Below are positions 1 through 64,000 of a stretch of DNA of 64,000 nucleotides, piece after piece. The position numbers and the translations under genes were made by a program. Source of the DNA: Chondrosia reniformis (Eukaryota > Porifera > Demospongiae > Chondrillida > Chondrillidae); NCBI GenBank assembly GCA_947172415.1, contig OX359192.1, positions 3,536,501 to 3,600,500 of the forward strand, in the 5' to 3' direction. Positions within the stretch are counted from its first letter, which is position 1; every line of letters begins with the position of its first letter. The notes beneath the pieces are model-generated. The model searched no databases and had not been told where the DNA came from. It was given only the letters and a program-made list of their open reading frames with translations.

Positions 1-762
1 TACTACATAATAGTGCATATATCTAGTTACTAGTACATACAACTAGTACATATAATTAGTAACTACAACTAGTAATTATAACTAGTTCATACACAAATTT
101 CACACAACTAGTACATACAAGTAGTACATATAATTACATACGACTAGTTCAAACAACTAGTACATTCAACAATTTCACACAACTAGTACATACAACTAGT
201 ACATATAATAACTTAAAACTAGTACATTCAACTGGTATATACAATTAGTAAATACAGATTGTTACTAGTACCTACACCAGGTACCTACAACTAGTTCATA
301 CAACTATTACATTTAACTAGTACTTGCAACTACTTATTAGTACTTACAACTAGTATATACTATTAGTATATACAACTACTACATACAACTAGTGCATATA
401 TCTAGTTACTAGTACATACAACTAGTAAATACAACTAGTACATACAACTAGTTCATATAACTAGTACATGCAATGAATAACTAGTAGATACCACTACTAC
501 ATACAATTAGTACATACAACTAGTACATACATCTAGTACATACAACTAGTTCATATAACCAATGCAAAAACTACATACTAGAACACCTATACAACAAGTT
601 CGTACAACTAGTACATAAAACTAGCACATTCAATTGGTACACAGAACTAGTACATTCAAAGAGGACATACAAGTAGTACATACAACTAGTTACTACTACA
701 TACAACTAATACATACACTAGTAACTACAAATGGTAATTAAAATTAGTAGATACAACAACAA
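1..762 (+). repeat. 13-bp satellite, plus orientation
   Basis: This is a degenerate tandem array of the 13-bp unit ACTAGTACATACA. Most units differ by one to three substitutions or 1-bp indels. ACTAGT is palindromic, so both strands carry TAG at the same place, and 13 is not a multiple of 3, so stops recur in every frame. I see no gene. The array opens the window, so its left edge lies outside. Confidence 0.95.
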
Positions 763-970
763 AGAGTTGGAGTTTAAAAAACTCGTGGGACCCTAGGAGT
801 CCCTGAGTAAACTCGAAATACTTGACTCGTTCTCATGGATATCCGGTAAACTGATTTCAAATCGACTCTTGTTGGCCGTCAATTTTTGCACAAGCTTTAT
901 GTTACATTGTTTTAGTAAGGAAGGTTTTTAAGTCCATTTCGTTCGTTCAATGTTCTACCCTAAGGAAGAG
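763..970. repeat. Interspersed repeat, copy 1 (truncated)
   Basis: This non-satellite block matches 48361-48740 closely. Shared landmarks are the foldback GAGTTTAAAAAACTC near the start, CTCTTGTTGGCCGTCAATTT in the middle and TTCGTTCGTTCAATGTTCTA near the end. This copy stops about 140 bp before the other one. It also lacks about 30 bp present there between two TTTTT runs, which looks like a deletion across a short direct repeat. The family is unknown and no coding potential is visible. Confidence 0.8.
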
Positions 971-1236
971 AGTACATAAAACTAGTACATACAACTAGTA
1001 ACTACAACTAGTAAATGTAACTAGTACATACAAACATTACACACAACTGGTACATACAAGTAATACATATAACTACATACAACTAGTTCAAACTACAAGT
1101 ATATAAAACTAGTGAAAACCACTAGTACATACAGCTTATACCAAAAACTAGTAGGTACATACAACAAATACATACAACTAGTTATTTGTATGTACAACTA
1201 GTATTTACAACTAGTGCATAGAACTAGTAGAGATAA
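971..1236 (+). repeat. 13-bp satellite block
   Basis: Degenerate ACTAGTACATACA array between two small non-satellite inserts. No gene is seen. Confidence 0.9.
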
Positions 1237-1360
1237 GTGGTTTCCGAGCCGGAAGGCGAGACAAGTAATCTGGATGCCAGTCTCACCGTGCGTCTGTATG
1301 TATGTATATATCTATATATATATATATCTATATCCGTAGCATTTACATCATTTACATACA
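1237..1360. other. Short unique insert with TA-rich microsatellite
   Basis: About 120 bp that does not fit the 13-bp pattern. The left half is comparatively GC-rich unique sequence. The right half holds TGTA repeats followed by an alternating TA tract (about 1305-1330). I recognise no element and see no clear target duplication. Confidence 0.6.
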
Positions 1361-3187
1361 ACTAGAACACACATCTAGTACCTACATCTAGTAAATAAAT
1401 AAATAGCACATACAACTAGTACATATAACCAATACAAACAACTACTTCATAAAACAAGTACATACAACTAGTATATACCACTTGTTCAATCAACTAGTAA
1501 CGAGTATATACAACTAGTACTTGGAACTAGTACAAACAACTGATACATACTACCGGTACATATAACTAGTACCTTCAACTAGTACATACATCTAGTGCAT
1601 ATAACTAGTATATACAACTAGTACATACAACTTATACATACAACGAGTACTTTCAAATAATTTCAGCAGCTAATAAATACAACTAGTACATACAACTAGT
1701 AAATATACCTCCGACATACAACTAGTGCATTACACTAGAACATATAACTAGTACATTCAACTAGTACATGCAACTAGTACATAAAAGTAGTATATACAAC
1801 TATTACTTTAAACTAGTACTACAACTAGTACATAGAACTAGCAGATAGAATTAGTAAATGCATATAGTATATACAACTAGTACATACAACTAGTACTTAC
1901 AACTTATCCATACCACTAGTATATGCAACTATACAAACAACTAGTACATAGAACTAGAGTATACAATTAGTACATACAACTTGTATGTACAACTAGTACT
2001 TACAACTAGTACATAAAAGTGAAAGTCCAACTAGTATATACAACTAGTTCAGGTAATTAGTGCATACAACTAGTACATACAATTCGTACATACAAGAACT
2101 ATATACAACTGGTACTACAATTAGTACATACAACTGGACCCTACAACTACAACATACACATAAAACTAGTATATTGAAATACTACATCCAACTAATACAT
2201 AAAACTAGTAAATACAACTAGTACATACAACCAGTACATAAAACTAGTACAATCAACCAGTTCATACAGCTAGTTCGTACAACTAATACATACAACTTAT
2301 ACATTCAACTAGTGCAAACTACTAGTACATAAAACAAGTTCAAACAACTTTTACATACAACTTATACTTACAACTAGTACATCCAACTAGTATATACAAC
2401 TATGTACATACAAATAGTACATAAAATTCGTACATTTAACCACTACATACATCTAGTGCTACAACTAGTACATAGAACTAGAGTATACAACTACTACATA
2501 CAACTTGTACATACAACTTTTAAGTACAACTAGTGTATACAACTAGTACATACAACTATATGCTACATACAACTGGTACGTACAATTAGCGCATACAACT
2601 AGTTCATACAACTGGTACATACAACTAAAACATACAACTAGTATTTACAACTAGTAACTATAACTAGTACTTACAATTAGTACATACAACTAGTCCATAC
2701 AACTAGTACGTAAAACTACAACATACAACTAGTACATACAGCTAGTACATATAACTAGTACATACCACAAGTACATAAAACTAGTACCTACAACTAGTAG
2801 ATATATCTAGTAATAGTGCGTACAACTAGTACATACAACTATTACGTACAGCTAGTTCATTCAAATTGTAACGAGTACATAAAATTAGTACATAGAACTA
2901 GTTACTAGTACATAAAACTACTACATACAACTAGTTAATCGTACATTCAACTAGTACATACAACTAGTACACACAACCAGTTACAAGTACATGCAACTTG
3001 TAAATAGAAGTAGTACATAGAACTAGTACATAGAACTAGTACATACAACTAGTACACACAACTAGAACGCACAACTACCACATATAACTAGAATATACAC
3101 ATATTACTATCACATATAGATAGTACATACAACTAGATCTAACAAGTAACACATACAACTAGTATATACAACTATTAAATACAACTA
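1361..3187 (+). repeat. 13-bp satellite block
   Basis: Continuous degenerate ACTAGTACATACA array up to the TA that flanks the Tigger-like transposon. No gene is seen in its 1.8 kb. Confidence 0.93.
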
Positions 3188-5674
3188 CAGTGGAACCACC
3201 TATAACGGACTCCCCGAATAGCGGAAACGTCTCTACTACAGACATTTTCCTGTGGCCCGAATAGTTGTCATAGGATTCCATACTTACGTAACCTCCGAAT
3301 AACGAAACCTCTATATCCCGTATAACGAATGCTAAAGAAATGATATAGCCCCAATAAAATCTCTATGAAACGGAACATAATGTAAAATCGTATTAAAATG
3401 AATTATATAAAGATAGATTGCATGACTCTGCGATAACTCTGTGCCAATGCGCCGACTAGTTAACACCCTTCCTGTGATGATTTAGTGCCACGGTCGTCTA
3501 GCCTCGTGAACCACACCCCTGAAAGGTTGGAAGAACTGCCAGGGGTCTGGTTCACGTTCACAAGACTAGACACCGTCATGCCTCCCTTTTCAATTTGGCA
3601 GTACGGGGACCTATTCGCACGCTTCCATATTCTATTCGCACGACTGCCTCAGCTCAGGCTCGCCCCACGATGATAAGCATCTGCCTAGTGTAAATATAGA
3701 TCGCACAAAAGAGGTAACTTCGACGACCGAACTCTGTTCAGACTGATCGTACTGTACGACATTGTTAATAATGTTTTTGGCGCTTAGGTGCTCTACCATG
3801 TGTTCGAGAAGTATGGCTTCAGCAAGTTTCAAGAATGCTACCTGTTCAAGAAACGCTTTACCACTGAAGGAGAAATACAGTGTAATCAAAGAGGCAGAGA
3901 AACATCCCAAGCCTGATATAAAAGCAATTGCTAAGCAGTTTAAATGTGGAAAAACTCAAGTTTACACCATCTTGCAGAAAAGGGCTTCAATTACAGAAAT
4001 GTATGAATCAAATGCTTCCAATGGCATCCAACATTGCAGCAAGCAGAGCAGGACATCAAAGTACACAGATATAAATGACAACCTGTACAAGTGGTACCTA
4101 ATGGCTGTGCGCAAAAATATCTACCCTGATGGCCCCATCCTTTCTCAACAGTCCAAAAACTTGCTGAGCGTCTCAACATAGAGGATTTCAAGGCCTCCAA
4201 TGGATGGCTTGAGAAGTGGAAAGCAAAGCATAACATAAAAAAGATGAAAATCATTGGTGAATCAGGTTCTGTCTCAGGTCAGACCATAGAGTATTGGAAG
4301 GAGTGTCTCCCTGAAATTTTGGCAGGATACAATCCCAGGGATATATGGAATACGGATGAGACTGGATGCTTCTGGAGGACATTACCAACTACTGGTCTGG
4401 CACAAAAGAGCAAAAGTTGCAAACGAGGCAAAAACAGTAAGCAAAGGATGACATTGGCATTTTTTGTCAATGCTGCAGGAGGAAAGAAACAAAGCCAATT
4501 TTGATTGGGTCATCAGAAAATCCAAGATGCTTTAAGGGTGTTGACAAAAAGCAGCTACCAGTTCATTATTATCACAATGCATCATCATGGATGGATGGAA
4601 ACATTCTTCACAAAGTCCTTTGTAAAGTCAATCAAAGGTTATTATCAGAAGGTCGCTCAGTATTACTTTTAATGGATAATGCTGGTTGCCACCCAGTTGA
4701 TGTAGTTGATAAATACAGCAATATCAAAGTAGTGTTTCTTCCGCCAAACACTACGTCCATGCCCCAGCCCTTGGATCTAGGCATCATTAAGAGCTTCAAA
4801 GTACATTACAGAAATTTTTTTCTCAGCCATGTGATAGCGAAACTAGAAGAATCTTCATGTGCTTCAGAAATTGTCAAATGTGTCAATAGTTTGCATGCAT
4901 TGAGGTGGGCAGCCCAAGCATGGGAAAGTGTTCGTTCAGAAACCTTCAAAAAATGTTTTCGCAATGCTGGTATTTTAACAGCTGATTTCTCTGTTGTGTC
5001 ATCTCACTCTACTCCAAGCAGTGATCCCTGGATGCAGATCCGAGCATTGGTGATTTGGAGCCCCTTATAAATGATATTTCTGGAGAAACCTGCAGTGTTG
5101 AAGAGTTTGTTTCTGGTGACAATGAACTGCCCACATGCCAAGATATGGCTTCTGAACACTGGGAGGAGGAGTTTCTGGCACAATTGACAGATGACACCAA
5201 GTGAAGAACCAAATGATGATGATATTAGTGATTTGGTTACTACTGTGCCCACGATCAGAAATTTCAGAGAAGCAGTCACATCACTTGAGGATGTAGCAGC
5301 ATTCTTGGACTATCATGGACACACTAAGGAAGCTAACAATACAGGCAGGCTAGTGGATGTAGTTACCACTTTGTGTATTAACAGTAGTAAAAGTCAAACA
5401 AGTTTAGACACTTTTTTGGCAGGATCTAACCTTCTATGGTATCTTGTTTTCTTTAGCATAACAGTATATACTATTATTGTAGTAACTGTTATAATAGTTT
5501 TGGTTTTTCATTATAGCCTTTATAAACTGTCATTTTGGTTTAGTGTTAATCATATATATTCATATATTCATTACATATTCATTGACTTCAGTGAAAACCT
5601 CTGAATAGTGGAAAGCTCTGTATAACATCCTTTCTTTCAGTTCCCAAAGTGTCCATTATAGAGAGGTTCCCCTG
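3188..5674 (+). mobile_element. Tigger/pogo-like DNA transposon (Tc1/mariner superfamily)
   Basis: A 2,487-bp element inserted in satellite. Its left end reads CAGTGGAACC followed by CTATAACGGAC. The reverse complement of its right end reads CAGGGGAACC followed by CTATAATGGAC, so imperfect terminal inverted repeats of about 25 bp are visible. The dinucleotide TA sits on both sides (3186-3187 and 5675-5676), the expected target duplication of this superfamily. Between the ends lies a frameshifted transposase with two helix-turn-helix regions and a DDE_1 catalytic core. Satellite resumes immediately outside both ends. The TIR, TA and transposase evidence agree, so the assignment is firm. The element is inactive as a protein source. 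Confidence 0.93.
3762..5403 (+). pseudogene. Tigger/pogo transposase (CENP-B/jerky-like), broken
   Basis: In an intact relative this enzyme binds the element ends and performs cut-and-paste through a DDE triad. The first piece (3762-4181) has a psq-type helix-turn-helix (LKEKYSVIKEAEKHPK, then IAKQFKCGKTQVYTI) and the start of a CENP-B-type DNA-binding domain (NDNLYKWYLMAVRKN). The frame then shifts near 4150 and continues with LAERLNIEDFKASNGWLEKW. The catalytic part shows IWNTDETG (first Asp at about 4355), LLLMDNAGCHP (second Asp) and QPLDLGIIKSFK (third Asp), with 32 residues between the last two. Further frameshifts lie near 4490, 5035 and 5200; the C-terminal piece includes an acidic stretch. 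Start choice is uncertain because residues upstream of the psq domain look non-conserved. Four frame breaks make this a pseudogene. The same DDE_1 family gave rise to host CENP-B and jerky proteins, but the TIRs show a transposon here. Confidence 0.9.
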
Positions 5675-8436
5675 TAGTACATATAATTAGTACATACAAC
5701 TAGGACATAGAACTAGTACATAGAACGATTCCATAACACTTGAACGAGCCTAACTCTAACCCTAACCCTAGCAATAGTACATAGTAAATTACTAGCATAT
5801 ACAACTAGTAATTACAATTAGTACAGAAAACTGCCACATACAACTAGTACATATAACTAGTACATAAACCTAGTACATGCAACTAGTAAAAACAAGTAGT
5901 CCTTACAACTAGTACATACAACAATTACATACACCTAGTACATACAACTCTTACCTAGTATTGCTAGTTCTAGAACCTACAACAGTATAGTATCTAGAGC
6001 TAATACATACAACTGAAACATATAACTAGTACATATAACTAGTACATATACTTAGTACATACACATATCACTAGTACATATAAAGAGTACATACAACTAG
6101 TACATATAACTAGTACATATAACTGGTACCTCCAACTAGTACCTAAAAATAGTAAATATAACTTGTACTAGTACATTCAACTAGTACCTACAACTAGTAA
6201 ATGAAGCCAGTTCTAGTACATACAATTAGATCATAATACTTGAACATTAAACTAGTACATACAACTTGTTACTAGTATATACAATTAGTATATATAACTA
6301 GTACAATCAACAAGTACATACAACTAGTACATACAACTAGTAACTAAAGCTTGTATTTAAAACTACTACACACAACTATTACAAAAAACTAATACATACA
6401 CCTAGTACAAGAAACTAGTATATACACCTAGTACACACAACTAGTACATATACCTAGAACACACAAATACCACATATAACTAGCACATACACAAAAAACT
6501 AGTATATATAACGAGTAATAAAACTAGTACATAAACTTAGTTCATAAAACTACTACATACAACTAGTATATGCAAGTAGTACGTACGACCAGTAAATTTA
6601 ACTAGTACTGGTAAATAACCCTAGTACATACAACTAGTTCATACAATAAGTATATACAACTAGAACGTAAAACTAGTAGATACAACTAGTTTTATTCAAG
6701 TAATACTTAAAACTAGTACACACAACTAGTACATTAAACTAGGACTACAACTAGTACAAACAACTAGCACACACAATTTGTACTAGTACCTACAACTAGT
6801 ATATATAGCTAGTACATGCAACTAGTACATTCAAGTACTACTTACAACTAGTAAACACAACTAGTACATTAAACTTGTACTACTACTAATGCATACATAA
6901 AACTAGTATATACATACAACTAGTACATTCAACTAGTACATTAAAGTACTACTTACAACTAGTACATTTCAATAGTAAATATAACTTGTATTTGTACATT
7001 CAACTAGTACCTACAACTAGTAAATAAAACCAAAACTAATGCTAAAAACTGGTATTTAGAACTAGAGCGTACAACTAGTTACTAGTTCCTACAACTAGTT
7101 ACTCCTACATACAACTAGCTCATGCAACGAGTACATACAACTAGTAACAACAACTAGTAATTATAACTAGTACAAACAACAATTACACACAACTAGTACA
7201 TATAACTAATAAATGCAGCTAGTACATACAATTAGTGCATGCAACTATTACATACAACTAGTACATGCAACTCTAGAACACGCAACTACCACATATAACT
7301 AGCACATACAAATATAACAGGTACAAATAAATAGTGGATACAACTAGTACAAACAACTAGTACATACAACTAGTACAAAAAACTAGTATATCCAACTAGT
7401 ACTTATATCTAGTACCACAACAAGTGAATAAGCTAGTACATGGAACGATTCCATAACACTAGAACACAAAAATAAGTACATACAACTAGTACATAACTAG
7501 TACACACAACTAGTACATACAAATATATACAATGAGGTCATAAAAATACTGCATACAACTAGTACATACAAGTTGTACCCACAACTAGTAAATAAAACTA
7601 GTACTAGTACTTACACCTGGCACAAAAAATACTACGTAAAACTAGTACATACAACTAATACATACAACTAGTACATACAACTAGTACATACAAGTAAGTA
7701 CCTTCAACTAGTAAATATAACCAGTACTAGTACTTACAATAGTACATACAACTAGTATATATACCTAGAATATTCAACTAGTACATAAAACTAGTTATTA
7801 GTACATAAACTAGTCCATACAATTATTACACACAACTAATACATACAACTAGTTTCTACTACATACAACCAGTACAAACAACTATTACATACAACTAGTA
7901 CGTATAACTACTACATATCTAGTACACACAACTAGTACTACAACTAGTAAATAGAACTAGTACATAGAACGATTCCATAAAACTAGTATATACAACTAGG
8001 ACATATACCTAGTACATATCTAGTACATACAAGTAGTACATACAAGTAGAATATAATTTGTACACACAACTAGTATATACAAATACATACAATTTGTACA
8101 TAAAACTACTGTATACAACTAGTACATACACGCATACCTAGTAAATGTAAAAAGAACATACAACTAGTACATACATCTAGCGCTACAACTAGTGCATATA
8201 ACTAGTACACACACATATAAATAGAACATACAAATAGAAAATACAACTAGTACATAGAACTAGTACGTACAATTAGTACATACAACTAGTATCTAATACA
8301 TACAACTAGAACCTACAACTAGTACATAGCTAGTACATACAACTAGTATATACATACAACTAGTATATACATACAACTAGTACTTACAACTACTACAAAC
8401 AAGTAGTACATAAAATTCGTAGGTACAACTAGTTAA
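5675..8436 (+). repeat. 13-bp satellite block
   Basis: Degenerate ACTAGTACATACA array, 2.8 kb. The stretch 8127-8436 is a near-identical paralogue of 15487-15799, which dates the insertion at 8437 as later than that duplication. No gene is seen. Confidence 0.93.
5749..5771. repeat. Short interstitial telomere-like tract
   Basis: Inside the satellite there are about three and a half CCCTAA-type hexamers (CCTAACTCTAACCCTAACCC, then TAG), one of them mutated. CCCTAA is the canonical metazoan telomere repeat. The tract lies 75 bp right of the Tigger end. It could be an interstitial telomeric repeat from break repair, or chance drift of a satellite that already supplies CTA-rich words. It is too short to decide. 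Confidence 0.6.
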
Positions 8437-8438
8437 TC

Positions 8439-8460
8439 AGGGAGTACGGTAGTACTCCCT
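8439..8460. repeat. Small hairpin at the left end of the Helitron-like insert
   Basis: Arms AGGGAGTAC and GTACTCCCT pair perfectly over 9 bp around a 4-nt loop (GGTA). It starts two bases inside the proposed 5' end. Confidence 0.8.
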
Positions 8461-8950
8461 ATGTAGGGATGACACGGTTTTTTTCGTTTTCCCCATACAT
8501 TGGTATAGGAGCGAAATCCCGAAATAGGCCGAAAATCGACAAAACAAGGCTATGTATAGCTAAATATACAATATACATACTCTAAATAGACCTTAAAAGC
8601 AAGCGAATATGTCCCGCTGGCGAAATAATAAACTTTAAAAATTCCCATTTTCGTCTTCTTCATATTCTTCTTCTTCTTCTTATTCTTCGTCAGCCATAAC
8701 TAAAAAACTATATAAGCTTTTGGACTAATTGTTACACGAAACTACTGCAAATTTTCCGAGCTGTATTCTTTTGTAGAAGCGAGAGCGATAACGCTATTAT
8801 TGAGCATGGCGGTTTTCATGACCCTAGAGTCAAGGCCTCAATAAAGTCGCCATTTTAATGACGTCATAATCAGTCGAAGATTGCGAAACCAAAATGATTT
8901 TAATTATACGAATCTAATTCCTAGCCCATGCTCCATAAAAAGTAGAGAAA

Positions 8951-9193
8951 CTAGAAATATTAAAAATTTTCTACAAAAATAGTGAAGATGTAGGGATGGT
9001 ATAAAAAGTAGAGAAACAAGAAAGGGATGTTACACAGTGAAGCATTAGCTATACATGAATCCTACAAGCAAGGGTGTTGTATGATTCATGCACAGCTAAT
9101 GCTTCACTGTGTAACATCCCTTTCTTGTTTCTCTACTTTTTATACCATCCCTACATCTTCACTATTTTTGTAGAAAATTTTTAATATTTCTAG
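8951..9193. repeat. Perfect 100-bp-arm palindrome
   Basis: The left arm 8951-9050 and right arm 9094-9193 are exact reverse complements over 100 bp by direct reading. The 43-bp centre pairs further: CATGAATC with GATTCATG and TACAA with TTGTA, leaving a terminal loop of only about 9 nt. Both arms end in CTAG. Read alone it would be a foldback MITE with TA on both sides (8952-8953, 9191-9192). Because 9193 coincides with the end of the larger insert, I treat it as that element's 3' end. Identity of the arms implies recent formation or active correction. Confidence 0.92.
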
Positions 9194-9771
9194 TAAAATT
9201 AGTAACTAGTAAATATAAATGGTACATGCGACTAGTACACACAATTAGTACATACAACTAGTACATACAAATAGTGCATGCAACTAGTACATACAACTAG
9301 GACATATAACTAGTACATACACCTAGTTAATAGAACGAGTTCATAATACTAGAACATACAACTTGTATATACAACTTGTACATAGCAACTCGTATATATT
9401 TACAACTAGCACAAAAATAGGACATAAAATTCGTAGGTACAACTAGTTGATAAAATTAGTAAATAGTAAATATAATTAGTACATGCGACTAGTACATACA
9501 ACCAGTACAAACAACTAGTGCATGCAACTAGTACATACAATTAGGACATATAACTAGTACATACACCTACTACATATAACTAGTACATACACGTATATCT
9601 AGTAAATGTAAATAGTCCATACAACTAGTACATACAGCTAGCGCATACAACTAGTACATATAACTAGTACACACACATACGAATAGTATATACAAATAGT
9701 AAATACAACTAGTAAATACAACTAGTACATACAACTAGTATCTAGTACATACAACTAATACATACAACTAA
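9194..9771 (+). repeat. 13-bp satellite block
   Basis: Degenerate ACTAGTACATACA array between the Helitron-like insert and LINE copy A. It contains a second paralogue (about 9433-9480) of the sequence into which the 8437 element inserted. The last 15 bp are the left target duplication of LINE A. Confidence 0.92.
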
Positions 9772-10041
9772 CTTGAAAAACAAAAGCCTTAACGGAGAAC
9801 CTTGTTACTTCTTGCCTTAGTGTACTAAGGCAAGTAGTATCTGGCTTGGACAACCCTCAGTCAGTTATGTTTTCCTTTCTTTGGGTTTTTAGCCAGAAGC
9901 CTCGGCTTTTCCTCCTTCCGACAGCAGCAGACGGGTGCACGTCGGGCCAAAGTTGACCGTCATAATAGGAGGGAGTACCTCCATACACCAATCCACCACT
10001 GCTTTCCAGAGGTCGACAGGCAAGGAATGGGACAGGACTAC

Positions 10042-11655
10042 TTATCGTCCAGGCCCCAATCCCTCAACAGATAGATGTCGCCTCAATATCCTTACAGCCG
10101 AACAGAGAACAGTTCTCTGCATGGCTCTCATCACTTCTACTGCACTTTTTGACAGCTTTGGAATTCCCCTAAGGTCTTCCAGGAGCGTGTCCACTGTCCC
10201 CAAAGCACCAATTATCATCGGGACTACCTTAATTCGGTAGCCCCTAAATTGCTTCCTCATATCAGCTGCCAGCTTCTGGTACTTTTGGAACTTCTCTTGC
10301 CATCTTCCATTAATATTGCTGTCAGTAGGAACTGACATCTCAATAATGAAGATGGACTTACATAGCCGATCCTCAACCACTAAGTCTGGCCTTCTTTCTG
10401 TCATTTCATCATCTGTAGGGATACTAGGATCCCACAAGATTTTGACAGCCCTATTCTCATAGACTGGTTTTGCTTCTAGTTTGTACCAGGGCTCTTCCTG
10501 CTTGAATCCATATTCTTTCAACAGTCTCCACAACACTATCAGTATTGCCCGGTCATGTCTCTCTTTGTAGAGAGAAAATCCCTTGGGCTCACACATATTT
10601 AGTATGTGTTTGACCGTTTCCATAGCCTTGCCACATTCTCTGCACATTAGGAGGCTAGAATTCTTCAGAATCCTATTTTGGTACCACCTAGTGTGCAGCA
10701 CATCATCTTGGGCTGCGAGAATCAGAGCCTCAGTTTGAGGTCTGAGTCTCCCCTCAGAAAGCCACACATAAGACTCCCTGTTTGTGACTTCTCTGTGGTA
10801 TGAGCCCTGGTGAGACTTTTCGGCTAGGTTACTTTTTAACCTTTCAGTCTGAGCCTCCCGGAGCTCACGTGCCACTCTCCTCCATTCTCTTACACTATTT
10901 TGTGAGGGATCTGTCTTCAGCCACATTTCCGGTTCTAGTTCTATTCCGTGGCTTCTCAGTATCAATCTGGCTTCTTTCAAGACAGTCCTCCTCTGCTTTG
11001 AGCACTCCAGCCACTTTTGGTGTTTAACCAAAACAGCTATGAGTGGATCATTGGCAGTATGGAGGTATCTTGCCAGATTCACAACAGCCCTATCGTGATC
11101 CAAAGGAAAACTACAGAGCCCTCTACCACCTTGAGAGCGAGGCAAATTCACTCTTTCAATGGCAGAGTTATAGTGGTGACACTGGTACTTTCTCATGATC
11201 TTTCTCACCATTCGGTCCAGTTTTGGAAGCTCACTTTGAGTCCACTTCAAAACTGGGTAAGAGTATCTCAGTAGAGAGGCACACAACATGTTAGAGGCTT
11301 CTGCAGCATTCTTACCATTGAGGTGAGAGCCCCACACTTTGTGGAGTCTCCTCCTCAATTCATTGATCAAGCAAGCTTTGACCTTGCTGTCATCTACCTC
11401 AAACAGTTGTTCTAGCCCTAGGTACTTATAGGTAGTACCTTTTTCAAGGCTCCTTATGGATTCTTCAATGCGTTCAGGGTTGTCTGGGCCAGCCAGAACT
11501 TTCCCCTTTTGCATGTGAGCTGTTCCACACTTTCTCACTCCAAACCTCATGCCAATGGCATTTGAGGTTTTCTCCACACATTCCATGGCTTCCCTGAGTT
11601 TATCAGGCCCTCCAGCATATATCTTAAGGTCATCCATGTACAGCAAGTGTGACAT
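10042..11655 (-). CDS. C-terminal LINE polyprotein: RT palm/thumb, CCHC knuckle, RLE endonuclease
   Basis: An uninterrupted 537-residue reading frame. Residues 6-9 are YMDD, the catalytic palm motif; earlier motifs are absent because of the internal deletion. Residues about 60-210 are thumb and connection. A CCHC knuckle is formed by C338, C341, H350 and C355 (CX2CX8HX4C). The restriction-like endonuclease shows RPD with D424, IIEM with E439, and a downstream EKFQKYQKL lysine-rich motif, the PD...E...K pattern of R2-type endonucleases that nick the target for primed reverse transcription. The first Met is simply the first in frame after the deletion, so it is not a native start. The same domains recur in copies B, C and D. 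This is the best-preserved endonuclease in the window. Confidence 0.88.
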   Translation of the reverse strand: MSHLLYMDDLKIYAGGPDKLREAMECVEKTSNAIGMRFGVRKCGTAHMQKGKVLAGPDNPERIEESIRSLEKGTTYKYLGLEQLFEVDDSKVKACLINELRRRLHKVWGSHLNGKNAAEASNMLCASLLRYSYPVLKWTQSELPKLDRMVRKIMRKYQCHHYNSAIERVNLPRSQGGRGLCSFPLDHDRAVVNLARYLHTANDPLIAVLVKHQKWLECSKQRRTVLKEARLILRSHGIELEPEMWLKTDPSQNSVREWRRVARELREAQTERLKSNLAEKSHQGSYHREVTNRESYVWLSEGRLRPQTEALILAAQDDVLHTRWYQNRILKNSSLLMCRECGKAMETVKHILNMCEPKGFSLYKERHDRAILIVLWRLLKEYGFKQEEPWYKLEAKPVYENRAVKILWDPSIPTDDEMTERRPDLVVEDRLCKSIFIIEMSVPTDSNINGRWQEKFQKYQKLAADMRKQFRGYRIKVVPMIIGALGTVDTLLEDLRGIPKLSKSAVEVMRAMQRTVLCSAVRILRRHLSVEGLGPGR

Positions 11656-12458
11656 GGTGTTCCTTTCCCCATTATGGGACTAGGATGTTCGTTTGCAGGA
11701 GTTTCAACAGGGGCTGCAGGCAGCTCACCATTTTGTTCAGTCACAGCCTGAACTTGGTGAAGCTCCCCCTGCCCCTGGGCTCCCACACCTTCCTCCACAG
11801 TCTCAGTTAGGGTGGCTAAACCACAAGAGTCAGGTTCCACAAGGTTTAGTCTCGAGAGACCTTTACCTCTTCGGATTCTACTAATTCTCGTAGTTAGCGC
11901 TACCTTTGTGGTTTTATGGTCTGGCATTTTAGCATTCCAAGCCTGGTACAACCGCTCGGCATACCCCTTTTCCATGGGCTTACTTTCTCGGTAGAGCTCC
12001 ATGAGGATATTATCCCTCTGAAGGTTCCAGATCACCCCTTGGATCCTTCTCCTTCTAGAGGCACCTTGCGGTGCATCATTAACCAAATCTAAATCTCTGC
12101 TACCAGTTACTTGCAGTACTCCGTCTCCCACCAAGCTCCTTTTGGCTTGGAAGGCAAGGGTTCGACCGGTCTGAGGCAAATGTGGGTATTTGCTCAGCCA
12201 TTCCTGCTCTAAACGCTTCTGATAGCCACCTCTTTTGGGTTCAGATCGCTCAAAGCAATCAATTAGTGCCCTAACCATTTCCTCGGTCCAGAGGGCTGGT
12301 TGGCCCGTCACGGGGACCGAAGAAGGGTTATTCCATTCAGGTACATCTACCTGTGAGGCACCAGTGGAATCACCTATTCTGGTTGACCCAGGGTTTTCTT
12401 CACCACTGGTGCACCTAGGCCACAGCCTGTCTTGAAAATTGTCATTTTCTTGGCGCAA
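11547..12458 (-). CDS. N-terminal LINE ORF region with two Myb-like repeats, shifted at its end
   Basis: A 303-residue frame covering the N-terminus of the LINE protein. Two similar blocks follow each other: EEMVRALIDCFERSEPKRGG with YQKRLEQEWLSKYPHL, then NILMELYRESKPMEKG with YAERLYQAWNAKMPDHKTTK. Each looks like a three-helix Myb/SANT-type DNA-binding module; R2-group LINEs carry zinc-finger and Myb modules here for target recognition. The last 40 or so residues are out of frame with the reverse transcriptase: they read through the deletion junction and overlap 10042-11655 in another frame. Upstream the leader stays open on the minus strand to about 12624 but shows no recognisable domain. 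Confidence 0.8.
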   Translation of the reverse strand: MRQENDNFQDRLWPRCTSGEENPGSTRIGDSTGASQVDVPEWNNPSSVPVTGQPALWTEEMVRALIDCFERSEPKRGGYQKRLEQEWLSKYPHLPQTGRTLAFQAKRSLVGDGVLQVTGSRDLDLVNDAPQGASRRRRIQGVIWNLQRDNILMELYRESKPMEKGYAERLYQAWNAKMPDHKTTKVALTTRISRIRRGKGLSRLNLVEPDSCGLATLTETVEEGVGAQGQGELHQVQAVTEQNGELPAAPVETPANEHPSPIMGKGTPCHTCCTWMTLRYMLEGLINSGKPWNVWRKPQMPLA

Positions 12459-12459
12459 C

Positions 12460-12627
12460 GTAACCCAGTGAGACTGCCAGACGGGGGGTTAGCCCATACT
12501 GGTAGGGAGGCTGATTTAGCCACAGGATGCCACATGAGGGGCTAAGCACCCTGCTCCGTCGGGGGGTTGAACTGGACAATACCCATCCTCTTGTCAGCTC
12601 GGAACCACAGCCTCCAATTCCCACGAC
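12460..12627 (-). other. 5' untranslated leader of LINE copy A
   Basis: GC-richer leader shared with copy D (about 40735-40915). On the minus strand an early GGAGGCTG can pair with a CAGCCTCC about 100 nt later, directly preceded by GGCTAAAT. This recalls the P2 helix and J4/2 strand of HDV-like ribozymes that process R2 5' ends, but I could not assign a convincing P1/P3, so only the leader itself is called. Confidence 0.6.
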
Positions 12628-14095
12628 AATACATACAACTAATACATAAAAATATAACTAGTTCAAATAAATAGTGCATCCACATAGTACATACAACGAG
12701 TACATAAAAATACAACTAATACATAAAAATATAACTAGTTCAAATAAATAGTGCATCCACATAGTACATACAACGAGTACATAAAACTAGTAAATCTAGT
12801 ACATACAACTAATATATATATAAAATTAGTACATTTAACTAGTACATACAACTACTACATACAACTAGTACATAAAATTAATAGGTACAACAAGTTCATA
12901 CAACTATTAACTAGTACATATAACTAGTACATGCGACTAGTACATACAACTAGTACATAAAACTAGTACATAAAACTAGTACATACAACTAGTTCATAAA
13001 ACTAGTATATAGCAAGTACAAAAAACTAGTGCATACATTTTGTACTTACAACGGGTTCATATCTAGTACATACAACTAGTACATATACCTAGTACATAGA
13101 CATATATATAGTACATATAAAAAGTACATACAACTAGTATACATAACTAGTACAAACACCCAGTACATACAAATGTAACGAGTACATATAAGTAGTACAT
13201 ACAACTAATGCATACAACTAGTACATATAAATAGTACATACAACTATTGCATACAACAATTAGACAAAACTGGTACACACAACTAGTACATATCACTAGT
13301 ACATACAACTAGTGTCTAGTATATACAACTATTACCTCCTAGTACCTAGCATAATTAGGACTAAAACCTACAACTAGTATATACTACTAGTACATGCAAC
13401 TAGTACATGCAACTAGTACATATAACTAGTACATATAACAATTACATATGACTAGTACATACACATACAACTAGTACATTAACATAGTACATACAACTAG
13501 TACAGAAAACTAGTTCACACAAACAAACAAGTAGGTCATAGAACTAGTTCATTCCTAGTACCTAGTATAACTTGTACTAGAACCTAAAACTAGTTCAAAC
13601 ATCTAGTACATACAACTAGTACATACAATTAGGCAATAGTACATTCAACTAGTACAAACAACTGGTACATATAAATAGTACATAAAACTAGTACATATAA
13701 CTAGTACATACAACAATTACACACTACTTATACATTCAACTAGTACAAATGAATACTACTTTCGACTAGTACATACAAATAGTATTGAGTACATACAACT
13801 AGTACATACAACTAGTGCATACAATTAGTACACACAAATAGTACATAAAGCCAGTAAATATAACTAGTACAAACTACCAGTACATAAAACTAGTACATAT
13901 AGCTGGTACATATAACTAGTACATATAAACAGTACATACAACTAGTCCTTAAAACCAGTTCATACAAATAGTACATGCAACAAGAATCAAGTACATACAA
14001 CTAGAAACCACCTAGTACATAGTATAAGTAGTACAAAAATCAACAACTGGTACATACACATAGTACATACAACTAGTACTTACAACTAGTACATA
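12628..14095 (+). repeat. 13-bp satellite block with higher-order structure
   Basis: Degenerate ACTAGTACATACA array. A local tandem copy of about 70 bp with a period near 76 bp occupies about 12641-12783. From about 13300 it forms the first copy of a ~2.9-kb higher-order repeat continued after the insert at 14096. No gene is seen. Confidence 0.92.
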
Positions 14096-14336
14096 CCAAG
14101 GATTCACAGAAGATCATGATAAAGAATAAGACAAAGACTCCCAGGAACACTGATGAAGGGTGGAATTCCCAGAAACGGCTGTCTGACCCAGTGGAGAAGA
14201 AGATGAAAGAAGGGAAAAGAAGGAAGAAAAGACTCCTGTATCTACATCTAAAGCTCTCTTTAGGTTTAGTTCCCCTATAGGCTCTTTTTACAGAATAGGC
14301 ATATAGCATGTAGGAAAATGGTATCTTAGATTTTTC
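14096..14336 (+). repeat. TATA/hammerhead repeat family, 241-bp copy
   Basis: This is the 3' part of the family seen at 44848, 51166 and 55134. It begins at the CCAAGG that lies 30 bp after the TATATAA of the longer copies, which is where transcription would be expected to start, and ends at TAGATTTTTC like the others. Paralogous satellite at about 17040-17090 and 22870-22905 lacks it, so it is a later insertion. The flanks allow at most a ~3-bp (TAC) target duplication. It carries a hammerhead-like core. No poly(A) tail and no long ORF are seen. The parent family is not identified; a Penelope-like or retrozyme-like origin is possible. Confidence 0.75.
14139..14196 (+). ncRNA. Hammerhead ribozyme-like motif, plus strand
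   Basis: CUGAUGA (14150-14156), a GGG/CCC stem, GAAAC, a GGCU loop and GUC (14181-14183) follow in hammerhead order. Stem III would be the 2-bp A-C/G-U type closed by GGCU. The 10.1/11.1 position of stem II is A opposite A instead of the usual G-C, and the inner stem I is weaker here than in the copies at 51.4 and 55.6 kb, so activity is doubtful. Confidence 0.55.
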
Positions 14337-17300
14337 TTACAACTTGAAACTAGTAACTAGTACATACCTAGTACATACAATTAGTACATAGAACTAGTTC
14401 AAACAATGAGAACATACAACTACTACATACACGTAGTACATACAACTAGTACATACAACTAGTACATACAACTAATAAATACAAATAGCACATACAACTA
14501 GTAGGATTACACACAATTGGTACATACAACTAGTACATACAATTAGTATCTAGTGCATACAACTAGCACCTCACTAGTACCTAATATAACTAGGACTTGA
14601 ACCCACAACAAGTACATACAAATAGTACATACAACTAGTACATACAACTACACTATACAACTATTAACTAGTACAGACAACTAGTACATGCAAATAGGAC
14701 ATACGAATCGTACTTGAAACTAATAAATAAAACTAGTACATACAACCACTTCTAACAACTAGTAACGAACGAGTACGCACAACATGTACATAAAACTAGT
14801 AAATAGTGCAATCAGCTAGGACATACAACTGGTACATACAACTAGGACATACAGCTGGTATTTACAACTAGGTCATATATACTTTATATAACAAGTACAT
14901 ACAAGTAGTTTCTAGTACATATAACTATATAGTACCTACCTAGTACCTAGTTTAACTAGTACTAGAACCTACAACTAGTACATACGACATGGTGCATACA
15001 ATTAGTACACACAAATAGTACATACAGCTAGTAAATATAACTAGTACATACTACTAGTCCAGACAACTAGGACAAACAACTAGGACATATAACTAGTACA
15101 TACATCTACTATATATAACTACTAAACACACATATACTTAGTTATCATGAATAGTACATACGACTAGTACATACAGCTAGTGTATACAACTAGTACATAT
15201 ACCTAGTACACAAACATATAACCAGTATATACACATATAACTGGCACTTATAAATAGTACATACACCTAGTACATAAACTTAGTACATACAACTAGTATA
15301 TAAGTAAAACTAGTACATTTAACGGGTACATACAACTGATATATACATACAACTAGTACATACAACTAGTACATAAAATTAGTGCATGCAACTAGTACAT
15401 ACAACTAGACATATAACTAGTACATACACCTACTACATATAACTAGACATATAACTAGTACATACACCTACTACATATAACTAGTACATACACGCATACC
15501 TAGTAAATGTAAAAAGAACATACAACTAGTACATACATCTAGCGCTACAACTAGTACATATAACTAGTACACACACATATAAATAGAACATACAAATAGA
15601 AAATACAACTAGTACATAGAACTAGTACGTACAATTAGTACATACAACTAGTATCTAATACATACAACTAGAACCTACAACTAGTACATAGCTAGTACAT
15701 ACAACTAGTATATACATACAACTAGTATATACATACAACTAGTACTTACAACTACTACAAACAAGTAGTACATAAAATTCGTAGGTACAACTAGTTCATA
15801 AAATTAGTAACTAGTAAATATAATTGGTACATGCGACTAGTACACACAATTAGTACATACAACTAGTACATACAAATAGTGCATGCAACTAGTACATACA
15901 ACTAGGACATATAACTAGTACATACACCTACTACATTTAACTAGTACATACACGTATACCTAGTAAATGGAAAGAGTACATACAACTAGTACATACAGCT
16001 AGCACTACAACTATTACATACAACCAGTACACACACATAAATAGAACATACAAATAGAAATACAACTAGTACGTAAAACTAGTTTGTACAACTAGTAGAC
16101 ACAACTAATATCTAGTACATACAACTAGAACCTATAACTAGTAAATGGCTAGTATATACAACTAGTATATACACACAACTAGTACATATAACTAATACAT
16201 ATAAATAGTACATACACGTATACCTAGTAAATGTAAATAGTGCATACAACTAGTAAATACAGCTAGCGCTACAACTAGTACATATAACTAGTACACACAC
16301 ATATAAATAGAACATACAACTAGTACATACAACTAGTATCTAGTACATACAACTAGAACCTACAACTAGTACATAGCTAGTATATACAACTAGTATATAC
16401 ATACAACTAGTACATAAAACAAATACACTTAACTAGTACATACAACCAGTGTCTAGTATTTACAACTAGTACCTCCCTAGTACCTAGTATAATTAGGTCC
16501 TGAATCTACAGCTAGTATATACTACTAGTACCTGCAACTAGTACATGCAACTAGTACATATAGCTATTACATATGACTAGTACATACACATATAATTAGT
16601 ACATAAATATAGTACATACAACTAGAACCTAAAACTAGTTCAAACATCTAGTACATACAACTAGTACATACAATTAGGCAATAGTACATACAAATAGTAC
16701 ATACAACTAGTACATACAAATAGTTCATACAACTAGCTCATATAACTAGTACATACAACAATTACACACTAGTTATACATTGAACTAGTACAACTAACTA
16801 CTACATTCGACTAGGACATACAAATAGTATTGAATACTAACAACTAGTACATACTACTAGTACATAAACTAGTACATATAACTGGTACATATAACTAGTA
16901 CATATAAACAGTACATAAAACTAGTTCTTAAAACTAATTCATACAACTAGCACATGCAACAAGTATCTAGTACATACAACTAGAACCCACCTATTACATA
17001 GCATAAGTAGTACAAAAATCAACAACTGGTACATATATAGTACATACAACTAGTACTTACAACTAGTACATATAGCTAGAAACTAGTAACTAGTACATAC
17101 CTAGTACATACAATTAGTACATAGAACTAGTTCAAACAATGAGAACATACAACTACTACATACACGTAGTACATACAACTAGTACATATAAATATTAAAT
17201 ACAAATAGTACATGCAGCTAGTCCATACAAGTTGTACATAAAACTAATACACACAACTAGTACCCAGAACTCCAACTTAAAACTAGTTCATATAACTAGT

Positions 17301-20247
17301 ACATAACTATTACATAAAAAGTATATACAACTAGTACATACATCTAGACTATACAACTATTAACTAGTACATACAACTAGTACATGCAAATAGGACATAC
17401 CAATCGTACTTGTAACTAATAAATACAACCAGTATCTACAACTAGTACATATAACTGGAACTAGTACATAAAACTAGTACACACAACTACTACTAACAAC
17501 TAGTAACCAGTACATACAACTAGTACATTGAACTAGTACGCACAACATGTACATGCAACTTGTACATACAATTAGTAGATAAAATTAGTACATATAACTA
17601 GTACATACAAAAAGTAACGAAAACATACAACTAGTACATTGAACTACTACACACAACTTGTACATAAAACTAGTAAATAGTACAATCCGGTAGGACATAC
17701 AACTGGTACATACAGCTAGGACATACAACTGATATATACAACTAGGTCATATAACTACTTTATATAACAAGTACATACAAGTAGTTTCTAGTAACTATAT
17801 AGTACCTACCTAGTACCTAGTTTAACTAGTACTAGAACCTACAACTAGTACATACAACTAGTGCATACAATTAGTACACACAAATATAACTAGTACATAC
17901 TACTAGTACATAAAACTAGTTCAGAAAACTAGTACATGCAACAAGTATCTAGTAGATACAAATAGAACCTACCTAGTACATAGTAACTAGTACAAGAATC
18001 AACAACTGGTACATACGCATAGTACACACAACTATTACTTACAACTAGTACATACAACTAGAAACTAGTAAATACTACTATAGTTCATAGAACAAGTACA
18101 TAATACTATATAGAACATACAACTTAAATATACATCTAGTACACAGCTAATATTAACAACTAGTTTATACATACAACTATTACGTACAACTGGTACATTA
18201 CTAGTACATACAAATAGTACATAGAACTAGTACATACCAAATAGTACACACACCTAGCACATAAAATTAGTACATACTACTCGTACATTCAACTAGTCCA
18301 TACAACTAGGACAAACAACTAGGACATGTAACTATTACATACACCTACTACATACAACTAGTACATACACATATACCTAATAATTATAAATAGTACATAC
18401 AACTAGTGGATAGAACGGGTACATAAATCTAGTACATACAACTAGACACTAGTCCAAACAACTAGTATATATATAACACTAGTACATTTAACTAGTGTAT
18501 AAAACTATTATATACATACAAAGAGTACATACAACTAGTACATACAATGAGCACATAGAGCTAGTACATACAAGTAGTACATATACCTAGTACACAAACA
18601 TACAAATAGTACATAGAACTAGTACATACCAAATAGTACACACACCTAGCACAGACAATTAGAACATACAACTAGTACATTCAACTAGGACAAACAACTA
18701 GGACATATAACTAGTACATAAATCTACTACATATAACTAGCAAATACACATATACATAGTAATTATGAATAGTACATACAACTAGTACATATAGCTAGTG
18801 CATACAACAAGTACATATGACTAGTTCACAAACATATTACCAGTAAATGCACATATAACTGGCACTTATAAATAGTACATACACATAGTACATACAATTA
18901 GAACATACAAATAGTACATACAATTATAAACTAGAACATAGAACTAGTTCATAGAACAAGTGCATAATACTAGATTGTCCTACTTGTATATACAAGTACT
19001 AGCATACTAGTTCAATGTACTAGTTGTATGTACTGGTTACTATTTGTTAGTAGTAGTTGTGTGTACTTGTTTTATGTACTAGTTCCAGTTATATATACTT
19101 GTTGTAGGTACTAGTTGTATTTATTAGCTACAAGTACGATTTGTATATCCTATTTGCATGTACTAGTATAGCTATTATTTATAACTAATATATATATATA
19201 CAACTACTACATACAACTGGTACGTAATTACTATATACAACTAGCACATACAAATAGAACAAACAATTAGTACATACACCTATTACATGCAACTTTTACA
19301 TACAGCTAGTACCTACAACTAGTAAATATAACTATGACTAGTACTTAAAACTAGTGAATACAACTAGTACATACAAATAGTACATACCAAATAGTACCCA
19401 CACCTAGTACACACAATTAGTACATACAACTAGTAATTTCAACTAGTCCATACAACTATGACCAACAGCTAGGACATATAAGTAATACATACACCTACTA
19501 CATATAACTAGTAAATACACATACCTTGTAATTATAAATAGTACATACCACTAGTACATACAACTAGTACATAGAACTAGTACATACAACTAGTACATAG
19601 AACTAGTACATACAACTAGTACATACAACTAGAAACTAGTACATAAACGTAGCTCACAGAATGAGTCCATAATACTAGAGCATAAAACTTGTATATTCAA
19701 CTAGTACATAACAACTACACACAAGTTTGAAAAACAACTAGCACATATAAATAGTACATAAACCTACTACATTTAACTTGTACATACACTTTTACCTAAT
19801 AATTTTAAATAGTACATACAACTAGTACAAACAACTAGTACATACAACTAGTATCTACTACATACAACTAGTACCTTCCTAGCACCTAGTATAACTAATA
19901 CAAGAACCTACCACTTGTACATACAACTAGTACATACCACTAGAACATACAACCAGTACATAGCTAGTACATACAACTAGTATATACATACAACTGGTAC
20001 ATAAAACTAGTACCTACAACTAGTACCTACAACTAGTAAATATAACTAGTACTAGTCCATACAACTAGTTCATCCAACTAGTACTTGCAATTTGTACATA
20101 TAACTAGTACACATATCTACCACATATAACTAATACATAAAAATATAACTAGTACATATAAATAGTAGATAAACATAGTACATCCAAGTAGTTCATATTA
20201 ACACCTACTGGTACATAGAACGAGTACATAAAACCAGGACCTATATC
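14337..20247 (+). repeat. 13-bp satellite block with ~2.9-kb higher-order repeat
   Basis: 5.9 kb of degenerate ACTAGTACATACA array. Landmark variants recur about 2.88 kb apart, for example TACCTAGTTTAACTAG at about 14945 and 17812, and the irregular cluster at about 13310 recurs at about 16450 (3.14 kb, or 2.9 kb once the 241-bp insert is subtracted). A third, partial relative begins near 22275. From about 18975 to 19165 the units are mostly in reverse orientation. No gene is seen. Confidence 0.92.
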
Positions 20248-20261
20248 TAGTACACACCTAC
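20248..20261. repeat. Left target-site duplication of LINE B
   Basis: TAGTACACACCTAC, repeated exactly at 21924-21937. The word is a rare satellite variant, so this is better evidence than ordinary satellite periodicity. Confidence 0.8.
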
Positions 20262-21923
20262 TTTAGAAACAAAAGCCTTAATGGAGAACCTTGTTACTTC
20301 TTGCCTTAGTTTACTAAGGCAAGGAGTATCCGGCTTGGACAACCCTCAGTCAGTTATGTTTTCCTTTCTTTGGGTTTTTAGCCAGAAGCCTCGGCTTTGC
20401 CTCCTTCCGGCAGCAGCAGACAGGTGCACGTCGGGCCAAAGTTGACCGTCATAATTGGAGGGAGTACCTCCATACACAAATCCACCACTACTTTCCAGAG
20501 GTCGACAGGCAAGGACTGGGACAGGACTACTTATCGTCCAGGCCTGAATCCCTCAACAGATAGATGTCGCCTCAATATCCTTACAGCCGAGCAGAGAACA
20601 GTTCTCTGCATCCCTCTCATCACTTCTATTGCACTTTTTGACAGCTTTGGAATTCCACTTAGGTCTTCCAAGAGCGTGTCCACTGTCCCCAAAGCACCAA
20701 TTATCATCAGGACTACCTTAATTCGGTAGCCCCTAAATTGTTTCCTTATATCAGTCGCCAGCTTCTGGTACTTTTGGAACTTCTCTTGCCATCTTCCATT
20801 AATATTACTGTCAGTAGGAACTGACATCTCAATAATGAAGATGGACTTACATAGCCGATCCTCAACCAGTAAGTGTGGCCTTCCTTCTGTCATTTCATCA
20901 TCTGTAGGGATGCTAGGATCCCACAAGATTTTGACAGACCTATTCTCATAGATTGGTTTTGCTTCTAGTTTGTACCAGGGCTCTTCCTGCTTGAATCCAT
21001 ATTCTTTCAACAGTCTCCACAACACTATCAGTATTGCCCAGTCATGTCTCTCTTTGTAGAGAGAAAATCCCTTGGGCTAACACATGTTAAGAATGTGTTT
21101 GACCGTTTCCATAGCCTTGCCACATTCTCTGCACATTAGGAGACTAGAATTCTTCAGAATCCTATTTTGGTACCACCTAGTGTGCAGCACATCATCTTGG
21201 GCTGCGAGAATCAGAGCCTCAGTTTGAGGTCTGAGTCTCCCCTCAGAAAGCCACACATAAGACTCCCTATTTGTGACTTGTCTGTGGTATGAGCCCTGGT
21301 GAGACTTTTCGGCTAGGTTACTTTTTAACCTTTCAGTCTGAGCCTCCCGGAGCTCACGTGCCACTCTCCTCCATTCTCTTACACTATTTTGTGAGGGATC
21401 TGTCTTCAGCCACATTTCCAGTTCTAGTTCTATTCCATGGCTTCTCAGTATCAATCTGGCTTCTTTCAAGACAGTCCTCCTCTGCTTGAGCACTCCAGGT
21501 GTTTAACCACAACAGCTATGAGTGGATCATTGGCAGTATGGAGGTATCTTGCCAGATTCACAACAGCCCTATCGTGATCCAAAGGAAAACTACAGAGCCC
21601 TCTACCACCTTGAGAGCGAGGCAAATTCACTCTTTCAATGGCAGAGTTATAGTGGTGACACTGGTACTTTCTCATGATCTTTCTCACCATTCTGTCCAGT
21701 TTTGGAAGCTCACTTTGAGTCCACTTCAAAACTGGGTAAGAGTATCTCAATAGAGAGGCACACAACATGTTAGAGGCTTCTGCAGCATTCTTACCATTGA
21801 GGTGAGAGCCCCACACTTTGTGGAGTCTCCTCCTCAATTCATTGATCAAGCAAGCTTTGACCTTGCTGTCATCTACCTCAAACAGTTGTTCTAGCCCTAT
21901 GTACTTATAGGTAGTCCCTTTTT
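20262..21923 (-). mobile_element. RLE-type LINE copy B, 5'-truncated
   Basis: A 1.66-kb minus-strand copy of the copy A family, keeping only the thumb, CCHC knuckle, endonuclease and 3' end. A 14-bp target duplication flanks it. The truncation at the right end with an intact left (3') end is the usual product of incomplete target-primed reverse transcription. The 3' terminus is CTTTAGAAAC in plus orientation, shared with copies C and D. No A-tail is seen. Confidence 0.93.
20531..21912 (-). pseudogene. LINE B protein remnant: thumb, CCHC, RLE
   Basis: Three frames cover one ancestral protein. 21466-21933 holds the thumb region (WGSHLNGKNAAEASNMLCA); its Met and first residues come from the junction. 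21077-21493 holds the linker and CCHC knuckle (CRECGKAMETVKHILNMC) and ends in a premature stop just after the knuckle. 20531-21025 holds the endonuclease with the PD...IIEM pattern, although the Arg of RPD reads His-Leu nearby (GRPHLLVEDR), so the first catalytic Asp is replaced. A deletion of about 16 bp near 21500 relative to copy A shifts the frame between the first two pieces. Non-functional. Confidence 0.88.
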
Positions 21924-23122
21924 TAGTACACACCTACAACATATAATTAGTACATAAATATATAACTAGTACATATGAATAGTGCATCCATATAGTGTAT
22001 ATAACTAGTACATAAAACTAGTACATGCAACTAGAGACTAGTACATACAACTAATATGTACATAAAACTAGTACATATAACTAGTTCATACAACTATTAT
22101 ATTCAAACAACTAGTTCATACAGCTAGTATTTACAATTAGATTGTACAACTAGTTCACACAATGATTAACTAGTACATATAACCAGTACATGAAACTAGT
22201 ACATACAACTAGTACATACAACTACTTCATACAACTAGTATTTACAATTAGTACGTACAACTAGTTCATACAACTAGTGTCTAGTATATACAACTAGTAC
22301 CTCCCTAGCAGCTAGTATAATTAGGACTAGAACCTACTAATAGTATATACTACTAGTACATACAACTAGTAAATGCAACTAGTACATATAACTAGTACAT
22401 ATAACTATTACATATGCCTAGTACATACACATATAACTAGTACATAAATATAGTACACACAACTCGTACATACAACTAGTACATATAACTAGTACATGCA
22501 ACAATTACACACTACTTATACATTCAACTAGAACAAATGACTACCACATTCGACTAGTACATACAAATAGTATTGAGTACATACAACTAGTACATACAAC
22601 TAGTGCATACAATTAGTACATACAAATAGTACATACAGCTAGTAAATATAACTAGTACACACTATTAGTACATAAAATTAGTAAATGTAACTGGTACATA
22701 TGACTAGTACATATAAGCAGCACACACAACTAGTTCATAAAACTAGTTCATACAACTAGTATATACATGCAACAAGTATCTAGTACATACAACTAGAACC
22801 TACCTAGTATACAGTATAAGTAGTACAAGAAACAACAACTGGTACATACATATAGTTCATACAACTAATACTTTACAACTAGTACATACAACTAGAAACT
22901 AGTAACTAGTACATACCTAGTACATACAATTAGTGCATAGAACTAGTTCAAATAATAAGAACATACAACTACTAAACACACATAGTACATACTACTAGTA
23001 CTTAAAACTAGTTCATATAACTAGTATATACAATTAGTACATAGAACTAGTTCAAACAATTAGAACATACAACTACTACATACACCTAGTATATACAATT
23101 TGTACATACAATTAGTACATAC
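21924..23122 (+). repeat. 13-bp satellite block
   Basis: Degenerate ACTAGTACATACA array starting with the right target duplication of LINE B. About 22275-23100 is a paralogue of 13300-14450 and 16430-17200 and carries the empty site for the 14096 insertion. No gene is seen. Confidence 0.92.
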
Positions 23123-23525
23123 AATGATCAGAAATAATCACTGGAACGTATTACGCCATACCAGCCAAGTGACCGAAGTCTGATCTTGGCTGGGGGACCG
23201 AAGTCCTATTAAGTTGGCAACCAGTGATCGCCTCCCAGTCATCCAAAGATGGAAAAAAATTCATCAAAGAACCACAGACAGCTGTTTCACCCTCATTTGG
23301 GCTCATCAGTGTGGTACACTTCAATGATGGTAAATTGGATGACTGCCCTCACTTATAAATCCACCACAAGTGAAACACTTGTGGTTTCATTTTAAGTGAG
23401 GATGGAGGCTACAGTCTAAGTGAGACTGAGCACTCACAATGACAAAGGGAGTTAATTGCTCTAAGCCTGTGCAAAGGCTAAAATGATCAGAAATAATCAC
23501 TGGAACGTATTACGCCATACCAACC
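23123..23525 (-). repeat. Retrozyme-like unit with terminal direct repeats and a hammerhead ribozyme
   Basis: A non-satellite block bounded by direct repeats of about 44 bp with one mismatch: 23123-23166 and 23482-23525, both starting AATGATCAGAAATAATCACT. This spacing makes it one complete 359-bp unit plus 44 bp of the next, as expected from a fragment of a tandem array or from a circular template. Near the left end CCAGCCAAG and CTTGGCTGG can pair (23161-23193) and GACCGAAGTC occurs twice. The minus strand contains a complete hammerhead. No ORF is present. Size, tandem layout and ribozyme match what is known of small non-autonomous hammerhead retroelements of animals; family membership is inferred. 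Confidence 0.75.
23261..23327 (-). ncRNA. Hammerhead ribozyme, type I, minimal stem III
   Basis: On the minus strand the order is stem I 5' strand, CUGAUGA, stem II, GAAA, stem III, GUC, stem I 3' strand. Stem I pairs ACCACA with UGUGGU, then after a small UGU/U internal loop pairs nine more positions (UCAUUGAAG with CUUUGAUGA, two of them G-U). Stem II is G-CCC with GGG-U around AAAUGA. Stem III is A-C with G-U around AGCU. All conserved core bases are present (CUGAUGA and GAAA). Predicted self-cleavage is after the C at 23277. This architecture, open stem I with a 2-bp stem III, is that of the retroelement-associated hammerheads. Confidence 0.88.
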
Positions 23526-24750
23526 TAGTACCTAGTATAAACTAGAACTTACAGCTAGTATTTACAACTAGTATATACAACTAGTCCATATAAATGGTGC
23601 ATACAACTGGTACATACAACTAGTACATATAACTAGTACAAACAACTAGTATATACGCCTAGTTCACACAACTACTAAATATAACTAGTATATACACATA
23701 TACATAGTACATACAAATAGAACAAACAGCTAGTACATACAACTTGTACCCACCTAGTAACCACTATAACTAGTACTAGAACCTATAACTATTCAATGCA
23801 GCTAGTACATACAACTACTACATATACATATTACATACACATATAACTAGTACACACAACTACTACATAAAACTAGTCCATACACAGGGAACTAGTACAT
23901 ATAAATAGTATATACAACTAGAACATAAACTAGAACATACAACTAGCACATTGAACTAGTACATACAACTAGAACCTATCTAATACCTAGTACAACTAGT
24001 ACTAGAACCTACAACTAGTACTTACAACTAGTAAATACAACGAGTATCGAGTACATACTAGTACATACAACTAGTACAAACAAGTAGTACATACAACTAG
24101 TACATACAACTAGTACATACAACTAGTACCCACCTAGCACCTAGTATAACTAGTACTATAACGTTCAACTAATACTTACAACTAGTACACACAACTAGTA
24201 CATAAAACTAGTAAACACAACTGCAACAAAAACTAATTCATACACAGGTAACTAGTACATATAAATAGTGTATGCAACTAGAACATAAACTAGAACTACA
24301 ACTAGTACATACAACTAGTATACATCTAGTATATACATCTAGAGTTCATACAACTAGTACACACCACTAGTACATTCACCAAGTATATACAACTAATCCA
24401 TTAACTAGTACATATACTTAATACATACAACAAGTACATATAACTAGAACTAGTAACTAGTATATACAACTGGTACATTCAACCAATACATATAACTAGA
24501 AAACACAACTAAATAGAGCATACAACAAGTTACTCTTACTTACCATTAGTGCACACAACTGGAACATAAAACTTCAACCTACAACAAGGAAATATTACTA
24601 GTACCTGCAACTAGCAAACATAATTAGTACTAGTACTTACATCTAGTACACACAACTAGTACATACAACTACTGCATGCAACTAGAACACACAACTAGTA
24701 CATAAGACATACAATTAATGTATACAATTAGCACCTACAACTAGTACACT
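23526..24750 (+). repeat. 13-bp satellite block
   Basis: Degenerate ACTAGTACATACA array with several CCTAGTACCTAGTATAAC-type variant clusters that recur in other blocks. No gene is seen. Confidence 0.92.
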
Positions 24751-24754
24751 GGTA

Positions 24755-24970
24755 CCTTATGGCTGTTCCTTAGGGATAGGCTGCCTTATAGCGATCAACA
24801 CGTAACAAGCGCTAATTAATAAGGAATTTTCGATTTCAATTGTTAAGAGTGAATGCGTTATTTAGTGTTATCGGTTACACACCGGAAGGAATTTAAAACC
24901 GTCCATTGTTAAATTGGTTATAGCATCCTTTGGCTTAATTGATTTACGTATCGTATATATTCTACGTACA
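24755..24970. other. Unique insert, unrecognised
   Basis: About 216 bp that does not follow the 13-bp period and has no relative elsewhere in the window. It begins soon after GGTACC and ends at TTTCGTATCTTCAACGAGTG, which is again a satellite variant (compare 33487 and 35238). It has no significant ORF and no terminal repeat I can see. Confidence 0.6.
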
Positions 24971-26505
24971 TTTCGTATCTTCAACGAGTGAATATAAAAT
25001 ATACTAGTGCAGAAAACTAGTACATATTACTGGTTCATACAACTAGTACATCCAACCAGACTATGCAATTAGTACATACAATTAGTAAATAGTACATAAA
25101 ACTAGTATATACATATAACTAGTACATACAAGTAGTACCTACAACTTGTTAATATTACCAGTACCTACAACTAGTGCCTACAACTTGTACACACAACTAG
25201 TACGTAAAACTAGTACATACATTTAGAAGGTACAACTAGAACTTATAACTAGTAACTTATACATATAACTAGGACATATAACTAGTACATAAAAATAGTA
25301 CATGCAACCAGAACATACAACTAGTACATACAACTAGTAAGTAGTACATTCAACTAGTTCATATAACTAGTACATAAAAGTAGTACATTCAACTCTTTAA
25401 TTTTACCAGTAATAGTACCTACAACTAGTTCATACAACTAGTACATAAATAGTGCATAAAACTAGTTAATACAACTAGCACGAACAACTACAACATAACT
25501 GGTACATACAACTAGTATATACAACTAGAACATAGAATTGGTACATACACCTATTACATTAAACCTGTACATACAACTTTTACCTACAACTAGTAAATAA
25601 ACCTGGTACAAGTACATAAAACTAGTATATATTACTAGTTCATACAACTAGTAAATATAACTACTTAATATAACTAGTACAATCAACTAGTCCAAAAACT
25701 AGTTCATACAACTAGTACATACATTTAGTATCTTCCACGAGTAAATATAACTAGTACTAGTTCATACAACTAGTACATACAACTAGTACATAACACTAGC
25801 AACAAGTACATACTATAACTCACAACTAGTACATAAAACTACTTCATACAACTGGTACATATAACTATAACTTACAACTAGTACATACGACTAGTATCTA
25901 CAAGTAGTACATAAAACTAGACCTAAAATTAGTACATACAACTAGTACACACAAGTACTGCATATAACTAGTACATATAACCAGTACATACACATATAAC
26001 TAGTATATATAAATAGTACATACACTTAGTATATATAACTAGGACATACAAGCAATATTTGCAACTAGTACACGCAACCAGTGCACACAACTAGCTAGAA
26101 ACTAGTACATGCAACTACTACATAGAAAGAGATTATAAAACTCATGAATACAACTAGTACGAACAACAAGACACTAGTACATACAGCTAGTTCATAGAAA
26201 GTGAACATAAAACTACCACATAAAACTAGTATATAGAACTAGTACACAGCTAGGACATACAAGTAATATATACATAGAACCAGTATATACAATTCGTACA
26301 TACAACTACTACATGCAACTACAACATACAACTATTAAGTATACCTAATAATAGTACATACAACTAGTACATAAAACTAGTACATACTCCTAGTCCATAA
26401 AATTAGTACATACAACTAATACACATAAGTACTGCATATAAATAGTACATATAACTAGTACATACACATATAACTAGTATATATGAATAGTACATACACC
26501 TAGTA
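24971..26505 (+). repeat. 13-bp satellite block
   Basis: Degenerate ACTAGTACATACA array. About 25960-26290 is a paralogue of about 31500-31800. The last 12 bp (26494-26505) are the probable left target duplication of LINE C. Confidence 0.92.
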
Positions 26506-26775
26506 TACTTTAGAAACAAAAGCCTTAATGGAGAACTTGTTACTTCCTGCCTTAGTTTACTAAGGCTATGAGTGTCTGGCTTGGACAACCCTCAGTCCAT
26601 TATGTTTTCCCTTCTTCGGGTTTTTAGCCAGAAGCCTCGGCTTCGCTCCTTCCGGCAGCAGCACACAGGTGCACGTCGGGCCAAAGTTGACCGTCATAAT
26701 AGGCGGGAGTACCTCCATACACAAATCCACCACTGCTTTCCAGAGGTCGACAGGCAAGGAATGGGACAGGACTAC

Positions 26776-27748
26776 TTATCGTCCAGGCCCCAATCCCTCA
26801 ACAGACTGATGTCGCCTCAATATCCTCACAGCCGTAGAGAGAACAGTTCTCCGCATGGCTCTCATCACTTCTACTGCACTTTTTGACAGCTTTGGAATTC
26901 CCCTAAGGTCTTCCAGGAGCATCTCCACTGTCCCAAAAGCACCAATTATCATCAGGACTACCTTAATTCGGTAGCCCCTAAATTGTTTCCTCATATCAGC
27001 CGCCAGCTTCTGGTACTTTTGGAACTTCTCTTGCCATCTTCCATTAATATTGCTGTCAGTAGGAACTGACATCTCAATAATGAAGATGGACTTACATAGC
27101 CGATCCTCAACCACTAAGTCTGGCCTTCTTTCTGTCATTTCTTTATCTGTAGGGATGCTAGGATCCCACAAGATTTTGACAGACCTATTCTCATAGACTG
27201 GTTTTGCTTCTAGTTTGTACCAGGGCTCTTCCTGCTTGAATCCATATTCTTTCAACAATCTCCACAATACTATCAGTATTGCCCGGTCATGTCTCTCTTT
27301 GTAGAGAGAAAATCCCTTGGGCTAACACATGTTTAGTATGTGTTTGACCGTTTCCATAGCCTTGCCACATTCTCTGCACATTAGGAGACTAGAATTCCTC
27401 AGAATCCTATTTCGGTACCACCTAGTGTGCAACACATCATCTTGGGCTGCAAGAATCAGAGCCTCAGTTTGAGGTCTGAGTCTCCCCTCAGAAAGCCACA
27501 CATAAGACTCCCTATTTGTGACTTGTCTGTGGTATGAGCCCTGGTGAGACTTTTCGGCTAGGTTACTTTTTAACCTTTCTAGTCTGAGCCTCCCGGAGCT
27601 CACGCCCCACTCTCCTCCATTCTCTTACACTATTTTGTGAGGGATCTGTCCTTAGCCCCATTTCCGGTTCTAGTTCTATTCCATGGCTTCCCAGTATCAA
27701 TCTGGCTTCTTTCAAGACAGTCCTCCTCTGCTTGAGCACTCCAGCCAC
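26776..27748 (-). pseudogene. LINE C: connection, CCHC knuckle and RLE endonuclease
   Basis: Three frames. 27563-27748 holds the connection after the thumb. 27322-27603 carries the knuckle CRECGKAMETVKHILNMC. 26776-27267 carries the endonuclease with RRPDLVVEDR, IIEMSVP and EKFQKYQKL, so all three catalytic positions are kept. The break after the knuckle is a premature stop at the same place as in copy B (the codon after Cys is a stop in both, but Glu in A and D), which suggests B and C share a recent ancestor. Confidence 0.88.
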
Positions 27749-29308
27749 TTTTGGTGTTTAACCACAACAGCTGTGAGTGGATCATTGGCAGTATGGAGGT
27801 ATCTTGCCAGATTCACAAGAGCCCTGTCGTGATCCAAAGGAAAACTACACAGCCCTCTACCACCTTGAGAGAGAGGCAAGTTTAGTCTCTCAATGGCAGA
27901 GTTATAGTGATGACACTGGTACTTTCTAATGATCTTTCTCACCATTCGGTACAGTTTTGGAAGCTAACTTTGTGTCCACTTAAAAACTGGGTAAGAGTAT
28001 CTCAATAGAGAGGCACACAACATGTTAGAGGCTTCTGCAGCATTCTTACCATTGAGGTGAGAGCCCCACACTCTGTGGTGTCTCTTCCTCGATTTGTTGA
28101 TCAAGCAAGCTTTGACCTTGCTGTCATCTACCTCAAATTGTTGTTCTAGCCCTAGGTACTTATAAGTAGTACCTTTTTCAAGGCCCCTTAAGGATTCTTC
28201 ACTGCGTTCAGGGTTGTCTGGGACAGCCAGAACCTTCCCCTTTTGCATATGAGCTGTTCCACACTTTCTAGCTCCAAACTTCATGCCAATGGCATTTGAG
28301 GTTTTCTCCACACATTCCATGGCTTCCCTGTGTTTATCAGGCCCTCCAGCATATATCTTAAGGTCATCCATGTACAACAAGTGTGACATGGTGTTCCTTT
28401 CCCCATTATGCCAGAGGGTATATCCCTTGGTTCTGTTAAGAACTTGGGATATAGGAGCTATGGCCAGACAAAAGAGGAGTGGCGATAAGGAGTCTCCTTG
28501 GAAGAGTCCCCTGTTATATATAACAGGGGTGCTCCTAACCACCTTCCCCGCAGTCCTCAACTCAAGCACAGTAGCCCAGTGTTTGGAGAAAACTCTATAG
28601 ACCTCTGGATCCAACCTGGGCACTTGATGGTTTTTAGCACCTTCATCACCCACTTGTGAGGGACTCTGTCATATGCCTTCTCATAATCGATCGATGCCAC
28701 ACTAAGTGGCTTGCCCATAATTTTGACATCTAGACCGATTCATTGATCCAGCAGTAGACAGTCCACACAGCCCCACTTCCCTTTCCTCATGGCTCGTTGA
28801 GCCATAGGTAAAAGATCATTAGTGTAGGTGTAAGTGAGTAGTTCTGATGCAATGTATGCTGTGACAGCCTTGTACATTATGTTGAGACACGCAATAGGTT
28901 GGTAGTTGGCCGCACTTTTCATGTCACCTTTTTGGGGATGAGTAGAGTGCGAACTCTTGTAAGCCAGTCTGGGACTGACAGATCTCCGCTCACCACCCTC
29001 CATAGTACATCTGCCAAGGCAGACTGTGCAGAGGGGAGTGCTTTCCACCAGAAAGTGTGGATGCCATCCGGCCCAGGGGCTGACCAGCTCTGTGCCTTTT
29101 TCAAGGCTTTCCTCAGTTTGGTCTCATCAATGCTATTGGGACCTTCAGAGGGGGTTCTACCCACCCTCTTTTTGGTTTCCTTTAGCCATTCTTTTGCCCC
29201 TGGGTCGTCTTTGTTGACCTTACGAACAGTACTTACAATCTTTGTCAAAACGTCTCTGACTACCTCAATTGAGGGAGCTTCATTGGAGGTTGGAATATTG
29301 CCATTCAT
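27712..29308 (-). pseudogene. LINE C reverse transcriptase domain
   Basis: The reverse transcriptase copies element RNA at the nicked target. Its motifs are spread over several frames. 28919-29308 has APGPDGIHTFWWKALP and RVRTLLIPKK (motifs 0-1). 28740-29048 has YQPIACLNIMYK (motif 2). 27964-28653 has GLFQGDSLSPLLFCLAIAPI and LLYMDDLKIY, the palm motifs with the catalytic YMDD. 27712-27945 is the thumb. Between 28653 and 28740 another frame reads KPLSVASIDYEKAYD-like residues (motif A region) on the minus strand. The GLFQGDSLSPLLF and YMDD signatures are those of the R2/R4/Dong group. At least three frame breaks and one in-frame stop (near 27966) are visible against copy A. Confidence 0.88.
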
Positions 29309-30575
29309 CTGGAACTTCCTTTGGGTATTCCAAAGGTGGTTTTTTCCAGGAATTTCCTACGGTCAACCAATCTTCGTTCTTGTAGGGTCCAGACCCTGGG
29401 TTTCCCCAGTGTCTGTTCCCGAGCTCTAATCAGCACATTCAGGTTTAATGAATGGAACTCCCTCCTAAGCTTTCTTCGGAGTACTTTCTGGGGTTTGGTC
29501 ATAGGCTTATTACTCTGTTGACGCGCTATTTCCACATCCAACTAGGCAAGCATTCTTCTAAACCTAAGGCCTTTTCACTTATGTGACCTCCCTGTCTCTT
29601 ACTACTCTTTTGATTGTCAGATTTCCTTCTCTAGTTGCATGGCTGCGATTCGTTGGTTGTTTTCCCCTCACAGCCATAGAAACAGGAGACCAGGCCGTTC
29701 AGGTGCCAGGCCGACCTAGGGCCTTCCTGCCACTCTTTCTCCACCCAATCATTGGCCTCCTGAAGCAGTGCCGTATCAACATGGTTGAACCGCACTGCCC
29801 CACAGGGTTTTCTACCAGAGAAATCTTCAGGTTTCTTTCGGAGACAGGCATCTTTTGCTTTGCCTAAAAGTTGCATCAGATGATCATTGCCACTTGTCCT
29901 GGGACTGGGATGATCATGTGAGGTAGTTTCAACAGGGCCTGTAAACAGCTTACCATTTTGTCCAGTCCTGGCCTGAACTTGGTGTGGCTCTTCCTGTCCC
30001 TGGGCTCTCACACCTTCCTCCACAGTCTCAGTTAGGGTGGCTAAACCACGAGAGTCATGTTCCACAAGGTTTAGTCTCGAGAGACCTTGACCTCTTTGGA
30101 TTCTACTAACTCTTGTAGTTAGCGCTACCTTTGTGGTTTTATGGTCTGGCATTTTAGCATTCCAAGCCTGGTACAACCGCTCGGCATACCCCTTTTCCAT
30201 GGGCTTACTTTCTCGGTAGAGCTCCATGAGGATATTATTCCTCTGAAGGTTCCAGATCACCCCTTGGATCCTTCTCCTTCTAGAGGTACCTTGCGGTGCA
30301 TCATTAACCAAATCTAAATCTCGACTACCAGCTACTTGCAGTACTCCGTCTCCTACCAAGTTCCTTTTGGCTTGGAAGGCAAGGGTTCGACCGGTCTGAG
30401 GCAAATGTGGGTATTTGCTCAGCCATTCCTGCTCTAAACGCTTCTGATAGCCACCTCTTTTGGGTTCAGATCGCTCAAAGCAATCAATTAGTGCCCTAAC
30501 CATTTCCTCGGTCGAGAGGTCAGGTTGGATTGTCATGGGGACCGAAGAAAGGCTATTACATTCAGGTGCATCCAC
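29305..30575 (-). pseudogene. LINE C N-terminal region with two Myb-like repeats, plus linker
   Basis: 29631-30575 is a 314-residue open frame that starts MDAPECNSLSSVP and contains both Myb-like modules (FERSEPKRGGYQKRLEQEW and YRESKPMEKGYAERLYQAW), then a linker with NDHLMQLLGKAKDACLRKKP and GAVRFNHVDTALLQEANDWV. A second piece, 29305-29541, continues as RRKLRREFHSLNLNVLIRARE, a basic segment leading into the reverse transcriptase. A frame break lies between them near 29600. The true start may be further upstream, as in copies A and D where the frame opens at about MRQENDNFQ. Confidence 0.82.
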
Positions 30576-30655
30576 CTGGGAGGCACCAGTGGAATCATCT
30601 ATTCAGGGTTTTCTTCACCACTGGTGCACCTAGGCCACAGCCTGTCTAATTGTAT

Positions 30656-33524
30656 ATACACCTAGTACATACAACTAGGATACAAGTAATATATACAACT
30701 AGTACACACAACCAGTGCATACAACTAGTACATACAACTACAAACTAGTACATTCAACTAGTACACAGAAAGAGTATATAAAATGCATCCATACAACTAG
30801 TAGGCACAATAAGACACTAGTACATACAGCTAGTTCATAATGAACATAAAACTACCACTTAAAACTAGTATATGCAACTAGTACATACAATTGGTACATA
30901 ACTAGTACATGCAACTATTACATACAACTAATATATACAATTTGTACATACAACTACTACATGCAACTATTACATACAACTATTAAGTATACCTAATACT
31001 AGTACGTACAACTTGTACATAAAACTAGTACATATAATTAGTACACACAAGTACTGCATATAACTAATACATCTAACTAGTACATACACATATAACAAGT
31101 ATAATGTACATATAAAGTATGTACATATAAATAGTACATACACCTAGTATATACAACTAGGACATACAAGTAATATTTGCAACTAGCAATTTGCAATATA
31201 CAAGTAATATTTGCAACTAGTACACGCAACCAGTGCATACAACTAGCAAGAAACTAGGATATGCAACTAGTACACAGCTAGTACATACAAGTAATATATA
31301 CGTACAACTAGTACACACAATTGGTACATGACTGGTACATGCAACTATTACATACAACTAGTATTTACAATTCATACATACAACTACTACATACAACTAT
31401 TAAGTATACCTAATACTAGTACGTACAACATTGTACATAAAACTAGTACATACACCTAGTACATAATATTAGTACATACAACTAGTACACGCAAGTAATG
31501 CATATAACTAGTACATACACATATAACTAGTATATATAAATAGTACATACACCTAGTATATACAACTAGGACATACAAGTATTATTTGCAACTAGTACAC
31601 ACAACCAGTGCATACAACTAGCTAGAAACTAGTACATGCAACTAGTACATAGAAAGAGATTATAAAACTCATGAATACAACTAGTACGAACAACAACACA
31701 CCAGTACATACAGCTAGTTCATAGAAAGTGAACATAAAACTACCACATAAAACTAGTATATACAACTAGTACACAGCTAGGACATACAAGTAATATATAC
31801 ATACAACTAGTACATACAATTGGTACATAACTAGTACATGCAACTATTACATACAACTAGTACATACAATTCATACATACAACTACTACATGCAACTACT
31901 ACATACAACTTGTACCTACAAATATTAAATATAACTAATACTAGGACACACAACTAGTAAATAAAACTAGTACATACACCTTGTACATACAATTTGTACA
32001 TATAACTAGTACACACAAGTACTAGATATAACCAGTACATACAACAAGTAAATACAACTAGTACATACAACTAGACCATACAACTAGTTACTAGTGCATA
32101 CAACTAGGATATACAACTAGTATATACAACTAGTACGTTCAACTAGTACATACAACTAGTAACGAGTACATACAAATAGCACATAGAACAAGTACATACA
32201 ACTACTTCATACAATTAGTACATAGAACTCTTACTTACAATTAGTACATACATCTAGTACATACAACCAACTAGTATTTAAAACTAGTGCTACAACTAGT
32301 AAATACAACTAGTACATACAAATAGTACATATAACTAGTACACACAACTAGTTCACACAACTAGTACATAGAACTAGTCGATATGACTAGTACATTCAAC
32401 TAGAACAGAAAATTAGTTCATACAACTAATACACACAACTAGTACATAGGACTAGTACATATAACTAGTACATGTATTTAGAACATACAACTAGAACTTA
32501 ACAATAGTGACTAGCTCATACAACTAGTTCATACAACTAGTACATGACTAGTTGATACAACTAGTACATACAACTAGCACAAACTACTAGTACAAAACTA
32601 GTACATACAAACAGTACATACAACTAGTACATACAAGTAGTGCCTACAACTAGTTAATAATACCAGCTATAGTACCGACAACTAGTTCATACAACTACTA
32701 GTATATAAATAGTGCATACAACTAGTTAAAACAACTAGCACAAACAAGTACTACATAACTTGTACATTCAACTGGTCCATAAAACTAGTTAATACAGCTA
32801 GTACGTACATTTAGTATCTACAACGAGTAAATATAACTAGTACTAGTCATAAAACTAGTACATACAACTAGTACATAAAACTAGAAATGAGTATATACAT
32901 ACGAGTTCATACAACTAGTACATACAACTACTTTATGCAACTAGGACATATAACTATTACTTACAACTAGTACATACGACTATTATCTACAACTAGTACA
33001 TACAACTAATACAGACAACTAGTACATATTACTAGTTCATACAACTAGTACATACAACCAGACCATACAAATTGTACACACAACTAGTAAATAGTACATA
33101 CAACTAGTACATATAACTATACATACAAGTAGTACCTACAACTAGTTAATATTACCAGTAATAGTACCTACAACTATTTCATTCAACTAGTTCATACAAC
33201 TAGTTATAAATAGTGCATACAACAAGTTAATACAACTAGCACGAACAACTACAACATAACTAGTTCATACAACTAGTACATACAACTAGAACATACAATT
33301 AGTACATACAACTATTACATTAAACCTTTAAATACCACTTGTACCTACAACTAGTAAATAAACCTAGTACTAGTACATACAACTAGTACATGTAACTAGT
33401 TCATACAAGTAGTAACTATAACTACTACATACAACTAGTACATTCAAGTAATCCATAAAACTAGTTCAAAGAACTAGTACGTACATTTAGTATCGTCAAC
33501 GAGTAAATATAACTAGTACCGGTA
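30656..33524 (+). repeat. 13-bp satellite block, source of a segmental duplication
   Basis: Degenerate ACTAGTACATACA array. From 30574 (inside LINE C) to about 33190 it is nearly collinear and nearly identical with 45102-47716. Around 31190-31235 a phrase of about 30 bp (ending ATATTTGCAACTAG) is doubled here but single at 45710. Ends with the target duplication of the next LINE. Confidence 0.92.
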
Positions 33525-34731
33525 CATCATCATCATCATCATCATCATGTTGCTCATCTCCTCAGTAGGAGGTCGCTGTTACATACAGTAAAAATACTTT
33601 AAATTTTCAGTTTCTATAGGAATATAGACTGTTCTGCATAATAATATATAGGCAAAATCATCAAGTGTCATCTCTCCATCTCTTTCTTGGCCGCCCTCTT
33701 GGTCGTTTACCACACACCTCTTCCTCAAACACTCTTCTCGCCAACCTCTCCTGAGGCATTTCCTCAATCTTTTTCCTCCACTGCTCCTTCCTATCTGCCA
33801 CTTCTAAAACTGCTTCAACCTCCAGCCTTCTTCTAATATCTTCATTTATTAATCTGTCCATTCTGGTCACACCTTCTACTCTCCTAAGGTACCTCATCTC
33901 CACAGCTCTTTGCGTTCAATAATTTCACTTCTTAATGCCCCCACTATTCTTGCTGCTGCCCCAATCCTGTTCTCAATCTCATGATCGCATGATTCTTCCT
34001 CATTAAACATGGCCCCCAAATATTTTGCTGTCTGTACTCCTTCCACCTCAACTCCATCCACAACTATGTGACATGTGCCACCTTCCCTCTGTACTACCAG
34101 CACCTTGGTCTTCTCCCAGTTTATCTTCATCTTCCACTTTGTCATTACTTCATTGAGCACTTCAACATTTCTTTTCATGTCCTCCTCCATTTCAGTCACT
34201 ACCGCAAGGTCACCCGCAAACATAAGAAATTGTACCTTACTTGCTTCCAACTGCACACCACCCTGGAAACTCTCCCTCGCCTCCCTCACTATGTTGTCCA
34301 GAAATAGGTTAAAAAGCCAAGGTGACAAGGTGCACCCCTGTCTCACACCCTCTCTCTACGCCAAACCAGTCTGAATTTTGCCCCTGTATCCGTACACATG
34401 CTTCACTTCTTAGGTACAGAGACTTCACTGCTTCCTTCAGCCTCCTCTTGACACCATATCTCTCTACCACCAATCCATAACAGCTCCCTATTCACTGTGT
34501 CAAAGGCTTTTTCTAGGTCTATGCATACCATGTTCATTGTTTTGTTCTTCTCAATTATCTTCTCCTCGAGTTGTCTCACCGTGAATAACTGATCAATGCA
34601 GCTTCTTTGCCTCCGGAATGCACCCTTTTCTTCTAGTACACTCTCTTCAGTGATGGCTCGTATCCTCTTATCAAATACAGTAGCGTACACCTTCCCTGGA
34701 ACAATTAGTAGACTAATACCCTGGTAGTCAA
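33525..34731 (-). mobile_element. Second LINE family (RTE/CR1-like), 5'-truncated
   Basis: A 1.2-kb minus-strand LINE unrelated to copies A-D. AGTACCGGTA flanks it (33515-33524 and 34732-34741), a 10-bp target duplication. The 3' end is a run of eight ATG triplets on the minus strand (33525-33548), a simple-repeat tail common in RTE- and CR1-like LINEs. It contains the reverse transcriptase palm and C-terminus only; the endonuclease half is lost by 5' truncation. The RPRGRPRKRW motif near the C-terminus is common in several such families, so the exact clade is left open. Confidence 0.9.
33661..34720 (-). pseudogene. LINE reverse transcriptase fragment
   Basis: Pieces on the minus strand in order: 34403-34720 with LIVPGKVYATVFDKRIRAI, FRRQRSCIDQLFTVRQLEEK and MVCIDLEKAFDTVNREL (motif A Asp present); 33894-34346 with MRQGCTLSPWLFNLFLDNIV (motif B) and FLMFAGDLAVVTE where YADD is expected, so one catalytic Asp is Gly; 33661-33903 with MRYLRRVEGVTRMDRLINED and the basic GKRPRGRPRKRWRDD end. 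Frame breaks near 34380 and 33900 and the YADD loss make it inactive. The open frame runs on into flanking satellite at its 5' end (to 34783), which is not part of the element. Confidence 0.88.
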
Positions 34732-37332
34732 AGTACCGGTATATACAGCTAGTAAATATAACTAGTACATGCAAATAGTACATACAAATAGCACATAAAA
34801 CCAGTACATATAATTAGTATTTCAACTAGTACATAGAAGTAGTACATAACTAGTATATATACCTTGTACATACAACTAGTACATATAACTAGTACGTATA
34901 ACTAGTACATACACCTAGTACATACAACTATTTAATATTATCCAGTAGTAGTACCTACAACTAGTTCATACAACTAGTTCATACAACTAGTACATAAAAA
35001 GTGCATAAAGCTGGTTAATACAACTAGCACATTCAATCAGCACATACAACTATTACATAAACCTGTACATACAACTTGAACCTAAAACTGGTAAATAAAC
35101 CTAGTACTGGTACATACAACTAGTCAATGCACCTAGTAAATATAACTAGTTAATACAACTAATAAATATAACTAGTACATACAACTAGTACATTCAGCTA
35201 ATCCATAAATCTAGTTCATACAACTAGCAAGTACATTTAGGATCTTCAACGTGTAAATATAACTAGTAATGGTACATACAACTAGTAAATTACATACAAT
35301 CAGTTCCTACAACTAGTACACACAACTAGTACATACAACTAGTATATACAGCTAGTATTTTAGCTAGTACATACAAGTAGTATTTAACTATTATATGTAT
35401 ATAACTAGTATATATACCTAGTACATACAACTAGTACATATAACTAGTACATATGACTATTTTATACAACTAGCACTTTCAACTAGTACATAAAACTAGT
35501 CCTTACAACTAGAACATACAACTAGTAACGAGTACATACAAGTAGTCCCTAGAACTAGTACATACAACTTTTATATGCAACTAGTACATACAACTAGTAC
35601 TTACAACTATTACATAAAATTAGTACATATAATTAGTACCTACAACTAGTTATATGTACCAGTTGTATGTACTAGTTATGTACAAGTTGTATGTATTAGT
35701 TGTATGTACTTGTTGTATCTACTAGTTGTATGTACTAGAGCTGTATGTACTAGTCCATAAAACTAGTACATACAATTAGTACATACAACTATTAAATAAA
35801 ACTAGTGCATATAACTAGTGCATGCAACTAGTACACACAACTAGTACATACAACTAGCACATAAGACTAATACATACAACTAGTGTATACAATTAGCACA
35901 TACAACTAGTAGATACAACTAGTACACACAACTTAAAACTATAGCTAGTACTAGTACATACAAATAGAACATACACATAGTACATACAATTAGTACATAC
36001 AATTAGTACAAACAACTAGGATATACATACAACTAGTACATACAACTAGTTCATACAACTAAAACTGCAAAGGTTATATAGAAGTAGTTCATAGAATGAG
36101 AACATAAAACTAGTACATTCAACTAGTAACCAGTACATAGAACTAGTACATAGAACTAGTACATACAACAAATACATACAACTAGTACATACAATCAGTA
36201 ACTACAACTAGTACGTACAACTAGTACATACAACTAGAACCTACAACAAGCAAAATTTAACAAGTAACTACAACTAGCAAACATAACTAGTTCTAGTACT
36301 TAAATCTAGTACACACAACTAGTAAATACAATTACTGCATGCAACTAATATATACAACTAGTGTAAACAATTAGCACCTACAACTAGTAAATACAACTAT
36401 ATAGTACACACAACTTAAAACTATAGCTAGTACTAGTCCATACAAATAGTACATACAATTGGTACATGCAATTAGTACAAAAAACTAAGATATACATACA
36501 ACTAATAAATACAACTAGTTCATAAAACTAGAACTACAAATATTATATAGAACATATGACTATTTGACTGCGACTAGTAAGTATAACAAGTATTAGTACA
36601 TACAACCTAGTACATACAACAAGTCTACACAACTAGTAAATACAACTACTAATGAGTACATAGAACTAGTACACACAACTAGTGTATACAACTAGTATAT
36701 ACAAACAGTTCATACAACTGTAACATTAAACTAGTCCACATACATAGTACATACAACTAATACATATAACTAGTACATAAAACTAGGACATGCAAGTATA
36801 TAATACATAGAACTGGTACAAAGTACACATCTAGTACATTCATCTATAGTACATACAACTAGTACATACAACTTGTACGTTCACCTAGTACATACCACTA
36901 GTCCATTAACTAGTACATATACTTAATACATACAACAAGTACATATGACTAGAAAATATATCTAGTATCTACAACTAGTAACTGGTACATACAACTGGTA
37001 CATAGAAAGAATATATACATATAACTAGAAGCAACAACTAGTGCACACAACTGGAACATACAACTTAAACCTACAACAAGAAAATATAACTAGTACCTAC
37101 AACTAACTAGTTCTAGTACTTAAATCTAGTACACACAACTAGTACATACAACTACTGCATGAAACTTGTACATACAACTAGTACATAAGACTAATACATA
37201 CAACTAGTGTATACAATTAGCACCTACAACTAGTAGATACAACTAGTACACACAACTTAAAACTATAGCTAGTACTAGTATATACAAATAGTATATACAC
37301 ATAGTACATACAATAAGTACAAAATTAGTACT
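34732..37332 (+). repeat. 13-bp satellite block with a small inverted patch
   Basis: Degenerate ACTAGTACATACA array. From the ACTAGT at 35645 to the ACTAGT at 35749 the units run in reverse (TGTATGTACTAGT), then return to plus. 35.6-35.9 kb is paralogous to 47.75-48.0 kb, which has the same inverted patch. Higher-order copies occur near 36.2, 37.1 and 49.1 kb. No gene is seen. Confidence 0.92.
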
Positions 37333-37576
37333 TGTGGTGCAAAATCGACAGATAATCCATATTTCCTATGATGCCATTAACTGAACAGCTTCAAACCTGA
37401 TGGAATCAGAAATTGTTTGTAAGGAAAATAACAATACAAACACAAACTGATGGGAAATGCGGTTGAAAATATCTATAACAGTGAAGCATACAGAAGGTAT
37501 TTCGATAATTGTGGACCATTAGTGAAGCCTGCGAATATTTCTCTAACTTTCAATACTGATCGTGTAAAGCGTTTAA
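37333..37576. other. Non-satellite flank next to the 3' end of LINE D
   Basis: 244 bp of unique sequence between satellite and the shared 3' terminus of LINE D. It is open on the plus strand from 37450 (MGNAVENIYNSEAYRRYFDN, continuing into the LINE), but I recognise no domain. Copies A, B and C have satellite at this position. It could be sequence read through beyond the LINE 3' end and carried along (3' transduction), or a previous insertion that LINE D entered. Confidence 0.6.
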
Positions 37577-37846
37577 CTTTAGAAACAAAAGCCTTAATGG
37601 AGAACCTTGTTACTTCTTGCCTTAGTTTACTAAGGCAAGGAATATCTCGCTTGGACAACCCTCAGTCAGTTATGTTTTCCTTTCTTTGGGTTTTTAGCCA
37701 GAAGCCTTGGCTTTGCCTCCTTCCAGCAGCAGCAGACAGGTGCACGTCGGGCCAAAGTTGACCGTCATAATAGGCGGGAGTACCTCCATACACAAATCCA
37801 CCACTGCTTTCCAGAGGTCGACAGGCAAGGAATGGGACAGGACTAC

Positions 37847-38956
37847 TTATCGTCCAGGCCCAAATCCCTCAACAGATAGATGTCGCCTCAATATCCTTAC
37901 AGCCGAGCAGAAAACAGTTCTCTGCATCCCTCTCATCACTTCTACTGCACTTTTTGACAGCTTTGGAATTCCCCTAAGGTCTTCCAGGAGCATCTCCACT
38001 GTCCCCAAAGCACCAATTATCATCAGGACTACCTTAATTCGGTAGCCCCTAAATTGTTTCCTCATATCAGCCGCCAGCTTCTGGTACTTTTGGAACTTCT
38101 CTTGCCATCTTCCATTAATATTGCTGTCAGTAGGAACTGACATCTCAATAATGTAGATGGACTTACATAGTCGATCCTCAACCACTAAGTCTGGCCTTCT
38201 TTCTGTCATTTCATCATCTGTAGGGATACTAGGATCCCACAAGATTTTGACAGACCTATTCTCATAGACTGGTTTTGCTTCTAGTTTGTACCAGGGCTCT
38301 TCCTGCTTGAATCCATATTCTTTCAACAGTCTCCACAACACTATCAGTATTGCCCGATCATGTCTCTCTTTGTAGAGAGAAAATCCCTTGGGCTCACACA
38401 TGTTTAGTATGTGTTTGACTGTTTCCATAGTCTTGCCACATTCTCTGCACATTAGGAGACTAGAATTCCTCAGAATCCTATTTTGGTACCACCTAGTGTG
38501 CAGCACATCATCTTGGGCTGCAAGAATCAGAGCCTCAGTTTGAGGTCTGAGTCTCCCCTCCGAAAGCCACACATAAGACTCCCTATTTGTGACTTTTTTG
38601 TGGTGTGAGCCCTGGTGAGACTTTTCGGCTAGGTTACTTTTTAACCTTTCAGTCTGAGCCTCCCGGAGCTCACGTGCCACTCTCCCCCATTCTCTTACAC
38701 TATTTTGTGAGGGATCTGTCCTTAGCCCCATTTCCAGTTCTAGTTCTATTCCATGGCTTCCCAGTATCAATCAGGCTTCTTTCAAGACAGTCCTCCTCTG
38801 CTTTGAGCACTCCAGCCACTTTTGGTGTTTAACCACAACAGCTGTGAGTGGATCATTGGCAGTATGGAGGTATCTTGCCAGATTCACAACAGCCCTGTCG
38901 TGATCCAAAGGAAAACTACACAGCCCTCTACCACCTTGAGAGCGAGGTAAGTTCAC
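37847..38956 (-). pseudogene. LINE D: connection, CCHC knuckle, RLE endonuclease
   Basis: 37847-38770 is a 307-residue open frame with the knuckle CRECGKTMETVKHILNMC followed by EPKGFSLYKERHDRA (no stop here, unlike B and C), then RRPDLVVEDR, IIEMSVP and EKFQKYQKL, all catalytic endonuclease positions retained. It reads on without a break from 38771-38956 (NLPRSQGGRGLCSFPLDHDR), the region between thumb and connection, in the same frame family. A single base lost near 38963 (compare copy A) ends it upstream. Confidence 0.86.
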
Positions 38957-39033
38957 TCTTTCATGGCAGAGTTATATTGATGACACTGGTACTTTCTAAT
39001 GATCTTTCTCACCATTCGGTCCAGTTTTGGAAG

Positions 39034-39485
39034 CTAACTTTGAGTCCACTTAAAAACTGGGTAAGAGTATCTCAATAGAGAGGCACACAACATGTTAGAG
39101 GCTTCTGCAGCATTCTTACCATTGAGGTGAGAGTCCCACACTTTGTGGAGTCTTCTCCCCAATTTGTTGATCAAGCAAGCTTTGACCTTGCTGTCATCTA
39201 CCTCAAACTGTTGTTCTAGCCCTAGGTACTTATAAGTAGTACCTTTTTCAAGGCTCCTTATGGATTCTTCACTGCGTTCAGTGTTGTCTTTGTCCAAAAG
39301 TCTCTTACTACCTCAATTGAGGGAGCTTCATTGGAGGTTGGAACATTGCCCTTCATCAGGAACTTCCTTTGGGTATTCCAAAGGTGGTTTTTTTCCTGGA
39401 ATTTCCTGCGTTCAACCGATCTTTGCTCTTGTAGGGTCCAGACCCTGAGTTTCCCCAGTGTCTTGTCTCGAGCTCTGATCAGCAC
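39034..39485 (-). pseudogene. LINE D reverse transcriptase remnant at the deletion junction
   Basis: 39258-39485 carries the basic linker (IRARDKTLGKLRVWTLQEQR, then SNEAPSIEVVRDF) and runs into the junction. 39034-39297 starts just past the junction and holds the thumb (KYLGLEQQFEVDDSKVKACL). The palm with YMDD is gone. An in-frame stop after KWTQS matches one in copy C. Confidence 0.85.
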
Positions 39486-39613
39486 ATTCAGGTTTAATGA
39501 ATGGAACTCCCTCCTAAGCTTTCTTCAGAGTACTTTCTGGCATTTGGTCATAGGATTATTATTCTGTTGACGCGCTATTTCCACATCCAACCGGGCAAGC
39601 AGTCTTCTAAACT

Positions 39614-40598
39614 TTAGGCCCTTGGCCTTCCTGTCACTTTTATGACCTTCCTGTCTCTTACTTCCCTTCTGATTATCTGATTTCCTTCCCTGGTTGCATG
39701 GCTGTGATTCCTTGGTTGTTTTCCCCTCACAGCCATAGAAACAGAGTAGACCAGGCAGTTCAGGTGCCAGGCCAACCTAGGGCCTTCCTGCCACTCTTTC
39801 TCCACCCAATCATTGGCCTCCTGAAGCAGTGCCGTATCAAAATGGTTGAACCGCACCGCCCCACAGGGTTTTCTATCAGAGAAATCTCCAGGTTTCTTTC
39901 GGAGACAGGCATCTTTTGCTTTGCCTAAAAGTTGCATCAGTTGATCATTGCCACTTATCCTTGGACTAGGATGATCATTTGTAGGAGTTTCAGCAGTGGC
40001 TGCAGGCAGCTCACCATTTTGTTCAGTCACAGCCTGTGACTTGGTGAAACTGCCCCTCTCCCTGGGCTCCCACACCTTCCTCCACAGTCTCAGTTAGGGT
40101 GGCTAAACCACGAGAGTCATGTTCCACAAGGTTTAGTCTCGAGAGACCTTGACCTCTTCGGATTCTACAAATTCTCGTAGTTAGCGCTACCTTTGTGGTT
40201 TTATGGTCTGGCATTTTAGCATTCCAAGCCTGGTACAACCGCTCGGCATATCCCTTTTCCATGGGCTTACTTTCTCGGTAGAGCTCCATGAGGATATTAT
40301 TCCTCTGAAGGTTCCAGATCACCCCTTGGATCCTTCTCCTTCTAGAGGTACCTTGCGGTGCATCATTAACCAAATCTAAATCTCGACTACCAGCTACTTG
40401 CAGTACTCCGTCTCCTACCAAGTTCCTTTTGGCTTGGAAGGCAAGGGTTCGACCGGTCTGAGGCAAATGTGGGTATTTGCTCAGCCATTCCTGCTCTAAA
40501 CGCTTCTGATAGCCACCTCTTTTGGGTTCAGATCGCTCATAGCAATCAATTAGTGCCCTAACCATTTCCTCGGTCCATAGGGCTGGTTGGCTCATCAT
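39614..40598 (-). pseudogene. LINE D N-terminal region with two Myb-like repeats
   Basis: 40023-40598 (191 residues) holds both modules: YERSEPKRGGYQKRLEQEW and YRESKPMEKGYAERLYQAW. 39614-40075 holds the linker with NDQLMQLLGKAKDACLRKKP and ANDWVEKEWQEGPR in another frame, so one frameshift lies near 40045. The first Met is internal relative to copy A, where the frame opens further upstream. Confidence 0.82.
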
Positions 40599-40734
40599 GG
40601 GGATTGAAGAAAGGCTATTACATTCAGGTACATCTACCTGCGAGGCACCAGTGGAATCAGCTATTCTGGTTGACCCAGGATTTTCTTCACCACTGGTGCA
40701 CCTAGGCCCCAGCCTGTCTTAAAAATTTTAATTC

Positions 40735-40915
40735 TCGTGACGTAACGTAACCCAGTGAAGCTGCCAGACGGGGGGTTAGCCCATACTGGCAAGGAGGCTG
40801 ATTTAGCCACAGGATGCCACATAAAGGGCTAAGCACCCTGCTCCGTCGAGGGGTTGAACTGGACAATACCCATCCTCTTGTCAGCACAGAACCACAGCCT
40901 CCCATTCCCATGACA
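40735..40915 (-). other. 5' leader of LINE copy D
   Basis: Matches the leader of copy A nearly base for base, including the GGAGGCTG and CAGCCTCC words and GGCTAAAT. Its outer edge (minus strand starting near TGTCATGGGAATG) agrees with that of copy A to within a few bases, so this is the true 5' end of the element. Confidence 0.75.
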
Positions 40916-43900
40916 TTCAACTATACATACAACTAGTAAATACAACTAGTTCATACAACTAGAACTACAAATTTTATATAGAACTAGTTCAAAGAATGAG
41001 AACATAAAACTACTACATTCAACTAGCAACTACTACATAGAACTAGTACATAGAACTGGTACATACAACTAGTACACACACTTAGTACATACTACTAGTA
41101 CATACAACTATTACATACAACTAGTACATAAAACTAGTACACACAAGTAGTACATACAACTAGTGCACACAACTAGTATATACAACAATTACACAAAATA
41201 AGCACATATAATCAGTACTTACACATAAAATTAGGACATATATATAGTACATACACCTAGTAAATAGTACACACAACTAGTTCTTACAATTATTACATAA
41301 AAATACTACTTACCACTAGTATATACAATTAGTACATAGCTAATACATACAACTAGAACATATATTTTGGTTCATAATGACTACATACAAGCAGTACACA
41401 AAACTAGTACCAACAATTAGTTAATACAACTAGTACTAGTTCAAAACACTAGTTCATACAATGAGTACATACACCTATTTCATAAAACTAATACACACAA
41501 CTACTACATAAAACTAGCACATACACATATAACTAGAACATATATATAGTACTTACAACTACTACATACAACTAGTGCATGCAAGTGGTACATAACTAGT
41601 ACATACAACTAGTATATACAACTAGTATATATAATTAGTGGATACAATTAGTACACACAACTAGTACATATAACTAGTACATGCAGCTATTTACTACTAC
41701 ATACACCTAGTACATACAATTAGTTCATACAACTAGTAAATACAGATTGTTACTAGTACATACACTTAGTACATACAACTAGTACAGATAACTAGTACAT
41801 GCAACTACTTACTAGTACATACAACTAGTACATACAATTAGTACATACAACTAGTACAGATAACTAGTACATGCAACTACTTACTAGTACATACAACTAG
41901 TACATACAATTAGTACATAACAAGTACATACAAGTAGTACATACAACTAGAACAAATAATTAGTGTATACAATTAGTACATACAAATAGTACATGAAATT
42001 AGTACGTACAAATTGTTCAAACAGGTAGTACCTACAACTTGTACTTACCTAGTACCCACTATAACTAGTACTATAAAGAACCTATAACTATTACATACAA
42101 ATAGAACATACATCTAGTTACTAGTACATACAACTAGTAACTACAACTAGTAAATATAACTAGTACATACAACAATTACAAAAAACTAGTAAATACACCT
42201 AGTATATACAACTAGTTCATACAATAAGTTCATATAACTAATATATGCAATTACTTACTAGTACATACATACAATTAGGACATACAACTAATTCAAACAA
42301 CTAGTACATACAACTAGTACATACAGATAGTTACTAATACTTACAACTAGTATATACAACTTCTACATAAAACTAGTACATTAAACTAGTACATAGAACT
42401 AGTACATAGAACTAGTACATATAACTAGTTACTAGTACATACAACTAATACATAAAACTAGTACATAAAACTAGTAACTACAACTATTAAATAAAACTAG
42501 TACATACAACAATTACACACAACTACTACAGAAAACTAGTACATAAAACTAGGACATACAACTAGTAAATACAACTAATAAATACGGATTGTTACTAGTA
42601 CATACACCTAGTACACAAAACTACCACATACAACTACTCCATATAACTACATACAACTAGTACATAAAACTAATACATACAACGAGTAACTACAACTAGT
42701 AACTAAAACTAGTAAATATAACTAGTACGTACAACAATTACACACAACTACTACAGAAAACTAGTACATAAAACTAGGACATACAACTAGTAAATACAAC
42801 TAGTAAATACAGATTGTTACTAGTACATACACCTAGTACATACAACTAGAACATACAACTAGTACATATAACTACATGCCATAACATACAATTAGTACAT
42901 ATAATTAGTACACACAGCTAGTACACACAACTACTACATACATCAAGTACACACAACTAGTACATACAACAAGTACATACAACTAGTACATAAAACTTGT
43001 AACTAGTAACTACAACTATAAATATAACTAGTATGTACAACAATTACACACAATAAGTACATACAATTAGTATATATAACTACATACACCTAGTACATAC
43101 AAATAATACTTACAACTTCTACATACAATTAGTACATAAAACTAGTACTTAGAACTAATACATACACCTAGTACATACAACTAATTACTAGTGCATACAA
43201 CTAGTACATAAAACTAGTACTTACCGCTAGTAACTACAACAAGTAAATATAATTAGTACGTTCAACAATTACGCACAGCTAGTACATACAACTACTACAT
43301 ACAACCAGTAAATACAGATTGTTACTAGTACATACACCTAGTACATACAACTAATACATACAACTAGTACATGTAATTAGTACATACAACTACTTACTAG
43401 AACATATATACAGCTAGTACATACAACTAGTACATATAACAAGTACATACAACTAATACATACAACTAGTACATACAACTAGCACACACAACTAGTACAT
43501 ACAACTAGTACACACAATTAGTACATCCAACTAGTACATACAACTAGTACATACAATTAGTACATACAACTAGTACATTCTACTAGTACATAGAACTGGT
43601 ACATATAACTAGTAAATGCAACTAGTTACTAGTACATACAACTAGTACATATAATTAGTACATACAACTAGTACATACAGCTAGGACATACAACTAGTAC
43701 AGATAACTAGGACATCATCTACTTACTCGTACATACACCTAGTACATACAACTAGTACATGAAACTAGCACATAAAACAAGTAACTACAACTAGTAAATA
43801 TAACTAGTACGTACAAAACTTACACACAACTAGTACATACAACAAGTACATATAACTACATACAACTAGTACATACAACTATTGCATACAACTAGTACAT

Positions 43901-44847
43901 ACAGATAGTTACTAGTGCACACAACTAGTACATACAGATAGTTACTAGTGCATACAACTAATACATACAACTTCTACATACAACTAGTACATAAAACTAG
44001 AACATACAACTAGTACATACAACTAGTATATACAACTAGTTACTAGGACATACAACTAGTACATAAAATTAGTACATAACACTAGTAACTACAACTAGTA
44101 AATATAAGTAGTATGTACATCAATTACACACAACTTGTACATTCAACTAGTACATATAATTACAAAAAACTAGTACATAAACCTAGTACATACAATTAGT
44201 AACTACAACTAGTAAATATCACTATTATATACGTACAACAATTTCACACAGCTAGCACAAATAACTAGTACATATAACTACATATGATTAGTAAATACAA
44301 CTAGTAAATAAGGTTTGTTACTGGTACATTTAGCTAGTACATACAACTAGTTCATACAACTAGTACATAAAACTACATACTAGTTCATACAACTAGTACA
44401 TACAATTAGTACATACAGCTAGTACATACAACAACTACATACAACGAGTACAGACAACTAGAACATACAACTAGTACGTACAACAAGTAGGTACAACTAG
44501 TACACACAACTAGTACATACAATTAGTATATACAGCTAATACATACAACTAGTACATACAACTAGTACATATAACTAGTACATACATCTTGTTACCAGAA
44601 CATTCAACTAGTACATAAAACTTGTAACTACAACTAGTAACTACAACTAGTAAATATAACTAGTACGTACAACAATTACACACAATAAGTACATACAACT
44701 AGTACATATAACTACATACAACTTCTACATACAACTAGTACATAAAACTAGTACATACAACTAGTAAATACAGATTGTTATTAGTCCATACACCTAGTAC
44801 ATACAAGTAGTACATATAATTAGTACATACAGCTGGTACATACAACT
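40916..44847 (+). repeat. 13-bp satellite block, higher-order type with CAATTACACAC variants
   Basis: 3.9 kb of array built from a longer recurring phrase. The variant ACAACAATTACACAC appears near 42170, 42505, 42732, 43030, 43265, 44115 and 44668, and the variant CAGATTGTTACTAG near 41750, 42585, 42822, 43315 and 44770. Spacing is irregular, 230-550 bp. No gene is seen. Confidence 0.92.
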
Positions 44848-45101
44848 AGTAGCTAGCATGCTTAAGGACTGTTTGTGTTGCCCCATATTGTGTTACCCCT
44901 CCTCCAAAGGAATGTTACTACTATAAGACCTAAGGATACACTTATGGAATATGTCCTACTTGTGTCTATGGTTATGCTGAATCTGTTTTACCTGTACAAG
45001 CAAGATTACTAATAGATTAAATTCATAAAATTTAATTTGACTTACATTCCTTTCATAAAATTAAACTTCATCATGTGTCTTAACTTAATGTAACTTAATT
45101 A
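44848..45101 (+). repeat. TATA/hammerhead repeat family, 5' part only
   Basis: Matches 55243-55490 (TTAAGGACTGT, CCTCCAAAGGAATGTTA, GGTTATGCTGAATCTGTTTT and so on). The sequence stops at TTAATTAAC, before the TATA box and ribozyme of the longer copies, and joins LINE sequence directly. It therefore marks the left breakpoint of the segmental duplication that follows. Confidence 0.8.
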
Positions 45102-45187
45102 ACCTGCGAGGCACCAGTGGAATCACCTATTCTGGTTGACCCAGGGTTTTCTTCACCACTGGTGCACCTAGGCCACAGCCTGTCTAA
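45102..45187 (-). mobile_element. 86-bp fragment of the RLE-type LINE
   Basis: Corresponds to the right edge of LINE C (30574-30655) including its unusual 5' junction CCTGTCTAATTGTATATACA, but keeps the 11 bp that C lacks near 30604. It was carried here by the segmental duplication, not inserted by retrotransposition. Confidence 0.88.
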
Positions 45188-48100
45188 TTGTATATACACC
45201 TAGTACATACAACTAGGATACAAGTAATATATACAACTAGTACACACAACCAGTGCATACAACTAGTACATACAACTACAAACTAGTACATGCACCTAGT
45301 ACACAGAAAGAGTATATAAAACGCATCCATACAACTGGTACGCACAACAAGACACTAGTGCATACAGCTAGTTCATAATGAACATAAAACTACCACTTAA
45401 AACTAGTATATGCAACTAGTACACAGCTAGTACATACAATTGGTACATAACTAGTACATGCAACTATTACATACAACTAATATATACAATTTGTACATAA
45501 AACTACTACATGCAACTATTACATACAACTATTAAGTATACCTAATACTAATACGTACAACTTGTACATAAAACTAGTACATACAATTAGTACACACAAG
45601 TACTGCATATAACTAATACATCTAACTAGTACATACACATATAACAAGTATATATAAATAGTACATACACCTAGTATATACAACTAGGACATACAAGTAA
45701 TATTTGCAACTAGTACACGCAACCAGTGCATACAACTAGCAAGAAACTAGGATATGCAACTAGTACACAGCTAGTACATACAAGTAATATATACGTACAA
45801 CTAGTACACACAATTGGTACATGACTGGTACATGCAACTATTACATACAACTAGTATTTACAATTCATACATACAACTACTACATGCAACTACTACATAC
45901 AACTATTAAGTATACCTAATACTAGTACGTACAACATTGTACATAAAACTAGTACATACACCTAGTACATAATATTAGTACATACAACTAGTACACGCAA
46001 GTAATGCATATAACTAGTACATACACATATAACTAGTATATATAAATAGTACATACACCTAGTATATACAACTAGGACATACAAGTATTATTTGCAACTA
46101 GTACACACAACCAGTGCATACAACTAGCTAGAAACTAGTACATGCAACTCGTACATAGAAAGAGATTATAAAACTCATGAATACAACTAGTACGAACAAC
46201 AACACACCAGTACATACAGCTAGTTCATAGAAAGTGAACATAAAACTACCACATAAAACTAGTATATACAACTAGTACACAGCTAGGACATACAAGTAAT
46301 ATATACATACAACTAGTACATACAATTGGTACATAACTAGTACATGCAACTATTACATACAACTAGTACATACAATTCATACATACAACTACTACATGCA
46401 ACTACTACATACAACTTGTACCTACAAATATTAAATATAACTAATACTAGGACATACAACTAGTAAATAAAACTAGTACATACACCTTGTACATACAATT
46501 TGTACATACAACTAGTACACACAAGTACTAGATATAACCAGTACATACAACAAGTAAATACAAATAGTACATACAACTAGTACATACAACTAGACCATAC
46601 AACTAGTTACTAGTGCATACAACTAGGATATACAACTAGTATATACAACTAGTACGTTCAACTAGTACATACAACTAGTAACGAGTACATACAAATAGCA
46701 CATAGAACAAGTACATACAACTACTTCATACAACTAGTACATAGAACTCTTACTTACAATTAGTACATACATCTAGTACATACAACCAACTAGTATTTAA
46801 AACTAATGCTACAACTAGTAAATACAACTAGTACATACAAATAGTACATATAACTAGTACACACAACTAGTTCACACAACTAGTTCACACAACTAGTACA
46901 TAGAACTAGTCGATACGAATAGTACATTCAACTAGAACAGAAAATTAGTTCATACAACTAATACACACAACTAGTACATAGGACTAGTACATATAACTAG
47001 TACATGTATTTAGAACATACAAGTGGAACTTAACAATAGTGACTAGCTCATACAACTAGTTCATACAACTAGTACATGACTAGTTGATACAACTAGTACA
47101 TACAACTAGCACAAACTACTAGTACAAAACTAGTACATACAAACAGTACATACAACTAGTACATACAAGTAGTGCCTACAACTAGTTAATAATACCAGCT
47201 ATAGTACCGACAACTAGTTCATACAACTACTAGTATATAAATAGTGCATACAACTAGTTAAAACAACTAGCACAAACAAGTACTACATAACTTGTACATT
47301 CAACTGGTCCATAAAACTAGTTAATACAGCTAGTACGTACATTTAGTATCTACAACGAGTAAATATAACTAGTACTAGTCATAAACCTAGTACATACAAC
47401 TAGTACATAAAACTAGAAATGAGTACATACGAGTTCATACAACTAGTACATACAACTATTTTATACAACTAGGACATATAACTATTACTTACAACTAGTA
47501 CATACGACTATTATCTACAACTAGTACATACAACTAATACAGACAACTAGTACATATTACTAGTTCATACAACTAGTACATACAACCAGACCATACAACT
47601 TGTACCCACAACTAGTAAATAGTACATACAACTAGTACATATAACTATACATACAAGTAGTACCTACAACTAGTTAATATTACCAGTAATAGTACCTACA
47701 ACTATTTCATTCAACTATTACATACAAATAGTACATAAAATTAGTACCTACAACTAGTTATATTAACTAGTTGTTTGTACTAGTTATTTAGAAGTTGTAT
47801 GTATTAGTTGTAGTACTAGCTGTATGTACTAGTCCATATAACTAGTACATACAACTAGTACATAGAACTATTATATAAAACTAGTACATACGAGTAGTGC
47901 ATGCAACTAGTACACACAATTAATACTTACAACTATTACTTACAACAAATACATACAGTGAGTACATACAACTACTTCTGAGTACATACATGTAGTACAT
48001 ACAATTTGTACCAACAACTAGTAACGAGTACATAAAACTATTACATACAACTAATACATACAACTACTACCTACAACTGGAACATAAATCTAGTACTTAC

Positions 48101-48360
48101 AACTAGTACATACATATAGTACCTACAAATATTAAATATACCTGGTACCACTACATACAACTGGTACATACAACTAGTACCTATGACTAGTAAGTAAAAC
48201 TAGCACTAGTACATGCAACTAGAACATACAATTGGCACATACAGCTAGTAAGTAGTACATATAACTAGTAAATACATCTAGTATATAAAACTAGTACATA
48301 CAACTATTAATTACAAGTAATACATACAACTAATAACTAAACCTAGGAAATAGAAGTTGT
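45188..48360 (+). repeat. 13-bp satellite block, duplicate of 30656-33190
   Basis: 45188-47716 follows 30656-33190 unit by unit. Beyond 47717 the collinearity stops. From the ACTAGT at 47753 to that at 47828 the units are reversed, as at 35645-35754. No gene is seen. Confidence 0.92.
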
Positions 48361-48745
48361 TCGAGTTTAAAAAACTCGTGGGGCGCCAGGCGCCCCTAAG
48401 TAAACTCAAACTACTTGGCTGGTTCTTATAGATATCTGGTTAACCGATTTCCCATCGACTCTTGTTGGCCGTCAATTTTTCAAGGCCATATCTCGTAGAA
48501 AACGTTTTTGCGCAAGCTTTAGGTTACATAGTATTAGCAAGGGTGGTTTTAAGTCCATTTCGTTCGTTCAATGTTCTACGCTAAGGAAGAGAAAGCTAAT
48601 TTTAAGCTAGAAAACGAAAGCTAGCGCACGTCCGCCATTTTTTGACAGATATATATATATATATATATACAAGACTACGAACAGGAAGCCATACGTTAAC
48701 ATAATTTCTGAAAACAATATAGGGGTGCCTATGGTGCCCCAATAA
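48361..48745. repeat. Interspersed repeat, copy 2 (longer)
   Basis: 385-bp non-satellite block related to 763-970. It starts with the foldback GAGTTTAAAAAACTC and a GC palindrome (GGGGCGCC...GGCGCCCC, 48379-48396), has a TA microsatellite at about 48648-48668, and ends with GGGGTGCCTATGGTGCCCC, which folds into an 8-bp stem with two G-U pairs. A short 3' hairpin followed by CTAG is Helitron-like, but CTAG also occurs in every satellite unit and no A^T empty site was found. Confidence 0.75.
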
Positions 48746-51165
48746 CTAGTAGTAGTACATACAACTAGTATACACAACTAATACCTGCGACTAGTAAATA
48801 TAACAAGTATTAGTACATACAACAAATACATAAAACTAGTACACACAACTAGCAGATAAAACTAGTACATACAACTAGTACATTCACCTAGTACATACAA
48901 CTAGTCCATTTACTAGTACATATACTTAATACATACAAAAAGTACATATAACTAGAAAATATATCTATTATTTACAACTAGTAACTAGTACATACAACTG
49001 GTACATAAAACTTGAACCAATTATAACAAGTATTAGCACATACAACTAGTACATACAACAAGTAGATACAACTAGTTTGTACAATCAGTAACTACATAAA
49101 ACTAGAACCTACAACAAGGAAATGTAACTAGTACCTACAACTAGCAAACATAACTAGTTCTAGTATATAAATCTAGTACACACAACTAGTACACACAACT
49201 ACTGCATGCAACTAGTACATACAAGTAGTACATAAAACTAATACATACAACTAGTGTATACAATTAGCACCTGACTCTAGTAGATACAACTAGTACACAC
49301 AACTTAAAACTATAGCTAGAACTAGTGCACACAAATAGTACAAACAACTAGGATATACATACAACAAGTACATACAACCAGTACATTCAACTAGTAACCA
49401 GTACATACAACTAATATATATGACTAGTGCGTAAACTAGTAAATATAACTTGTTCTTGTACATACAACTAAAGCATAAAACTAGTACATGCAAATAGAAA
49501 GGAGAAGTTACAAATAGTACATACAATAACACATAGAACTAGTACATAGAATGAGTACATAAAACTAGTATGTACAACAAGTACTTACAATTAGTTCATA
49601 TAACTAGTTCATACAACTAGTACATACAAGCAGAAACTTGGGCATACAACTAGTACATACAACTAATACATAAAAATAGTACATAGAACTAGTACGTACA
49701 ACTAGTACATTAAACTAGTACATATAACTAGTGCATGCAACCAGTACACACAACTACTACATACAACTAATACATACAACTAGTACATACAGTTACTACA
49801 CACAACTAGTTATGAGTACAGAAATGTAGTACATACAATTAGTACAAACAACAATTTACCAGTACATAAAAACTAATAAATACAACAAATACATACAACT
49901 ACTATATACAACTAGAACATAAATCTAGTACATACAACTAGTACATACATATAGTACCTACAAATACTAAATATACCTTGTACCAGTACATACAAATACT
50001 ACAAACAACTAGTATCTATGACTAGTAAATAAAACTAGTATTAGTCCATACAACTAAAACGTACAACTGTCACATTCAGCTAGTAATGTGTACATATAAC
50101 TAGTAAATACATCTAGTATTTACAACTAGTACATACAACTATTAATTACAAGTAATACATACACCTACTACATAAAACTAGTACATACACATATAACTAG
50201 TACATATAAATAGTACTTACAACTACTAAATACAACTAGTACATACAAGTGGTACATAACTAGTACATACAACTAGTACATATAATTAGTACATACAAAT
50301 AGTACAAACAGATAGGACATACAACTTGTAATTACCTAGTACCCACTATAACTATTACAATAAAGAACCTATAACTATTACATACAGCCAGAACATATAT
50401 ACAACTAGTGCATACAAGTAGTACTTACAACTCGTACATATAACTAATGCATACAACTAGTACATACACATAGTAAGTACATGTAGTACGTACAACTACT
50501 ACACACAACTAGTACATAAAACTAGTACACACAACTAGTACATACAAATAGTACATACAACTTGTGTCTAGTACATGCAACTAGGACCTACCTAGTACCC
50601 AGTATAACTAGGACTAGAACCTACAACCAGTACATACAACTAGTACATATAACTAGAACATACAGCTAGTATATACACCTGGTACACACAACTACTACAT
50701 ATAACTAGTATATACACATATACCTAGTACATGTAAATAGTACATACACCTAGTACACACAACTACTACATATAACTAGTACATACACATATACCTAGTA
50801 CATGTAAATATATAGTACATACAACTAGTACATACAACTACTACACACAACTAGTACATATAACCAGTACACACAATTACTACATTAAACTAGTGCATTC
50901 ACAGAAAACTAGAACATATAAATAGTATATACAACTAGAACATAAACTAGAACCTACAAGTGGTACATAAAACTAGTACATACAACTAGAAGCTACTTAG
51001 TACGTAGTAAAACTGGTACTAGAACCTACAACTAGTATCTACACCTAGGCATACAACTAGTATCGAGTACATACAACTAGTACAAACAACTAGTACATAC
51101 AAAGACTCCATACAACTAGTACCTACTTAGTACCTAGTATAACTAGTACTAGAACATACAACTAG
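48746..51165 (+). repeat. 13-bp satellite block
   Basis: Degenerate ACTAGTACATACA array. Segments near 49.1 kb repeat phrases from 36.2 and 37.1 kb, and 50.7-50.8 kb contains a short local doubling around ACACATATACCTAGTACATG. No gene is seen. Confidence 0.92.
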
Positions 51166-51579
51166 TCTGTTTTACCTGTACAAGCAAGTTTACTAATAGA
51201 TTTATAATTAATTCATAAAAGTTAATTGGACCTACATTCCTTTCATAAAATTAAATTTCATCATGTGTCTTAGTTAACATCTTATTTATCTTTTGGCACC
51301 AAACTAGTGTATATAAGGCCCCTAGATTTAGCATAGAGAGCCAAGGATTCACAGAAGATCAAGATAAAGAAAAAGACAAATACTCCCAGGATCACTGATG
51401 AAGGGTGTAATTCCCAGAAACGGCTGTCTGACCCAGTGGAGAAGAAGATGAAAGAAGGGAAAAAGAAGGAAGAAACACCTGTATCTTCATCTAAAGCTCT
51501 CTTTAGGTTTAGTTCCCCTATAGGCTCTTTTTACAGAATAGGCATATAGCATGTAGGAAAATGGTATCTCAGATTTTTC
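51166..51579 (+). repeat. TATA/hammerhead repeat family, 414-bp copy
   Basis: Starts within the family at TCTGTTTTACCTG and runs to the common 3' end AGATTTTTC. It includes TATATAAGG at 51310-51318, the CCAAGG expected at the start site about 30 bp later, and the hammerhead-like core. The satellite to its right is in reverse orientation and the one to its left in forward orientation, so the element sits exactly at an orientation switch. Confidence 0.78.
51380..51441 (+). ncRNA. Hammerhead ribozyme-like motif, plus strand
   Basis: CUGAUGA at 51395-51401, GGG/CCC stem around UGUAAUU, GAAAC, GGCU loop and GUC at 51426-51428. The inner stem I pairs UCA with UGA, and an outer CUCC can pair with GGAG. 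Position 10.1/11.1 is A opposite A, as in all three copies. Confidence 0.58.
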
Positions 51580-53945
51580 TTGTATGTACTAGTTGTATGT
51601 ACTAATTTTATGTAATAGGTGTATATACTAGTTTTCTCTACTAGTTGTATGTACTACTATTAGTTATATTTAATAGTTGTTGGTATTATTGTATGTAGTA
51701 GTTGGATGTAGAAGTTGCATGTACGAATTTTATGTACTAGTTGTAGGAACTAGTTGCATGTACTAGTTATGTACCCAATGTATGTACTAGTTGTATGTAT
51801 ATACTAGTTTCTAGTTCTATGCATTAGTTGTATGTACTGGTTGTGTGTACTAGTTGTTTAAAATACTTGTATATCCTAGTTGTATTTACTAGGTGTACTT
51901 ACCATTTATATATACTTGTTATATGTGTATGTACTAGTTATATGTTCTAGTTGTGTCTAATTGTTGTATGTACTAACTATATTTACTATTTGCAGTTACT
52001 AGTTGTATGTACTAGTTGTTGTACCAGTAATTAGTTGTATGTTCTAGTTGTATGTAAAATTGTATGTATTTTATATATATACCAGTTTTAGGTTCTAATT
52101 GTTTGTACTAGTTGTATGTAATAGCTATATTTACTAGTTGTAGGCAATAGTTGTATGTATTAGTTGTATGTACTAGTTCTATGCTCTAGTTGTTAGTTCT
52201 TGTACTAGTTATACTAGGTCCTAGGTAGATCCTAGTTGTATGTTCTGGATAGAAGTTGTATGTACTAGTTTTATATACTAGATGTGTGTATTTGTTGTAT
52301 ATACTAGTAGTATGTCCTAGTTGTATGTCCTAGTTGTATATACTAGTTGCATGTAGTAGTTGTTTGTACTAGTTGTGTGTACTCTATAATAGTTGTTTTA
52401 CAAAGTGTAGATACTTAGTAGGTTCTAATACTAGTTGTACCATGTACTAGGTAGCTTCTAGTTGTATGTACTAGTTGTAGGTTCTAGTTTATGTTCTAGT
52501 TGTATATACTATTTATATGTACTACTTATCTGTGTATGTACTAGTTATATGTAGTAGTTGTGTGTACCAGGTGTATATACTAGCTGTATGAACTAGTTAT
52601 ATGTACTAGTTTTATGTACTGGTTGTAGGTTCTAGTCCTAGTTATACTAGGTACTATGTAGATCCTAGTTGCATGGACTAGATACAAGTTGTATGTACTA
52701 TTTGTATGTACTAGTTGTGTGTAATTATTGTATATACTAGGTGTATTAACTAGTTGTGTGTAATAGTTGTATGTAATACTGTTTGTACTAAGTGTATGTC
52801 CTAGTTGTATGTACTAGTTGTGTGTACTAGTTGTATGTACTAGTTGTCTGTACTATTTATATGCACTAGTTGTATTTACTATCTGTATGTACTAGGTGTA
52901 TGTACTAGTTGTATGTACTAGTTATGTATAATTGTAGTATGTACTAGTTGTATGCAATTGTTGTTGGTTCTAGTGCTAGTTGTACCTGGTACTAGGTGGG
53001 TTCTAGTTGTATGTACTAGTTGTTTGTACTATTTGTATGTACTAGTTAATTGTATTGGTTGTGTGTAATTGTTGTATGTACTAGTTATATTTACTAGTTG
53101 TAGGTTCTAGTACTGGTTATTCTAAGTACTAGGTAGGCACTAGTTGTATGTAATTGATACTTGTTGTATGTACTAGGTGTAAGAACTAGTTGTGGGTAAT
53201 TGTTGTATGTACTAGTGTATGTACTAATTGTATGTACTAGTTGTATGAACTAGTGTATGTACTAATTGTATGTACTAGTTGTATGAACTAGTTGTATATA
53301 CTATTTGTATGTAATATTTATATGTAGTAGTTATATGTGTACGTACTTGTTATATGTACTAGTAGTGTGTTATTGTTGTATATACTAGCTATATTTACAA
53401 GTTGTAGTTACTCTTTGTATGTACTAGTTGATTGTACTAGTAACTAGTTGTATGTACTAGTTGTACGTACTAGTTCTATGTACTAGTTTTATGTATTAGT
53501 TGTATGTACTTGTTGTATGTACTCGTTCTATGTACTAGTAGTTGAATGTACTTGTTTAATGTTCTCATTCTTTGGACGGGTTTTATATAATATTTGTAGT
53601 TCTAGTTGTATGACCTAGTTGTATGTACTAGTTGTATGTATATCCTAGTTGTTTGTACTAATTGTATGTACTAACTGCTTGTACTATTTGTATGTACTAG
53701 TACTAGCTATAGTTTTAGGTTGTGTGTACTAGTTGTATCTACTAGTTGTAGGTTCTAATTGTATACACTAGTTGTATGTATTAGTCTTATGTACTAGTTG
53801 TATGTACTAGTTGCATGCAATTGTTGTATATACTAGTTGTGTGTACTAGATTTAAGTACTAGTACTAGTTATGTTTGCTAGTTGTAGGTACTAGTAATAT
53901 TTCCTTGTTGTAGGTTTAAGTTGTGTGTTCCAGTTGTGTGCACTA
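51580..53945 (-). repeat. 13-bp satellite block, reverse orientation
   Basis: Here the plus strand reads TGTATGTACTAGT, the reverse complement of the unit used in the first 51 kb. The block is 2.4 kb and just as degenerate, with the same classes of variant (for example CTAGGTACTAGG clusters). No gene is seen. Confidence 0.92.
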
Positions 53946-55133
53946 CTGGTACATACAACTTGTACATACAACTAGACCATACACATATAACTAGTATATA
54001 TAAATAGTACATACACCTAGTACATACAACTAGGACAAAGAAGTAATATATACAACTAGTACACACAACCAGTGCATACAACTAGTACATACAACAAGAA
54101 ACTAGTACATGCAACTAGTACATAGAAAGAGTACATAACACTCATACATATAACTAGGATGAACAACAAGACATTAGTTCATACAGCTAGTTCATAGAAG
54201 GTAAACATAAAACTACCACATTAAACTAGTATATACAACTAGTACACAGCTAGTACATACAAGTTATATATACAAACAACTAGTTCATAAAATTGATACA
54301 TAACTAGTACATGCAACTATTACATACAACTAGTACATGCAATTTGTACATACAACCACCACATGCAACTACTACATACAACTTGTACCTACAACTAGTA
54401 AATATAACTTGTACTAGTATACACAACAAGTAAAAGCAACTAGTACATACAATTAATACATACAAATAGTACAAACAGGTAGTACATACAACTTGTACCC
54501 ACCTATTAACCACAATAACTAGTACTAGAACCTATAACTATTACATACACCTAGTACATACAACTAGTACATATACTTTTTACATACACATATAACTAGT
54601 AAAACTAGTCTATACACAAGTAACAAGTACATATAAATAGTATATACAACTAGAACATAAACTAGAACACAAAACTATTATATATTACTAGTAGTATATA
54701 CAACTAGCAAATACAACTAGTACACACCACTAGTTCATAGAACAAGTTCATAAAACTAGTACATACAACTAGTCCAAAAAACTAGTACAATATAACTAGT
54801 TCAGACAACTAGTACATATTCTTATTACATACACATATAACTAGTATATACATACAAAGAGTTCATCAACTTGTATCTAGTACATGCAACTAGGATCTAC
54901 CTAGTACCTAGTATAACTAGAACTAGAACCCACAACTAGTATATACAACTGGTACATATAACTAGTTCATACACATATAACTAGTATATAAATAGTACAT
55001 ACACCTAGTACATACAACTAGGACAAACAAGTAATTTATACAACTAGTCCACACAACCAGTGCATTCAACTATTAGATACAACTAGAAACTAGTACATAC
55101 AACTAGTACATAGAAAGGGTACATAAAACTCGT
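53946..55133 (+). repeat. 13-bp satellite block, forward orientation again
   Basis: Orientation returns to ACTAGTACATACA at about 53946. Phrases such as GTGCATACAACTAG and CACAGCTAGTACATAC relate it to 26, 31 and 46 kb. No gene is seen. Confidence 0.92.
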
Positions 55134-55136
55134 ATT

Positions 55137-55165
55137 TGTAACCCTGCGTATTAAGCAGGGTTACA
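55137..55165. repeat. Perfect 11-bp hairpin
   Basis: TGTAACCCTGC pairs with GCAGGGTTACA around a 7-nt loop (GTATTAA), at the left edge of the TATA/hammerhead repeat. It is absent from the other copies, which start further in. Confidence 0.8.
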
Positions 55166-55517
55166 AACACTTGAAGTTAAATCAACCTTTAAAACCTTCC
55201 TATCCCGGCAGCCTCTAGTTAGAATCAAGTATAAACAAAAAGTAGCTAGTACGCTTAAGGACTGTGTTGTGTTACCCCATATTGTGTCACCCCACCTCCA
55301 AAGGAATGTTAACTACTATAAGACCTAAAGGTAGACTTATGTAATATGTCCTATATACTTGTGACAATGGTTATGCTGAATCTGTTTTACCCGTACAAGC
55401 AAGATTACTAATAGATTTAATTCATAAAATTTAATTTGACTTACATTACGTTCATAAAATTAAATTTCATCATGTGTCTTAATTAACACCTTATTTAACT
55501 TTGGCACCAAAATAGTG

Positions 55518-55526
55518 TATATAAGG
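55518..55526 (+). promoter_or_regulatory. TATA box of the repeat family
   Basis: TATATAAGG is conserved at 51310-51318. The first base of CCAAGG lies 30 bp after its first T, the normal distance from a TATA box to a polymerase II start site, and the 14096 copy begins exactly at that CCAAGG. Promoter function is inferred. Confidence 0.55.
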
Positions 55527-55576
55527 CCCCTAGATTTAGCTAGAGCGCCAAGGATTCACAGAAGATCAAGATAAAG

Positions 55577-55640
55577 AGACTCCCAGGATCACTGATGAAG
55601 GGTGGAATTCCCAGAAACGGCTGTCTGACCCAGTGGAGAA
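55577..55640 (+). ncRNA. Hammerhead ribozyme-like motif, plus strand
   Basis: CUGAUGA at 55592-55598, GGG (55600-55602) with CCC (55610-55612), GAAAC at 55614-55618, GGCU loop and GUC at 55623-55625. Stem I has UCA/UGA next to the core and CUCC/GGAG beyond an asymmetric internal loop. The A-A opposition closing stem II (55599 and 55613) departs from the consensus G-C and may reduce or abolish activity. Confidence 0.6.
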
Positions 55641-55774
55641 GAAGATGAAAGAAGGGAAAAGAAGGAAGAAAAGACTCCTGTATCTGCATCCAAAGCTCTC
55701 TTCAGGTTTAGTTTTCCTATAGGCTCTTTACAGAATAGGCAAAGCATGTAGGAAAATGGTATCTTAGATTTTTC

Positions 55775-58700
55775 ATACATACAACTAGTAGGAACAACAA
55801 GACATTAGTAAATACAGCTAGTTCATGAAGGTGAACATAAAACTCCCACATAAAACTAGTATATAAAACTAGTACACAGCTAGTACATACAAGTTATATA
55901 TACATACAACTAGTACATATAATTGGTACATAACTAGTAGATACAACTATTACATACAACTAGTACATACAACTAGTACCTACAACTATTAAATATAACT
56001 AAAACTAGTCCATACAACTAGTACATAAAACTAGTACATAAACCTAGTACATAAAATTAGTACATACAACTAGTACACACAACTACTACAGATAACTAGT
56101 ACATACAACTAGTGCATACAACTAGTGCATACCACTATATAGTACATATACTTATTACATACACATATAACTACAAATAGTACATCTACTTGTATATAGT
56201 ACATGCAACTAGGATCTACCTAGTACATAGTATAACTAGAACTAGAACCTACAACTAGTATATACAACTAGTACATATAACTAGTACATAAACATATAAC
56301 TAGTATATATAAATAGTACATACACCTAGTACATACAACTAGGACATACGAGTAGTATACATAACCAGTACACACAACCAGTGCATATAACTAGTACATA
56401 CAACTAGATACTAGTATATGCAACTAAACTAGTACATAAAAAGAGTACATAAAACTCATACATACAACTAGTACGAACAACAAGACATTAGTACATAACA
56501 GCTTGTTCATAGAACGTGAACATAAAACTACCACATAAAACTAATATATTTAACTAGTACACAGCTAGTACAGACAAGTAATATATACATACAACTAGTA
56601 CATACAACTAGTACATACAACTAGTACATATAACAATTACATTAAACTATTACATACAACTATTACATACAACTTGTACCTACAACTAATAAATATAACT
56701 AGTACTAGTACACACAACTTGTAAAATCAACAAGTATATACAATGAGTACATGCAAATAGTACAAACAACTAGTACATACAACTTGTACCCACCTAGTAA
56801 CCACTATAACTAGTACTAGAACCTATAACTATTACATACACCTAGTACATATACTTATTATATAACTAGTACAAACAATTAGAACATACAACTAGTAAAT
56901 ACAAATAGTGCATGTAACTAGTACAAAACTACTAAATATAACTTGTACAAACAACTAGTACACAAACTAGTATCGAGTACATACAACTACATAGTACATA
57001 TAACTAGTACACACAATTAGAACATCCAAGTAGTACATACAGCTGAAACCTACAACTAGCACATACGAATAATAAATACAACTAGTACAAATAACTTGTA
57101 CATGCAACTAGTTACTAGTACATACAACTAGTACATACAACTAGTAACTACAACTAGTAAATATAGCTTGTACATAAACAATTACACACAACTAGTTCAT
57201 AGAAGTATTAGATACAACTAGTACACACAGCTTGTTCAGAGAACGTGTACATAAATCTACCACATAAAACTGGTACATACAACTGGTACGTAAACCTAGT
57301 ACATACACCTAATACTTACAATTAGTACATACAACTAGTACACACAACTACTACATATAACTAGTTCATACACCTAGTACAACAACTAGTCCATACAATT
57401 AGTATATAGAACGAGTACAAACAACTAGTACATATAACAAGGACCTACCTATTACATAGTTAAACTAGTACTAGAACCTACAATTAGTGCATACAACTAG
57501 TACATACAACTAGTAAATATAACTAGTACTAGTCCATACAGCTAGTACATACAAAGAGTACCTAGAAGTATTAAATACAACCAGTACTAGCACATACAAC
57601 TAGTACATACACCTAGTACATACAACTAGTACATACACCAAGTACATACAACTAGTACACACAAGTAGCACATACAATTAGTTCTATAATTAGTACATAG
57701 AACTAGTACATAGAACGGGTACATAAAACTAGTACATACAACTAGAACATATAACAGGTACATAGCCATTACATACAATTAGTTCATAGTACTTGTAAAT
57801 ATAACTGGTACACATCTAGTACATATACCTAGTACGTACATACAACTAGTACATTTAATTAGAACAAAAATACATAGAACATACACACATAACTAGAACA
57901 TATAAATAGTACATATAACTAGTACATTCAACTAGAACATAAAACTAGCACAAACAGTTAGTACTTACAACTAGTAACTAACAAAACCAACTAGTACAAA
58001 ACTAGTACACACATCTAGTACATACAATGAGTACACACAATTAGTACATACAAATATTACATTCAGCTAGTAAATTCAACTAGTACCTACAACTAGTCCA
58101 TACAACTATTACCTACAACTAGTAAATAAAAGCAGTACAAGTACATATAACTAGTACATACAACTAGTACATACAACTAGCTACGAGTACATACAACCAG
58201 TACATACAACTAGCTACAAATATATACAACTTGTACCTAAAACTATTATATACAACTACTTCATAAAACTAGTACATAGAACGATTACTTACAACTAGTA
58301 AATACATCTACTACAAACAACTAGTACATAAATCCAGTCTTACAAATAGTACATACATCTAGTACCTACAACTATTACATAAAACTAGTCCACACAACTA
58401 GTTCACACAACTAGTATATATAACTAGTATATAAAAATAGTATATACACCTAGTACATAGAACTAGTCCACACAACTAGTTCACACAACTAGTGTATATA
58501 ACTAGTAAATACATCTACTACAAACAACTAGTACATAAATCCAGTCTTACAAATAGTACATACATCTAGTACCTACAACTATTACATAAAACTAGTCCAC
58601 ACAACTAGTTCACACAACTAGTATATATAACTAGTATATAAAAATAGTATATACACCTAGTACATAGAACTAGTCCACACAACTAGTTCACACAACTAGT

Positions 58701-59540
58701 GTATATAACTAGTACATACAACTAGTACATACAACTAGTACATAAAACTAGCATTGAGTACTTACAAGTTCATCCAACTAGTACATACAACAACTTCGTA
58801 CAACTTGTACATATGACTGTTACTTACAACTAGTACACACAACTAGTACATAATACTAGTACATACAATTATTACACACAACTAGTACATATTACTAGTT
58901 CATCCAACTACTACACAAAACTAGTCCATATAAATAGAACATACAACTAGTACATACAACTACTATATACAACTAGTACAAATTTTTTTTACACACAACT
59001 AGTATATACAGGAAGTACATAACTAGTATATAATACTAGTATATGTATATATAACTAGTACATACAACTAGTGTGTATAAATAGTACAAACAACTATTAC
59101 ATACAACTAGTGTGTATAAATAGTAAAAACAACTAGTACATACAATTATTTCTTACAACTAGTAAATATAACTAGTACCAGTACATAAAACTAGTGCATA
59201 CAACTGATACATAGAGCTTATACACACAACTAGACCCTACAACTAGTTACTAGTACATACAACCAGGACATACAACTGGTATCTAAAACTAGTACATTCA
59301 GCTAGTTAATAGAACTATTATTTCCAATTAGTACATACAACTAGTACATACAACTAGACCATACAATGAGTTACTAGTACATACAACGACTTCATACAAC
59401 TAGTACATAAACCTAGTACTTACAATTAGTACATACATCTAGTACATACAACTATTACATAAAACTAGTGCTACAACTAGAACATATAACTAGTACACAC
59501 AACTAGTTCACACAACTAGTACATACAACTAGTACATATA
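55775..59540 (+). repeat. 13-bp satellite block, forward orientation
   Basis: 3.8 kb of degenerate array ending at the ACTAGT palindrome at 59541, where orientation flips. It includes an exact 207-bp tandem duplication (listed separately). No gene is seen. Confidence 0.92.
58294..58707 (+). repeat. Exact 207-bp tandem duplication
   Basis: 58294-58500 and 58501-58707 read identically as far as I can check by eye, both starting ACTAGTAAATACATCTACTA. 207 is one base short of 16 units of 13. Identity inside an otherwise degenerate array indicates a very recent event. Confidence 0.85.
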
Positions 59541-61412
59541 ACTAGTTGTTAGTACTAGTTGTATGTACTAGTTGTGTGTACTAGTTCTATATACTAGTAA
59601 CTAGTTATATATACTAGTTGTATGTACTAGTTGTGTGAAATTGTTGTATGTACTAGTTATATGTACTAGTTATATGTACTAGTCGCAAGTACTAGTTGTA
59701 AGTACTAGCTGTATGTACTAGTTATATGTACTAGTTGTATGTACTAGTTTCATGTTGTTTGTAATAGCTGTATGTATTAGTTGTATGTAGTTATATATAC
59801 TATTTGTAAGTACTAGTTGTGTGTATTTTTTGTTTACTAGTTAAATTTATTAGTTGTAGTTACTAGTTTAATGTACTAGTTGTATGTACTAGTAACTAGC
59901 TGTATGTACTAATTATATGTCCTAGTTGAATGCACTAGTTGTATGTCCTAGTTCTATATACTAGGAAGTAGTTATATGTACTAGTTGTATGCACTAGCTG
60001 TGTTTACTAGTAGTATGTACTAGTAAGAAGTTTTTTGTAATAGCTGTATGTAATAGTTGTATGTAGTTACATATACTACATGTAGGTCCTAGTTGTTCAG
60101 TTGAATTTACTAGTTGTGGTTACTAGTTGTATGTATAACTAGTTGTAAGTTGAGATGTGTTCTAGTTGTATGTAGTAGGTTGGTGTAATTGTTGTATGCA
60201 CTTGTTATATAAACTATTTGTATGTACTAATTTTATGTACTAGTTGTATCTACTAGTGAGTTGTTGCACGTACTTGTTATATGTCCCAGTTGTATGTACT
60301 AGGTGAATGTACTGGTTGTATATACAAGTTGTTTGTTTATAGTTATATGGACTAATTTTATATAGGTACTAGTTATGTGTAATTGTTGTATGTACTATTT
60401 ATATGTACTAGTTGTATATACTAGTTGTATGTACTAGTAACTAGATGTAAGTACTAGCTGTGTGTACTATATGTATGTACTAATTGCATGTACTCGTTGT
60501 ATGTACTAGTAAGTTGTTGCATGTGCTAGTTATATGTACTATTGTTGTTTAATAGTTTAATGTACTAGTAAATAGAACTAGTTGTATTTACTAGTAACTA
60601 GATGTAAGTTCTAGCTGTATGTACTAGTTTTATGTACTAGCTTTATATACTAGTTTTATGTACTAGATACTAGTTGTATATACTTGTTGTATGCACTAGT
60701 TATATGTATTAATTGTATTTACTAATTGTGTGCAATTGTTGTTGGTACTAGTTGTTGTAGTAGTAATTAGTTGAATGTACTAATTGTATTTACTAATTGT
60801 ATGTACTAATTTTATGTACTAGTGGTATAAAGTTTTATGAACTAGATGTATATACTAGTAATATGTAATAGTTGTAAGAACTAATTGTATGTACTAGTTG
60901 TATATACTAGTTGTATGTACTAGGTGTATGAATTAGTAACAATCTGTATTTACTAGTTTTAAGTTCTAGCTGTATGGAATATTTGTTTGTTGGTATATGG
61001 AATAGTTTTACTAGTTGTGTGAAATATTTGTATCTATTAGTAACATGTATTAGTTTTATGTACTAGCTGTATGTAGTAGTTATATGTACTAGTTGTATGT
61101 ACTTGTTGTATATGTGTTCTACTAAGTAGTTGTATGCACTAGTTATAAGAACTAGTTGGAGGTACTAGTTGTATGTACTAGTTGTAAGAACTGATTGTTT
61201 GTGGTGTTTGTATGTACTAGTAATTAGTTGCATGCACTAGTTATATGTGCCAGTTGTATGTGTGTACTAGGTGTATGAATTAATAACTTTCTGTATTTAC
61301 TAGTTGTAAATACTAGCTGTATGGAATATTTGTTTGTAAGTATATGGACTAGTTGTGTACTAGTTGTGTGTAATTGTTGTGTCTACTAGTAAATAGTTGT
61401 ATGTACTAGTTT
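59541..61412 (-). repeat. 13-bp satellite block, reverse orientation
   Basis: From the ACTAGT at 59541 the plus strand reads TGTATGTACTAGT units. The block runs 1.9 kb to the SINE. No gene is seen. Confidence 0.92.
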
Positions 61413-61545
61413 CTTGTTGTCAAGGGGTGCTTGTCAATAAAAATCACTGAAAATCTGCTGCCATGGCCTGGGCTAGAACTATGGACATCCCATAATCACT
61501 GGATCTTGAATCTTGTGTCTTTGCTCTAGACCACCAACACCCCCA
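61413..61545 (-). mobile_element. tRNA-Leu-derived SINE
   Basis: On the minus strand the first ~85 bp align by eye with a type II tRNA-Leu: GGTGGTCTAGAGC resembles the A-box and D arm, AAGATTCAAGATCC the anticodon arm with CAA in the loop, then a long variable region, and AGTTCTAGCCC resembles the B box (GTTCNANNC). About 45 bp of unrelated tail follow, ending with TTGACAAGCACCCCTTGACAA, a repeated TTGACAA. The A and B boxes would make an internal polymerase III promoter. The acceptor stem is not paired, so this is not a working tRNA gene. Confidence 0.75.
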
Positions 61546-63375
61546 TGTACTGGTAGTATTAACTAGTGGTATGTACTAGAACTGGTAATATTTACTAACT
61601 GTAGCCACTAGTTGTATGAACTAGTTGTATGTACTTACACTGGTTATATTTACTTGTTTTAGGTACTAGTTGTAGGTAAAAGTTGAATGTAATATTTGTA
61701 TTAACTAGTTGTATGTACTAGTACAATTTATATTTACTAGTTGTGTGTATTAGTTGTATGTACTAGTTGTGTGTACTAGTGGTATATATTAACTGTATGT
61801 TTTAGGTATATACTAGTTACATGTCCCAGTTCCAATAACTTGTTGTATGTACTAGTACTGGTAATACTTACTAGTTGTAGGTACTAGTTTTATGCACTAG
61901 TTGTATGTACCTAGTACAAGCTATATTTACTAATTATAGGTATTAGTTGTCTGTAGTAGTTTTATGTTCTACTAATGTTATGTACTAGTTCTGTATACTG
62001 GTTGTATGGACTAGTTTTATATACTATTTGTATGTACTAATTGTTTGTATTAGGTGTATGTACTATTTATAGGTACCAGTTATATGTGTATGTACTAGTT
62101 ATATGTAGTAGTTGGGTACTAGTTATAGGTACTAGTTGTGTACCATTTGTATGTACTAGTTTTATGTTCTAGGTGTATGACTAGTAGTATGTTCTAGTAC
62201 AAGATATATTTAATAGTTATATTTACTAGTTGTTGGTACTGGTTTCATGTACTAGTTGTATGTATTAGTTGTGGTACTATTTATATGTACTAGCTATATG
62301 TGTATATACTAGTTATATGTAGTAGTTGTTTGAACTAGTTATATGTTCTAGTTGTATGTACTATTTGTATATACTAGTATTTTTACTACTTGTAGGTGCT
62401 AGTACTGGTTATACTAGGTACTAGGTAGGTGCTAGTTGTATGTACTAGCACTAGTTGTATGTACTACTTGTATGGAATAGTTATGTACTTGTTGTATGTA
62501 CTAGTTGTAGTTTAATGTGCGTACTATTTATATGTACTGATTATATGTGTATGTACTAGGTATATGTAATACTTGTATGTACTAGTTGTATGTACTAGTT
62601 GTAGTTTAATGTGCATACTATTTATATGTACTGATTATATGTGTATGTACTAGGTATATGTAATAGTTGTATGTACTAGTTGTATGTACTAGTTATATGT
62701 ACTAGTTGTATGTACTAGTTGTGTGTATTAGTTGTGTCTACTACTTGTATGTAGTAGGTGTATGTACTAGTTGTATGCAGTAGTTGTATTTACTAGTTGT
62801 ATGCACTAGTTGTATGTACTAGTTGTATGTACTAGTTGTATGTACTAGTTGTATGTACTAGTTGTATATACTAGTTGTGCATACTAGTTGTGTCTACTAC
62901 TTGTATGTACTAGTTGTGTGTACTAGTTGTGTCTACTACTTGTATGTAGTAGGTGTATGTACTAGTTGTATGTAGTAGTTGTATTTACTAGTTGTATGCA
63001 CTAGTTGTATGTACTAGTTGTATATACTAGTTGTATGTACTAGTTGTATGTACTAGTTGTATGTACTAGTTGTGCATACTAGTTGTGTCTACTACTTGTA
63101 TGTACTAGTTGTATGTACTAGTTGTGTGTACTAGTTGTATTTACTAGTTGTATGCACTAGTTGTATGTATTAGATGTATGTACTTTTTATGTAATAGTTA
63201 TATATAGTTGTTGTTTGTACTAGTTATATGTACTATAGTTGTATGAACTATAATGTATATATGTTCTAGTTGTATGTGCTAGATACTAGTTGTATGTACT
63301 AGTTGTATGTACTAGTTGAATTTACTATTTGTATTCACTAGTTCTATGTAGTAGTTGTATGTACTAGTTGTATGT
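61546..63375 (-). repeat. 13-bp satellite block, reverse orientation, purest part
   Basis: Reverse-oriented array. From about 62680 to 63130 long runs of exact TGTATGTACTAGT units appear, with local duplications such as a ~94-bp doubling around GTAGTTTAATGTGC (62507, 62601) and a ~200-bp doubling around GTCTACTACTTGTATG (62731, 62933). The array ends at about 63375. No gene is seen. Confidence 0.92.
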
Positions 63376-64000
63376 ACAAACGATTAGAAGCGATTAGCAC
63401 ACATGATTTCAGAAAAGAAGAAGCAACCATACGCAACTACAATCTACTGGATGAGATATATGCTCAATTTTTCACTACTGTGATCTGCCGTGACATGCCT
63501 AAGGGGATCCAGACACTAATCCAAAAAGCTAAGTGTACCAGACATCATCGAGGTAACAAATTCTGGGACATAAACTTATCCAACTATAAATCTATTATCT
63601 ATATAGAGTCACATTATTGTACAATTATCGTATTATAATAAAATGGTTAAAGGTCCACTGTCACCTTTTTTTAATGTTCATATGGATAGTGCTCAATAAA
63701 GCATCTTCAACGATACCCATTACACAGTGCTTTGCCGCAGGAGGGGGGAGTTACAAGAGCGCAAATAAGCCATTACGCGTGGGCGTTTCCGCTTTTCCGG
63801 TCCAAACGTTGCTTAAACATCGTGATGTCATTGTAGGCTCTGGAAAATGGCGGCAAGAATAACGAGCATTGAGGATGAGCAAGATATTGTTATGTCGTGC
63901 GAGTCTTCCTCGTCCTCCAACAGCTGCTGACCACTGCTTCCTCAGACTATCGCCCTTTGGGAAATGATGCAGTGAAACTTTGTCTCCATTGGTCCTGCTA
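63376..64000. other. Unique sequence beyond the satellite; possible coding fragment
   Basis: Sequence composition changes abruptly to ordinary unique DNA. The plus strand is open at 63372-63638 (88 codons): LEAISTHDFRKEEATIRNYN is followed by ICRDMPKGIQTLIQKAKC and then CTRHHRGNKFWD. It could be an exon, since GAGGTAAC at about 63550 resembles a splice donor, but the first Met lies in satellite and I recognise no family. A second open stretch follows at 63617-63862. AATAAA occurs at about 63697. Confidence 0.4.
63847..63930 (+). CDS. Possible first exon or very short ORF
   Basis: ATG at 63847 in a good initiation context (AAAATGGCGG) opens 27 codons: MAARITSIEDEQDIVMSC followed by a Ser-rich stretch and a stop. 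ATGGCGGC is a common start of animal first coding exons, and a CRE-like TGATGTCA lies just upstream (about 63822). No splice donor can be fixed, and the window ends 70 bp later. Highly uncertain. Confidence 0.25.
   Translation: MAARITSIEDEQDIVMSCESSSSSNSC

What the first reader, a model, noticed from the sequence alone, without database searches (positions are those of the whole stretch)
23261..23327. Complete hammerhead ribozyme inside a 359-bp tandem-type unit
The minus strand has every conserved hammerhead core base, a two-part stem I that pairs over 15 positions, a 4-position stem II and the 2-bp stem III typical of retroelement-associated hammerheads. The host block is one 359-bp unit plus 44 bp of the next. 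Such small tandem hammerhead units (retrozymes) are known to make circular RNAs in animals. Finding one embedded in satellite suggests a mobile circular-RNA element in this genome.
Basis: partly seen in the sequence, partly recalled or inferred. Interest (0 to 1): 0.8.

Follow-up and report, generated by a model that had tools for sequence, protein, structure and literature searches.

The report
Ribozyme-bearing jumping element with Penelope marks
The self-cutting RNA motif is real and belongs to a small mobile element (a retrozyme) scattered through this animal's genome, and the way its copies are inserted points to Penelope-type retrotransposons as the machinery that moves it.

Summary
In detail: 23261-23327 (-) is a type I hammerhead in a 359-bp unit. 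The window copy is under Rfam's cut-off (29.8 of 34 bits) and has a G·U at the base of stem II; sibling copies pass. It is a non-autonomous retrozyme: 127 unit matches (lower bound) and 198 exact hammerhead cores genome-wide, 0 reversed. The window copy is a truncated remnant in an unrelated 13-bp minisatellite, carried in a 7.5-kb duplicated tract.

New is how copies end. Of 44 independent loci, 27 have two fixed ends; in 25 these are unit position ~44 on one side and the unit end on the other, in inverted arms. Duplications of 8 bp or more (mostly 12-13) flank 20 of the 27, against 25 of 702 mismatched pairs. This matches the Penelope "tail", the stretch between two RT start sites. Three of six Penelope loci read here show the same plan. 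Arms of one insertion share private variants, as if copied from one RNA, perhaps a circle.

The enzyme and the circle are inferred: no partner with this tail was found and there are no RNA data. A second family shows the plan at the one locus read fully.

The parts
23125..23483 (-). complete 359-bp retrozyme unit; sense strand is minus, sense position p = 23484 minus + coordinate
   Evidence: 127 matches in the own genome as a lower bound; head-to-tail copies at 359-bp spacing in other loci
23484..23527 (-). 3' 44 bp (sense about 316-359) of a preceding, 5'-truncated unit; the left end of this copy in sense orientation
23261..23327 (-). type I hammerhead ribozyme with extended two-part stem I
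   Evidence: RF00163 29.8 bits, under the cut-off of 34; descriptor and shuffles; pairing among 24 distinct copies
23303..23309 (-). catalytic core CUGAUGA
   Evidence: alignment; invariant columns except the variable fifth base
23289..23302 (-). stem II, 4 pairs, hexaloop; the first pair is a G·U wobble in this copy
23278..23288 (-). GAA core and 2-bp stem III with AGCU tetraloop
   Evidence: not formed in the predicted MFE fold
23276..23277 (-). predicted self-cleavage site (after C at 23277)
   Evidence: position from the RF00163 alignment; cleavage itself not tested
23440..23483 (-). 'tail': sense positions 1-44, a hairpin followed by GCAAUUAACUCCCUUU; in complete insertions its end (position ~44) is one of the two fixed outer ends
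   Evidence: hairpin fold; 464 genome places with the tail word at <=1 mismatch, 0 for the reversed word
23125..23130 (-). 'E' end (sense position 359, ...UGAUCA): the second fixed outer end, here abutting minisatellite directly
21960..23124 (.). flanking minisatellite, 13-bp unit ATACAACTAGTAC (host sequence, unrelated to the unit)
23540..26466 (.). flanking minisatellite on the other side (host sequence)

Best explanation
A non-autonomous, non-LTR retrozyme that uses Penelope-type reverse transcription. SHOWN here from sequence: a type I hammerhead in a 359-bp unit with no ORF over 57 aa; dispersed single, tandem and inverted copies, most two-ended ones with ~12-bp target duplications; two fixed outer ends 44 nt apart in the unit, one on each side, in head-to-head arms; arms and tandem units of one insertion share private variants; three Penelope-like loci of the same genome (two lineages) have the same insertion plan. 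INFERRED: transcripts self-cleave and are ligated into ~359-nt circles; a Penelope-like RT/endonuclease binds the 'tail', cuts both strands of an AT-rich target about 12 bp apart, and each 3' end primes cDNA at one of two neighbouring internal sites (position ~44 or ~359); the two cDNAs run round the template, often more than one lap, and are joined head to head. The window copy is a truncated descendant; the tract around it was later duplicated.
For: Hammerhead; 198 exact cores genome-wide, 0 reversed. Insertion plan: of 44 independent loci 27 have two fixed ends, 25 T/E and 2 E/E (T = position 36-50, E = within 12 of the unit end); 16 have one fixed end, 1 none; duplications >=8 bp in 20 of 27 against 25 of 702 mismatched pairs; both orientations in 31 of 44. 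L089 holds an unfilled paralogue of the L061 site with one copy of the duplicated 12-mer. Shared derived substitutions per kb: opposite arms of one insertion 6.3, same-orientation units 3.9, different insertions 0.69; 13 private variants shared across opposite arms, e.g. L006 position 304 in 5 of 5 segments. 79 segments run across the cleavage site. Penelope: L030 ORF 713 aa, RVT_1 39.8 bits (cut-off 29.6), GIY-YIG 22.5 (cut-off 22.6). L030, L088 and L022 (the last 41% identical in protein to L030) show target duplication (12, 11 and about 13 bp), a ~35-nt tail, inverted 3' arm and coding sequence, read by eye. A descriptor finds minimal, loopless-stem-III hammerheads in L022, L029, L030 and L088. 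Published: a Penelope RT starts at two adjacent internal sites, on both target strands, explaining the 30-40-bp tail (PMC11167929, parts 1-2 of 4); inverted pLTRs, a 31-bp tail and 8-10-bp TSDs in Adineta (PMC3846280, passages). Second family (355-bp unit): in L038 ends 50 nt apart, inverted arms, 12-bp duplication (and, by eye).
Against: No autonomous Penelope with this unit or tail was found. The tail match in L030 is a Penelope inserted at the end of a retrozyme remnant, so nesting and not homology. L029 has inverted arms but no tail that I could see, and L087/L089 ends were not resolved, so the plan is seen in 3 of 6 Penelope loci. No Penelope locus has an Rfam hammerhead near the cut-off (best 22.1 bits in L087, on the strand opposite its ORF; 20.2 in L022). 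7 of 27 two-ended loci lack a duplication >=8 bp, 2 are E/E, and 17 of 44 do not have two fixed ends, the window copy among them. 127 of 150 testable private variants sit in one segment only, and gene conversion could spread variants. Head-to-head order is built into the end classes. The tail hairpin of the second subfamily (B) is predicted weak and different. In vitro, hammerhead cleavage is not needed for Penelope insertion, so a cleaved circle need not be the template. No RNA evidence.
Confidence: 0.74

Rival explanations
1. The unit is the pseudo-LTR of an autonomous Penelope-like element whose ORF-bearing copies are rare, lost or not found; the short copies are 5'-truncated or solo pseudo-LTRs rather than an independent retrozyme.
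For: Same insertion plan as Penelope copies (published). Penelope pseudo-LTRs also carry hammerheads (here). Penelope-like coding sequence lies in 3 of the 20 long retrozyme loci: L022 (about 0.8 kb from the retrozyme), L028 and L019 (3-4 kb).
Against: In L022 the Penelope has its own ends, tail and duplication, and no retrozyme unit or tail in it. tblastn with the L030, L087 and L089 ORFs against 85 fetched sources finds no other Penelope RT region beside a unit; hits of the L087 query in L014 and L021 are its repeated-exon part. Nearest of 38 listed GIY-YIG places to any of 58 unit places is 9.8 kb (both lists incomplete, the L022 Penelope is missing from the first). Arrays of four full units plus partials without an ORF between them (L005, L021). 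Penelope hammerheads here and in print are minimal ones lacking a looped helix III; this one has a 2-bp, tetraloop-capped stem III.
Confidence: 0.13
2. A SINE-like element mobilised by an ordinary LINE through target-primed reverse transcription, the inversions arising by twin priming.
For: Inverted 5' parts and ~12-bp duplications also occur with LINE machinery (recalled). The 15-bp TSDs of Nematostella hammerhead repeats were compared with LINE mobilisation (PMC4918200, passages); a 2024 review names LINEs or Penelope elements as possible movers (PMC11722881, passages).
Against: No poly-A tail at the fixed ends; both outer ends fixed and 44 nt apart in 25 of 27 two-ended loci, whereas LINE twin priming uses variable internal sites (recalled); Penelope copies in the same genome have this pattern.
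Confidence: 0.07
3. Satellite-type repeat amplified by unequal exchange or extrachromosomal DNA circles, with a hammerhead that plays no part.
For: Tandem arrays exist (10 of 44 loci have >=2 full units); the tract with the window copy was itself duplicated.
Against: Copies are dispersed and short, with target duplications and an unfilled paralogous site; hammerhead helices stay paired in 96.2% of cells while varying.
Confidence: 0.04

Closest known systems
Metazoan non-LTR retrozymes (Cervera & de la Pena 2020, PMC7229834, parts 1-3 of 6 read)
   Same: type I hammerhead with 2-bp, tetraloop-capped helix III (described there for an axolotl and invertebrate forms); unit of 170-400 nt (here 359); low GC (44%); monomers to multimers; target duplications larger than 4 bp; self-paired RNA; co-occurrence with Penelope elements
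   Different: head-to-head inverted arms and two fixed ends 44 nt apart are not described in the parts read ('inverted' has 0 occurrences in the main text); host has mitochondrial code 4; circular RNA not shown here; LTR/PBS/PPT motifs, absent there, were not searched for here
Penelope-like elements, Penelope/Poseidon type (PMC11167929, parts 1-2 of 4; PMC3846280, passages)
   Same: hammerhead; 30-40-nt tail between two RT start sites; inverted repeat arms; TSDs of about 8-13 bp; tandem or partial-tandem copies
   Different: no RT/GIY-YIG ORF in the unit; looped two-base-pair stem III instead of a minimal hammerhead; tail of 44 nt (50 in the second family)
Plant LTR retrozymes (PMC4918200, passages; features as summarised in PMC7229834)
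   Same: non-autonomous, hammerhead-bearing, circular-RNA model
   Different: type III hammerhead, LTRs, 4-bp duplications, circles of 600-800 nt
Newt satellite and Schistosoma Sm-alpha hammerhead repeats (named in PMC7229834 and PMC6155905, passages)
   Same: repeats of a few hundred bp with type I hammerhead
   Different: not compared by sequence here

Membership tests
Hammerhead ribozyme type I (RF00163) | score above Rfam's gathering cut-off (34 bits) | tested here: not met
   window copy 29.8 bits; 13 matches in 8 sibling loci pass, 34.6-35.9 bits
Hammerhead ribozyme type I (RF00163) | CUGANGA, GAA, U-H cleavage site and three helices opening at stem I | tested here: met
   the first pair of stem II is G·U in the window copy; stem III is not in the predicted MFE fold
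Hammerhead ribozyme type I (RF00163) | helices kept by compensatory change | tested here: inconclusive
   24 distinct of 26 copies: 96.2% of cells paired and 14 two-sided cells (0 of 500 shuffles reach either), but the number of two-sided pairs (3; reached by 179 of 500) and of pair types (10; 357 of 500) is not above shuffles; the changes mostly separate two families, so few independent events
Hammerhead ribozyme type I (RF00163) | self-cleavage | not testable with these tools
   needs in vitro transcription
Metazoan non-LTR retrozyme | hammerhead within 150-450-bp units, single to multimeric | tested here: met
   359/361-bp units; 10 of 44 loci with >=2 full units
Metazoan non-LTR retrozyme | no coding capacity | tested here: met
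   three ORFs of >=40 aa overlap the window block, longest 57 aa
Metazoan non-LTR retrozyme | GC below 45-50% and highly self-paired RNA | tested here: met
   GC 44%, circular MFE -126.5 kcal/mol, z -6.9 against 100 shuffles, 62% of bases paired (unit with two majority bases). One search gives above 70% paired for published examples
Metazoan non-LTR retrozyme | target duplications longer than 4 bp | tested here: met
   20 of 27 two-ended loci >=8 bp; none clear for the window copy
Metazoan non-LTR retrozyme | expressed as linear and circular unit-length RNA | not testable with these tools
Penelope-like element | ORF with RT and GIY-YIG endonuclease | tested here: not met
   absent from the unit; present in separate elements
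Penelope-like element | tail: two alternative ends 30-40 nt apart | tested here: met
   ends at positions ~44 and ~359 of a 359-nt unit, i.e. 44 nt apart, in 25 of 27 two-ended loci
Penelope-like element | inverted copy at one side and short TSD | tested here: met
   both orientations in 31 of 44 loci; TSD mode 12-13 bp
Penelope-like element | unit used by a Penelope protein | not testable with these tools
   biochemical test needed

The most novel reading that the evidence does not exclude
Animal retrozymes are parasites of Penelope-like elements that insert by dual-site priming on one small circular RNA: both cut target strands prime on the same circle at two neighbouring sites, run round it, and are joined head to head. 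The inserted DNA thus records a rolling-circle reverse transcription, and the long-missing enzyme of animal retrozymes would be identified by class.
Probability: 0.45. Interest if true: 0.78.

Novelty: new member of a known kind. Interest (0 to 1): 0.58.

Why it matters
Which enzyme mobilises animal retrozymes is open. That Penelope elements could do it is already proposed in print, on the grounds of shared hammerheads, tandem copies and co-occurrence (PMC7761336 'likely candidates'; PMC11722881, LINEs or Penelope elements; PMC8969392 'may rely on PLEs'; passages only). The insertions here add a different kind of evidence: the mark that, in a purified Penelope system, comes from two adjacent internal RT start sites (PMC11167929). 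This turns the question into a defined test with short RNAs and one protein. I did not see this argument in the passages read. Of eight paper searches, four bear on it: retrozyme+hammerhead+metazoan 16 papers, retrozyme+Penelope-like+tail+inverted 3 (passages of all three seen), retrozyme+Porifera 0, hammerhead+Ciona+Penelope-like 0. Subscription papers are not held, among them the 2014 Penelope-hammerhead paper.

Tried and rejected
Species: I first guessed a tunicate from genome size and contig number. The PTEN_C2 search and PDB comparison did not identify the species. COX1 on the 17,451-bp contig C15 reads with code 4 (TGA=Trp; AGA/AGG at Arg and ATA at Ile positions), which excludes tunicates and most bilaterians as I recall their codes.

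Autonomous partner: the 37-nt tail match in Penelope locus L030 looked like a LINE/SINE-type shared 3' end, but flanks and duplication show the Penelope inserted into a retrozyme remnant. Six solitary tails (L080-L085) were retrozymes, remnants or tail-like fragments. The Penelope in L022, close to a retrozyme, shares no tail with it. A hammerhead-like core near the GIY-YIG ORF in L089 was dropped: it lies in a lysine-rich, possibly coding stretch and Rfam does not list it at E<=1.

A draft of this report said that no ORF lies near the units and that the Penelope loci lack hammerheads; checks showed Penelope sequence in L022, L028 and L019 and minimal hammerheads in four Penelope loci, and the odds were moved slightly (best 0.72 to 0.74, first rival 0.15 to 0.13).

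Clusters of inner junctions at unit positions 1-6 (14 of 62) were not used: a single-unit query hides short leftovers across the unit boundary. A cluster at 325-333 (10 of 62) may be the shortest arm that BLAST detects; unexplained. Three of 62 (200, 210, 212) lie within 8 nt of the cleavage site.

Rows set aside: L001, L002, L004, L008 (repeat fetches of places held elsewhere); L010, L011, L026, L074 (segmental duplicates, judged by shared flanks) before the 44-locus counts; L081, L082, L085 (short remnants); segments under 84% identity and overlapping hits. Loci were chosen as best hits to the window unit or to L013, plus three solitary-tail loci (L080, L083, L084), so old copies are under-represented. 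Duplication lengths are longest exact matches over 16 nt outside and 6 nt inside each end, so they may include a base or two of the element.

Full report
WHAT IS THERE. On the minus strand of 23261-23327 lies a type I hammerhead: CUGAUGA core, 4-pair stem II, GAA, 2-bp stem III capped by AGCU, C at 23277 as cleavage base, and a stem I of 6 plus 9 pairs. Rfam scores the window copy 29.8 bits (cut-off 34), E 1.9e-5 for the 441 bases given. A descriptor finds it once in 64 kb and never in 200 shuffles. The predicted optimum fold does not contain stem III: -22.6 kcal/mol against -16.4 for the hammerhead fold, and likewise in a sibling copy. The window copy has a G·U at the base of stem II where most first-family siblings have G-C; 13 matches in 8 sibling loci reach 34.6-35.9 bits. 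The block is one 359-bp unit (23125-23483) plus 44 bp of a preceding unit, set in an unrelated 13-bp minisatellite.

HOW MANY. The genome is 117.4 Mb in 15 contigs. A DNA search gave 127 matches, only 40 of 1146 candidates being scored. Exact hammerhead cores of the pattern used number 198 (0 for the reversed pattern), and the tail word occurs 464 times at <=1 mismatch (0 reversed); both lists show only about the first 100 places. RF00163 gave 73 matches at E<=10; at that E-value 11 of 14 control genomes also ring, but none over the cut-off. Many of the 73 belong to a second family with units of 354-355 bp; of 24 places read, 22 look like it. The two families are alike in the hammerhead (43 nt, 86%) and have no other convincing match. 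Among 24 distinct hammerheads of 26 aligned, 96.2% of pair cells are paired and 14 cells change on both sides (neither reached by 500 shuffles), but the three pairs with two-sided change are not above shuffles (179 of 500), and the changes mostly separate two families. I call this consistent with selection on pairing, not proof.

PLAN OF THE INSERTIONS. I mapped 48 loci; four are segmental duplicates, leaving 44. In sense numbering (hammerhead strand) two outer ends recur: position ~44 (T) and the unit end, ~359/361 (E). 27 loci have both ends fixed: 25 are T on one side and E on the other, 2 are E/E. 16 have one fixed end and 1 has none. The arms run head to head; their inner junction varies. 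Head-to-head order is part of the classification; independently of it, both orientations occur in 31 of 44 loci. Direct repeats of >=8 bp flank 20 of 27 two-ended loci (15 of the 20 are 12-13 bp), against 25 of 702 mismatched left/right pairs; they are 72% A+T. L089 holds an unfilled paralogue of the L061 site with a single copy of the repeated 12-mer. The second family shows the same at L038: ends 50 nt apart, inverted arms, 12-bp repeat (L036 and L039 were only partly mapped).

WHY PENELOPE. In vitro, the Penelope-like element of the green anole cuts and extends both strands and starts reverse transcription at two adjacent internal sites; the interval is the 30-40-bp 'tail' of genomic copies (PMC11167929, parts 1-2 of 4 read). 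Adineta Penelopes have inverted pLTRs, a 31-bp tail and 8-10-bp TSDs (PMC3846280, passages). This genome has such elements. L030 encodes a 713-aa protein with RVT_1 (39.8 bits) and GIY-YIG (22.5 bits, just under the 22.6 cut-off). L030 and L088 (nearly identical) and L022 (41% identical in protein) show the order repeat, ~35-nt tail, inverted 3' arm, coding sequence, fixed 3' end, repeat; the repeats are 12, 11 and about 13 bp (read by eye). L088 and L022 carry their coding sequence in more than one frame. L029 has inverted arms but no visible tail, and the ends of L087 and L089 were not resolved: 3 of 6 Penelope loci. A descriptor for minimal hammerheads with a loopless stem III matches near the Penelope 3' ends in L022, L029, L030 and L088, the type described for Penelopes (PMC7761336, passages); Rfam itself gives no score near its cut-offs there. 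So retrozymes and Penelopes of this genome share an unusual insertion plan without sharing sequence.

ONE TEMPLATE PER INSERTION. Opposite arms of one insertion share derived substitutions at 6.3 per kb and same-orientation units at 3.9, against 0.69 between insertions (77, 65 and 3737 segment pairs). Of 150 private variants at positions covered at least twice within a locus, 23 occur in two or more segments, 13 of them across opposite arms; 127 do not. In L006 one private base is in all five segments, including both arms. 79 segments run through the cleavage site without a break, so templates were uncleaved or religated there. Together this fits several laps of one small circle; a run-off multimer from a homogeneous array, or later gene conversion, is not excluded.

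THE WINDOW COPY. It keeps the E end at 23125 and is cut short in the preceding unit at about 23527; it has no inverted arm, no T end and no clear target duplication. A 7.5-kb stretch around it is 98% identical to C6, with the same junctions (L026). It is a poor witness of mobility; its siblings are the good ones.

MODEL. Transcription of an array, self-cleavage, ligation to ~359-nt circles (inferred from known retrozymes, PMC7229834). Binding of the tail by a Penelope-like protein, a staggered cut of about 12 bp, two primings 44 nt apart, elongation with more than one lap in some cases, head-to-head joining (inferred from the plan plus PMC11167929). Hammerhead cleavage was not required for Penelope insertion in vitro, so the ribozyme may serve to make a compact, independent template rather than to insert it.

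AGAINST. No autonomous element with this tail: the L030 match is nesting, the L022 Penelope shares none, and the nearest of 38 listed GIY-YIG places lies 9.8 kb from any of 58 unit places (lists incomplete). No RNA data. Best-hit choice of loci. 17 of 44 loci lack two fixed ends; 7 of 27 two-ended loci have no duplication >=8 bp. The subfamily B tail is not predicted to form the same hairpin.

HOST. COX1 reads with mitochondrial code 4: probably a non-bilaterian animal, perhaps a demosponge (inference). The retrozyme+Porifera search returned no paper. The hammerhead/Amphimedon/sponge search, two of three terms needed, returned 1,223; only one of the 12 listed holds the hammerhead term, a paper on RECK.

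VERDICT. Ordinary in kind (a retrozyme), informative in anatomy.

Noticed in passing
L005 (C11:3075028-3078408), units at 430-2167: Private variants alternate between neighbouring units (position 297 in units 2 and 4, position 185 in units 3 and 5), as if the template had been a dimer; recombination between units would also do it.
   Followed up: partly
L030 sense 1312-1400 (C12:805500-810000): A Penelope-like element is inserted at the very end of the tail of a strongly truncated retrozyme, with duplication AACTCCCTTTTA; chance or target preference unknown.
   Followed up: partly
L022 6010-9270 (C4:4467400-4477300): A second Penelope lineage (41% identical to L030) with 760-nt inverted arms, tail and minimal hammerheads lies about 0.8 kb from a retrozyme; further Penelope fragments are in L028 and L019.
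   Followed up: partly
L081, L082 (C1:2027400-2028300, 2097500-2098300): Diverged retrozyme remnants sit in what look like introns of paralogous genes with a nucleotide-binding (GxxGxGKTTL) motif, NLR-like, seen by eye; the L081 junction recurs at three places on C1, 2.03-2.18 Mb.
   Followed up: no
L087 1-2444 and L089 (C2:5826900-5831000; C9:3484700-3487400): A Penelope-like lineage with GIY-YIG ahead of an RT-like part (RT seen by eye; Pfam lists GIY-YIG only), like 'Naiad' elements as I recall them; in L087 it lies beside about nine ~250-bp tandem copies that look like a repeated exon with its intron; similar exons in L014 and L021.
   Followed up: partly
L020 1866 (-), L021 833 (+), L060 60 (+): Further minimal Penelope-type hammerhead matches away from the retrozyme units.
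   Followed up: no
window 20862-28304 region and L026 (C6:4358200-4368100): 7.5 kb of minisatellite tract including the retrozyme is shared at 98% between two chromosomes.
   Followed up: partly
window, e.g. 12827-20197, 40913-51126: Much of the window is a degenerate 13-bp minisatellite (ACTAGTACATACA), up to ~795 copies in one array.
   Followed up: no
G000 hammerhead list (first 100 of 198 places): Further hammerhead variants (loops such as CCCTAAAGAGGG and TCCTAATATGGA) suggest more retrozyme families in this genome.
   Followed up: no
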